The position numbers and the translations under genes were made by a program. A stretch of 64,000 nt of DNA. Source: Mesostigma viride. Lineage: Eukaryota; Streptophyta; Mesostigmatophyceae; Mesostigmatales; Mesostigmataceae. Below, in pieces: positions 1 to 64,000 of this stretch. Positions within the stretch are counted from its first letter, which is position 1; every line of letters starts with the position of its first letter. Where the stretch lies: assembly GCA_009746045.1 (NCBI GenBank), contig RPFO01000065.1:996211-1060210 (forward strand), written 5' to 3'. Below the pieces are notes generated by a model. The model worked only from the letters and a program-made list of their open reading frames with translations. It made no database searches and was not told the DNA's origin.

Positions 1-272
1 CAAACACCATGCAGCTGTAATAGGTTACCCTATTCCTGTTGCCATGGACAACGAGACGGAATAGCATGACATGGACCCACGGGTGCTCCGGCTGGCTTTC
101 CTTACGGATGCCCATGCTGTGTCCAGTCGTAAACATGGAAACTGTCCTGCATACTCTAACCATCAAGATGCTAAGCTGCCTATAATGCAGGGTGCCTGCC
201 GTGCACAAACACCAGCGCAAGCTCCGTTTCCCGGACAAATATCACAAAAGCATACTGGCCAGACCCCGGTAC

Positions 273-3200
273 CTGGTAGCCCAGCGTGTTCATGGCCTCC
301 ACAAACTTGGTGCGCGCCTCGTCAAACTTGTTCTCCTGCACGCATCCAAGGCCACCCGGAAGCAGGCATCAAGGAACAGGCACGCATGAGCAGCTGCAAC
401 AGCGCCAGCAGTATGGCTCTGTCTGGCTACATGGATGCTCAGCTGCCCAGCTGTCCTCCTGCGCTGTGGCTTGAGGTATCAGTACGTACCCGCGACCAGG
501 CAAAGCAGGATGAAAAAAGACAGGTAGGGAAAGGATGCACGTCACTCTATCTCTAGCAGCTATGACGCTACAGAATATACAGTGGCAAGGATAGCACTTG
601 GCCCAGCTGTGGCGCATGGGCAGTGTTTTTAGTAACGTGACGCATGCGTCAGCGGGCTGACGCGCCAGCTCTTACGCGTCAGGAATTTTACCCCGCGCGT
701 CAGCCGTCTGAAGAAAAAAAATTTTGGACGCGTGTCAGGCGACTGACACATAGCTTTGGGTGTCCATCAGTCGTCTGACGCGCACCAAGTCCTCACGCGT
801 CAAGCAAATCGGTACCCACTGCATAAGCCACAGGTACGCCGCGTAGAGGTCTATTCGCCGCGCCTATATGTACTTTTCGTACACAAATGTAAGTATAAGG
901 CCACCAGGCCCACCCAACCGAATCGTACTTGAGATGTTACTCATTTTATTAGGGCATTGACTGAAATCAGTGAAATGTGGGCCTGCTACAATAGAAATGT
1001 CTGCCTGTTTCGCCAAGTGCCAACGCGAGACAAGACTATTTGGTGCATGCAAGGTGGCGATGGCCATTGTGGCGGTAGCAGACACATAGTACATTGTAAG
1101 CGAAGCGTGCGTAAACTTTACGATGGATGAATTCAATAGCAGCTGCTATTTCGTAGGAACGTTTTCTACTGTTCTTGCAACCTGCGGGTAGCATCGGTTT
1201 AGGTGTCGTGCTGAGGCGGTAGGAAATAGAATTCGTCAGTCAACCCACCTTATCCGTAAGTCTAAGCACCGTTTTCTCGTTTTTCTGCATTACATTGCCT
1301 TGTACCTGACGAAGTTAGGGCACACCGAGAGCGTGGCATGGGGACAAAGGAGGCGGATTCCTGAAAACGGTTTCGTTCTTTGGCAATTTCATCATATTTC
1401 AAGAGGCAAACCGCCGACAGGGCAGGATACCGTAGCCCCGCTGTCGTCGATGTAACCCAGGCCGTTAACCCTTGGATCGTGCTGTCCCCTATTTATAGTG
1501 GCCAGTTCAACTCGCCCCTACGAATAGGGGACAGATGGGAAGCGGCGCGGCGCGAATGCCAGTAGACATTTCCGTGATATTTTTAGGTCTGCTGCTAGAG
1601 CTAGATGTGTTCTACGCCCTGATACCGGACATCACTATGTTCAGACCAGGTTTACAGGGACTAATTCAGGGCCAAAGTACAGGGGGTACCCAGGTCCACC
1701 GGGACGAAAGTGAATGTAAAATAATTACGTACATGCAAATTCGAGGCTATGGCGGAGCAGAAAACTGATTGGTGTAGGAGCATCGATGCATGGATTCGTT
1801 CCAAATTTTGTAGGCATTATTTATACGTTATAAAGATGCTATAGCCGCAGTCGCGCAACAACTACGGCTTCGTTAAATCATCTTGGACTGGGTTTTACTG
1901 CGTCAATGCGCGTTTATTGTGACGGGAGTGACGATGAAGCTAGCACTTGTTATAAGCGGCTTGGTCACTGAATATTTCTCATCGAGTACATTTCTTACGA
2001 TGTATTTCGAATATTTCATTAGTGTCGTGGGCCAAAAAAGTCTCAACGCATCGGTCCTGTCGTCAGCTTGCTAGCTGTCCGTTAGCCTTATTTTTGCGGT
2101 TTTTACCTGGCGCAGTTTAGTGTCCCTGCGGTTACCGTCTACAAGGTAAAGTCGTACTATCATTCGGTAAGTAATCTAGGACTCATTGTCGAAGGTTTGG
2201 GATGTCAAAGTCGCTTCTTTACCACTTTTCTGTAAAGGTTTGTGGTAGTGGTTGCGCACAACCATTACGGTCAGATTTTCATCCGTTTTGTTCATGATTG
2301 GCTGCGTCTGTACCAAATATACTAGAATAAGGATTGTTGTTACATGTAAATAAGTTCTATATGGTATCAAGATGGTTTGTACAGCCTAAATTACTCAGAA
2401 AAGATGGTGTCCTGGCCAGTTTTTGGTTAGCCTTTTGGCTTTGTTTGTAATGCAGTTGTGCAGCCACCCCATCTGTCTTCATGTAACACCTGTGGAGGCC
2501 CCAGTGCCTTGCTTGCATACAAAAGAAGGTCAATGCAGTGTCTCTGTGCATTTTCAACTTAGGCAAGCATATGGAGGTCATTTCTTATGTTGTGGATGCA
2601 TGGGTTACGTAGCCCCTTGCACACCCTTGCTATGCATGCATTTGGGCCTTGGCACAGTATACCTGCTAGTAGACATTGGTAGCCACCACATGGTGGTGTT
2701 TTCTTTACAACATCATGAAGTATATAGTTAAAGCTGCGTGTTAGTGATCATTTTGAGCATTACCCTACAAGTCACAAGCACCATGTTCACACCTACCGTT
2801 GTAATGCCTCTTAGTGCAGAGTTGTCGCCCCATAGCCAGTTAGCAGCCAAAATGATGAAGCCCAGCATATGAGGAGCTACAGTAGCATTGCCAATGATGT
2901 AGGCTTACTTTACCTCATTTAGTCAAGCATTGGCATGTGAGAAAAACTGTGCATGTGGTAGGTTTGTGTGGTGGGTAGTCTTTGGCCTTCCCATGCCGTG
3001 ATACGCACGAATGTGACTGTGCATTGGCATGGCTACCTATGTTTAATGGCTGTGATGGATGTTCTGCAGGCTGAAATTGATTATATAATGCATGTTTGAT
3101 CATCAATGATGTTTTTTGTTGCTATGGGATAAGAATTCTGAGTTGTAATGTCACCAGCCAAACTGGACCCTATTTGTAGTGGCCAGTTATTTTTAGATAG

Positions 3201-6200
3201 TGCAGCTGGGTCCCTGGGACAACCCATGATGTCAGTGTTCAGAAGCCATGCCTGGCTACCCAAGCAACTGCCTGAAAAATATTGGGAGCAACGGAATTAT
3301 TTTCAGGTGTAATAATGCATAATACATGTGTTTTTTTTCGCACTCGCGCACCCCCCTGAGGGTGGTGCTATATTTAGCACCCATAGGACATTGCAACATG
3401 ACCAATGACATGACCCCAAAGTAACTCAATATATGTGTGTGCTTTGGTCCAAGTATGGACAGTAAAATTGTTTTTAGGTTGGTTTGTGGGCATTATCTTG
3501 CAAAGTGCAACTGGCCCCTATTTGTAGTGGCGAGTTGGACACGATCCAAGGGTTAAGGAGCTAGAAGTGCAGAACATGAGGAAAAGGTCAATCACAGATA
3601 AGTCCGAGGCAACGAAATCCTCTGAACAGTCCAGTCATGACAATGAAGACATGAGTTCTGCGCCCGGGACACGAACTTCGTCAGATTCCGGGAAGGACAA
3701 TGCTGGGTCAGCTTCTGCAAGTTCCAAGTTTTCTCTCATTATCTTTTTGAAAGCTTGATACGGCCATTTTCTTAACAATGCAGCATGTTCATAATCCAAT
3801 GTTGTAATAGCTGTCCTGCCCCTTTACCCTTGAAACCTCTCATCACACGATCCCTGTCCCATCTTGCACCTGTCCCCAGTGTAACTGCCCCACCCCCCCT
3901 TCCCCGGTAATTCTGCTCCTTAGGGGTCCTTGAGGGCAAGTCTGGCTTACAGGGGGGCATTGGGACCGGCCCCTAACTGATAAGGGGCTGACGCGCCGCC
4001 AACAGTGGCGTGTCATCCGTCCGACGCGCCGCCAACAGTGGCGTGTCATCCGTCCGACGCGCCGCCTAACGGCAGCGTGTCAGCCGACTGATGCGTGCCA
4101 GAAACCCTTACTAGAAACACTGGACGTGGACTAGATCGTCCTAAACGTTCGCGGCAGGCGTGGGGCAGCGCAGGGGCCACTATTTGCTACCACGAGCGGG
4201 CCATATGGAGGCACCAGAAAGCGGGTGGATACGTGCCGAGAAGATAGCCAGGATGATGGAACCCTGGGTCGCAGGCAAGCAACACTGCAGGCTATGTTTG
4301 ATCTCATGTATGGTGTGCCTTAAGAAGACAAAGCCCTATACAGACACAAGCCTAAATTTTACCTACCGTGTGGTTTGTGCTTTCATACAGACACAGCCAC
4401 TGACAGTGCCCTGCAACTCTTGAAGATGTCACAGCAGGTGGCTCACCTTGTAGAGCACACAACCCATGTTGATGACGGTTTCGGGGTCGTCTGCGGGGCA
4501 TTCGTCGAGCAGTGCCTTGCAGCCTGCGGGAGGCGCAGTAACAGCGGGAAGGGGGGATGGCACACGCACATCGGAACACAGTCTGTTTAGAGTTTTCCGT
4601 GTCAAGGTTGTCTAGGTGTAAATGGTCAACTTGGTGAACATGAAGAGAAGCATACAGAAAGAGGGTGTGGAAAGGGGACAGAGGCCCAGCTTGAAGGGGG
4701 GCGAGAGGGGGGGGAGAGAAGGGACAGGGAGTGGGTGTGTGGAAGCAGGAGACACAAGCACTAGATGGACAATGTCAGGACACCGCTCACATTGGTGTCC
4801 ACCATTCCCCATGGTGTATACCTCCTTCGCTTCCTGCCTGGTCTTATCTGCAGGCGGTTGCCCTGCATGGTCTCAACGCGTGGGTGCCATGGGAAGCTAC
4901 CGTGGGCGCCTTGGGAAGCTACCGTGGGCAACCCCGCAACAGCTCATGATACCCTCACGGCGGCCCTAGCGTGCGAATGGCACTAGCCTGAGAACGGCTC
5001 TAGTGTGCGAATGGCCCTAGCGTGCGAATGGCCCTGGCTGTGAATGGTCATGCGCAATGCGGTGCACGTACCGGCCACGTCGTCCTGCTCGTACTTGACC
5101 GCCGCCTGCAGGTTGATCATGCGCCGCTTGAAGCCGTCCACCTGCGTCGCCGCTTTGGCTGCCTCCGCGTACATGCTCGCCTGTCACACGGGTGGGCACC
5201 GCATGCACCGTGGACATGGTGGTAGGGATGGCATATCAGTAGTGACCTACCAGCGGGACAGGTGGCCACAGGGGTGGAAACATGAGCCTAGGGGGCGCAA
5301 GCATGCAACAGGCACTCTGGAATACGGTGCATGCACGTGTGGTGAGACAAGTGCAGTCAGCATATCATGTTATGTCTGGCAACCGCAGATGGGATGCTAT
5401 CTGCATGGTCCCACTCATCGGATGGTGCAGACAGACAGCCCAGGACATGTTACGCCTAGCAAATGAACCAGAGAGTGGGCATGGCCAGTCAGGAGTTCCA
5501 AGCGTGACGCCTGAAGCCGTGAGGCCATAGACCCGCTCCTACCTTGTATAGCGACTGCGCATAGTAGACCTTGTACTCCTGCACCTCTGGATGCTCTTTG
5601 GATAGCGTCTCGTACCTGATCCCGCCGCACGTAGCGAGCAAGGGGGAGGCACAGCAAGCAAGGCGGTAGCATGTCAGACCTCGCGGTGCAGGGCAAGCAC
5701 ATGGGTCATGTAATGGAGACGGGCACCAGTAGAGCAGCACCCGCAAGTTTACTGGTGCATTAACGCTTTCACCCCCCAGTTGCAGGGGAGCGCCCATCCA
5801 ACAGCATGAGCAATGGGCATGTGGGTCATGGTTCCGCGCCCTCCCCCGAATCCCCTTCCCACCATTCTCTCTGCATTTCGTAAGCCTTTTTTGGCAGGAG
5901 CAACAATATGCTGACGTGGAGCCAGAAACCCCCGCGGGCAAGGGGATGCTAGGAGAGCCAGAAACCCCCGCGGGCAAGGGGATGCTAGGAGTGCCTGTTT
6001 CCCAGTCGTAATTGTCAAGCACCGCAGGTTGGCCCTTCCCCGTGCCATGCGTGTATGTACCAGAATGTTGCATAGAGCAGATCTTGAACTGGACGTTGCT
6101 AGCGACCAAGTCACGGAAAAAAATCTAAAAGTTGCGTGGATTCACAGTTGGCATCCACTTCTTACATAAAACCCCATGCAAAGCGTGCATGGCTATTTCC

Positions 6201-7317
6201 AATCTGTAAAGCCTAGAATTTAGATTATTATCAAAGGGTGCAGCATTTCTCAAAAGGAGGACAAAAGGCCGACAACATCCCCGTTTCGTTTTCAACCAGC
6301 TTTTGAGCAGCCAAGCCAGGGTGGCTGGGTTACGGCATGCCAGCATGATGTGCAGAGGGAGCCGCTGGGAATGCGGACAAGGCGCTCACATCGATGCTGC
6401 TAGATGGAAGTTGCCCGTGAAGTAGTAGCAGTAGCCAAGGAGGGACAGCACCGCACGGCTCTTGGGGAAGTTTTGAAGCTCACGTTGGAGGATCCTGGAC
6501 AAGACCAGCCGATGGGGGCATGTCACAGTACCACAGGGGAAGACCGCACATGCTGCATTAAAAGCTGCGGAGTATTCCATGGCCACATCCTGCTGACATT
6601 TGTCACTGCCAATGGAAGCATCTTCAGCACCAAGCGAGGACAATCTGGCAATCCCATGTCCTCACATGATGATGGTATGTTTCGACTAGGAAATTGGCCG
6701 ACTCTTGCATCGCCGCAGCATATATCGGTCCAAGAACTGCTTGTCTGCTACCAAAAAGTGCACTCTGGTTACCGAGACAAGTAATATCTTTTCACGACCA
6801 GCTACATACAAAAAGATTACGCATTACTCTTATGGTCCCGATATTCACGAGTTCCCTGATGAGAACTACAAATATTTCCAACAGAACCAACCACCTAGAA
6901 CCAGCTGGATAATTGTACGCGGTACAACTACACCCCACAGCCAACCTTCCATGGCAAGAAGCACCACAAGCTCGTCTCCTCACAGGAACGAGCCATAAAA
7001 TTTAATCTAACAGCACAGGGTATGGGAGGAAGGTTCCTTAACATGATGTCGAAAACAAGAAGTTGCCTACCGCCCAACGATCAGTCCACGCGGATAGGGT
7101 ACGACGTCGTGTTAGTGCTAAGAAAGACTGCTCAGCTGCTCTACAGAAGGTACACTCCCATCACACTATTTGGTTTGCTGCGTTACTCTCTTGCATGACA
7201 TTACCGCCTACTCCAGCAAACGAGCTGTCAAGCGTCTTACTTGATAGCATCCGCGCATTTCCCGTCTTTGATGAGGCCGTATACAGTCGCCGTGTACTGC
7301 CCATCAGGGATTTTCAT
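273..7317 (-). CDS. IFT70: IFT70/TTC30-family intraflagellar transport protein, N-terminal part (gene continues off left edge)
   Basis: IFT70 is a TPR-rich subunit of the IFT-B complex that carries cargo along the ciliary axoneme. Six minus-strand coding exons can be joined in frame: 7317-7241, 6494-6390, 5615-5543, 5180-5072, 4523-4447 and 335-273 (504 nt, 168 codons), all GT-AG. The start MKIPDGQYTATVYGLIKDGK matches the family N-terminus. Later landmarks are LSLLGYCYYFTGNFHLAAS, YETLSKEHPEVQEYKVYYAQ, the MINLQAAVKYEQDDVAG segment, the INMGCVLYK segment, and ENKFDEARTKFVEAMNTLGY, which are TPR helices in the order expected for IFT70. The family is usually over 600 residues, so roughly three quarters lies beyond position 1; I see no further exon in 1-272. 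Intron 5 (336-4446) is inflated by transposons. The gene is divergent from the kinesin-3 gene. Family assignment is strong. Exon ends are inferred from splice signals. Confidence 0.88.
621..4122. mobile_element. Probable DNA transposon with CAGTG-type terminal inverted repeats (hAT-like ends) inside IFT70 intron 5
   Basis: The left end starts CAGTGTTTTTAGTAA at 621-635. The right end, read inward on the minus strand from 4122, starts CAGTGTTTCTAGTAA, so 14 of 15 bases match. Both ends carry clusters of a subterminal motif around TGACGCG (about 640-805 and 3985-4095). Subterminal motif clusters of this kind are known transposase-binding regions in hAT elements. The 8 bp flanks (613-620 and 4123-4130) match at only four positions, so a target duplication is not convincing. 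No transposase was recognised. A small serine-rich ORF at 3567-3758 lies inside but has no family I know. Superfamily is uncertain. Confidence 0.6.
1469..3552. mobile_element. piggyBac-like element with TTAA target duplication, nested in the 621-4122 element
   Basis: TTAA stands at 1465-1468 and again at 3553-3556. Between them the ends are inverted: CCCTTGGATCGTG at 1469-1481 and the same 13 bases on the minus strand from 3552 inward. TTAA duplications with CCCT-starting inverted repeats are the hallmark of piggyBac elements. Just inside each end is the subterminal block CCCCTATTTRTAGTGGC in opposite orientations; at the left end it forms a palindrome with CTATAGGGGACAG-like arms (about 1481-1534). 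A further copy lies near 3168-3190. At 2.08 kb, with only short unrelated ORFs, it is probably non-autonomous or decayed. Confidence 0.75.
4970..5047 (-). repeat. 17-18 bp minisatellite at the start of IFT70 intron 4
   Basis: About five imperfect copies of a unit around GTGCGAATGGCCCTAGC run from 4970 to 5047. They begin about 25 bp inside intron 4, just after the exon 4 donor at 5071. A second small duplication (TGGGAAGCTACCGTGGGC twice) lies at about 4889-4935 in the same intron. Confidence 0.7.
5543..7240 (-). other. IFT70 introns 1-2: no gene seen
   Basis: Intron 1 (6495-7240) and intron 2 (5616-6389) contain no recognisable gene. Intron 2 has a 36 bp tandem duplication starting at 5921 and again at 5957 (core CCCCCGCGGGCAAGGGG). 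Intron 3 (5181-5542) likewise shows nothing coding. Confidence 0.5.
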
Positions 7318-8444
7318 GTTGATAGGATTAAGGAGCCCCATTGGGGCAGATCCCACAGCAGTTTGCATTTCTGCTGATGTGACTGCCTCAACGATGCGCT
7401 AGTCTGGATAAACGGCTGGGCAAACTAAATCGCAACTACTGCAGAGGAGCCCCACCCCGAAAACCAGCGCGTCAACGTCGCGAGTAAAAGGAAAAATTAA
7501 ATATACTTTAACGGAAACAAGAATTGCGCTAGAGTTCCACCATTCTCATGCAAACGAGTAGTTATACTCAGCTTGGTTTGCAATGCTGGACCTCTCTAAG
7601 TTGGTTGGACCGCCATGGCGAAGGTCCGTAGTGCCTGGGTAATATGAGCCTCGGGTTATATTTTTGTCTTGGTGTACGCGAGCGAGCGTTCACGACTCAC
7701 GAGGTCAGTCCAGAGGAGGGCTCCGCGCTTTAGAAAAAGGTTGGACCATGCGAATGTCAGAATCCAGCGGCGGTGTCAGTCAAACCACAGTCCAACCACG
7801 CGACGGTTCACAGGTAACATACTGGCGCTAGAGTACGAACCAGTACGTACATGGAGTCATGTGAGCGCCTGCTGATCCAGATTCCGGGCTCATGGAGCCA
7901 GAACAAAGTAGCCTACTAAACAGTCACTAAAGAATCTCTGCTGCCCATGTGCGGCATGGGAATCATCAACCAACAACAATAACAACAACAGCAACAACAA
8001 CAACAACAACAACATTTGTACCAAGCAGTCTTCCCGGTCTTCCTGGTCGTTTTGTTTGCGGATCAGAGCTGCGACACCTAGATGCTGTTGGCCTGTCTAC
8101 AAATAAACGTAATTATAATCCCCGCGGATGAGGCCACAATGGAGCTTTTGCTGCCCAATGGCGCCACGATAATTGGATTCATGAGGCAGGAATGGGACCT
8201 TTTTCAGGTTTAGCCCCATATATGTTCAATTTCCATACCAGCCGGAGCTAGGCGCCTGCGAGTATGGGTGGAAGGAAAGGTAATACCTGGCCTACTGCTA
8301 TTTCCATGCCAGTGGCATATGGGAGCAACAATGGCGGGGTATCATGGGGCTAGTCGAAGTTAATTTACTCTTCGCTCAAGGACTGCTAGTTAATATCTGG
8401 TTAATGTCGATCTTCTGTTAAAGCTTCTTAATACCCCGGCAGCC
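7318..8444. promoter_or_regulatory. Intergenic spacer between divergent IFT70 and kinesin-3 start codons; possible bidirectional promoter
   Basis: The two start codons (7317 minus and 8445 plus) are 1,127 bp apart with no other gene between them. The spacer holds an AAC-rich microsatellite at about 7973-8013. No TATA box or named ciliary element was found by eye, so the promoter role is inferred only from the head-to-head layout. Confidence 0.45.
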
Positions 8445-11400
8445 ATGGGTAAGACTCGCGACAAGCACTCGGAAAACGTTCGAGTGGCAGTGCGATGCCG
8501 GCCATTCAACGAAAGGTAAGTATGCCACATCAAATTCCTTCTCTTATGTCGATGCCTTTAAAGCCTCAAAGAAGCTTGAAACTCGTTGCAGGTGTAATGG
8601 TCCGCGCATCGTACCGGCAAGACACACCATTCACATGTCCACTGATTGCTGTGCGAAGAACGCTACCTCCATTTGCCAGCGTCCGCCGCTGGTTTACTCC
8701 GTAAGCTGCCTGCGTCGTCACCCGCTAACGTTGATTGCGTGCTGTATCCTCCCGTGTCGTCTAACAGAGAGAAGCAATTGAGCAGCGTATGCTGTCTAAA
8801 AATGGAAGGGGACACCACGATCATCACGCACCCGCAGACTGGTAATTTTCTGCTACCTGTGCATTTGCCTCCTTAGTTGAACCGCTGCTGCCAACCTTGA
8901 AATGCAAATGCCTGCAATAAATCGCCTCACATGCACATATGATTTGTGAATTAAACGGTACACCCCCGCCTTCATGTTGAAGAATGGGATCTGACCGACC
9001 CAGGTCTGCGTTCTTAAAGGTAGGGAGCCAAGCCAGAGTGCTGAGATTCTTAAACGTGAAGCCTAGCCAGGGATGCACTTAGCAGCCATTTTACCTACTT
9101 CAAGGTATGTTTTCCCCAAACCAACCCCGCGATAGTCATCCAAAATTTCGAAAATCCAGGGTTTTAAATACTTCATCCCGAGATTCTACAACATTATGGG
9201 GGGGTTGTACTGCACAAGTGTTGTTGATAATGCCACGCCTGCCAGCGCATGACTCTGCCCCCTGGTACTCCCAGGGGTGAGCGTGACCCTGGCCAGGCGG
9301 GCATCCATCAAGAGCATCGTTTGTGTTTCTCGAGATTATTTCCGAGGTAATGTCCCCATGCAGAGCGGCATGCCAATGAGGTGGATTGCTGCACTCCCTT
9401 CTCTCGATATCCCCATCAGCTCTTTGGTATGGTCCGCTCGTGCCCCGGGCCTGCGTGCTGTGCTCACAACTGCATGATATTCCCAATCGCAAGGTCGCGA
9501 GGGTGACACGTACTGCCAGGTGCATTTATACAGGGGCACAAGTGCGAGGAGTTGGACTCGGATGGCATCTACCTGCACCTTTGTGTTACAACGGCCATTA
9601 CTGCCAGGTGTTAGCAAACATGGGCCTCTAGCGGCTTTTGAGGCACAGAAGCAGGTTTCCCAGTATCAGGAAATGTTCACGTTCGTTACAGGCGCAACCG
9701 AAATAATTTGACGTCAATGCACGAGCGGGAAAGGGGGATATTGCAAGAAGTTTTCCGAATCGTCAGCTCACCTGCATCATTGTAACGGTTGGCAAGAAAT
9801 GGTTGGACATTATGCCCAACGTGAAGGTACTTGTCTTGGATTTTCCTGCCCTTTACTATTCCTGCGTTGCTTGTTGGTAAAACAAGCTAGTGCTCATCTT
9901 TTTATGCTCCGTGAGACTGGCAACTCCCACCAGAGACCCCTGTAACCATCCATCCAGTTCATTGGTGCATTGCTTACCCTCATATACGCTCATGCCTGCA
10001 CTTGCTTCCATGCTGCACATTGCCTTCGTCGGTATGCCCCCTTGCAGGGGCGAGCAAGTCGTTCACGTTCGACTACAGTTACTGGTCGTTTGATGAGAAG
10101 GACCCTCACTATGCCAGCCAGGAAACGGTGTTTGCGGACGTGGGCGCGGATGTGCTGGAAGCGGCATGGGAAGGTGAGCCAACCAGGCACCCTGGCCATG
10201 CCTGCACATGCAACGACATACAACTCCCTGCAAAGGACCTCCATTTGTCCAGCCTTTTGAGTGGTGTGCGCGGTGGCTTTAATCATCATCGTGTCCATTC
10301 CTTTTAATCGTAAGGACCATAAATGGGTGCAATAGAGCTTAATGCAACCCCATGGTCTATTCTTTGTTAAAGCTGTTTCTTATGCGATAGAAGCTTTTAT
10401 CTGCCCGTTAGCTGGCCATGTGTGTTCAGTCTATGATTAGGCTACTGGTGTGGGCGTATAGTTACGGTGGCAGCCGTTATGGAAGAAGCGCCCGGAGGGA
10501 GTATGGCCTGATCGCCAGCATCATGCCCCGTCATCGTTATGCAGTCATGTGATTGTACTCATGCGCCATCCTTGCTGTTCATGGCCGTGGAGGCAACGCC
10601 ACCATCATTGAGTTCTTGCCTTGCCAAGCGGTAGCATGGAACCCATCGTCACTATACTGGTCACCATTCCTGTTGGGTGGTTGCCTTGCAAAGCAATAGA
10701 TCTTCGGTCATCACCCTCGGTGGCCACCCACCCGCCAGCTTTCATCATCAAGCCTTGTCCTCTTACCACCACCCCTTGGCGCACAGGCTACAACGTGAGT
10801 CTGTTTGCATACGGGCAGACGGGCACAGGCAAGAGCTTCAGCATGGTGGGGCCCATCAGCTCCAAGAACAACGGGCAGGAGAACAGCCACCGCGGCATTG
10901 TGCCGCGCGTGTGCCAGTCCATATTCGAGGGCATGGCGGAGCGAAAGGACGACAAGAATGTCACGTTCAAGGTAAGAGGGTTGGGGGCGGGGGGGCGGGC
11001 GTGAGAGGGCAAGAGGGGGAGAGGGCGAGAGGGCGAGAGGGCGAGAAGGCGAGAGGGCGAGAGGGGGGGGCGGGGGCGGGGGCGGGGGCGGGGGCGGGGA
11101 GCGGGGGCGGGGGGCGGGGGCGGGGGGCGGGGCGGGGGGCGGGGGGGGGGCGGGGGGCGGGGCCGGGGGGCGGGGGCGGGGGCGGGGGGCGGGGGGCGGG
11201 GGGACCCTTGCCCAACCCTTTGCCTTCTTGAGGTGATGCTGGCAGGTGTGACAACTTCCTTTTCAAGGTGAGGGGCGTGCATTATCTTACTGGACTTTAC
11301 TATCTCATGGAGATTGTCATTTTCTGCGGGTTAAAATGTTTTGCCTGACATGTGACACTGGATGACCGCTGTTTACTTTGTCTTTCTCTCCATTGCTGCC

Positions 11401-14400
11401 CCTCCTGTCCCTGCCCGCACCCTCTTCCCTTCCTCTCATTGTCCCCCATGCCTTTTGCCCCTGTGTCGGCGCGCAGGTGGAGGCGAGCATGCTTGAGATT
11501 TACAACGAGAAAGTGCGCGACCTCTTCGCCAACCCGGGCAAGGTGAGCGCGCGTGTGCACAGACAGGCAGCACTGACCCTACTCATCCAAGGATAGCCAT
11601 GCACTTCCGCTGGGTAGCGGTGGCGGTCCGGGCGAGGAAAGGATCCGGGCGGGAACGTTCAATACGAGTATGTTCTCCCTCACCGTCGTTCAAAGCAACC
11701 ATGATGTTGACATTTCCTTGGTCTTGAAGTTCCTTTTGCAAACCAAAGGAAGCTTGCTTGAGAAACCAGTGTCAGGGTGAGTTAACTTACCTGTGGTCAG
11801 ATGCCATTGCAACGAGCATCCAATAGCTCAGCTGTTCTTACACAGGGACCGTGCCAGGACTGTTGGTCATTCTTGCACCTCTTAAATGATGGCTGCGCAT
11901 CTTTGCTGTTAGGGTAACCAGGAGCCGTGGGCTTGTCCTGACAACCTAACGGCCGTTGTGTTCTGGCCCTGTTAGGTACAGAGGAGCTCATATTGCCACC
12001 AGCCTACGCTTGAGCGTAAGGTAACAGCACAGGTTGGAATCCGCCTTGCAAGTTTCTCTTATTTTCAGCATAGTGCAGCTGTGGTATTAATTAGTTCATC
12101 ATCACCATTTTCCCTCATAACTGGTTCTGCTCTATTGCAAAGGTCCTATTGTGCTTACCTTTCTGGCAGGTCCTATTGTGCTTACCTTTCCGGCAGAGAT
12201 GCCCCTGGCACCCTGGAGCTGGTTGCTGCCTTGTCTTTGACTCCTAAGGTGTCTGGGGCAGCACTTTAGGCAGGGAAAAGTTTTGGCTGCGCACTTTGAG
12301 CGTTCTGTAAAGTTTATTGTGCATCGCCTGCCACAGTGTATGTCTGTAACAGCTCACCTTTCTTCCCATTTGCCATCGCTTGCGTGCACAACATCTGACA
12401 TCGCTTGTGTGCGCAACAGAGCCTCAAGGTCCGGACGCACCCGACCACGGGGCCATACGTGGAAGGCGTTTTCAGGTAATGGGCGCCATCGTGCTTTCTT
12501 GTCATCGTGGCCAGTGAACCTTTCTGGACTCATTGACAAACCAAGACACCGTCCAGGATCTGTGTGTCATATACCTGCTATGGCAAGAATGTATGCAAAT
12601 ACAAAGTCGATGACCCAAGATTCCAGGTAGGAACATTGGGATCAGCACTCTCATTGCTTTGCCCACCTCGTCAATTGCTTCTGACAGTCCAGGCACCCTG
12701 GTTGCATGGCTGACCCATTATGTCCACTCCCAGTCTGATGATCTCACACTCGCCCCACTAATATGGCTTCACAACTGTGGTTGGACGATTCTACCGCATT
12801 GCACCTGCTGTGTGAGTGGAGGGCGCTGCTGGCCTACCACACGACAGGTTGACCCTTTCTTGACCCTTAGTTGACCCTTACTTTTGCCCTTTTTTGACCC
12901 TTTCTTGACGACCGCGGAGTGTAGGCCCGCTCCCTGACCAGCTTACTGGCCCTGGGCCCTCCTCTGGGAGGACTGTTGCCCTGCTTGCTAACTGGCTGTT
13001 GGACTGTTCGTCTTGCTGGCTGCATATACTCGCATGCATCGCGCCCATGCACTTCGCCCATGATTCGGGCAGGTGTGCTTGCAAGAGCTTTGATGACATC
13101 ATCACAGTGATGGAGAAGGGCACCCTCGCGCGCACCATCCATGCCACAAACATGAACGCGACCAGTTCCCGTGCGCACACCATCGTGGAGATCATCCTCA
13201 CGCAGACCATGGTGGGTGCTGGCCTGCAAGTGTGCCACTATAGTTATAGCGAACATGTGTCCTAGTGATGCGACGTACGGGAGCACTGCCCTGCGATCCC
13301 TCCCCCTATCATGTATGGGTCGCTTGTCTGTCCCTCAATAGCTGCCATGTGTCACCATCACGTGCAGCCATCAAGCATAAGCATGCGCCCCACCGCCATG
13401 CCCAGGTACTCATGTGACTGCAGACGATGCCGTTGACGCACTCTTCTTGTCATGAGAACCTGCTGTTTGGGTCCTAAAAAGGCGTGGGGTCATGCCCAAG
13501 GATCTTTCCACCCTGGGGGTCACATTCATGGCTGTCTCACCGCCCTGGCCGAATGCGTGTGGTGTGTGGATGCTTTTTCGCTGGCGCATGCACTTGCTGG
13601 CTGCCTGCCATGCCTCCAGGTGGACAAGAAGCTTGGCACCGCCAAGGACGTGGTCAGCCGGCTCAACCTGGTGGACCTGGCGGGCAGCGAGCGGCTGGAC
13701 ACGAGCAAGGCGGAGGGAGACCGGCTCAAGGTGGGGACAAACTCCATCCCACACCATATGCTTGTGGGGACACACACACCGCAAACAACATCGTGTTGTT
13801 TGTAGGGAGAGGCACCATCCCGTGTTGTGCGCAGAGTGGGGCCACCGCCACATCCCATTGTGCGCAGACTGGGGACAAATACAATCCCACATCGTGTGCA
13901 TTGCGGGAGCACAACCATTCCACACCATGCACAGGGGCTTGAGGTCAAGTGTACATGTGCCGCTGCCTTATGCTGCACGATATCAACAATCACCACCATA
14001 TGAGTGCCAGAGTGATGATGCCAGGGTAGGGGCAGAAGGGTGTGCGCGGGAATAGCTGCCTTAAACACTTTGCAAGGGCCAACCTCCCCTTGTATAGCCT
14101 CGCTGATTCTTGTTGCCTGGCGCAGCACTTTCGTCCGTCTGTGCTACTAGCGTTGGCTCCTCTGTGTGTGTACTGGCAAGTGCATCGACCAAACCTGTGG
14201 AATACCGCCCCTGGCTCCTTGGCTGTACACCCATGGCTCCTTGTCTGTACACCAACTGTCATCATCCGATGCTCGGCCCATCCTGAGTTTGCTGCCATTC
14301 CGAATTTCCTCCTTCATTCATTTGCTCCTACACTCCTTTCCTCCCGCACTCATTTGCTCCCGCACTCATTTCCTCCCGCACTCATTTCCTCCCGCAATCG

Positions 14401-17400
14401 TTTGCTCCCGCAGGAGGGCGCAATGATCAACCTGTCGCTGTCGACGCTGGGCAAGTGCATCGCCACGCTGGCGGAGATCAACCGCCTCAAGTCGAACAAC
14501 AATGAGACGTTCAACAAGGTCCACGTGCCCTACCGGGACTCGGTGCTCACGCTGTAAGTGGGCGATGACCCGCGTGGAGGTTGGGGTACCCCGGTTGGTG
14601 CGGGACGTGGGATCTTGGGCTGGGTGGTGGGCGGCTGGCATGCACAGGTTGTTGCGCCTAAACATGGCACGGGGAGACGTATGTCCTTGTGTGTGATGTG
14701 GTGAACGTGTGTGTGTGAGAGAGAGACCACACACACGTGACCTTGTGTGTGTGATAGGATCAATGGATGCGGCTGGCCGTGTTCTAAGAGCGAGGTTGAT
14801 TTGTGTTCATGGTAGAACACTTCTGATAGCACATTTTGGATGTATGAACCCTGATATACCACATCTAGTTAGCGCGCCTCGCTTCCACTCCCATTCTTCG
14901 CAGGCTGCTAAAGGAGTCCCTGGGAGGCAACGCCAAGACCATCATGATCGCGGCGCTCAGCCCCGCCTCCTGCAACTACGAGGAGACGCTGGGGACTCTG
15001 CGATATCCTTGACAACGTCAGGGCAAGGGGGGGAGGGGGGGGGGGCGGGATGTACGGGGTATATTAGATAGCAGATTGTGGGTGTATATGCGTTGGGGGC
15101 TTCGGGGCTCTTGGGTTGTGGCTGGGGATTTACCACAAGATCCATACAGATTTTTGTGTACCTGCTCGCTTGATTGTCATTCCTGTATGGCTGGCATCAC
15201 CTGGGTGTCATGTTTACGGACCATTGACGCTGCAGAGGCACTCGTGGCTCCATCTCCAAAGAATTGTCTGCTTCTTATGTTCATTGACGTGAACCTGCGG
15301 TTTTGGCTCCGTGTGTGTGCGAGTCAACCTTGGCCCCTAGTGGTCACTTGCCCCCTAACCATGGCCACATTTCTCCTTAACCGCATCTTCTGTGCGCAAG
15401 ACACCGGGACCTGCCCCCTGCCCCGCCATCGCCCTCCGGTATCTGTGCTGCTTGATTGCTGCTTGTGCGAATCGGGCGCTCCCCCTGTACTGCTTGTGTG
15501 TGTTGGGCGCTCCACGTACGTGGACCGCGCCAAGCACATCAAGAACCGCGCAATTATCAATGAGGACGCCAACGAGAAGCTGATCCGGGGTACGTGGGCT
15601 GCCGCTTGGAAGGGGTAGTCCTGTAGCTGGGTGAGGAATGGGGAGAAGCTCATCCGAGATGGGATGACTGGGCACTGACGGGGCGCAGTTGGTATAGCTT
15701 GGCGGGTTCGTCGACGCTGGTCCGAGGTGGGCAAGCAGGCTGGGGCATGTAAGGGGGGAAGCTCACCCCGGGGTATGCTGGTATAACTGGGTAATGAAAG
15801 GGAGAAGCTTATCCAGGGTACAATGACGAGGGCAGTGTTGGGGGGTAGACTGTGTGGTAGTAGTTGGAGCCATGTATCGATGCATGGCAACGACGCCGTC
15901 TATGGGAAAAGCATCCTGACGGTAGAGGATGTGCAGGGAACGGTGGAGGGGTCCCTGCCTGCGGATACAGCACAGTCGCATCAGTAGCGTTCATGCCTCT
16001 TTATGTACGTTTGTGCATAGACCTTCATACCTACTTTGTACTGCTTTGTTGTGTCTCTCTGCCATCAAGCACTTATGGCTGCTCGCGTGCAAGGCGTCAA
16101 CGTTACCCTGGCATGTAATATCAGGATTCGTGGCTCGTATCGTTGCCACAGTGAAGACCTTGTTTGCCTGTAGTGCCTGTGCCTCCCCGCATTTACATTG
16201 GAAGGCAGACGCACTAGGGATGCCCTGCACAGCCTTTACATGGCCGTGGGAGACGGCATCGTGCCCCCAGTCCATGTCCATGCCCGTCCAGGCTACCCTT
16301 ATGGGTACAGGCTGGGAACAGCAAGTGCTTGTAAGTCACAACAGAGGGACCTTTGTGCCAGGTGGCTGCGGGATAGCCTTTCTATTCGTGTTATCGGGAC
16401 AGCTGGGATCTCAAACATCCCAGCGGAGCCTGTCGGTTGAAGGCCTCGCCGCTCCGCTGTGTTTCTCCATGTAATCATGACATTGCCAAGTCTAGCCTCA
16501 CTGTGGTGCTGTGGCCTATGTCCATCCTTCATGATCCCCCCTGTCCCATTCATGATGCTAGCTTTGCCTCTCTTTTTTCCTCCATCCCGTTCTTAGTGCC
16601 ATGCCATCCCTTGGGTTTCTCTGCCCCCTGCACCCATGCATATGCTGTGACCTGCCACCTTTGTGTGTGCTGGTGCACAGAACTGCGGGAGGAAGTGGAA
16701 CGCCTGCGGTCGCTGGCGCAAGGTGGCGCCACCGCATGTGAGTGGTCACCTTGTGATTCTTTTGTCACCGCGTTGGACCGGTCAGGACAGGTCGTCCCCC
16801 CAGCGGAAATGGCATGGTTTCCTTCCATGCCAGCGTACGCTCTGCTCCACGCACTATGCTCCTCGTGACTTGGCTATGTGCTGTTTTCTCAGGCCTTGCT
16901 GGCTTTTTGCCCGTGTCCGTCTCTGTTATGGTGATGGGCAAGGAGTGAGAAGAAGCGTTCAGTTTGCAAAAGATGGCCGCGTGATGCTGTGTGTGTCGGT
17001 GCCTGTCTTCGGGCAGCATGGCCCGCTTGGCAGCCATGGTGTTCATAAGCAATCGGTAATGAGTTCTGGCGGCATGACTCGGGGCAGACCACAGACATGC
17101 AGAGCTGTTGAAACCAGATGTGGAGACTTGCATGATCATTGTATGGCCATGCGGCTCGTCACAATTTTCCTTCGTTTTGTGGCAATAATAACCTCACTGC
17201 CAGCGCACGGGCGCTTTTAACAACCCCTTTCTTCTTTCCTTGACAACCACGAAGCAACTGCGACGCCTGTGAGCGCATCCACCTACCGCGCCTGCTCATG
17301 CCCTCTCGCTGCGGCATCGCGTATTGGTGCGCTGTGGTGGCCTTGCTTGAACAACATCTGCATCTTCCTCTGGCAGATGACCCCAGGGAGGTGCGCATGC

Positions 17401-20400
17401 TGCGGGAGCAGCTGCAGCAGAACGAGCTGATGATTGAGGAGATGAACAAATCGTAAGTGAAAGGATTCCTAGATAGTTAGATATGAAGGAATCATAAGTA
17501 CAGTATTTGCCATTTGATTTGGAGATGAACAAATCATCTGTTGGAGGCGTTCTGATGAATTGGATTCAAACAAATTGTAGATGAAAGGCTCTTTTACACA
17601 TTGCATAGGAACAAATCACAAGTATAGTGTTTGCCTTATGAATTGGAGATGAAGAACAAGGACAAAGACGTCTTTACAATCTAGCCTACCTGGCCTGCAT
17701 GGGAAATGTGCAAGTTTCTGCCTATGCTGCTGTTTACAATGGCCAACATTTTCATTCTTTTCAAACTGCTTCGATTGGCATCATGCTGGCTCAACCCACA
17801 AGGCGTTCACAACTTCCATCCTCTACCATTCTGTCATCCAACTAATCCATCACTTGCATTTCTGCGGCGCTCTGTCCCCCCTGGCAGGTGGGAGGAGAAA
17901 CTGCGCATGACAGAGAGTATGATGAACAGCAATGACGCGCAGTTCAAGGTGGGTCCGGGTGGTGCGGAAAGGCTAGCATGTCAGAGGTGGGGGGTCAAAA
18001 CCAGGCAACCAAGCATTGACCAATTGGCCGGTTCGACCAAATGATTAACCAACTGAGTGACCAAAAGACAGGCAAGCAGACACGCAGACAAATTAACGCT
18101 AATGGAAAGGAGTCCAAGAAAGAGCAATCGATCTGCTTCATTTTGGATCGCTCTCAATTCTTCGCTTATATCTGCGCGGTCGGGCCTGCAGACTGTTGTT
18201 GGACTGCGCGCTCCCTGCCAGTGCCACATGCTATCTATTCTAGGGTGTCACTAGGCAAACAGCTTAGCAGTGACGGTGCTTAGGACCCAGGCCGAATGGC
18301 CCGTGCCATGAAGCCTACAAAACAGTCATTCACGCCTTAAGTTGGGTTCGAGGGTTTCTTCGGGTCAACCCAACTTAAGGCGTGAACCCAACTTAAGGCG
18401 TTAAGTTACCAATACTTGCGACCCCCCGCCCTGCTGATGGACTTTAGGGTGTCTTTTGATAGCTCTCGTCAAGGCCGATCGAACTGCACTAAAGAATTCA
18501 CCCCCAAGGTCGTATTTCGGGTCGAAACTTGGATGCAAGTCATCAAACCGGCTGTAGCCGGCAGGTGAAGCCCCACACAGCACGGTAGTGCTAGCCAAAC
18601 CTGCCTAACTTGGTGTGCTACATAGGGCATGCGCGTTCATTTATGAGTAATCGTAAACAGTGCTGTGTTGCTGGCTTGAGAGCTTGCTTGCCCTTGCCAC
18701 CCGCCTTCTCGCCTGTGGTGTCTCGTTTCTGCTTTTTGTTGGACGCTGCCCCGTTGCCCATAGCAATGCGAAGACAGTTCGTTCCATCTGGCCTTATCAT
18801 CAGTTTTGTCCGCCATTACTTAGTTTTTGGGGCGCCTTTATTATGGGTTCAAATGTGACGAACGCCTTTGAACCAACTACAGCATGACTGAAGCCGTTTG
18901 CCCATGTATAGAATACCGCGTCAAGTTGTTGGGTAGCTTACTCCCCAGCTGCGAGCTAGGCCGACGTGGACCACCGTATCTCCCTCGCCTGGCACGCTTT
19001 ACGCCAATACAGGGCCCTGTGGCGCAAGCCCTTGGGCAAGCTAGAGAAACAGGACCGGTTTAAGGTCCTGGTCCTTCCTTTTCTCACGTATGGGGCCGAG
19101 ACGTGGACCCTCATAGCCGACCTTGCCAAAAAGCTGGACAGCACGGTCACCAACATGCCGCGGTCAATTTTCCGTGTTTGTGGGCTATGCTGCTCGCGTC
19201 CGCGTGTGGGCTATGCTGCTCACGTCCGCAAGGAGGACTTGTACCTATAGGCATGCCAATAGTTAGGCAGCACCATCAAGCAGCGGCGCCTGCAGCTAGT
19301 AGTAGTGCACTTCGCTCGCACCAACCAGGTAGACACATCACGTGGCCCCTCCGCAGGGCTGCGACGTGCTCAGCCTGGCAGGCACCTCCTCAGTCACGTG
19401 GGACGGGCCCAGCAATGCTAGACGTCGCTGCAAGGCCCGCACTTTCAAAGAGCAGCTAGAAGAGGACATCGGGGGGCTATGAGGCCTCTCCGTGATTTGG
19501 AAAAAGATTATGGACAAGGCTAAGTGGCCTCAGGTTATAGAGGACAACCGCGCCCCCCTCCAGTGGGAAAGCCGCGTGTTTGCAAACGCGAGAAGCATGT
19601 TAGGCAAGACCCCTATTAGGGGCTGATATAGGGTCTGGGGCAGAATAGATAGAGTAGGATTGTTTGTACCTAGAGATAGTTCTAATAGACCGGTAAAATT
19701 AAACTAAATTAAACTGTAGCACATCTCCGTTGGGAGTACATGCAGCACATATCCCTGAGAAGGGGCATATGGCTTTTTATACATTCTGGGCTACTCCGTG
19801 CAAGGGTAGGGTGTAAACTACACCTGCACTCTGGGTGCACAAAGTGCACCTGCACCACTATGTATTCCACCACCGGAGGTGCGGATAGAGGGTGGAAGAT
19901 CATCGTGGCTAAACAATGGGTAGGGCATGGCTTCTCAGCAGAGAGTATCTCTCTGCATAGGCAGAGCTTGGCTAAATTGAAAGACCAGTAGGATTGCGTG
20001 TACCCATCCATCCATCCATCCATCCATCCATCCATCCATCCATCCATCCATCCATCCATCCATCCATCCATCCATCCATCCATCCATCCATCCATCCATC
20101 CATCCATCCATCCATCCATCCATCCATCCATCCATCCATCCATCCATCCATCCATCCATCCATCCATCCATCCATCCATCCATCCATCCATCCATCCATC
20201 CATCCGTTGTTCGTGGTTAACCAAATGCTCCGTGACGGACTCCCCAACGGGAGCACGAGTTTAATTAGTTAATGCAATACCGACAATGATGACAGAATCA
20301 GCAACCAAATGACCAAGATCCGTAGTGAATTCTAGGTCACAAGTGTTGGGTGGGCAGGGTGGCGCGGGCTGGCGACCACCCACAAGTCGCGGCAGTCAAA

Positions 20401-23400
20401 AACAGTGCCACACCGCTCTAGAAGCCAGTTCACGCCTTAAGTTGGGTTTTCGCTAGTACAGCCAGCAGCCTTAAGTTGGGTTCGCCATGCAGCCAAATGC
20501 GACCCAACTTAAGGCGTGAACCCAACTTAAGCCAACGCAACGTAAGGCGTGAATGACTGTATAGAAATCTGGCAAACTACATGATTGCAGCTTCTCTCTA
20601 CTTCTGTGCATTCTAGAAGCCAATCCCGTGGCATGCCTGCTTGCAATGTACATGTCTATTTCAAGTCCTAACGTATGGTTGCTCGCATTACCGACATGCC
20701 TCTTGAGGGTACTTATCCTTTTCCATCACCGTGATTTTCCACGGAACGACTGCTGCGTTATACGCATTTGCTGATCGACGATTGACGGTTGATCCTGCGA
20801 GTCCTCCTCGTATTGAATGACATGCCCCTTTTTAATTCTCAGCATGCCTTGCCCCTTACCCTCTTGGCCAACTGTGCCGTGCTGGTGCCTTTCTGCTCTC
20901 CCCCCCCCCCCCTCACACGCACACCCCAGAACGTGGGTGTTCGCCTCAAGGAAAACCAGGACACGCCGCAGCTGATCAACCTGAACGAGGACCCCCAGAT
21001 CTCTGAGTGCCTCATCTACTTCATCCCCGCAGGTACGTCATCCCCTCGTTGGCGGCAGCTCAGATGGTTCGGGGGTGGAGTGGGGGTCGAGGGACCAGGA
21101 AGCAGCAGCTGTTGTACTGTTGTCCGTCCCATGTACCTTTTCTTCCCTCACCGACCCTTCCGATGCAGCTGTCATTTGAAGAACGAGCCATGGACAGACA
21201 CTGGACCATGCACGGTGCATGCTGGCCCATGCGCACACCCTCGTAGGTGCACTGTCGTTGGTCATATGGTCAGCATCGTAAACACACAAGGAATAAACCA
21301 TCTGGTCGGGGCATCAACAGGCATACGTGTAATGGCTGGTATGCACCTTCATGAATGCGCTGCCAGCCACAACCCGGCAATAGTAATCGCTACTAACCAC
21401 AATGTTCTACGTACTACTACACTAAGAATCCCAATACGACATCAAAATCAACCAGCAATTACTAACCTGCCAGAGGCTAGCCGCTAGCCAGCAAGCTCAT
21501 GTGCATGTTTGTTGCCGTGCCATGTCGGCTGCGCGGCGCAGGCACGACGCGGGTGGGTACGGGCCAGGCCGACCCCCCCAACGACATCCAGCTGCAGGGT
21601 CTGAGCATCAAGGCGCACCACTGTACGCTGGTCAACGAGGGGGGTAAAGTGACCATCGAGCCGGGGGCGGACGCCAAGGTGTTTGTCGATGGCAACCGCA
21701 TCACGGGACCCGTCACACTGTTGCACGTGAGTAGGGGGTTGGAGTTAGGGCGTTCGAGCCTTGGGGCATGAGAGTAGTTGGGCGTAGGAGTGTTGCGGCC
21801 AGTGAGTTGGGGCATGTGCGCGTCACGCTCCGCACACCAGGACGTTGATGGTTGCGCCAGCGTGGCCGCCATGGTCGCGGCCCTAGTCGTCATCAAAGGA
21901 GCCAGATGCCGACCTGGGGTGCATGCCTCTATGTTTCTCCATCGATATGTGTCCTGGGCGCGCCATGACTGGAGGTCTGCGGAGGGAGATGGCAGCGCCT
22001 TGTCATGAACGCGTTTCCGCACAGGATACCACGTAACCAACTTGCACGTTACGGATGCCAGCAGGAGCGCCGCGTACTGGTCGCCGTCCAGTACGCGGAG
22101 ACAAAGGAGAGGGTTGAGCCAGGGGTGGTGATAGTAAGGTTCCCTGGCTAGGTGTGTGGGAGATCTCTGTGGCTGCGCCCATACAACAAGCTGCAGGTTA
22201 GTGCAGAGCATGGTGTCCGCGACGCCCAGCGCACCGTGTGGGAGTGGGCCGCGAGTGAGCATCACGGGTGGAGATGCACAAGAGCATGGCACGCGTGCCA
22301 CAGGGGAAGCAGTCATGGCGCGAAGGCATACTGGATTATTAAGAGCATAAGATTGGGGTTATTAGATAAAGGGCAGGAGTGCGTAATTAGTGAGCAGACG
22401 TGAGGGATGTTAGGGAGGTCTGGCTGGAACGGCCCAGGCTCCCACCAGCGAGGCTAAATGGAGTAGTAGCCTTGCAAGTGTTATGTGGATGGCCACACGG
22501 CCAATCATTTCCCATGAAACTGCATGCAAACACACGTCTTCCTGCGCAGCAGTGTGCACCCATGCACCGTGATTTTCCAGTGCACATTACAGGCATACGC
22601 TGCTGTAACAACTGCCCTCATGCTTGCACAGGCATGCTGTCTTCACTGCAGCCTTGGCGGGCGGGCATGTAACTGACTGCAGGCCGTCACAGCCCAGCTA
22701 CCTGACGCAGCCACTCCCACCAATGCCTCCTATTTCCCCTCCATGATCCTGGGTCCCCGTGGGCCTGCACACGGTGCCTGGGACCCATCCCCTGTCTGCC
22801 GCCTTTGCTCCCTTTGCCCCCGCGCCACCGTTGCACATGCTGGCATCCGCCCCCCCCCCCCCCTTCTTCCCCCCCCAGAGCTCACGCGTGGTTCTGGGCA
22901 CCAACCACATCTTCCGCTTCCACGACCCGGTCGCCGCGGCCGAGCTACGCGCACAGAGGTGGGCGCGTCGCGGTGTGCTGCCGGCCCATAGCCCTATCCC
23001 CATGCTGCGCGGTTCCTGTCACGGTTGCATGTAGCAACAGGGCGCAGCATGTAGCCTCACCCCAATACACTGTAATTTCTGCACCTCGTCTGACCTGGAT
23101 ACACGAGCTGGTGCCAGACAAACCGAGCGGTATCGTTCCAACTCTGCCATGGGTCCTTGTGGGCATGTCCTCGTTGGGATGATGAGGCATACCCATGGCG
23201 TCAAGTCGACGATGCCGTGATCTAGTCTGCTCAGGAACTGCCTGTACATCTCCTTTGGCAGCCTGCCTCACAGGGCAAAGGGCAACAATTTGTAGAAAAG
23301 TGGGTTTCTCGCTACAGCATCAGGTGGTTTTCTGTGGGGAAGTGCTTCTTTTGTGTTTTCCATATGGCCTACACATTGCTTCTGTTCCTTTGTGGAAAAC

Positions 23401-26400
23401 TAAAGCTACGTATGCATCATGCATGCGGAGCTTAGGACTATGTTTGAGTCTAAACACGCTTGTGCTGTGTCCTTGCTGCTCATGCATTCCCTCAACACTC
23501 ACACGTAGCTTGGCTGCCTGCCTGCCTGTACGTGTGGAGGCCTTGCGCGTCCCATTAACACTCCTTAATTGATTCACGAATCACCTGCCCGCAGGGAGAA
23601 GGCCATTGCCAGCGGTGAAGCCATCAACACGCCGCAGGTCATCGACTGGGCGTTTGCTCAAAAGGAGCTGGCAGCCGCGCAAATGTAGGTGGCCTAAGTC
23701 GTTTCCAGCCAATGGAAACAGTTTGAGGAAGCTCCCACACAGGGACCTCCCCCTACCCTTTCCCACGCGAGGGCTGGGTGTGTTGCTCAGCTGTTGAAGA
23801 TGGAAGTTGATGATGGCTGCGCGGGCTGTCGGGTGGATGCGTCCGGGATTTCTAGTGGCCGTCGTCGGGGCGTTTTGCAAGTCTTTAATGAGCTGTTCAT
23901 TGGCTAGGCCCTGCTGGGCCTGGTAGGAGAGGGGACTGCTGCCGTGATCACCCGCTCACCCTGGAGTTGCTGCTCACAAGAAGTGCCCCTGTGGCCTCCA
24001 TGGGTGCTTACTGTCATATCTGAACGTGGCTAGCACATTGCCTGTGTAGTATCTTCCTTTCATTCGATCCCACACAAGGATCAGGAAACTACCAACCAAC
24101 GGACGGTGTGGTGTATTGAGGAAGCGCTTGCTGTGACTGCCGTCAATATGCTTCCAACCTCTTACACAGGCCTCTCACCCCCCAACCCGACATGTATTTA
24201 CATCCGTTTTCCCAGCATGGTCACATGCATGCCTCCGTCCCATTCAACCCCTCTTCATCCCCCTATTCACATCTTTTTGCCACATTTGTCACCCCCTCTT
24301 CACCCCTTTTCACACTTTTCACCCTTTTTCACCCCTTTTCACCCTTATGCACCCCTTTGCACCCCTTTGCACCCCTTTGCACCCCTTTGCACCCCTTTGC
24401 ACCCCTTTGCACCCCTTTGCACCCCTTTGCACCCCTTTGCACCCCTTTGCACCCCTTTGCACCCCCTCTCCCACCCCTCCGACCCCTTTTCACCCCCTCT
24501 CCCACCCCTCCCACCCCTTTTCACCCCCTCTCCCACCCCTCCCACCCCCCAGCAACGCGCTCACGATGGCAAACAACGAGGAGTTCCGTCGCAAGGAGGA
24601 GGAGATGCGGCGCGAGCACGAGCGCCAGCTGGCGGCGATGGAGGAGCGGTTTGCGGCGGAGAAGGAGGCGCAACTGAGTGCGGAGCTGGAGGCCTTGAAG
24701 GCCAAGGCGCTGGAGGAGATGGCGGCCAAGGCGCGCGCGCTGGCAGAGCAGGAGCGCCTCATCCAGGAGAAGAAGAACGAGATCGAGAGCAAGGTGAGGG
24801 GAAGAATAATGAGGTGGACTAGTGTGCCCCGCTGGCTTCGCCCAGCCAAAAAAAGCACTTTGGAGCGGTAGAGGGACTGCCCGCTGCCCGCTGCGTAGTA
24901 CGTGGTCCTTCGCTGCGCTCCGGAGAGGGGAACAGTACGGTGCTCGCTTCGCTCGCGGCCCGCTGAACAGAACCGTGCTCGCTTCGCTCGCGGCCGCTGA
25001 ACAGTACGGTGCTCGCTGCGCTCGCTGTGCGCTTTCAGCGCAGCTCGCTTCGCTCGCCGGGCGCTTCGCGCGGGTTGGTGGTCAGGCGGTCGTCTTCTTT
25101 CGTATTGGCGTTCAGTATTTCCTAGGCTTTTTGGATTGGCGGGGAAGTCGCGATGCCCTGGATAGTGCCGGATGCCTACTCATTGCTAAATAAATATATA
25201 GGATACGGAGATTTTGGGGGGTAAAGAGAAAGAACGAGATCGAGAGCAAGGTGGGGGGAAGAATAATGAGGTGTACATGGAGATTTGGTGGGGTAAAGAG
25301 AAAGCACGAGATCGAGAGCAAGGTGGGGGGAAGAGTAATGAGGTGGATACGGAGATTTGGTGGGGTAAAGAGAAAGCACGAGATCGAGAGCAAGGTGGGG
25401 GAAGAATAATGAGGTGGATACGGAGATTTGGTGGGGTAAAGAGAAAGAACGAGATCGAGAGCAAGGTGGGGGGAAGAATAATGAGGTGGATACGGAGATT
25501 TGGTGGGGTCAAGAGAAAGCACGAGATCGAGAGCAAGGTGGGGGGAAGAATAATGAGGTGGATACGGAGATTTGGTGGGGTAAAGAGAAAGAACGAGATC
25601 AAGAGCAAGGTGAGGGAAAAGGGGGGGACAACCGAATAGAGAGCATCACGGGAATGGGGAGGAGAGCTGAACTTGGTGTGTTTGGAGGGGCGGGGGGAGG
25701 AATCGATCACCCGTATGGCAGGGGATAGGAGCGACGGGGAAGCAGGTGAGGCATTAGTAGGGAAAAGGGAACGCCTGCTTTTGTTAGAATGGAATTCGCT
25801 TGTGAATGGTCAGGTGCCGATTCAGCAACTACAATAGCCACCAAACAGTATGACATTGTAAAATTTATCTGGGCGGGTAAAATGGTGTTCTTGGCTAATT
25901 CAATAGTTTTGTTTAAATGTGCTACGAAGCACCAGGGGATTGTCCTCACCCACATCTCAATTTCCCCATTCGTCCCGTGTTGATGCAGTGAGCACCAAGC
26001 TGGCTCTGGTGGCTGCTTCCCTTTGCTCTGGTGGCTGCTATCCTTTGCTCTGGTGGCTGCTTCCCTTTGCTCTGGTGGCTGCTACCCTTTGCTCTGGTGG
26101 CTGCTTCCCTTTGCTCTGGTGGCTGCTACCCTTTGCTCTGGTGGCTGCTTCCCTTTGCTCTGGTGGCTGCTTCCCTTTGCTCTGGTGGCTGCTATCCTTT
26201 GCTCTGGTGGCTGCTACCCTTTGCTTTGGTGGCTGCTACCCTTTGCTCTGGTGGCTGCAACACTTTGCTCTGGTTGCTGCTATCCTTTGCTCTGGTGGCT
26301 GCTTCCCTTTGCTCTGGTGGCTGCTATCCTTTGCTCTGGTGGCTGCTACCCTTTGCTCTGGTGGCTGCTATCCTTTGCTCTGGTGGCTGCTATCCTTTGC

Positions 26401-29400
26401 TTTGGTGGCTGCTACCCTTTGCTCTGGTGGCTGCTACCCTTTGCTCTGGTGGCTGCTACCCTTTGCTCTGGTGGCTGCTACCCTTTGCTCTGGTGGCTGC
26501 TATCCTTTGCTCTGGTGGCTGCTATCCTTTGCTCTGGTTGCTGCTATCCTTTGCTCTGGTGGCTGCTACCCTTTGCTCTGGTGGCTGCTACCCTTTGCTC
26601 TGGTGGCTGCTACCCTTTGCTCTGGTTGCTGCTACCCTTTGATCTGGTGGCTGCTACCCTTTGCTGCGTGGGTTTCAAGCCCTTGCTCCCTGCCACTGTC
26701 GTCATCTCCTCGGTTGTCATGACTACGTAAGTCATTGTAACCACCATGGCTGTCCTGGTCAGCAGCGCCCTCCTCCACCACCACCAGCGCCAGCAGCACC
26801 GCCGTTACCAACCTCGTCACCATCCCACCTTCCCTGCCTCCACTACGTTTCCTCGGGCGCCCCGCCCGCAGCAAGCGCAAGCGCAGCAGCAGGAGATCTA
26901 CGAGCGGATGATGCGGGAGCAGAAGGCCGCGTTTGAGAAGATGATGCGCGAGCAGGTGAGGTCAAGGGGAAGATGCCTGTGCAGGTGACGACTAGCAGAG
27001 GATGGGTACGCGGGTGAGGGCAAGGGGAGGATGCGCTTGGGCCACCACCCAAACCCTGATGGTTGAAAGACGGACCTAGCGGAAGCCGCATGGGAGAGCA
27101 CAGCCCCAGGTGGATGCTGGATTAGCAGGCAAAGAGACTGCCTTAACGCAGCTCGTGTGTGGGATGGTCTTACCTAGCAGTAAACTGGCAAGGGCAAAGT
27201 CATGGTGCCACCACCGTTGCCTCCAAAGAGCTTGCTGGCATGGTGACCCAGACTCAAGTAGCAGTAGAAATCCCCTAGGCAGCACACCAATGGAAACTAT
27301 TTGCCTATTGAGGGGAGTGTACTGCTTTCTGGGTTGACCTTCCTGACGGGAGTTGGCTGGAAGTGCTGCCACTGCCACTGGCTCAACAGCGAATGGTGGG
27401 GTTCAAAGTATGCCTCTCCAACGTGCCCGCTCACCAGGATGAGCGAGCTCATGTTTCTGCACCGCACCATGAACCGTGTGATCGACCTTTGAAACATCAG
27501 CAAACGTAGAATGGCTCTCATCATTGCCACGCATACATTGCCTTTTGTCGTCACTAAGTCCTTACGGTGCCCTTTGGAATGTTGCTGCACCATCCTGACA
27601 TGCTGCAAGCAACGCTGCACCTGCACCTGCCTGCTTGTGCCCACAGCTGGAGGCGCAGCGGGCGGAATTAGAGCGGCAGCAGGCGGTGGCGCAGGAGACC
27701 AAGCGTCGCGAGATGGAGGAACAGGTGAGATGCGTCAACATGTGAAGGGCGAGGGGGAAGACCAGTGGGGTGGAGAAGAAGGTGAGAAGAAGGTGAGAAG
27801 CCACAAGGGGGGAGGAGGATGTGCTTAGAGGTGGGGAGAGGAGGCAGCCGGGTGGAGGAGAAGGTGAAATACTATAGAGAAAGAGATCGGTGAGAAGTGG
27901 AGATAGGAAGCCGCCTCCAGCCTGTACCCTTCCTGGGAACCCCTTGTTGTTCCTTTCAGCATGTCCCCCTTCCCCCTGCCTCCCTGCCTTGCCGTCAAGG
28001 CCCTACGTTTACCACTTCCTTCACGGTCGCATGCGTCCCCATTTCCTGCGCACACAATCCGTTCCACATGAGTTACTTGTACAGGAACCATCATCCCATA
28101 AGCTTTTCCTCCACTAGCAACCCCCCTTTTCCTGCTCACACGAAGAAGCCTCCCCTTTCTGCCTGGGCCCTGTTTGCATGCCCCCTGCCTGTGCGATATC
28201 CTAGAGTGTTCTTTTTCTTTTCATGCCCTCTTACTTGTGCCCCCCTTAAGCGCCTCCTGTTGTCACCCCCTCATCTGTTCACGCCCCATGGCTCATGCCC
28301 ACAGCATGCGTGGCCTTCTGTAGTCACCCCCTTCTGCATCCCCTCGGCGTGTGCCCCCTCTGTGCTCTCAGTCCCTTGCTCATACGCGGCCTGTGCATCG
28401 CCCTCTACGCCTGCCCCCTTTTCCCATGTATTCTCTCCTGGCGCATCCCCTTCATCGGCCACCAGCAAGCACTTGAAGAGGCGAGCATGCGTGAGGACGC
28501 GATGCGGCAGGCCATGCTGGATGAGGCCATCGGCCACATGGTGCAGCTGATCAACGAGGCCAACGACATGAGCGCCGAGATGGGGCGCGGGGTCACCTTT
28601 GAGGTGCGCATCGTTACGCACACGGGCGGCGCGGGGGCGGACGGTGGCAGTCGCCGCATCAACTCTCCCATCAACGAGCTGCTCAGCGCCGAGGTGAGGC
28701 AGCGCTCATTGTTGTGGGGCGGGCGGGGAGGAAGGGGGGGAGGAAGGGGGGGAGGAAGGGGGGGAGGAAGGGGGGGAGGAAGGGGGGGAGGAAGGGGGGG
28801 AGGAAGGGGGGGAGGAAGGGGGGGAGGAAGGGGGGAGGAAGGGGGGGGAGGGGAGAGGGGGGAAGCATCGGAACCTTTTGTACCGGTGCTGTTGCCTGCT
28901 CCCTGCCTGCTGGGCTCATGCATGTGTTACCCAGCTCACACCGGGCAGGTATACGCAAACAAGTCGTGGCCCCTTGGCTGCACAAGTACGACGGGGGGAC
29001 CATGCGCACTTAAGGTTGTGCTGGAACAGGGGACCTAAGGCAGGCTAGGCCAATGGCACATATGACAGGCCACACGAATCCACCGCTGCTCCCTGCTGCA
29101 GTGCTCACCTGGTGCGCCCTCCAAAGCCCCATCAATGTCCGCCGGGGGCAAGCTTGTTCCTTGGAAGTGGCATGCACATGTGCTCTGAGTTTCCAGCCCT
29201 AAAAAAGAAAAGGTGTGTGGCCTGCATCCGCCAGCACTAGCAGACTGCCCCAACCCTGCCCTGACTCCGCGCTTCTCCCGCAACTCTGACTAAAATTGCA
29301 CCTCCCCACCCCAACACGTGATGCTCCCCCCTGGGCCCCCCCCTCTCCCTCCTATTGCCCCCTCTTCCTTCCTCTCCCCCGCCCCATCCTTCCACCCACC

Positions 29401-32400
29401 CACCCACCCACCCACCCACCCACCCACCCACCCACCCACCCACCCACCCACCCACCCACCCACCCACCCACCCACCCACCCACCCACCCACCCAGTCGGA
29501 GGTGGCGGTGGCGGTCACGTTCAAGGACGGCAGCAGCGCCACGTGGGACGCGGACAAGTTCTCCAACCGCGTCTTCATCATGCGCGAGCAGTTCCAGGCA
29601 TTCCTCGAGGACCCCACCTTTGAGGTCGCCTTCGAGGACGACCCCTTCTACGACCCATCCGAGGTTCAGCTGCTCGGCTCATGCCTCGTCTTCCTGGAGG
29701 CGCTGTGCCACCTGTTGGAGACGGACCACGAGCCTACGATTGTGGACTACCGAGGCGCGCCACTGGGGCAGCTGGCGGTGGAGATGTACGTGGGAGGGGG
29801 GGAGCAGTATGCATGGCGTGGTGGGGGGGTGGAGTTGGAATAGTAGGGCTATATAATGGCGGAATGGACCAGGGCACTGCGGGCCGGGGGGGGTATTAGT
29901 GGGTTGTGCGGCGGGGGCTGGTAGGACGATGCGTGGCGGGAGGTAGTAGGAGTGGTGCATGGGTGGCGTTGTGCTGGTGCTGCTGGGCAGCTTGTAATGT
30001 TAGTGCTGCATGGCAGCAGGTGATCGTCCTGTGCGGTGGCAGGTGGCACAGGTGCTGTGTGGCGGTGGAAGGAAGAACAATGCTGCATGTGGCGGCGAGC
30101 ACTGGCAGCTGGGTAGCGGAGAGTGTGGGTTAGCATGGGTGCGGGCGCGAGCAGCATGGGTGGGAGGTATTGCGGCTGAATGCCTCGACGGCTCATGTGG
30201 CTGGAGCTCGCTCTTGTTTGACATTTTCCCAGTGCTCACGGGGTGGCGTAGGGGAATCTGAGGCAACATCCGCGTTCAAGGGAATGCACGCTGTCAAGGA
30301 CCGCAGACCTGGTCATGCTCTGGCATCTCTGCCGCCTGCGCGGATACCTGTTTTCCGCACCTGGCATGTATGCCTGACGTGCGCCACGCCTTGCATGAAT
30401 GCCTGTAGTTACCGTCCCTTGTCCATGTGCCTGTGTGTGCCACGCCAGCAAGCCGTGCGGGCCGGACGGCAGCGACAACTTTGAGGACGTGGACTCCCCC
30501 CGGCAGCTGATCGGCCGCCGGCTGGACGTGCTGGTGGACATTGCGCGCGTGAGCGACCTGACCACGCACTGCATCATGGACGTGCACGTCAAGTACAAGT
30601 TCTTCAACGAGCCGCCCACGGTGACCGAGGTCAGTGATGGCAAGCGATGTTTCACAGGTGAATGTGTGATAGTATCCATGGAGATCTGCAGCAGCAGGGA
30701 GTGATGGAGTACAGAAAGTGGCAGTGGTCAGTAGCTGGAAATGGCAGATTTAAGAACATTTTCGTGGCGATAGCTGGTGGTGGCAGAGGTGAGTGGCTGA
30801 TAGGGGCATGGGGCAGTAGTGAAATGTGACAGAAGGCAGTATGGAAGTGGCAGAGCTGCTAAAGTATCAGATGTCAGTAGCTGAACTGACTGGCTGGAAC
30901 TATACGGCTCATCTCGTTGATCGGATAACCCAGTTGCCGCTGGTTGCTTGGTTGCCTCCCCAGAACTCGAATTCGGTTACACTGTTGTCCCTCTCTGTTG
31001 CGCCCATTTGCGGCCATGAGCAAGAGAATTGTCGTATGAATGAGCAAGAGCGCTATCTGATGAGCAATGGTGTGACGAACGTCTGGCTCTCCCTTTCCGT
31101 CCACCCTTCCTCCCCTTGACTTGATGGTGCTCTCACAAGATAGGCAGGAAGTGCGGAAATTAGTTTCAGCGTAGGGCTGTTCACTCCAAGCCCCTGCAAC
31201 CTGATAAATTGCCTCTGCTTGCCTGCCCCCATGGCTTGTCCCCGTGGCTGGGTGCTATCATCCATCTTTGCCCCACGCCCACAGACGTGCAAGCAGGTCA
31301 CGCGCAACCCCACGTTCAACTTCCGGCGGCAGCACACGTTTGAGCACGTCTCCGAGGAACTCTTCCAGTACCTGATGAGCGATGCCATCCTGTTCGAGGT
31401 GTACGGCAAGAGCCCAGGTGCGTGGCCATGTAGGCATGGTGGGCAAAAAGAGCCCAGGTGTGTGGCCATGTTTGCATGGGGGTCAACAAGGGCCCAGGTG
31501 CGTGGGGGCAGTGAAATGGGCAGTGAAATTAAGCTTTCCCCATTATAGGTGTTTTTCATTCATTCATTTGGCCTGGGATGCGCGCACTGTGCTGCATGCG
31601 CGCGTGCTTCCAACCTGTACACCAGGAGTAAAATGGCCACGTAACATCCACGTGCAGCCAACATATGATGTGGACACTCTCCCCCACCCTCCCTGTTCAC
31701 ATGTACCCAGATAAATTGTATCCAGCTGGCACACCATGGCAGCGCAAGCCGGTAATAGCGTGTCTGTATTGATTCTGCTCGCCTTGTGTGCATGCGTGGC
31801 ACCAACCCATCTCCTACATGCACACCCACCAGTTGTCTGCTTCCCGGACTCTCCTGTCGGACTTGCACTAATCTGGTCTCCCATCCCATCTGCTACCCCC
31901 TCCCATTTCGGGCTGCCTCCCTGAATCCCAAACCATGCACCATTTTACAAAATAAATAAATAAACACCATACACCATAAACTATAAACCATGAACCACAA
32001 ACCCCAACCCCTCAACTGCTTGCAGACGTCAAGGACGAGGACCGTGTGGGGTCCCTGCGCAAGCGACCGCTCCCCGGCGCGCGCACCGAGCTGCCCAGCA
32101 TCCGCGCAACGCGCTTCCACTCCCCTGGGACCTTGTCCCCCGCCGACATGTCGCCCATGGCCGGCACGCTGTCGCCCATGCGCGGGCCCGACGGCCGGAC
32201 CTACAAGTTCCCCTCCCTCTCCCCGCTCGCGCCGCGGGACGGCAGTGAGCACAACCAGTCGTTCAAGCTGCCGCCGCCAAACTTCCGGTCACACTCGGGC
32301 GGTGCGGCGTCCCCTTTGCCGCCGCACACACACTCCAAGCTGGGCATGTCACCCTTTGGCGCCGCCGATGGGGCCTCTCCGTTTGCAGGAGGCGCCGGGT

Positions 32401-33748
32401 TGCCACCCAAGTCCCCTCGCATGGACGATGGGGGGGGGTCACATGCAGGGGGGGTTGCAGGGGGGTCTTACGCAAGGCTGGTGCGTGCCAGCTCGCCAAG
32501 TGGCAGCGCGGGTGCCTACGCAGATGCCAGCTTCCGTGGGGAGGAGGACGGGGCCGTGGCTGGTCGAGAGGGCGCGACGACGCCGCGCCTACGGACGAGT
32601 ACCAGCCGTTCCGATTCGTCCTCGCGACCCATCACGCCGGAGCAATCGCAGCACCACCCCCCGCAGCGGCATGCCAAGGCCATGCCATCCCCCCCATCCC
32701 CCACTCCCCTGCCCGCCCCTGCTCCCCATCCCTCACCTTCTCCCTTGCCTCCCCCTGCCTCTGCGTATGAGCCACCCCCGGCCGTCTACGGGTCTGGGTC
32801 GGGCGTGGAGCCGACGCTCACCCCAGCTGTGGCGGGCGACCTTAGCCACCGCAGCACGGGTGGCGCGCACGAGGACGGCAGCATTATCGCGGAGCGGCAG
32901 CGTGCGGAGCGCGAGGCCGAAGAGAAGCGCAAGGCCGCAGAGGAGAACGCGCGGCTCCACAAGGAGGTGGGTGCTAACGGCTGCGGTGTGTGGCTGTGCA
33001 ACGAGGCGGGTGTGCGGTTGCACAAGGCGGTGGGGGCGCGGTTGCGCAAAGTAGTGAGCGCCTAGCTGCGCACTGGAACGAAACGCGTTATTGCACAGAG
33101 AAGTGAATGCTTCGCTGCACAAAATGGATATAAATGCGTGGTTGCACAAAGAGGCGGGTGCGCAGTTTCAAAGAAATATGGAAACGGGGACGTTTTTGTT
33201 TCATGTGCCATGTTTTTTCTCTGCCACTGTCATAGGTTCTGTTTTTTCTCTTATCGATATAGCGCACCGTCAAATCAAGCGCAACTCTCGTTCGTCATTA
33301 GCAATCACAGTTTCATGGGTATCACCATAGATAGAATGTGGTATGCGATTGCGCACGAAACTTGGTTCTTGTGAGGATTTTGTTGGTAAGCGTGCACTTG
33401 CATGTGTGTGTGCTTTTAATGCCCTGACAGCTGGCGGAGCTGAAGGCGCAGATGGCAGAGGCAAACCTGCGACGAGAAAACGCTGCTAAAGCCGCGGAGA
33501 GTGCCAGCAGTTCGGAGGCGGAACGCGAGAGGCAGGCACAAGAGCAAATGAAGGCCGAGCTAGAAGCCATGAAAAAGCAAATGATGGAAATGACTACGGC
33601 TATCCGGGACCAGGGTCCGAGGCCTGTTGTCCAAGTGGTCAATACCAGCCCACACCAGGCATCGTCTCCTGCCCGGTCAACACCTGTAGCATCACCAGAG
33701 TCGGAGGCGCATGATGGCCCCAAATCGAAAGCATGTATCATACTGTAG
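8445..33748 (+). CDS. Kinesin-3 (KIF1/Unc-104-like) motor protein with FHA domain and C-terminal CaaX box, 27 exons, 1,428 residues
   Basis: Plus-end microtubule motor of the kinesin-3 type. Exons: 8445-8515, 8768-8841, 10048-10173, 10787-10971, 11477-11542, 12420-12475, 13073-13211, 13620-13730, 14414-14553, 14904-15002, 15516-15589, 16681-16737, 17377-17452, 17888-17948, 20930-21032, 21542-21726, 22879-22958, 23595-23684, 24553-24793, 26872-26955, 27647-27724, 28466-28693, 29496-29785, 30449-30629, 31285-31417, 32026-32966, 33431-33748. Phases sum to exactly 4,287 nt. Motor about 1-380: P-loop GQTGTGKS (100-107), switch I SSRAH (224-228), switch II DLAGSE (258-263). FHA about 470-560, preceded by the kinesin-3 motif [15 protein letters not shown]. 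Coiled coil about 570-730. KIF1-like region about 735-1010 ([20 protein letters not shown]). Pro/Ser-rich linker about 1010-1280, second coiled coil about 1270-1380, end CIIL. The lysine-rich loop 12 (K-loop) and a PH domain are not seen. The exon 12 end (GCAT before gtgagt) is the least certain junction. Confidence 0.92.
8842..14413 (+). other. Kinesin-3 introns 2-8: mostly no recognisable element
   Basis: Introns 2 (8842-10047), 3 (10174-10786), 5 (11543-12419), 6 (12476-13072), 7 (13212-13619) and 8 (13731-14413) show no gene or clear mobile element. Intron 4 (10972-11476) is described separately. Intron 8 opens with loose repeats of a GGGGACAAA-CCCACACCAT type block (about 13732-13935). 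Short direct repeats occur at 12139-12195 (CAGGTCCTATTGTGCTTACC twice). Confidence 0.5.
10985..11205 (+). repeat. G-rich simple repeat starting at the intron 4 donor
   Basis: A GAGGGC-type repeat and then a long GGGGGC/GGGGCGG run fill the first 230 bp of intron 4. Dozens of G-runs of 4 or more lie on the coding strand, so the transcript could form G-quadruplexes close to the 5' splice site. The all-frame open reading of this stretch is a composition effect. Confidence 0.8.
15003..15515 (+). other. AT-AC intron (intron 10) with a U12-type 5' splice site
   Basis: Exon 10 ends in codons for TLR with two bases CG at 15001-15002. The intron starts ATATCCTTGA at 15003 and ends CCAC at 15515. Exon 11 then restores the invariant kinesin motif [12 protein letters not shown]. 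No AG lies between 15401 and 15515, so no GT-AG solution keeps the motif. ATATCCTT is the U12-type donor consensus. The branch site is less clean: a 7 of 9 match ends CTTGAT at 15451-15456, 60 nt upstream of the AC, and a better CTCCTTAAC at 15373-15381 lies about 135 nt upstream. Confidence 0.8.
15590..16680 (+). repeat. Intron 11 with tandem copies of the exon 11 end and donor
   Basis: The exon 11 end GAGAAGCTGATCCGGGGTAC is echoed in the intron as GAGAAGCTCATCCGAGATGG (about 15643), GGAAGCTCACCCCGGGGTAT (about 15757) and GAGAAGCTTATCCAGGGTAC (about 15812). The second and fourth copies also share an upstream block ACTGGGTRATG. The remainder of the intron (to 16680) shows nothing else. Intron 12 (16738-17376) shows no element. 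Confidence 0.65.
17453..17887 (+). repeat. Intron 13 with partial duplications of the exon 13 end
   Basis: The exon 13 end GAGATGAACAAATCGTAAGT recurs as GGAGATGAACAAATCATCTG (from about 17519) and GGAACAAATCACAAGTATAG (from about 17607), with an associated block AGTATTTGCC/AGTGTTTGCC after two of the copies. Spacing is about 80-90 bp. Confidence 0.65.
18900..20275 (+). mobile_element. LINE 3' end, copy 1: reverse transcriptase C-terminus, 3' UTR, CATC repeat and terminal hairpin
   Basis: Translated pieces read [36 protein letters not shown] and [20 protein letters not shown], the C-terminal part of a LINE reverse transcriptase (the [10 protein letters not shown] block is typical). Several frameshifts and stops mark it as dead. 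After the stop come a short 3' UTR, a CATC array, the hairpin CTCCCCAACGGGAG and a TTAA-type tail ending about 20275. Homologous copies lie at 34011-34463 (minus) and 53065-53943 (plus). I could not find a target duplication for this copy. Confidence 0.75.
20003..20205 (+). repeat. (CATC)n microsatellite, about 50 units
   Basis: About 203 bp of uninterrupted CATC. The two other copies of the same LINE have only about three or four units here (34080-34098 and 53876-53892). The long ORFs across it (PSIH or MDGW repeats) are artefacts. Confidence 0.97.
21033..24552 (+). other. Kinesin introns 15-18: no gene; 10 bp repeat in intron 18
   Basis: Introns 15 (21033-21541), 16 (21727-22878) and 17 (22959-23594) show nothing beyond C-rich tracts before the acceptors. 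Intron 18 (23685-24552) contains about eleven perfect copies of CACCCCTTTG (about 24348-24463) followed by CCCACCCCTC-type repeats that run into the exon 19 acceptor at 24552. Confidence 0.7.
24794..26871 (+). repeat. Kinesin intron 19: two minisatellites, one derived from exon 19 and its donor
   Basis: First array, 25203-25620: six copies of a 72 bp unit (one 71) that contains the end of exon 19, including ACGAGATCGAGAGCAAGG, followed by a GTGGGG or GTGAGG donor-like site. Donor-like GT dinucleotides fall at 25251, 25323, 25395, 25466, 25538 and 25610; the real donor is at 24794. Second array, about 26003-26665: about 30 copies of a 22 bp unit with core CTCTGGTGGCTGCT. Because 22 is not a multiple of three and the unit lacks stops, all three plus frames stay open. 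Before them, 24826-25080 is a block of short palindromic repeats around GCTCGCTTCGCTCGC. Confidence 0.85.
26956..28465 (+). other. Kinesin introns 20 and 21: no gene seen
   Basis: Intron 20 (26956-27646) repeats its donor neighbourhood once: GTGAGGTCAAGGGGAAGATG at the donor and GTGAGGGCAAGGGGAGGATG at about 27014. Intron 21 (27725-28465) opens with purine-rich repeats of the AGAAGGTGAG type (about 27773-27800). Nothing coding is apparent. Confidence 0.5.
28715..28862 (+). repeat. G-rich 11-12 bp minisatellite at the start of intron 22
   Basis: About eleven copies of a GGGGGGGAGGAA-type unit begin some 22 bp after the exon 22 donor (28694). Confidence 0.9.
29393..29495 (+). repeat. (CCCA)n microsatellite that forms the exon 23 3' splice site
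   Basis: About 25 uninterrupted CCCA units run straight into CCCAG at 29491-29495. Exon 23 starts at 29496. No separate polypyrimidine tract exists between the repeat and the acceptor, so the microsatellite itself supplies both the tract and the AG. Confidence 0.9.
29786..31284 (+). other. Kinesin introns 23 and 24: no gene; donor-like repeats in intron 24
   Basis: Intron 23 (29786-30448) shows no element. Intron 24 (30630-31284) opens at GTCAGTGATGGCAAG and has related blocks GGTCAGTAGCTGGAAATGGC (about 30728), GAGGTGAGTGGCTGATAG (about 30787) and ATGTCAGTAGCTG (about 30869). These may be decayed duplications of the donor region. Confidence 0.5.
31408..31515 (+). repeat. 40 bp tandem repeat that triplicates the exon 25 end and donor
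   Basis: AGCCCAGGTGCGTGGCCATG spans the exon 25 donor (31411-31430). AGCCCAGGTGTGTGGCCATG follows at 31451-31470, and GGCCCAGGTGCGTGGGGG at 31491-31508. The spacing is exactly 40 bp, so three near-identical donors lie at 31418, 31458 and 31498. Only the first keeps the downstream frame with exon 26. The rest of intron 25 (to 32025) is featureless. Confidence 0.85.
32955..33175 (+). repeat. Degenerate tandem copies of the exon 26 end in intron 26
   Basis: The exon 26 end CGGCTCCACAAGGAG plus donor gtgggtgc is followed by decayed copies of the same block: CGGTTGCACAAGGCGGTGGG (about 33013), CGGTTGCGCAAAGTAGTGAG (about 33038) and TGGTTGCACAAAGAGGCGGG (about 33141), with others between. In the exon frame they read as variants of RLHKEVGA. 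Confidence 0.7.
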
Positions 33749-34010
33749 TATCTGCGCTGGCGCTTGGATTTGCCGGTGAGGCGTACGCATATCTTTATCT
33801 AACCATGATCCACATAATCGCCTGGTGCATTATTAGAAGAAGTACAAACTCTCACATTTCAATGGTATTTATTCAATTCCAAGTGATCGATAGTTTATCC
33901 ACAAACACAAGAACAGTCCTGTCCCGTGGCATGAAAAACAGATATGAATCGCCTAGTTTGAAATTGCTACCAAAATTGGTACTCCCCCCAATCGCGACTT
34001 GCAGCCAATT
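33749..34010 (+). other. Presumed kinesin-3 3' UTR and downstream spacer
   Basis: AT-richer sequence after the TAG. No poly(A) signal could be assigned with confidence. It ends at the target duplication of the LINE fragment that begins at 34011. Confidence 0.4.
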
Positions 34011-34463
34011 AATTAATTAATTAATTAGACTCGTGCTCCCGTTGGGGAGTCACGGAGCATTAACCCCGATGCATGGATGGATGGATGGGTGCAAACAGTC
34101 CTACCGGTCTAATCTATCTACATCGGCTACATACTAAATCTATCTAACAGCATTCTAACTACAACATCTATCTAGACAGCCGCACGCTGCCCTAGGGGAG
34201 CTGTCTGGCGTGCCTCCCACGGGATTGCACACGCGGGCGCTTCCCCACCGGGGGGGGCTCCTTGTCCTCTATGACCTGGGCCCACTTGGCCTTGTCCATC
34301 ATCTTCTTCCAAATCACGGAGAGGCCTAGGCCCCCCATGTCCTCTACTAGCTGTTCTTTGAAGGTGCGGGCCTTGCGGCGTCTAACATCACGGGGCCCGG
34401 CCCACGTCAGGAGGTGCCGGCCAGGCTGGGCTGGTCGCAGTCCTGCGGGGGGGCCACGTAAGG
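34011..34463 (-). mobile_element. LINE 3' end, copy 2 (5'-truncated, minus orientation) with 11 bp target duplication
   Basis: On the minus strand it encodes the reverse transcriptase C-terminus (VIWKKMMDKAKWAQVIEDKE, then PPPVGKRPRVQSRGRHARQL and a stop). A 3' UTR, four CATC units, the hairpin CTCCCCAACGGGAG and an AATT-repeat tail follow. The target duplication TGCAGCCAATT is at 34000-34010 and 34464-34474. This is the expected product of target-primed reverse transcription with early arrest. Confidence 0.85.
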
Positions 34464-34496
34464 TGCAGCCAATTGGCTGTTGCCATGCAAGTTGAC

Positions 34497-34564
34497 ATAT
34501 GACAATGGTCCGGATTCTCCCGATTTCTGGCCTGCGCTGGTTGTCTCCTTGATATGACAATGGT
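34497..34564. repeat. 42 bp insert flanked by 13 bp direct repeats
   Basis: ATATGACAATGGT occurs at 34497-34509 and 34552-34564, flanking 42 bp. The insert (minus strand, GACAACCAGCGCAGGCCAGA in its middle) recurs with few changes at about 37626-37665, and its first half at about 41468-41490. Confidence 0.7.
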
Positions 34565-34619
34565 CGCCATCACACTCCTCGAGAATTAAGCCGGAGGCTG
34601 CCCAACTTGGCTGGACTGC

Positions 34620-35343
34620 CTGGCGCTCGAGGCCGGCTCAGGCAGATGGTCTAGAAATTTGCCCCAAAACGGAGGCCCTGGCTCTTGGCATGGCCGGGCC
34701 CCCGCCCACACTCCGCCTCTTAGCTGACACCGAGGTCAACTACCCTACTTCAGGCCGCTTCAAGCTGCTCGGCAGTTGGCTTCCCGACTGCGAGGACGAC
34801 CTGACGACACGGATCAGCATGGCCGGCGTGGGCGCAACTCGATGACCACCGCGGCTGGTGGAGCAACCCCGCCCTACCCGGATCGTCTGGACAGCGCGAC
34901 CTCTTCAAGGTCGTCATTCTGACGATCCTGACCTACGGCCGCCAATACCTGGACACTGACGCAGGAGCTGGAGCAACGACTCGACGGCAACGTCACCAAG
35001 ATGCTGCGCAAGGCCCTTAACATCCCCTTTGGTTCGCACATTAGTAATGAGGATTTGTACGCTGTTTTGCCCTGTGTTTCCCACATTCTTAGGCACAGGC
35101 GCATGGGCCTAGCCGGGCACCTCAGTGGCCCGCACAGATCAGGTAGACACATCAGATAGACTAGCTGGCACCAAGCCCGCCCAGCCTGGGCGTTATGTCC
35201 TCACCTGACCTGTGCCCCAGGCCGTGCGCGGCAGGGCCGCCACCCGTGGCCGGACTTTTCGTGATGGACTCAGCATGGACATGTGCTACCCTAGACGTGA
35301 CGGGCTCACACCCGGGCCGGCAGCCTCCTGGTTTGTCTGTAAT
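34620..35343 (+). mobile_element. Decayed LINE reverse transcriptase C-terminal fragment
   Basis: Broken frames give LLGSWLPDCEDDLTTRISMA, a short piece matching the [10 protein letters not shown] block (ILTYGRQY near 34925), and RRMGLAGHLSGPHRSGRHI. These match the same region of LINE copies 1 and 3 at lower similarity. It is interrupted at 35344 by the ORF1-only element and may resume after 37433. Confidence 0.6.
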
Positions 35344-35353
35344 ATGGAGGCAG

Positions 35354-37338
35354 CCACGAGCCACAGCCACAGCCACGAGATAGCCATGGCTGACGGCGGA
35401 GCTCATAACTTTTACGTTTGAGCACCAAATTTAGCCGTGAGTATCACAATCGATGTGTCTTTCTACGACGCACATGCTGATATAATTTTCCGAAGCTATT
35501 ACGCAATATACGATGAGCAAACGCCTCTCGACGCAACGCAGCCTGGCGGCTGCGCTCGGCAATGAAAATACGCCTGCAGCTTCGGCTGCAGCTTCGCCCA
35601 CCGGCCCAGACGGCAACGGTGACACTAGTCGTGCACTGGTGCTCGCCCAGCCCCCCGGGCTTGCCTCGCCATCTGCATCGCCTGAACCTAAGCGCAGTCG
35701 CTCTGCTGAGCCGCACTGGGACCAGCTCACCTTCGACATCAACGCACGTACCAGGCTACTGGACTCGCCGCCCATCCGCCTTCATGGAAGACTTGTTTTA
35801 CGGGTCACACGCCTCGCTTCTAGCCCTGTGCGTGTACCTCACGTCCCACAACCGCGGCCGCTGGCCTGGTGATGGCCAGCTTGCCGACCCCGACCACGCT
35901 CTCCCAATCATTCACCGGATGAGTCGCCCCCGGCTCCAACGCTACGCCCTCTGCTCCCTTGTTGGACGCTCCGAAACCGCGATCTGGGCTTCCCCACCGC
36001 CCCCCTCCACCTCCCCCACCGAAGACACCATCCGCGCCCTCCTCAAGGAAGCTTTCGAGCAGCACGTGACCCCCCTTGCCGCAGATGTGGCGGCAATTGG
36101 AGGCACGCTGGCTGCTGAGCTCCCCACCACTGATCCCCACCGCCACCGCCACCCTCCTCGCCTCCACCCACCCCCCCCCTCCGCCTCAATCCACCGACTC
36201 CATCACCGCCCAGCTCCGCGACATCGACCAGCGCCTCAAGGATAATGCAATCGCTATCGAGGTCTTGCAGAACACAGCAGGCCTCACCGCCCAGGCAGTG
36301 AAGGACATTGCCGCCAAGCCAGCCCCGGCTGGCCTGGCCGGCGATGCTCCTCCCATCACGACCTGGGCGGACATAACCACCTGGGCAACATACCACCTCC
36401 ACCACCTCCGCCGTCGCAGCCCAGCTCCAGCGGCAGACGCTTGACCTCCGCGAGGAGGCCGAGCTCGCCAAGCGCAGCCTCAACGCCATACTCAAGAACT
36501 TCGACATGGAAGAAGGTGAGAATTCCGAGAAGCTTGCACGCGCGTTTGAGAGCAAAATCCTTGCACGCATGGGCCTCCTTGGTGAGATTAAGCTGACCGC
36601 CCACCGCCTCCCCCGCGCGCGGGGTAAGGCAGGGGCGCCTCCGCTTCTTCTCATCTTTGACAGCCCAGCGGACAAGATTTCGTTTCTCAGACGCCGCAAG
36701 CGGCTCTCGGAGACTCACTTCACCGTGGACGACGACTTGACCCTGGCACAGCAACAACGGCGACGGGAGCTATGGCCGACCTACCTCCAGCTCCGGCAGA
36801 CCAAGGCGGGCCAGCCGGTGTACTGGAAGGGGGCGGCCATCTACGTCGGCCACAAGCCCTGGCAAGCGACCCCCTCGACCACCGCGGCCCCAGCAGCTCC
36901 AGCCCCAGCCTTGGGGAATACAGCAGCAGTAGTGTAGAATAGTTAGACCGTGGCCTTGTACATGCCCGCCTACCACAGGCACTATACCAGCTTAGGCCTA
37001 GCCTTTTTAGTCATGTACATGTGTGCCTATGATGAGCCGGCACCCTCCAGAGGATGCCGAGCTTTATTTAATTATGCAGTGCCCACGCAGGGAGTCCCTC
37101 CCTGCTGAGAAGCCATGCCCTAGCTCTTGTATAGCCATGATGATCTTCCCCCCACATGACATACTCCCCCTTAGCTGGGCATAGTGTGAAGATCATGAGG
37201 GGGCAGGTGCCCCTGGTGCACCTAGATCAAGGGTAGCTTACATTCCCACCCTTGCATGAAGTAGCTTAGAATGTATTAAAAGCCATATGCCCCTTCTCAG
37301 GGATATGTGCTACATTTACTCCCAACGGAGTGATGTTG

Positions 37339-37423
<85 letters not shown>
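35354..37423 (+). mobile_element. ORF1-only non-autonomous LINE-like retroelement with target duplication and (TAA)n tail
   Basis: ATGGAGGCAG is duplicated at 35344-35353 and 37424-37433, so the 2.07 kb between moved as one unit. A protein starts at 35513 (MSKRLSTQRSLAAAL) and continues through three frame changes: 35513 frame, then about 35780-36170, then 36076-36444, then to the stop at 36937. The last part reads DKISFLRRRKRLSETHFTVD then LTLAQQQRRRELWPTY, the RNA-binding ORF1 type of LINEs. No reverse transcriptase follows. Instead there is a 380 bp 3' UTR, the hairpin ACTCCCAACGGAGT at about 37319-37332, and (TAA)28. One frame change falls at a C9 run (36173-36181). Confidence 0.75.

Positions 37424-37425
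<2 letters not shown>
37341..37425 (+). repeat. (TAA)n microsatellite, 28 units; retroelement tail
   Basis: Uninterrupted TAA array directly after the 3' hairpin of the ORF1-only element. Confidence 0.97.
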
Positions 37426-37426
<1 letters not shown>

Positions 37427-37433
37427 GAGGCAG

Positions 37434-38025
37434 ATGGTACGCAAGGATTCGATGGCAAGTAGTGATTAAGGAGAGCACCCCCAAGTCCGTGGGGGCTCCG
37501 CGTGTGACCGCGTATGGCATTCATAGCGATTCGGGCTGTGGTGCCCACAACCCTATAACTGGGACCTAGATAGCTTACATCATCCATTCCATCCCATGTT
37601 CCCCTCCCACTGAGGACTTATCAAGAAGACAACCAGCACAGGCCAGAAATCGGGAGAATCCGGACCGTGGTAGCTCGAGCCTGCCGTTATCTTGTCCGCG
37701 TGTTCGAGTCGTTCAGGATGATGAAGATGAATGGCTTATGCTCACGGGACACAGTCACGTGTTTTTTAATTAATTAATGGTCGCCGTAACACCATTGCTG
37801 ATTTATAAGGCTAGTACGTCTCGCGTGGTGGCCATATACTTGTCTTGCTTAATATGGTTGTCTCACGCGTACTAAGCTAGGTGGCGGGCATCATCGCCAG
37901 TGCCACACGCCGTAGCAAATGCGATGGGGGGGAGGCAGGCGTGCAGCCCGTTGAATTGCGCTCATGATGGCCCTTGTGTCCGGGAGACCATGCACAGTCA
38001 TGCATCACACTTACTTACTCATGCA
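37434..38025. other. Spacer before the fibrillin gene; no gene seen
   Basis: Probably the continuation of the interrupted LINE debris, including the 37626-37665 match to the 42 bp insert. It gives way to unique sequence downstream of the fibrillin stop codon (38026). Confidence 0.4.
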
Positions 38026-39012
38026 TCACAATGGAGGGAGGCTCCTTGGTATCTGGTACGGCACGCTCTGCACGGCCACCCGGTCCAATATGTACAGCTG
38101 GCCGCTCTGTCCCGCGTGCACCCGCATCTCATCGTCGATATAATGGACATCAATGTATGTCGGCGGGGCTTTGATGGCGGCTCCAAACGCAAGCACGTCC
38201 CCGTCCTGTACCAGCATCTCTTTACACTTGTCCGCGCCAAACAGCGATTGGTACACCTTGGTCAGCTCTGCCACCTCGCATTTGGGTGCTTTGCTGCTGC
38301 GCACTAGCATCACCTGCTGGAAATGTACATTCACGCGCCCCTGGTTGGAATGGGCTGTGTCCATGGGATGCTCCATGTTGGACAGTGGGCCTGTCAAAAC
38401 GAGCGCAACCTCTCCCAGCTTCTGAGCCTCCGGGAAGGTGAGGCATTGCAACAGATGGTATGCGTCGCCGTCCACCACGTTATAGGCTGCGCCCGTCGGG
38501 ATGGCAGCGGCATCCGGAAGACCTCCGAAGGAAAGCATTCGAAGCAGCGACGGCGGGGCCTTCGGTGTAGCCGGGCTCGGCGCCTCATTTGAAGGTTCGG
38601 GGGGCGCCTCACTCGGAGGTTTGGGGGGCGCCTTTCTCGGCTTTCCAAGGGTAGAGTACGTCACGTTCCATGCCCCAGACAGCTCGGACGCCATGTCAGC
38701 GACCTTGCCCTGGTAGACGGTAGACAATTCCGTGCACAGCTTTCTTATCTCTTCTACGTCGGCACCGGAGCTGATGGCTTTCTTTATTTGGAATTTCAGA
38801 CCCTGCTGAGACTGACCACCAGTCGCGCACACTGCCGGAGTAGCTACCATCCTTTTCTTGTGGCTGTGCGCGCTCAACGTGCAAATACCCCTGCGAATGC
38901 TGCATTTTCCGTGCAGCAGCGTCGGAGCGAAGGCCCAAGTGCTTGCAATTGCCTGCATTTGCAAGTTGGAAAGGGGAGTCCTACTCTCTAAAGCAAAATG
39001 AAGCTTCAACAA
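38026..39012 (-). CDS. Plastid-lipid-associated protein / fibrillin family (PAP_fibrillin), single exon
   Basis: Fibrillins are lipid-binding proteins of plastoglobules and thylakoids. The 328-residue ORF is intact. The N-terminus (about 1-60) is Ser/Ala/Arg/Lys-containing with few acids, fitting a chloroplast transit peptide. About 70-120 (LKFQIKKAISSGADVEEIRK and LSGAWNVTYSTLGK) matches the family's opening helix and the GxWxxxYS strand. The C-terminal IDVHYIDDEMRVHAGQSGQL followed by LYILDRV is the diagnostic end of the domain. An unusual Pro/Glu/Ala/Lys-rich insert (about 123-160) splits the domain. I chose the first Met because it gives a transit peptide. The neighbours are transposon debris, so no operon-like context applies. 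Confidence 0.82.
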   Translation of the reverse strand: MLKLHFALESRTPLSNLQMQAIASTWAFAPTLLHGKCSIRRGICTLSAHSHKKRMVATPAVCATGGQSQQGLKFQIKKAISSGADVEEIRKLCTELSTVYQGKVADMASELSGAWNVTYSTLGKPRKAPPKPPSEAPPEPSNEAPSPATPKAPPSLLRMLSFGGLPDAAAIPTGAAYNVVDGDAYHLLQCLTFPEAQKLGEVALVLTGPLSNMEHPMDTAHSNQGRVNVHFQQVMLVRSSKAPKCEVAELTKVYQSLFGADKCKEMLVQDGDVLAFGAAIKAPPTYIDVHYIDDEMRVHAGQSGQLYILDRVAVQSVPYQIPRSLPPL

Positions 39013-40560
39013 ACATTAACTAGAAAACCTGCGTCGCTTGCATTTCTAGCGCTCTTGGGTAGGAATGTACCCCCGTGACTCGGCATCGTGCAACATGCCT
39101 GTGCTGAGGCCTACGTTTTGGTGATATGTTCTACGCGTGTTCAGGGTCAATGGCTAAATTGTAATTTCCGAGCAAATTTGGTGCTTCCTGCTCGCTTCCT
39201 GTGATCATTATCTCTATCCGTACTTGCGCGCTTACATCTGCATGTTGTTGTTGTTGTTGTTGTGTCCCACACCTGCATGTAATGAGTAATAACACGCTGT
39301 ACACCTGCATGTGTTGCGTAATAACTTGCGTTTGTTTCGCGCTGAACAGCGTCCTACTTTTATTTTTTTTTCTATATCAACGTCACTGTACTTACTGGAA
39401 GACGGAAGTCCTGTCCTGCAGCCTATCTAGAATTGCATGCGCTGCGGCGTGAGATCTGACTGCGCCTGATGTATGCACATTGCACAGACGCACTACGTCA
39501 CACATAGGAAGGGTAAGACATCTTACATGGGCTTGATGAGAAGGGTACGTAGGACTAGGAATGGTACATAGGACGAATAGACATAGGAACTTGGGAAGGA
39601 CCCCGAAATATACACAGGTCAGGAACGATATAACGTGCACAACATGAAGATTGAAGACTCCAAATGGCTGCTAGAGCTGCAGAACAGACGTTGGCGTCGT
39701 GAACAGCATGCAGGCGCAGAATACAAGCGACTAAGCGAAGGGCTGCGCGCTAAGATACTAAGTAATGACGCATTCGTCGCTTGTCCGTGCATTCTTGATC
39801 AGTATTTGGTAATGGCTTACCAGCGCTAGGCGCTAGCAAGTAGCGACACAGCGCTGTGGCTTGTGAACGCGTTGCGCAACGGTTTTTCAGGCGCTGCCTG
39901 CCCTCCAGCACTGCCAAGCCTGCGGCAACGAGGCAGCAGGACACGCGACGCGCCCCACATTCCGCACAAGGCCGCTGATGGTCTTCAGGGTGCGCAGCAA
40001 GTGCGGAAAGAGCTGCAAATTTTCTTACGTTGCCTGTACAAAGTTCTTCAGGACCGGTCTTTTCACATCATACCCTTTCTTTTCCCGCCAGTCATAGTCG
40101 ATCGTTTTCCCGCAAGTATAAGTCGATAGACATTACTATGTTTTTTCGAATACCCGGTTCCGAGTTGCGATGGGTGACCTCGTCCGTTTCCCGATGGATT
40201 TAAGCTCCCGGCTTCCAGAGGCGCAGCTTGAGCGAGGTGAGTGAGGTAGGGAGCGCAGGCAGAAGCGCTGCTAGCGAGTGCCAATGCCTTAATGGGCAAC
40301 CGGCTGGATGAATCAGCTTTTGATGGGCATTTTGTGCTTTGGTTGTTGCTCTCTTGTTTAGAATCCACCCCCGTTTTCTGGCTTGGAAGACTGCCTTGTA
40401 GAATACATTTTTTACATGCTCTCCAGGTTGATGCCCATCTTGTTCCGTCAGTAAGGTGCCTTTTCTGCTGTTCACAGCGAAATGGAAAACTGCCAAAATC
40501 AGAATAACCAGGCAATGGAAGTGATGCAAGGTGAGGTATGAGAGTGCAGTGCAGCGTGCT
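39013..40560. other. Intergenic; no supported gene
   Basis: It contains GTT repeats at about 39244-39262 and a T-rich run at 39356-39372. Two charged short ORFs (39635-39829 and 39863-40129, plus) have no family I recognise and no splice or repeat support. Confidence 0.4.
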
Positions 40561-40830
40561 AGGTGGGTGGGTGGGTGGGTGGGTGGGTGGGTGGGTGGGC
40601 GGGCGGCGGGCGGGCGGGCGGGCGGCGGGCGGGCGGGCGGCGGGCGGGCGGCGCGGCGGCGGGCGGGCGGGCGGGCGGGCGGGCGGGCGGGCGGCGGCGG
40701 CGGGCGGGCGGGCGGGCGGGCGGGCGGGCGGGCGGGCGGGGCGGGCGGCGGGCGGGCGGGCGGGCGGGCAGGCGGGCGGGCGGGCGGGGTGGGGGGGGGT
40801 AGTTGAGGGGGGGGGGGGGCAGAAGTCCGA
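40561..40830 (+). repeat. GGTG then GGGC/GGCGGGC simple-repeat block
   Basis: Seven to eight GGTG units followed by about 200 bp of GGGC/GGCGGGC and a final G-run. This is strong G-quadruplex potential on the plus strand. Confidence 0.95.
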
Positions 40831-40924
40831 GGGCGAGCAGGCAGGGGAATGCCTGGCTGAATGGCTGGTTGGGTGGCTGGCTCTGCCGGCTGGTGTATTG
40901 GAAAACCGCCGTACGTGTCATGCC

Positions 40925-41480
40925 CTAACAGGGCAAGGGCTCAACCGTAGATCCAGGCAACTACAGGGGTGCACGCCTCCAACGCTGTGTGCTGTAAGTC
41001 TTCATGCGACTCCGACACCTTGGCAGGTACTGGACATGCCGCTACCTGAGTACATGGCGCCAACGCGCGCCTTGTTTAAGGCCCCTGTGCTCATCATCCT
41101 TCTGCACGGCTTCAAGGCGTGGACCTCGGACAAAACGGTGGGTGTGCATCTTGACGGCACTGGAACCAGAATGATCCGCCACATCTTGGGCGTCCGGTGC
41201 AAGAGCGCCGTACACGTACCCTGGCTGAACTCTGCTGTGAGCTCCATTTGGTTACCCATACCATGATTACCATCCGCCACCTCCGCCACCTTGTTGCTGG
41301 CCACCTTGCACAGACCAAGAGGATACCTACGGGTGCGGGCCCTGCTGGGGGCCTCGAGGCCGGCCCATGGGGTAGGCACCTGCACCTATGGCAGGCCTGA
41401 TTCTCCAGTTGGGGCCCACTTCCCACCTTGCGGGCACACCACACTGGTCAGCGCGGCATGTTTAGGACATATCAAGGAGA
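40925..41480 (+). mobile_element. Decayed LINE reverse transcriptase fragment with internal deletion
   Basis: GKGSTVDPGNYRGARLQRCV (about 40931-40995) resembles the start of a LINE RT domain (DPxNYRG). It is followed directly by a C-terminal RT block: LFKAPVLIILLHGFKAWTSD, then TRMIRHILGVR. The whole central RT, including the YxDD region, is missing. HLRHLVAGHLAQTKRIPTG corresponds to the GHLART block of the other copies. Confidence 0.6.
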
Positions 41481-41539
41481 CAACCAGCCCAGGCAGAATA
41501 TATTTGCCACAATTGTTCGAGGACCATTTGCTTAAGGGA

Positions 41540-42373
41540 TTGTTACTGCTGCTGCACCCATGCATGATCGACAAGGAGAAGTGGGCTGCTTTCGCTACAA
41601 GCACCTCCCGAAGCTGGGCTTGGCAACGATGCTTCCTCACGCCCCCGGTGGCCCATTGATCGCCAGGGTAGCCCCCAGGTAGAAGTTGTTGCCCCTGCGG
41701 ACAGCCGCTGCACTCTTGCGTCATCTGCCCTTACTTCAGAGGCCAGCTCGAACAAGGATAAAGACCCCAGGTCTGGGGCATGATACAGATGTGGTATATT
41801 TGTGTTTGTAATGCCACAGCAGCAATTGGACACGATAGACGATCCGGCAAGTGCTGTGGGTGCAATAAGACCCATGTGAGCGTATCAAGCCCATATAAGC
41901 TGCCCATTGCTGCAACATCTGCAGCGAGGGGAGTCACGTGCTGAGCATCGAGGGCCTCCTTTATGGAGGGAGGTGGATGTGGAAATGGAAGGAGCCCAGA
42001 TCTCGCCATCAGAGCACATGAGGAGGGAGCATAGAATGATTTGCTGGAGTTGGGGCCGGGCGCAACCCAACAGAAAGTTGGTGCTCATCCAGGTGCCGTC
42101 CGGATGGATGAGGCGGTTGATGCTGCGGAGATGGTGGATGCACAGCTCATAAAGCGAGGCGTAGTCCCCGTAGAAGAGGCAGTGCATGGCACTGCTCCGG
42201 GACATGTTGGTCCACTCAGCAAATCTACGTGTAAACAGCTTCGAAATACTGCCCAAGCAACAGAGACAAAAGCAGGCTGTAAACTTGGCAGCTGATATCA
42301 TACATGCTGTCTGCCAAGCATTCACATGATATCCAGCCTGCCTTGCTGCACACATAGCAGGAAAGTCTCTCAT
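41540..42373 (-). mobile_element. Diverged relic of the ORF1-type retroelement
   Basis: MHCLFYGDYASLYELCIHHL, then GCARPQLQQIILCSLLMCSD and GEIWAPS correspond to MEDLFYGSHASLLALCVYLT, MSRPRLQRYALCSLVGRSET and AIWASPP in the 35354-37423 element. Further down, HVTPLAADVAAMG matches HVTPLAADVAAIG. Several frameshifts show an older copy. Confidence 0.65.
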
Positions 42374-42624
42374 CTCAATGGTTATAGCTCAAGGAAAGCA
42401 ATGGAAACACCTATCTAATGCAATGCCACTTATGCAGTATGGCCAGCAAAAGAACCACTCTCCGACCTTCCTTTCCAACATGGTAATTTGCTAAGAAGCT
42501 GATGCCAGCTTGTTAGCCGGCCTAGCTCTGTGCACAGGCCGGATCTGCATGTCTAAAGGATTATGAATATACGCCAACACATTACCAACAATTTAACCTC
42601 AACGCCTTCGTCATACCAGCCATA

Positions 42625-43292
42625 TGTTACGTCCCAGCCCAGACACTCCTAGCCCGAGCTACGTAGCGAAAGATCTACCTTGCCGGAATTAGGAAGATTC
42701 AAGGTGGCCTAATGCAGATTGCGCTTCACGACTGGGGTCGTGAGATATCTGGCACCGCGACTTGATGCCAAGCTAATTAATACACACTTATAATGGCTAG
42801 CAATACCAATTACAAATGGATAGTTGCCCCAGGTTTAATGTGTAGGCGTATTCGCACTTATCATTCATCAAACCAAGAGGACGAGACTCTCGTCCTCGGA
42901 CCAATTTCACCTAGGTCTGCCACTACGTTGGCAAGGGGCGCCGACATGGCGCCGACCTTCCAAAGCATGCAGTCCACACAAGATCCTCGGGTCGACATCG
43001 ACCCTCGCCTACAGAATCCACGCATGAGTACAATATCTCAACTAGCTATAAAGTACGCAGCGCGGCGCGACTGCACCGGCCCCTAGAAGATACACGCATA
43101 CAACAACCTAGGCCCAAAATAACTGGTCCGAATCACCCAAACTGTCATAGTTCCATACAAAAGTCCTGACCCAGGGACAATTCCCAAATTAAGTCCCGAA
43201 ATGAGTCCCAAAGTCCTACGGACCATGACAACAAGTCAAACTACATAATTTATTCCATTGTTACGTCCGTCCAAAAGGGCCGGGACGTAACA
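42625..43292 (-). repeat. 3' LTR of the minus-strand element
   Basis: 668 bp, TG...CA ends with an 11 bp inverted repeat. The 97-codon ORF on the plus strand (42793-43086) is also present in the other LTR (51864-52157) simply because the LTRs are near-identical. Confidence 0.95.
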
Positions 43293-43304
43293 CTCCTCCC
43301 CCCC
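43293..43304 (-). promoter_or_regulatory. Polypurine tract
   Basis: Twelve purines (GGGGGGGAGGAG on the minus strand) immediately before the 3' LTR, the standard plus-strand priming site of LTR elements. It fixes the element's orientation. Confidence 0.85.
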
Positions 43305-45776
43305 ACGGGGGTCGGTAGTCCCTACCGTACAAGAGATAGAAAGGAAACAAGTAAGCTACTATAAGAGTACTATGTCCCAACCCCGGTTCACCCGCGGGTT
43401 AGTAATACCAATTCCTCTAGAGGTCGATACACAGGACCAACCCTGACGTAGTAGCATGAAACAGGATGACAGGATCAATGATTCCGCCATCCGTCATAAA
43501 ACTCTCACAACCATCTCGGCGACCGCCGTTGTTGACGCGCCGATCCACTGGAGCCACCTTAGGGGGCGCCACCGCGTGCCCTATCCCATCCACATAATAA
43601 TGCACATTCCATGTAATCCCGCGCAACCAGTCCTGAGGTCCTGAGCAGCCTCGAACTTGATGAAATGTTGACCATAGGGGTACTATGTCCCAGCCCTTGT
43701 GCACCAACGGGCCAGTGAAACCAGGTCCCCCCAGACTTGCCACGCAAGGGCAACTCTTTATATAGCCAATCGGGACTGTCAGCAGGAGGGAATATTTTTC
43801 ATGCATACAACTTGATGATCCGGCCGACGAGGTGGCCAGTCATGTATCCCGTCCAGCCGAAACCCAGCCTTACAGCGCGACTGATGCGCATAATCACATG
43901 ACGATTAAGAAGTACTACTAGCGTCGACGACGGTGAGGCACAGCATGCAGTGTAGGCCCCATGCTCAGAAGCGAGGGCGTGCACCAGAAGAATCTGATCC
44001 ATCGCCTCACTACCGACAGCTGTACGCGTCCTCTCAAATACAGGCGCGCCGTGAGCCAATTACCGACCATGCAACGTGGCCGTCCCTGGCCGCCGCTGGA
44101 GTGGCTGTATAGCGGGGGAAGCCCTAGCGTGGCCGCTAGAGTGCGCCTCCCCTGCCGCCTGCGAACGCATGCAGGTGCCCGCAAGGCCCTAGTGTGTCCA
44201 CTAGAGTGCGCCCTGCCGTCTCTATCCAGCGCAGGAAACAGGCAAAGTCGATCAACACCGGAAACTTGGATAATATGGCCAAAATTAACTAGCAGGGCCC
44301 CAGCGTGTCCACTGGAGTGCGCCCTGCCAACTCCTCCACGGAGCTGCAGTAGTTTAGGCACAACACCACTCCGGCCGACGTGCATAGACCGGAGCAGTCG
44401 CCGGTCCCCGCATTCCTTGCTGCCAATGTGCCTGAACTCCACCGCAAGCGGGGGAAAACTCCTCAGCTCGCAGTCACACCCTCCGTGACACTTGCACAGC
44501 AAGAGCACGGTTGATGTTTGCGCGGGCCCATAAGCATGTGATACTCGAGGCCGCCGGCGTGGACTGCATAGCGCCCGCAATGCCCGCACTTATATAATGC
44601 AATGGGCAGGTCGGGGAGTGACACGCCTTGCAGGAACTGCCGTATCAGTAACGTTGCCCCTGCGAGACACCGTGCTGCTCATGGAGTAGGGCCGAAGCAA
44701 CCCCGCAGTCCCAAACATGAAGAGCTCCTCGGGCTCGATCGCGCCCAGCCCACAGGTGCTCAAGCACATACAGCGATCGTGGACCGGGGTCAATGCCGCG
44801 CACGACCGGCGATCACCGCCTGTCCACCCCGCTTGACTGTCTTGCCCAGGATTCCCATCCCCGCAACAGAAACACGCCCCTATGTATGCAGTCCCCACCG
44901 CGCGTCGCAACATCCCCCACTCGAAGCTTGAAGGCCTCTCACCACCCCTGTACCAGTGCATGGCCATGGGGTATAGTACATTTTGAAGCCCACACAGCCC
45001 GCCCGCCATGCACATGGAACGCCCTGCTCTGAGTCCCTCATCCATGCAACCTCGTAGGCGCGCGGACACGAGCCACTTGCAAATCACGCTCGATCGGCCT
45101 CCACCAGTGGTGCAAGGATCGAACAACTCCCTACCGGGCTCAGCCCACAGGAGGGACGCGAACACTGCGCGATGGTAGCCATGCACAGGGTCGCGGGCAG
45201 TGACTAGGTGCTCAGACTCCAGCAGCTCGATCCTGCCTGCCTTTCAGTCTCGGGTCGCCGTTACTACAGTCCCCGTGACTCGCCCTCGACGGCCCGATCC
45301 CGCACGTCCCATGTACCTCAGTGCTCTGCCATGGCTCAGCGCGCGTCAGCGCCGGGTCCGCTCAGAGCGGACGTACCGGCCCAATGCAGTGATACCGGGT
45401 GTTACTCGGACACCGGCAGTCTGCGGGGCGACAGCGCCACATCATGTGGCATCGGCACCATGCACGCGCACTGTTGAGGCGGTGAGACAATGACCGGACA
45501 CCGCCACCTGCTTCTGATGCAACCACGACCGGCACCAGCGCAACCAGTGCAACCACGACCGGCTGGGTCATCCACCACTACTGCCGGCAGTACGTGCTGT
45601 CGCCATGCAACTGCACCGTGCCCGCATATGCTTATATATATTAAAAATATAATTACTTACAGCAGAGTGAAATCACTCAAACCAAAGCAAACGCCCAGCT
45701 ATATAAACCTATATACAGAGCCATGTCAAAGCTCTATACTACGATAAGACCAATGGAAACGCCTAACGGGAGGAAC
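43305..45776 (-). other. 3' part of the LTR element interior; two unassigned minus-strand ORFs
   Basis: ORFs at 43918-44589 (223 codons) and 44590-45186 (198 codons) sit end to end on the minus strand. They are Cys-rich (for example CKCHGGCDC and CFCCGDG) but match nothing I recognise. Three copies of a block around GGGCGCACTC (minus strand) lie at about 44127, 44196 and 44305. They may be non-coding. Confidence 0.35.
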
Positions 45777-46577
45777 CTAATAGCCCTGCTGCACCGCAAA
45801 ATCAGCCCGCGTACGGCGGAGCATGATGTCAGCCATGGCCCGAGTCAGCGCCACCGACAAGCGCTGACGCCAATATGACGTCCAGGTCCGCGCCGACCAT
45901 GGGGCCCGCTGGCCCTCCAGGTCCAGCCGGTCCTCCCGGAGCCGGCAACACTCCTTGAAGAAGGCGGAGGTCAGGGGCCCCATGGCCCCAAACTCCTCCA
46001 GGACAAAGGGCACCACACGATGGTGCCCGACGTCGCCGTAGGCCAGGAGCTTGGCCCGCTCCGCCCGGTCCGCCGTGTAACCTGCCGTGAGGGAGGCCCC
46101 AGCCACGTGGCTAAGAGCCAAGGGCCGCGCCACCGAAACGTCAATAAGCAGATGCCGGCCACCCCCCTCAAAGTCCAGCACCACGATGTCAGGCCGGTGG
46201 TTGGGGGAATAGAAGGCAGCGCCATCCGCATCCTCGGACCGGATGTTCGCGTGGGGGAAAACCGACCGGATCATGGCGAGCACCACCGTCAGGAGGACAG
46301 TGTGCAAATACAAATACCAATTCTGATTCTGTTGGCCCCCCATGCAGGCAAGGTAGTGAGTCCCCGTGGGATCCAGCGGCTGCCCACAGCTACCACAAGG
46401 CCGCCCGGCCGGAACAAGAGGCTGCGGGGCAAATAGCTGGTGCCGGAGCGCCACCGAGTAGTGGCTGGGAGCCAAGGCGAATGGGGGGGCCATGGGAAGA
46501 GCACGAAGCCGCATATGCTTGCAGCCCCGGGGGCCCTTACTCCCGACGGTCGCGGCGGACGCGGGCGCGCCCCGCAT
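45777..46577 (-). CDS. Zinc-finger plus PD-(D/E)xK-like nuclease ORF, resembling the C-terminal endonuclease of LINE polyproteins
   Basis: 266 codons, uninterrupted, with a stop shortly upstream of the first Met. Residues about 60-80 read CGSCGQPLDPTGTHYLAC, a CCHC finger. About 120-150 reads RPDIVVLDFEGGGRHLLIDV, followed by SVARP and a later AKLLAY, fitting the PD...D...K pattern of the restriction-like endonuclease domain of early-branching LINEs (R2-like, Dualen-like). No reverse transcriptase motifs precede it. It is either a captured LINE fragment or a LINE insertion inside the LTR element. Intactness contrasts with the broken gag and protease. Confidence 0.55.
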   Translation of the reverse strand: MRGAPASAATVGSKGPRGCKHMRLRALPMAPPFALAPSHYSVALRHQLFAPQPLVPAGRPCGSCGQPLDPTGTHYLACMGGQQNQNWYLYLHTVLLTVVLAMIRSVFPHANIRSEDADGAAFYSPNHRPDIVVLDFEGGGRHLLIDVSVARPLALSHVAGASLTAGYTADRAERAKLLAYGDVGHHRVVPFVLEEFGAMGPLTSAFFKECCRLREDRLDLEGQRAPWSARTWTSYWRQRLSVALTRAMADIMLRRTRADFAVQQGY

Positions 46578-47620
46578 GCACGGTTACTCGAGCCCAGGAG
46601 TGCCCTGACCCAGCTAGGCGTCGACTCAATGCCGGGGTAGCCAATTGGTTGGCTACCGACAATTCAACAAGGTGCTGTACATCTGTTTGCCGGCCGACCA
46701 CGATTCAGTACAGGCTCCGCCCTGCCTGATCGCCCAGTCGCATCGGGGTTGCAACAGCCTCCACGCACCGTGCCGTCTCCATGCACCGTGTCGCAATGGT
46801 GAAATTAATCACGTACGGGTGCACGAGAAGCGAGGCGCGTCCCTCATGCGCCAGGAAGTCAGGGAGCCGTGACTCATAGCCGCCAGCCGGAAGACTCCCT
46901 ATAATAATACTTGGCCGCGTGCCATGGGACTAGCTCCGCGTCCGTTGGTCACGCGGGACGCGACGTGCAGTCAGGCCGTAGTCTGGGGTCACTGGCACTC
47001 GCTGCCGAATCCGGCATCCCACGCGGAGATGCCTCGGTACGGACGCCTTAGTAGTAGAATCATCAAGCATCCGGTGAGCCCATGTCCAAAAAGGCCAGGA
47101 CCATGTGCACATGCGGTGCTGAGTGCCTGACGTGGTCCTCTTCGGGACGACCCGTTCAAGCCCACCGCCAACTGCAGATTATCCCATAGAGAATATATCA
47201 TGGAGAAAATATATTATATAGAAAATAGAGAATATCGAAAATATCCGCACGCTGGCGCATCGATCCCTGGCATGGCAGTAGAAGGGTCGTCGGATCCACG
47301 CGCGGCTGCGCATCGATCCCTGGCATGGCAGTAGAAGGGTCGTCGGATCCACGCGCGGCTGCGCGGTGGATTCCTACATAGATGGCCGGCTCGATCCAAC
47401 GCCGAACCGTGCCGATCATACAGGAGCTAGATATAGTTAAGAAGAGTATGGTATCATAAGGAAGTGTAGTGGACCAGTACAAGTACTTAGTATATAAAAG
47501 GTAGGTATAGTAAAGAAGTATATGGTATTATTAGTAGCCATCTGGTTTCATACGCTCTGCGACCCCTCCCCTTCCCCCGGGGACGACGCGTCCACGCGAT
47601 CGTCCAATTACTGCCAAGGA
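46578..47620 (-). other. LTR element interior without recognised gene
   Basis: Contains a perfect tandem duplication of about 57 bp (about 47250-47365, core GCATCGATCCCTGGCATGGC) and AT-rich stretches. No integrase or RT motif was found in any frame. Confidence 0.5.
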
Positions 47621-47621
47621 G

Positions 47622-48005
47622 TCAAGGATGCTGGACCGCCGGGCGCTCGTGTGTAATGCGATATGCCCTATACTCGCCGTCAGGGCACCAAAAGGAACCA
47701 TCGGGAAAACAAACTACTCGCCGGCGCACGCGAATGTCCACATCCAGCGCGTCCAAAGTCGAGCCCAATGATGATGTCCGCTGCGCCCAGCGGTGCGATG
47801 GTCGCAGCCAGGTCGAACGGGGTGCCTTGCAGCACACCTGTGATATCTGCCAGACCGGCGATTGGTGTTGGCGACCATCCGAGTGGGTCAGATGCACGGC
47901 CGTCCGGTGTGGGGGCTGGGCGTCAGGCCCAGCCGGCGCACCAGTGCCGCGTTGATGAAGGACGTGGAAGCGCCTGTGACGACCAAAAACTTGACATCCA
48001 TGACG
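47622..48005 (-). pseudogene. Retropepsin-like aspartic protease relic
   Basis: The minus strand reads FLVVTGASTSFINAALVRRL in one frame, then ITGVLQGTPFDLAATIAPLG and AADIIIGLDF in the next, then VDIRVRRRVVCFPDGSFW in the third. This is the retropepsin order of an active-site loop, flap region and IIGLDF hydrophobic motif. The catalytic Asp expected in DTGAS is Val here (GTC at the position). There are at least two frame changes and one stop. Confidence 0.65.
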
Positions 48006-48447
48006 GTTGGTTGGCCGTGTCTGAATATATTATTACAATCTCATATATAAAATATCCCATTACCGCCAACGGTACCCTATATAAAACCACTAGTGCTAGA
48101 CGCCTAATAGTAATTTCCCATTACCGCCAACGGCGTCTATGCATGGGGTCAGTGTATGATTCCAAACACCCCCCTTACTGCTGATAGCATGATAACAGGG
48201 TGACCTGCTACTGGGCAGGACCAATGCACCCTTCGTACTACTGACATCATGATAACAGGGTGACCTGCTACTGTGCAGGACCAATGCACCCTTGGTATTT
48301 GGTACAGATGTGGGGCAAAACAGACACCCCCCCCTTTGCCCTACACAGGTGGGCATTCTCAGAATGGCTAAGGTGGCCAGCCACTAGGACTGGAAAAGCG
48401 CACCGGAGTGAACATATTATAAAAATATAATTATTACTTAAATATAC
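48006..48447 (-). other. LTR element interior, gag-protease spacer with short tandem repeats
   Basis: Two copies of an about 60 bp block (ATGATAACAGGGTGACCTGC at 48189 and 48249) and two of CCCATTACCGCCAACGG (about 48056 and 48118). No coding signal. Confidence 0.5.
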
Positions 48448-50216
48448 TTATATAATATATATTATAGTATACTTCCCAGCGGCAAACTCGTAACCGGCCA
48501 CTGCTGGTGACTCAAAGGTCGCACGCTGTCCGGAGGCTAGTCGATGAGCCTCGATCTCATTGACCGCGCGCAGCACGCCCTTGGTAGAACTCATCGCTGG
48601 CGGCCGCGGCTGCTGGTGCTGAGTCGTGAACTGCCGGGCCTGCTGGCGCCCGCTCGTCCGCGTTGCGGGGCTTGTCCCTTGGGCCGGAGGAGTCCGGGCG
48701 ACTGCCGAACGCCGGGCCTGAAAACCTGGGCTCGGTCTCCCCCGTGCCACGTCCAGCATGCCTGCTACGGAGTTTGGGGCAGTCGCGCCTGAGGTGACCC
48801 ACCTCAAAGCACATGAAGCAACGGGCTTTACTCGCGTCGATGGCGTTGAGGCCATGGTCAGCGTTCCCGTCCTCCAGGTCATCGGGGAGTCCTCGTTCCC
48901 CTCGCCGTCGTGCGGGGGACCTGATCGGAAGAAACGACGCACCAATGGTGCGCGCCCGCGAGCCACGACGTCGGCCACCTGCAGAAGATACCTCTGGATA
49001 TTCAAGATGTCCCACTCCTCCCAAGGGACCTCAGCATAGTGCTTCAGTACCTCATCCTGCAGCTCGGGACTGAGTGCCTCAATGAACCGGATCTTGTACT
49101 CATACCAGGTCATGTCTGTCAGGTAGGCGGCGCTGGACTCAAACTTGGAGAGAAACTCGCGGTACGGGGTGGTTCCCTGGCGCAGCTTGCCGAATGCGAG
49201 TCGCTCGTGGATAACAGCATCTGGGGGCACCAGCTTGCGGCGCACCCGATCCATCAGCTCCTCTACGGTTTGCGGGTACGACTGGGATGCGATGCTCTCA
49301 CAATTCAGGATGCTCACCACCGAGGGGTCCATGCAGGTGTTAACCACGTGCGGGATCAGATCACAAGTGGCCAGCTGCCAGCTGTGGTGATTGCGCCAGA
49401 TGGTATACTGCTGTTGCCACATGCGTCCCCATTCGTCTACCTCGCGCGGTTTCATGTCTGCGTGCAGCTTGGGTACATTCTTGAAATTGGGCATCGGTGG
49501 GGCCTTTACCGCGTTGGTGATGGGCCCACCGACGTCTACGTAGGAGATGGAGCCGAAGGCGGGGGGCTGCGACCGGGGGAGAGATCCGGACCTGGACGGC
49601 GTACCATGAGTCCGCCGCACCTGTACTGATGAGGGATGTTCGTACCCCGGGTCATCCAAGGCCACCCTGCTGAAATTAAGGTTGCCGACAGGCGCAGGCG
49701 ATGGGACCACGCTGCTGTCAAACACCCGTGGACGCTGCGGTTGAGGTACCGGACGCTGGACGGGCGAATGAGTCTCCTCGCCTCGGGCAGTGACACTGCT
49801 TCTGTCATCCCCTGGCCTGGCCCGTGGTCTATGAGTACCAACAGGTGGGCCCTGCGTAACTGGTTCCTCGTCAACCTCGCCAGTCCCCTCCAGATCGTCG
49901 AACTCGCCATCTGCCCCTGGAATCTCCCCATCCTCATCCGAATTCCATAGCGCCGTGGGTAACAGGGAGGTGCTGCCGAAGGACACTCTGCGTCTGCCCC
50001 GGTGGGTGGGGCCCGGCGGAGGTCCCTGGGGACGCCCCCGCCCCGCCCAAGGATGCGATGGCCGCCCTGTAGCTGGCTGCTGATAACGGTAGGGCAGGGT
50101 ATCTTCATTCTCGTCTCCCTGCTGCTCAGGCTCATGGGGTAGCCACTGTAGTCTCGTCTGAGGTTGTTGTTGCCGCGGTCGGGGCTGCTGTTGTTGCCGT
50201 TGCTGCTGCGGTGACG

Positions 50217-50251
<35 letters not shown>

Positions 50252-50305
50252 TGCTGTCGCTGCTGTTGCTGCTGCTGTTGCTGCTGCTGTTGCTGCTGTC
50301 GCTGC

Positions 50306-50342
<37 letters not shown>

Positions 50343-50604
50343 ACTGGAAACCCTGCTGGAGCATCTCCTGGCTGCGCCCGTCCCCCCCTTGTTCCAACCT
50401 GGAGTCTGGACTGTCATCATCTGATGAATCTCTGCGGCCCTGGTCTCTGGATCGTGGGGAGCCTTCCGCAGGTCTCTCCATGACCTCACCTGTACCTGTC
50501 CCTACTTGGACGTGCGGTGGTACCTCTACCACCTCTATACCTTGCTCGTGGTTGTCTGCCTGTTCTATCTCTCTGTTGACAGGTTCTCTCCGTTTCCGTG
50601 GCAT
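48448..50604 (-). pseudogene. LTR retrotransposon gag, glutamine-rich N-terminus, with an in-frame stop and a frameshift
   Basis: The structural polyprotein starts MPRKRREPVNREIEQADNHE at 50604. At 50343-50341 a TAG interrupts the run into a long polyglutamine tract (about 50160-50340, CAG/CAA); the frame then stays open past 49986. Residues encoded at about 49500-48990 hold the capsid-like region (EVDEWGRMWQQQYTIWRNHH, then ALSPELQDEVLKHY). A CCHC zinc knuckle (CFMCFEVGHLRRDC) lies in the next frame (about 48780-48825), reached by a one-base shift near the CCCC run at about 48886-48892. The capsid and knuckle suggest a Ty3/gypsy-type Gag. Inactive as read, unless the changes are sequencing errors. 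Confidence 0.75.
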
Positions 50605-51695
50605 GGTGCTCGTACCGATACCTTACACTGCAGGCAACACCTCCCCAGAAAGAAAGAGAGAGAGGGAGAGAGGGCAACCACGTGCTATAGATCTTATATA
50701 TGTAGGACCTAGTACTATTCCCTAGTAATAATCTCCTCTACTGTCTGCTAGGGCCAATGGTCAACTGAGAGAAGGTAACTGTAACTGCTGTCCCCTCCCC
50801 CTGACTGCTGATCGTGGGTGGCTTGGAGCATTCACGAGTGGTGTGCATCCCCTCAGGCAAGGGCATGTGTTCCCTAACAAACCTATCTGCATCTGTAATG
50901 TTATCAAACCCCTTCCACCTGGCAATAGAGCCCTTATCCTTAATGTATTCCTCCCATGCCCTGTAGGGACGTAATGCATATAGGCTAGCAGAAGCTTGCA
51001 AGAAGGAAAAGGGGAATCCCAGGAATACCTCTAAGTGCAGTGCAGTTACCACATAACGCAACGAGGAAGAAGACGGAATCTAACACAGCACACGCCCCAG
51101 CCTTCCGCGGCAAAGGGCTATACAATAAGCACACGGAGGTAGACACCGTCAACACAGTCGGCAACAGCCAGACGGTATCCACCCCCACGACAGGTCAAAC
51201 AACGAATGGTCGTCATCCGCGACTTCCATTGGCACCAACGACATTCACAACGAACCTATAGAAGCACAACGTATAACAAGAACCCCCTACGCGTGCGGTC
51301 CCGGAGAGAAAGCAAGCGTCTAGAAGGATAAATCTAAACTAGGGGACGTACCATCTTCGATGACGTTCATCCCTCCTGAGCTGGCCGCCACCCGGTGTCG
51401 TTGAAGGCAAGCCCTGGCCGCCACTTGGTGTCGTTGAAAACAGGAGAGCTGAACGCTTTCGTTGACAGCACCTCACCACAGGACTATTGCTAGCCCCGCC
51501 GAGTATCCCGGACTGGCCGCTTGCTGCCTAGGTCGTCGTTGAATCCCTTTACGGGCTGGCCGCCGACCTGTCAGCAATCGTTGAATTCCGGAACCTCTAT
51601 CTACGCCAAGCACCGCCCTGGTTTCCTAATTGGCTTCCCTAACCCTCTCCGCGAGAGTTAGCTGACCTCTCCAGCACATTTCCTCCGATAACCAG
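50605..51695 (-). other. LTR element 5' leader, with primer-binding candidate
   Basis: Non-coding leader between the 5' LTR and the gag start. The minus-strand TGGTTATCGGAGGA at 51694-51681 is the primer-binding candidate. Repeated GGTGTCGTTGAA-type blocks occur at about 51392-51437. Confidence 0.5.
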
Positions 51696-52363
51696 TGTTA
51701 CGTCCCAGCCCAGACACTCCTAGCCTGAGCTACGTAGCGAAAGATCTACCATGCCGGAATTAGGAAGATTCAAGGTGGCCTAATGCAGATTGCGCTTCAC
51801 GACTGGGGTCGTGAGATATCTGGCACCGCGACTTGATGCCAAGCTAATTAATACACACTTATAATGGCTAGCAATACCAATTACAAATGGATAGTTGCCC
51901 CAGGTTTAATGTGTAGGCGTATTCGCACTTATCATTCATCAAACCAAGAGGACGAGACTCTCGTCCTCGGACCAATTTCACCTAGGTCTGCCACTACGCT
52001 GGCAAGGGGCGCCGACATGGCGCCGACCTTCCAAAGCATGCAGTCCACACAAGATCCTCGGGTCGACATCGACCCTCGCCTACAGAATCCACGCATGAGT
52101 ACAATATCTCAACTAGCTATAAAGTACGCAGCGCGGCGCGACTGCACCGGCCCCTAGAAGATACACGCATACAACAACCTAGGCCCAAAATAACTGGTCC
52201 GAATCACCCAAACTGTCATAGTTCCATACAAAAGTCCTGACCCAGGGACAATTCCCAAATTAAGTCCCGAAATGAGTCCCAAAGTCCTACGGACCATGAC
52301 AACAAGTCAAACTACATAATTTATTCCATTGTTACGTCCGTCCAAAAGGGCCGGGACGTAACA
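51696..52363 (-). repeat. 5' LTR of the minus-strand element
   Basis: 668 bp, three visible differences from the other LTR. Carries the element's expected promoter, though no core element was assigned. Confidence 0.95.
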
Positions 52364-53064
52364 CCATAACCTACATGAAATCGTATGAAATTGCTATCGA
52401 TCTGACGAAGCAAACGAAAGAACTAACTAGCTAGCGAGCTTACTGCATGTAAACTGCGCTAAAAAAGGGCCAAAGGCCCACGTTAGCGCACTTGCCGGAG
52501 TCCAACTATTTGATGCATAAAGTGGCATGCAAGCCGGCCAAATGCAATAAAATCCATAATCCATAGCCCAGGCGCCCAAGGAAGGCGCGCCTTCCATGAG
52601 TACGTCGAGGCGACATGCGCAGGCCTGTGAATAGGTTCTTACCGTGAATGCCGGAAATGTAACAAGAACCGAGAAGCTTCGATCGGCACAAATTCGATAA
52701 CACCATGAAGCTAGCTTCATAATCGCTCTTTAGAGCCTATGTAAGTAAGTAAGTAAGTACTTGCGTGTCATTCGCAAAGGCATGCCACGGAGCCTACTAT
52801 GCTAATGTCATTAGAAAAAATGATTACACAAAAGTTTAAACAAATATCGTCTGCATCATTCCCCAACTATTTTAAGCACTAGATCAGTGGGGATGTAATC
52901 CTCATCCGAGCTGTCCTCTACTGTAATGGCAGACGAGGCGGTAGTGTAGCGGCTATCCTCAGGGCCAATAACCTCCACCTGCGGACTTTAGAGCCTACAT
53001 GGCCTCACAACCGCTGCATGCCGTAAACCTGCATTCATTATCCGCAAGAGTAACGCCATCCTGG
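52364..53064. other. Spacer between LTR element and LINE copy 3; no gene
   Basis: Four GTAA units at about 52740-52757. No supported ORF. It ends with the target duplication TAACGCCATCCTGG (53051-53064). Confidence 0.45.
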
Positions 53065-53943
53065 CTCACCCACCCACCGCCAGCCCTCCTTCTTGACGGC
53101 TCTCGCGCGCCTGTATCGGGACCGCGTCAAACCATGTTGGGCAGCCTGCTTCCCAGCTGCGAGGCTGATGTGGACCACCGCATCTCCCTCGCCTGGCACG
53201 CTTTACGCCAATACCAGGCCCTGTGGCGCATGCAAGCCCCTGGGCAAGATCGAGAAACAGGACCTGTTTAAGGTCCTCGTCCTTCCTGGTCTTACGTATG
53301 GGGCCGAGACGTGGACCCTCACCGCTGACCTGGCCCGCAAGCTGGACGGCGCGGTCACCAACATGCTGCGATCCATTTTCAGAGTATAATACGCTGCTCA
53401 TGTCCAAAATGAGGACCTGTACCTTGGCATGCCATATATCACCAGCACCATTAAGCAGTGGCGCCTGCAGTTAGTAGGGCACCTAGCTCGCACCAACCAG
53501 GTACCTAGACACCTCACTGACGTGGCCCCCCCGCGGGACTGCGCCCAGCTCAGCCTGGCTGGCACCTCCTGACGTGGGCCGGGCCCCGTGATGCTAGACG
53601 CCGCAAGGCCCGCACCTTCAAAGAACAGCTAGTAGAGGAATAGGGGGGCCTAGGCCTCTGGAGCCGTGATTTGGAAGAAGATGATGGACAAGGCCAAGTG
53701 GGCCCATGTCATAGAGGACAACGAGCCCCCCCCCGTGGGGAAGCGCCCGCGTGTGCAAACATACGGGAAGCACGCCAGACAAGTCCCCTAGGGTAGAGTA
53801 GATGTTGATTGATGTTTGTAGATAGCTGTTGTAGATAGAGTGTAGATAGATTAGACCGGTAGGACTGTTTGCACCCATCCATCCATCCATCGGGGTTAAT
53901 GCTCCGAGACTCCCCAACGGGAGCACGAGTCTAATTAATTAAT
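53065..53943 (+). mobile_element. LINE 3' end, copy 3 (5'-truncated) with 14 bp target duplication
   Basis: It encodes [60 protein letters not shown] and PPPVGKRPRVQTYGKHARQV with frameshifts. A 3' UTR, about four CATC units, the hairpin CTCCCCAACGGGAG and an AATT-repeat tail follow. TAACGCCATCCTGG is duplicated at 53051-53064 and 53944-53957. Confidence 0.87.
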
Positions 53944-53957
53944 TAACGCCATCCTGG

Positions 53958-54732
53958 ACCTCCGTGCCCGTAGCCGTTCGAGAAATTAGCGATATTGCAA
54001 ACCAGGTTGCAAACCGTAAACTTCCCGCCGTGAAATGAATTCATCTACTAATCTTCTGTAAAATTCATGCATATTTTCTATAGCTTTAATTTCCCATGCC
54101 ATTTCGATTAATATATTGCCGAAACGCACGCCGCCATGGCGACCTCCGCTAGGGTTGCGCGCTCCGGGCACACATTATACACGGTACGGATGGTACCACG
54201 ATTTTTTTGGCGCGGAAATTATTTGCGCCGCGCCACGTCCCCTTAATCCAGTATAGCTAAATCAACATTCCATCCAGGGCCAGTTGTTTCAAATGTTTAG
54301 CACGTCAAACATCTTCTAAGAATTTATAACCCATGACAACCAGTAGGTGCCGCATCCTTCAGCGTACATGTTTGTACATGATGGTTTTGAGGAAATACGA
54401 ATAAAATACATAATAGGACGGGATATGGATGCATTTTCACTGGGATATTTACACTAGCTGAGCAATGGACATGACAGCAGCTGGGGGGGGTGGGGGGGCA
54501 GGACTTAATCATTGAACCTGCGGCCTGCCTTGGCACAAAGGTAACGAGAGAGGGGGGCGGGGTGTCCTGTGCGCCCTTCTTGATGTGCATCGAACAGGGA
54601 TGACAGGAACCTACTCAAAAAGTCGGTACCTCGTGACTCTCCCAACAGAGGCACGCGAATAAATGAATGAATGGACATGACACATGAATATACTGCATCC
54701 ACAGCCAAGGTTTCCCACCTATAATAATTAAT
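53958..54732. other. Spacer and presumed 3' UTR of the Ig-repeat gene
   Basis: A 61-codon minus-strand ORF (53986-54171) has protein-like composition but no known family and no supporting context. A G-run lies at 54483-54499. Confidence 0.4.
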
Positions 54733-57700
54733 CTAAATAAGAACCTTCTCCAAAAGCCTGGATGGATAGCATGCATTCAAGGCTGCCGAGCTGGCAAGTG
54801 GCAACCCGTTCTCTGCACACACCAGCACCTCTCTCCGCAGCGCTCGGTTGTAGCACAGTTGACAGGAGGCCCTCAAATCCAGCGCAGACTCCTCTATTCG
54901 CCGGTGGATCCTAAATGTCACCACCAGGTCGCTGGCCAGAATGTTGACAAGGTTGCCCGCCAGGTCGCGGATCATCCCCGTCTCCAGCTGCACGATGGCC
55001 TGGAACGGGTCGGTGGTCCCCACTGCCAGGTTGGGTGCCACCACAAAGTGGTACCGCCACACTGCCTGCGTGCCATTGCTTTCCATCGCATGCCGCGCCA
55101 GCCCCACCAGCGACACCCCTTGCACGCTGATGCTGTCCCGCAAGCTGAACCCCGTCACCTCCTCGTCAAACTCGGCCGTCACCGACAGCATGCGCACGCG
55201 TGCGTCCACGTCCACCGGTGAAGTGGAGGTGAGCCGCGCTACCGGCTTGGTCACATCGTATGTGAACCAGAGCACCTCGCTCGCGGCGTTGCCGTTGCCC
55301 GCCGCGTCCCACGCGACCCCCGAAGGCACGCGTACAGATGCCAGACCCTTGGCGTGAGGCACGAGGACCAGCGCGAGCAGCTGTGGGCCGTACTGCTGCA
55401 GGTTGCGGCCTGCCCCGTTGGAGTAGTCGAGGGTGGTAAGGAACGCGGGCGCAAGCGTGACACTCTCGCTGAACGCCACCGTGACCAGCAGCGGGTAGTT
55501 CTGATGCTGGCCGCTTACTGGGCCCAGCACCACAGTGGGTGGTGTGGCGTCGTAGGCGACGGAGAGGGTGGCAGGGAACACCAAGGGGTTTCCCCCCAGG
55601 TCCGTGACCGACCCCGCCGGCACCTCCAGGGTGACCAGGCCATCCCCCTGGGGCACCAGGTCGACCGTGTAGACCGCTGCGCTGGGCATGCTGGCGACTG
55701 TCATGCTGGCGTAGCTACTGGCATACGCCCCCGTTACGAGGAGACCTGCCAGGCTGATCCCCACCACGTCCTCGCTAAATGTGAGCGTGACCACGATGGG
55801 GGAGACGTTGGTTGGGCTGGCCAAGGTCGCCAGCATAACGGTGGGCGGGGTGGCATCATACTGAAAGACCAGGTGGTTGGAGACGGCGTTCCCATTGCCA
55901 GCATCATCTGTGGCCCCACCTGCGAGCACGTCCACGGAGATAAGGCCCTCAGCTGCGGGCAGCACTTGCACCGTGTACTGGGAGCTGCTTATGCTGGTCA
56001 CCGCGCCCACAGTGCCCCCACCAACCACCACGTCCTCTGGCCCGAACCCAGTCACATCAGCGTTGAAGGTGACCGTTACCGTCACGGGGTTAGCGTTGGT
56101 TATAAGCGACAAGGTGGTCAGTGCGGTGGTCGGGCTGATGGTGTCGTAGACGAAGGTCAGCGGAGCCGCCGCGGAGTTGGCGTTCCCCGCCGCATCCCAT
56201 GCGACACCTGCAGGGACGTTCACGGTGATCAAGCCTTCACCAGATGGCATCACGGCGAATGTGTACACTGCGGCGCTTGTGACGCTAAAGCTGTCCACAG
56301 TCCCCCCACTCAAGAGCACGTCCTCAGGCCCAAAGCCAGTAATAGGATCACTAAAAGTGACTGTAACTAAGATAGGAGCCAAATTGGTTGAGGGCAGAGC
56401 AGTAGTCAGTATGATACAGGGGGGGGATACATCGTAGATGATGACCAGCTGAGTGGCGGGCGTGTTGCCATTTCCCGCTGCATCCGTCACCGCGCCACCC
56501 GCAACGTCCACGGTCAGGGTTCCCTCACCAGATGGCACAACCTCAACCACATACAGCGATCCGCTAACCACGGTGATACTGCCAGCCGAGCCGCCACCCA
56601 CCACCACATCCCCCGCCGTGAAACCAAAGACGACGTCCGTGAATGTCACCGTCACCAGCACAGGGGAAGCATTTGCAATGGAGCCCGCCGTGGTCAGGGA
56701 CACGGCAGGGGCGGTTGTGTCATAGACGATGGCAAGGGGGGTGGCTGCGGTGTTGCCATTGCCCGCCGCATCTGTCACGACATTAGCAGCCACATCCACA
56801 GTGACAAGTCCCTCCCCAGACGGCACCACCTCGACCGTGTACTGCGACCCATCGACCACTGTAATGCTGCCGACAGTGCCGCCCACCACCGTGATATCCC
56901 CAGCTGTAAAGCCAGTGACAGACTCACTGAAGGTTATCGTCACCAGCACAGGCGATGCGTTGGTGGATGGGGATGATGTGGAGATGGACACGGTTGGAGA
57001 TGTTGTGTCATAGGCGATGGCCAGCTGGGGTGCAGCGGTGTTGGCATTGCCGGCCGCATCCAGCGCAATGCCTGCGGGGACATCCACAGTCACAGTGCCC
57101 TCCGCAGATGGAGTCACTTCAAACGTGTATTGTGACCCACTGACAGTGGTAAAACTGCCAGCCGTGCCTCCAGCCACCACCACATCTGCGAGTGCCAAGC
57201 CAGAGACAGCCTCACTGAAAGTCACCGTCACCAGAATGGGCGACACATTGGTTGATGCTGAGGCCGTGGTCAGGGCCACGCTGGGGGCGGTTGTGTCGTA
57301 GACAATGATCAGCTGTGCTGCCGGAGTGTTGCCGTTGCCTGCCGCATCAGTGGCCACATTAGCAGCAACATCCACGGTCAGGGTTCCCTCACCCGATGGC
57401 GTCAACTCCACCACATATTGCGAGCCGCTCACCACCGTAAAGCTGGTCATCGTGCCACCAGCAACCACCACGTCGCCGGCAATCAACCCCAACACGTCCG
57501 AGCTGAAGGTTACCGTCACCAGCACGGGCAATACACTTGTAGAGGGAGAAGCCGTGGTCAACACCACGGCAGGCGCGGTTATGTCGTAAACAACAAACAG
57601 AGGAGGGGCTGCGATGTTGCTATTGCCCGCTGCATCCGTGGCAACACCAGCCGCCACGTCCACGGTAAGAGTTCCCTCCCCGAGGGCACCACCTCCACCA

Positions 57701-60700
57701 CGTACTGCGACCCACTGACCACCGCAATGCTGTCGACAGTGCCACCAGCGACCGTGACGTCTCCAGCAGTGAATCCAAAAACTGACTCACTGAACGTTAG
57801 TGTCACATAGATGGGGGAGGTGTTGGTGGCGAATGCTGAAGCCGTGAGAGCCACCGTAGGGGCAGTCGTGTCGTAAGTGATGGTCAGCAGGGTGGAAGCC
57901 ACGTTGCTGTTGCCGGCTGCATCCGTTGCCACAGCTGCTGGGACGCTGACCACCACGGCCCCTTCACCCAATGGGGTCACTGTAAGCAAGTAATGGGATG
58001 CATCATTGGCAGCCAGGGAGGTGGCCGTTCCTCCACTCACCACCATGTCAGCAATGGCAAAGCCAAAGACGGCCTCACTGAATGTGATAGTGACCAGGAG
58101 GGGCGAGAGGTTGGTAGCCGGTGCCGCTGTGGTCAGGGCCACGCTGGGGCCGGTCGTGTCGTAGACAATACTCAGCTGTGTTGCCTGAGTGTTGCCATTG
58201 CCTGCCACGTCAGTGGCCACATTAGCAGCAACATCCACGGTCAGGGTTCCCTCACCCGATGGGGTCAACTCCACCACGTACTGGGACCCGCTAACAGCAA
58301 CAAAGCTGGTCACCGTGCCGCCAGCAAACACCACGTCGCCGGCAGTAAAGCCACTCACCAACTCGCTAAACGTCACGGTCACTGTAATGGGCGCTGTGTT
58401 GGTGGCGGGTGAAGCAGTTGATATCAGCACGGTGGGAGCCGTGGTGTCATAAACGATGCTGATGGGGGTGGCTGCCGTGTTGACATTGCCTGCCGCATCC
58501 GTGGCCACCCCCGCTGGCAAGGCCACTGTGAGACTTCCCTCCCCAGACGGCACCACCTCCACCACGGACTGCAAGCCGCTCACGACTGTAATGCTACCAA
58601 CTGTTCCACCACCCACCACCACATCCCCAGTCGTGAAACCACTCACTGGCTCGCTGAAGGTCACCGTCACAAGCACAGGGGATGCGTTGGTGGAGGAGGA
58701 AGATGTGGTCAGGGCCACGCTGGGGGCGGTCATGTCATACACAATACTCAGCTGCGTTGCTGCGGTGTTGCCATTGCCCGCCGCATCAGTGGCCACATTA
58801 CCCGCGATGTCAACAGTCATCGTCCCCTCCCCTGATGGCACCAACTCCACCACATATTGCAAGCTGCTCACCACGGTGATGCTGCTGACAGTGCCGCCAC
58901 CCACCACCACATCCCCCGCCGTGAAGCCAAAGACGGCTTCCGTGAATGTCACCGTGACCAGCACTGGGTAGACGTTGGTGACAGATGCCGCGGTGGTCAG
59001 GGACACGGCTGGGGCAGTTGTGTCATAGACGATGGCAAGGGGGGTGGCTGCGGTGTTGCCATTGCCCGCCGCATCTGTCACGACATTAGCCGCCACATCC
59101 ACAGCGACAAGTCCCTCCCCAGACGGCACCACCTCGACCATGTACTGCGACCCATCGACCACTGTAATGCTGCCGACAGTGCCGCCCACCACCGTGATAT
59201 CCCCAGCTGTAAAGCCAGTGACAGACTCACTGAAGGTTATCGTCACCAGCACAGGCGATGCGTTGGTGGATGGGGATGATGTGGAGATGGACACGGTTGG
59301 AGATGTTGTGTCATAGGCGATGGCCAGCTGGGGTGCAGCGGTGTTGGCATTGCCGGCCGCATCCAGCGCAATGCCTGCGGGGACATCCACAGTCACAGTG
59401 CCCTCCGCAGATGGAGTCACTTCAAACGTGTATTGTGACCCACTGACAGTGGTAAAACTGCCAGCCGTGCCTCCAGCCACCACCACATCTGCGAGTGCCA
59501 AGCCAGAGACAGCCTCACTGAAAGTCACCGTCACCAGAATGGGCGACACATTGGTTGATGCTGAGGCCGTGGTCAGGGCCACGCTGGGGGCGGTTGTGTC
59601 GTAGACAATGATCAGCTGTGCTGCCGGAGTGTTGCCGTTGCCTGCCGCATCAGTGGCCACATTAGCAGCAACATCCACGGTCAGGGTTCCCTCACCCGAT
59701 GGCGTCAACTCCACCACATATTGCGAGCCGCTCACCACCGTAAAGCTGGTCATCGTGCCACCAGCAACCACCACGTCGCCGGCAATCAACCCCAACACGT
59801 CCGAGCTGAAGGTTACCGTCACCAGCACGGGCAATACACTTGTAGAGGGAGAAGCCGTGGTCAACACCACGGCAGGCGCGGTTATGTCGTAAACAACAAA
59901 CAGAGGAGGGGCTGCGATGTTGCTATTGCCCGCTGCATCCGTGGCAACACCAGCCGCCACGTCCACGGTAAGAGTTCCCTCCCCCGAGGGCACCACCTCC
60001 ACCACGTACTGCGACCCACTGACCACCGCAATGCTGTCGACAGTGCCACCAGCGACCGTGACGTCTCCAGCAGTGAATCCAAAAACTGACTCACTGAACG
60101 TTAGTGTCACATAGATGGGGGAGGTGTTGGTGGCGAATGCTGAAGCCGTGAGAGCCACCGTAGGGGCAGTCGTGTCGTAAGTGATGGTCAGCAGGGTGGA
60201 AGCCACGTTGCTGTTGCCGGCTGCATCCGTTGCCACAGCTGCTGGGACGCTGACCACCACGGCCCCTTCACCCAATGGGGTCACTGTAAGCAAGTAATGG
60301 GATGCATCATTGGCAGCCAGGGAGGTGGCCGTTCCTCCACTCACCACCATGTCAGCAATGGCAAAGCCAAAGACGGCCTCACTGAATGTGATAGTGACCA
60401 GGAGGGGCGAGAGGTTGGTAGCCGGTGCCGCTGTGGTCAGGGCCACGCTGGGGCCGGTCGTGTCGTAGACAATACTCAGCTGTGTTGCCTGAGTGTTGCC
60501 ATTGCCTGCCGCGTCAGTGGCCACATTAGCAGCAACATCCACGGTCAGGGTTCCCTCACCCGATGGGGTCAACTCCACCACGTACTGGGACCCGCTAACA
60601 GCAACAAAGCTGGTCACCGTGCCGCCAGCAAACACCACGTCGCCGGCAGTAAAGCCACTCACCAACTCGCTAAACGTCACGGTCACTGTAATGGGCGCTG

Positions 60701-63700
60701 TGTTGGTGGCGGGTGAAGCAGTTGATATCAGCACGGTGGGAGCCGTGGTGTCATAAACGATGCTGATGGGGGTGGCTGCCGTGTTGACATTGCCTGCCGC
60801 ATCCGTGGCCACCCCCGCTGGCAAGGCCACTGTGAGACTTCCCTCCCCAGACGGCACCACCTCCACCACGGACTGCAAGCCGCTCACGACTGTAATGCTA
60901 CCAACTGTTCCACCACCCACCACCACATCCCCAGTTGTGAAACCACTCACTGGCTCGCTGAAGGTCACCGTCACAAGCACAGGGGATGCGTTGGTGGAGG
61001 AGGAAGATGTGGTCAGGGCCACGCTGGGGGCGGTCATGTCGTACACAATACTCAGCTGCGTTGCTGCGGTGTTGCCATTGCCCGCCGCATCAGTGGCCAC
61101 ATTACCTGCGATGTCAACAGTCATCGTCCCCTCCCCTGATGGCACCAACTCCACCACATATTGCAAGCTGCTCACCACGGTGATGCTGCTGACAGTGCCG
61201 CCACCCACCACCACATCCCCCGCTGTGAAGCCAAAGACGGCTTCCGTGAATGTCACCGTGACCAGCACTGGGTAGACGTTGGTGACAGATGCCGCGGTGG
61301 TCAGGGACACGGCTGGGGCAGTTGTGTCATAGACGATGGCAAGGGGGGTGGCTGCGGTGTTGCCATTGCCCGCCGCATCTGTCACGACATTAGCCGCCAC
61401 ATCCACAGTGACAAGTCCCTCCCCAGACGGCACCACCTCGACCATGTACTGCGACCCATCGACCACTGTAATGCTGCCGACAGTGCCGCCCACCACCGTG
61501 ATATCCCCAGCTGTAAAGCCAGTGACAGACTCACCGAAGGTTATCGTCACCAGCACAGGCGATGCGTTGGTGGATGGGGATGATGTGGAGATGGACACGG
61601 TTGGAGATGTTGTGTCATAGGCGATGGCCAGCTGGGGTGCAGCGGTGTTGGCATTGCCGGCCGCATCCAGCGCAATGCCTGCGGGGACATCCACAGTCAC
61701 AGTGCCCTCTGCAGATGGAGTCACTTCAAACGTGTATTGTGACCCACTGACAGTGGTAAAACTGCCAGCCGTGCCTCCAGCCACCACCACATCTGCGAGT
61801 GCCAAGCCAGAGACAGCCTCACTGAAAGTCACCGTCACCAGAATGGGCGACACATTGGTTGATGCTGAGGCCGTGGTCAGGGCCACGCTGGGGGCGGTTG
61901 TGTCGTAGACAATGATCAGCTGTGCTGCCGGAGTGTTGCCGTTGCCTGCCGCATCAGTGGCCACATTAGCAGCAACATCCACGGTCAGGGTTCCCTCACC
62001 CGATGGCGTCAACTCCACCACATATTGCGAGCCGCTCACCACCGTAAAGCTGGTCACCGTGCCACCAGCAACCACCACGTCGCCAGCAGTAAAGCCACTT
62101 ACCAACTCGCTGAACGTCACGGTCACTGTAACGGGTGCTGTGTTGGTGGCGGGTGAAAAAGTTGATATCAGCACGGTGGGAGCCGTGGTGTCATAAATGA
62201 TGCTGATGGGGGTGGCTGCCGTGTTGACATTGCCTGCCGCATCTGTCGCCACACCACCGCCAACGCTCACTGCGAGACTTCCCTCCCCAGACGGCACCAC
62301 CTCCACCACGTACTGCGATCCGCTCACCACCGTAATGCTGCCAACTGTTCCACCACCCACCACCACATCCCCAGTCGTGAACCCGCTCACCGCCTCACTG
62401 AAGGTGACTGTCACGAACACAGGCGATGCGCTGGTGGAGGAGAAAGATGTGGTCAGGGCCACGCTGGGGGCAGTTGTGTCGTATGTGATAGTCAACTCGG
62501 GCGCCGCTGTGTTGGCATTACCGGCCGTATCCAAGGCGACACCGGCGCCAACATTCACTGTCACTGTGCCTTGCCCAGATGGTGTCACTTGAACCGTATA
62601 CTGCAACGTGCTCACGGTGCTGAAACTGCCTGCCGTACCTCCCGTCACCACCACATCTGCAAGCACAAAGCCTGTCACTGCTTCGCTGAAGGTTATTGTG
62701 ACCGGGATTGGAGACACATTTGTTGTAGATGCTGGCGTCGTCAACGCCACGGTGGGGGAAATCGTGTCATAGACAATGCTCAGCTGGGTGGCTGCCGTGT
62801 TGCCATTGCCCGCCGCATCTGTTGCCGCACCTGCTGCCACATTCACCGTCACTGTGCCTTGCCCAGACGGTGTCACCTCCAGCATGTATTGGGAAGCAGA
62901 AAGTGCATTAAATGCGCTGGAGACCCCGCCAACTACCACCACATCGACAAGCATGAAGCCGCTGACTGCTTCACTGAAGGTCATTGTGACCACAATTGGA
63001 GACAGGTTGGTCGCGGGCGCTGCTGTCGTCAAAGCAACAGTGGGAGCTGTGGTGTCATATGTGAAGGTCAGCTGGCTGGCAGCTGTATTGCTATTGCCCG
63101 CCGCATCTGTCACGACATTAGCCGCCACATCCACAGTGACAAGTCCCTCCCCAGACGGCACCACCTCGACCGTGTACTGCGACCCATCGACCACTGTAAT
63201 GCTGCCGACAGTGCCGCCCACCACTGTGATATCCCCAGCTGTAAAGCCTGTGACAGACTCACTGAAGGTTATCGTCACCAGCACAGGCGATGCGTTGGTG
63301 GATGGGGATGCTGTGGAGATGGACACGGTTGGAGATGTTGTGTCATAGACGATGGCCAGCTGGGGTGCAGCGGTGTTGGCATTGCCGGCCGCATCCAGCG
63401 CAATGCCTGCTGCCACATTCACAGTGATAGCGCCTTGCTCAGATGGAACCACCTCCACTGTGTACTGGGATCCGCTTAAAACGGTGAGGGTGCCAGCAAT
63501 GCCTCCCCCTACAGCTACATCAGCTAGCGTAAAGCCCGTCACAGGTTCACTGAACGTGACAGTGACCAGAACGGGTGCCATGTTCGTTGTTGTCGCAGCT
63601 GTGGTCAAGGCCACAGTGGGGCTGATGGAGTCGTAGAGAACGCTCAGCTGCACAGCAGCCATGTTACCGTTGCCAGCCGCATCCGTGGCGACACCAGCTG

Positions 63701-64000
63701 GCACATCGACCGTGAAAGTGCCTTGGGCAGATGGCGTGACTGGCACAATGTACTGTGACCCACTTACCACCGTCATGCTGCCAACTGTGCCGCCACCCAC
63801 CACCACGCCCCCGGCCGTAAAACCACTCACTGGCTCGTAGAACGTCACCGTCACCAGCACAGGGGATGTGCTTGTTGTGAGTGACGAGGTTGACAACGCC
63901 ACTGTAGGCACTGTCATGTCATATATAATAGCCAACTGGGACGCTGCTGTGTTGCCATTGCCTGCCGAATCGGTGGCCACATTAGCAGCAACATCCACGG
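54733..64000 (-). CDS. Giant tandem Ig-like repeat protein, C-terminal portion (5' end off right edge; one frameshift)
   Basis: About 30 repeats of about 96 residues, each with the pattern YDTTAPTVALTT, then VLVTVTFSEPVSGFTAGDVV, then SQYVVEVVPSGEGTLTVDVA and ATDAAGNGNTAA. This is the bacterial-type Ig-like (Big_12/Big_13-like) beta-sandwich found in large surface and adhesion proteins. No introns are seen in 9.3 kb. The frame from 63998 shifts at about 57678 and continues to the stop at 54733. The last about 130 residues leave the repeat pattern and end in a Cys-rich tail (SCQLCYNRALRREVLVCAEN). No transmembrane segment is visible there. A secreted, cell-surface or flagellar-surface role is inferred from the domain type only. 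Confidence 0.85.
56690..62060 (-). repeat. 2,304 bp higher-order tandem repeat (eight Ig-like domains per unit), about 2.3 copies
   Basis: Long blocks recur at a constant offset: 57017, 59320 and 61624; 57305, 59608 and 61912; 58456 and 60760. The offset is 2,304 bp (768 codons, eight domains), or 2,303 where the single-base deletion intervenes. Copies differ at only a few scattered bases. At about 62055 the third copy switches to sequence like a different domain (compare 58290-58450). Confidence 0.9.
57678..57681 (-). other. Single-base frameshift in the Ig-repeat gene
   Basis: The run here is CCCC, while the equivalent position in the next higher-order copy (59981-59985) is CCCCC in otherwise identical sequence. 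The missing base switches the frame; the downstream frame continues with normal Ig-like repeats. Confidence 0.85.

Follow-up and report, generated by a model that had tools for sequence, protein, structure and literature searches.

Copies of Exon Edges and Splice Sites in the Introns of a Kinesin-3 Gene and Other Loci of Mesostigma viride

Introduction

Several introns of a kinesin-3 gene of Mesostigma viride (contig RPFO01000065.1) open with repeated copies of the end of the preceding exon and of its 5′ splice site (the donor), which raises the question of how such copies arise, whether they are confined to donors and to this gene, and what becomes of them. A sequence-only reading of the locus had proposed a recurrent process, by slippage or break repair anchored at exon–intron junctions, that lengthens introns and seeds competing donors. 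This proposal is examined here in the kinesin-3 gene and in a sample of loci from the same genome.

The Kinesin-3 Gene and Its Surroundings

The window, i.e., the whole stretch of 64,000 nucleotides that was analyzed, contains a kinesin-3 gene whose model, rebuilt from the sequence, has 27 exons and 26 introns, numbered as in the sequence-only reading; positions 14,401–33,748 cover the 3′ two thirds of the gene.

8445..33748, forward strand: kinesin-3-like gene, 1,428 aa, with an open spliced frame, a single terminal stop and Pfam domains

The first 1,009 aa match the Pfam domains Kinesin motor (331.8 bits), Kinesin_assoc, FHA and KIF1B. Within the 64-kb window, no second intron-rich gene could be confidently modelled as a control.

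Other features of the window were observed alongside. Intron 10 of the gene (15003–15515) has CG before and ATATCCTTGA after its 5′ boundary, CTCCAC before and GTACG after its 3′ boundary, and TCCTTAAC at ~15374; judged by these motifs, we take it to resemble an AT-AC intron of the minor spliceosome. The TCCTTAAC branch motif is unusually distant from the acceptor and adjoins an imperfect repeat, and the genome contains a U12 snRNA candidate that scores 79.1 bits, where the gathering score is 53. Retrotransposon-like remnants, recognized by eye, lie at 18900–20270, inside intron 14, and at 33990–35420, downstream of the gene; both carry tails of CATCC or CCAT tetranucleotides, and their GGGAGCACGAGT...TTAATT ends are alike. 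On the reverse strand, the giant open frames at 54733–63998 consist of Ig-like repeats of the bacterial Big_12 type, in 7 and 22 stretches, with a tandem period of 288 bp; they were possibly acquired from bacteria.

Exon-Edge Copies in the Kinesin-3 Introns

Repeats of exon ends were evaluated with a gapped alignment forced across the junction, in which the best image in the own intron was ranked against the best image in 25 other introns, so that donor consensus and base composition are controlled. This test replaced a strict ungapped one, which was too strict, and a first Smith–Waterman version, which returned trivial self-matches. Six of the 26 donors (11, 13, 19, 20, 25 and 26) rank first in their own intron, against about one expected. 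These include all five introns for which direct repeats of exon end and donor had been claimed from the sequence alone, together with intron 20, which had been named as possible; intron 24, the other possible case, drops out, its donor ranking 3 of 26 in the junction-crossing test, which is not significant. Among the acceptors, 3/26 rank first, two of them in low-complexity stretches. Moreover, 27 of 200 random points inside the kinesin-3 introns also beat every other intron, which indicates that local repetition is widespread in them; it is densest over their first 120 nt. Tandem Repeats Finder (TRF) reports arrays of 72 bp in intron 19, 40 bp in intron 25 and 29 bp in intron 20. The copies outside intron 19 are as follows.

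15572..15831, forward strand: intron 11, end of exon 11 and degenerate copies ending at 15658, 15772 and 15817; rank 1 of 26
17433..17631, forward strand: intron 13, end of exon 13 and degenerate copies ending at 17493, 17535, 17576 and 17617; rank 1 of 26
26943..27034, forward strand: intron 20, 29-bp units of the form GATG....AG directly before GTGA, with three donors; rank 1 of 26 and TRF
31405..31505, forward strand: intron 25, 40-bp array with donors at 31418, 31458 and 31498; TRF and rank 1 of 26
32950..33175, forward strand: intron 26, end of exon 26 and degenerate copies of a GTTGCACAAGG unit, ~24–30 bp; rank 1 of 26
13731..13940, forward strand: intron 8, about five units with GTGGGGAC-like starts at or after the donor, with no recognizable exon end; located by motif positions

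The copies of intron 13 are spaced by ~41 bp, with a best block of 15/15. In intron 25, the three donors had been described as exactly 40 bp apart, and this description is borne out, with both spacings at 40; RGCCCAG precedes each donor, and the last copy stops 8 nt past its donor. The units of intron 8 are a weak case, the donor ranking 14 of 26, which is not significant.

Intron 19 had been described as opening with six copies of a 72-bp unit. The six copies exist, but they do not open directly at the exon: a 382-bp element, overlooked in that description, lies in between.

24773..24818, forward strand: junction copy of intron 19, end of exon 19 and donor, severed from the array by the inserted element; 98% match
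24819..25200, forward strand: dispersed 382-bp element in the first array unit, flanked by a 3-bp GGA duplication; genome matches and flanks
25201..25616, forward strand: intron 19, array of 72-bp units that repeat exon end and donor six times; TRF

The array copies end at 25250, 25322, 25394, 25465, 25537 and 25609, and the last one diverges ~7 nt past its donor. The junction copy matches the array copy 672 bp downstream at 98% over 46 nt. Furthermore, the distance from the exon-19 junction to the first array copy is 457 nt, and subtracting the element and one GGA (385 nt) leaves 72 nt, the period of the array. The end of exon 19 and the 72-bp array were formerly contiguous, and the 382-bp element was then inserted in the first unit. 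The element has at least 63 matches in the genome, many of them end to end (query 24820–25200; 354 candidates, 40 scored), and contains GCGAGCGAAGCGAGC-like repeats. A separate minisatellite of 22 bp, with ~30 copies, occupies positions 26003–26665 of the same intron.

Recurrence of Exon Edges at Other Loci

The genome (G000, 439.9 Mb) was sampled at 59 loci around kinesin and E1-E2 (P-type) ATPase exons, which gave 43 stretches with less than 300 kb of letters; L001 and L002, which are the window itself, and L042, which has a GC content of 0.32 and in which no gene was found, were excluded. Exon boundaries beyond the window come from a purpose-built gene finder trained on the kinesin gene of the window alone, where it recovered 25/26 donors. 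Minimum lengths, which varied with the test, were set at 100 to 300 nt for introns and at 45 to 60 nt for exons.

Three observations concern the sample itself. L042 may be bacterial. In L003, L004, L005, L006 and L034, kinesin or ATPase genes are predicted with few or no introns, whereas their relatives are intron-rich. Kinesin matches of the same score lie on separate contigs (C622:17695-21288 and C2:6330541-6334132 of G000; also C805, C1104 and C1926), which are probably haplotigs or recent duplications and would serve for comparisons of copy number.

In the sampled stretches, the own intron outscores 25 others for 39/117 donors, against 4.5 expected, and does so for 5/117 exon points taken 60 nt inside; among acceptors, the count is 25/127. 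A search with 40-nt exon pieces against the neighboring introns, covering the 43 stretches and the window gene, resolves which parts of the exon recur and where. For exon ends, the downstream intron gave 25 positive cases of 153 on the plus strand and one on the minus strand, the upstream intron 0/165 on either strand. For exon starts, the upstream intron gave 13/165 (minus strand 0), and the downstream intron 2/153 on the plus and 3/153 on the minus strand, where the control with introns of other loci also gave 2/153; in every other cell of that control the count was 0. No exon middle was found in the adjoining introns (0/61 and 0/72, i.e., 0/133; minus strand 0). Pieces taken 50–90 nt from the exon edge gave 2/79 and 1/90 for ends (one on the minus strand each) and 0/79 and 0/90 for starts. 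Counted by acceptor, 22/153 have copies of the exon start in the upstream intron, one or two of them doubtful. Exon-end copies found with queries made of exon only extend in 52/59 cases to within 5 nt of the junction.

A hold-out of three myosin stretches agreed for exon ends, with 5/24 downstream and 1/25 upstream, and gave exon starts upstream in 2/25, one of which is low-complexity, and 0 in the remaining cells; two of the five exon-end copies reach the junction, and one of these (28/29 identical) is then followed by a donor. In L025 and L017 (donor 3535), the gene finder took an exon-end copy for a small exon, and the copy counts are therefore probably underestimates.

Exon edges, and hardly any other part of the exon, are thus copied into the bordering intron, in direct orientation and on both sides of the exon, and this pattern is genome-wide in the loci sampled. 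The counts agree with the proposed recurrence of units made of exon end and donor, and copies in the kinesin-3 gene, the sampled loci and the hold-out myosins agree with the proposed lengthening of introns and seeding of extra donors. The process is not, as had been assumed, specific to donors, since exon starts are copied upstream as well.

Tandem and Dispersed Copies

Counts per position over 171 introns, expressed as junction over interior with bootstrap ranges, separate two classes of copies. For tandem arrays, the ratio is 1.3 (0.4–2.9) at donors and 0.2 (0.0–0.9) at acceptors; they lie evenly between donor and interior, yet the units at junctions include exon. For dispersed copies, the ratio reaches 70 (29–168; 10/136) at donors and 48 (21–128; 12/144) at acceptors, part of which is detection bias. 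Since the exon parent is conserved, an exon copy remains visible about twice as long as the intron half, and this slower loss can make an eroded tandem duplicate look dispersed at a junction and vanish in the interior, which inflates the dispersed ratio. Young copies (at least 28 nt, 95% identity) show no junction excess (4/119 vs. 50/960, p = 0.51); the excess sits in the older classes. Consequently, the junction peak was rejected as proof of anchoring for clean arrays, which have no donor excess, given that young copies likewise have no junction excess. An enrichment at donors, for which the sequence-only reading had suggested a genome-wide scan and which was here evaluated in the sample of loci, is seen for dispersed copies, with the bias just described, and not for tandem arrays.

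These figures fit an explanation that requires no anchoring, in which tandem duplications of 30–250 bp occur uniformly within introns and across their borders, those that span a border survive with one intact splice site, and the junction peak reflects the slower decay of the exon half. We regard this explanation as possible, although doubtful. The equal density of tandem arrays at donors and interiors and the absence of a junction excess among young copies favor it, as does the fact that interiors are rich in tandem arrays while near-perfect arrays also occur at junctions. Moreover, of the 31 donors that have a strong image (z above 3), 12 have the following intron copied as well (z above 5), which makes the duplication tandem.

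However, a tandem duplicate must include the following intron, and it is here that uniform duplication falls short. Sixteen of these 31 donors have a junction-touching copy of 90% identity or more at a distance of 47–246 nt; nearer, weaker and non-touching copies were left out. The following intron is copied in 6 of them (z at least 5), is borderline in 1 (3.2) and shows no similarity in 9 (z below 2). Simulated decayed tandem duplicates were detected in 97–100% of cases at 10% divergence per copy and 50–180 nt of intron, although the spacer of L029, the shortest of the nine, is 28 nt and thus below the lengths simulated. Among mid-age repeats, the ratio of tandem to dispersed is 7:1 in interiors (n = 13), compared with 3:11 at donors (n = 14) and 0:11 at acceptors (n = 12).

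The ends of the arrays point in the same direction. Among 11 donors viewed by eye, 7 have a last unit that is incomplete and ends ~3–8 nt past the copied donor (L009, L054, L025, L026, intron 19, intron 25 and the two-copy L056), 3 are plain tandem repeats with complete units (intron 20, L027 and L013) and 1 has a decayed end (L045). Over a larger set, the last image runs past the junction by 9 nt or less in 29/34 donors, some of them doubtful (L024, L039) and with the last copy of intron 19 missed, so that the cases viewed by eye are firmer. The view that all dispersed copies are eroded tandem duplicates is disfavored by the nine donors of 16 and by the simulation, with the caveat of detection bias, and we argue that such erosion is an incomplete explanation of them.

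Proposed Mechanism

The reading that we prefer, which we hold at close to, but somewhat under, an even chance, is a two-step neutral growth of introns from their edges, in which duplications across splice sites act as founders and some of them expand into arrays. In the first step, a segment across the splice junction, with ~15–60 nt of exon and 0–11 nt of splice site, would be copied as a direct repeat, the two copies being separated by unrelated filler. The product has the structure exon, gt, filler, exon′, gt′ and old intron, which is observed as such, whereas its cause would most likely be error-prone repair of nicks or of a staggered break near the splice site; at acceptors, a mirror-image event would take place. 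In the second step, which is seen in paralogues, the unit of filler, exon′ and gt would be amplified by ordinary tandem duplication into clean arrays such as those of introns 19 and 25. Judging from reading frames and decay, the mRNA would remain unchanged as long as the outermost donor or acceptor stays in use, and the inner copies would be decoys that mutate freely and add intron length. Copies confined within exons would be removed by selection.

Several observations count against founders of this kind, namely, the absence of a junction excess in clean arrays and in the youngest copies, and the arrays of complete units in intron 20, L027 and L013. In addition, right edges just past the donor are partly favored by the detection of exon-rich copies, three of the five exon-end copies in the hold-out myosins fall short of the junction, and a few exon pieces matched on the minus strand. 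A more specific claim is that in this lineage a splice-site-anchored mutational process repeatedly re-copies exon edges and splice sites, from donors as well as from acceptors, into the intron next to them, and that these founders seed arrays; exon edges would then be the source of much of the intron length and of the decoy sites. This claim is advanced tentatively and with less confidence than the two-step growth. Slippage, which had been offered as one possible cause, does not by itself yield the dispersed copies.

Short copies of nearby sequence accompanied by filler are typical of polymerase-theta end joining, and templated insertions at breaks within introns could thereby account for the form of the copies. 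This pathway would be expected to draw on both strands, on exon middles and on either neighboring exon, whereas exon ends were found 25 times on the plus strand and once on the minus strand, middles in 0/133 and ends upstream in 0/165 (hold-out 1/25), which makes it an unlikely, disfavored source.

Paralogues and Decay of the Copies

A comparison with a sister strain had been suggested for orthologous introns; it was carried out instead on paralogues, in which both the presence and the number of copies vary. At one P-type ATPase donor, the exon of L056 is followed by ~50 nt of filler and a single further copy, which makes two with the exon included; L054 reaches six on this count, with a filler unit of the L056 type, and no copy was found at the same donor of L049. 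At another P-type ATPase donor, L045 has at least five units of 78 bp counting the exon, L044 has one old copy, and none was found in L043. The kinesin paralogues L025 and L026, whose exons are identical at 198/215 positions, each contain a 70-bp unit three times, if the exon is included. At several sites where the two genes differ, the units of each gene agree with one another; one such site is a synonymous exon difference (TCC vs. TCT) that is carried by the exon and by its intronic copies. Such gene-specific differences point to homogenization or re-expansion after the genes split.

It could also be that selection keeps the tandem donors as decoys, alternative sites or splicing enhancers. 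Copies are common, and GT at the donor image is retained in 38/52 of them. Nevertheless, among the diverged copies GT is kept in 19/27, as neutral decay predicts (~0.76 expected), and mismatches between copy and exon are spread evenly over the codon positions (38/477, 51/477 and 39/482, i.e., 8.0, 10.7 and 8.1%). The distances of the copies fall into the three frame classes as 13 (multiples of three), 25 and 14 of 52, with no excess of multiples of three, and homologous junctions of paralogues differ in the presence and number of copies. A function of this kind is very unlikely, and the copies appear to decay neutrally, with no sign of function in their sequence. The reading frames of the kinesin gene and its relatives require the outermost donor, so that the inner donors are probably ignored under normal conditions.

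Mobile or introner-like elements that insert at splice junctions with long target-site duplications are the least probable source, and highly improbable: although the layout of exon, filler and exon′ resembles an insertion between direct repeats and a genuine dispersed element lies within the array of intron 19, that element entered an existing array and not its edge, the repeats of the kinesin-3 and sampled junction copies vary from ~16 to 60 nt and are not of fixed length, and 16 spacers had no match at the other sampled loci except for the paralogue pair L056/L054. The spacer of L021, the one filler searched genome-wide, matched only itself and is single-copy, and the idea that the fillers form a mobile family was rejected on this result. 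Together with the two matches, overall, of exon pieces in introns of other loci, these results uphold the distinction from introners drawn in the sequence-only reading.

Relation to Known Systems and Significance

Two-step growth from intron edges shares elements with several described cases. Human introns have reportedly arisen from tandem arrays whose repeats carry splice sites and breed new introns with matching boundaries (Zhuo et al. 2007). The repeats of those arrays bear splice sites, as they do in Mesostigma, where the arrays start from one existing border.

In the RdRp gene of potato, a tandem genomic duplication crosses an intron–exon boundary (PMC4974935), and, as in Mesostigma, the splice signals are inherited from the parent border; however, the potato gene is a single case, in which the duplication crossed an intron's end together with the exon after it and created a new intron, whereas Mesostigma shows both borders, many genes, repeated founders and arrays in existing introns, and no new intron is shown. 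Tandem duplication of exon segments containing AGGT is an accepted route of intron gain (PMC3443670), and it resembles the present copies in being a local direct duplication that includes exon and splice-site-like sequence. In that model, a new intron is made from exonic DNA, while in Mesostigma it is existing introns that grow, with their outermost splice site retained. In Daphnia, introns are gained in the repair of staggered breaks and direct repeats likewise flank the inserted nucleotides, but those repeats are short and mark a new intron, unlike the Mesostigma repeats of ~16–60 nt, which span an old splice site in the same intron (PMC3443670). Break repair by CST and polymerase alpha-primase gives rise to small tandem duplications at induced breaks in mouse and human cells (PMC8355091), i.e., to short direct duplications by a route known for breaks with single-stranded ends; the relevant passages of that study link them to no splice site, in contrast to the Mesostigma copies. 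Direct orientation and the filler layout are shared with such patch-mediated or CST-type duplications, a likeness in outcome only. The direct repeats of 4–30 bp near intron splice sites described by Rogers and Bendich (PMC11782384) also lie near exon–intron borders, but they relate the 5′ border to the 3′ border, whereas in Mesostigma the copies of a border lie on that border's side of the intron.

Single duplications across a border, intron gain by tandem duplication and duplications arising in repair are known. The titles and abstract openings of the open-licence literature searched contained no description of exon edges being copied repeatedly, and across the genome, into introns from both ends.

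The exon-edge copies show one route by which introns lengthen and fill with decoy splice sites. Intron lengthening apart from mobile elements is poorly resolved, and here its raw material, exon edges and splice sites, is directly readable. The copies provide dozens of natural experiments on how the spliceosome chooses the outermost among near-identical donors, as well as a clock in which a conserved exon parent can be set against neutrally decaying copies. Moreover, they suggest that one type of DNA repair error may be concentrated at splice junctions, which is testable.
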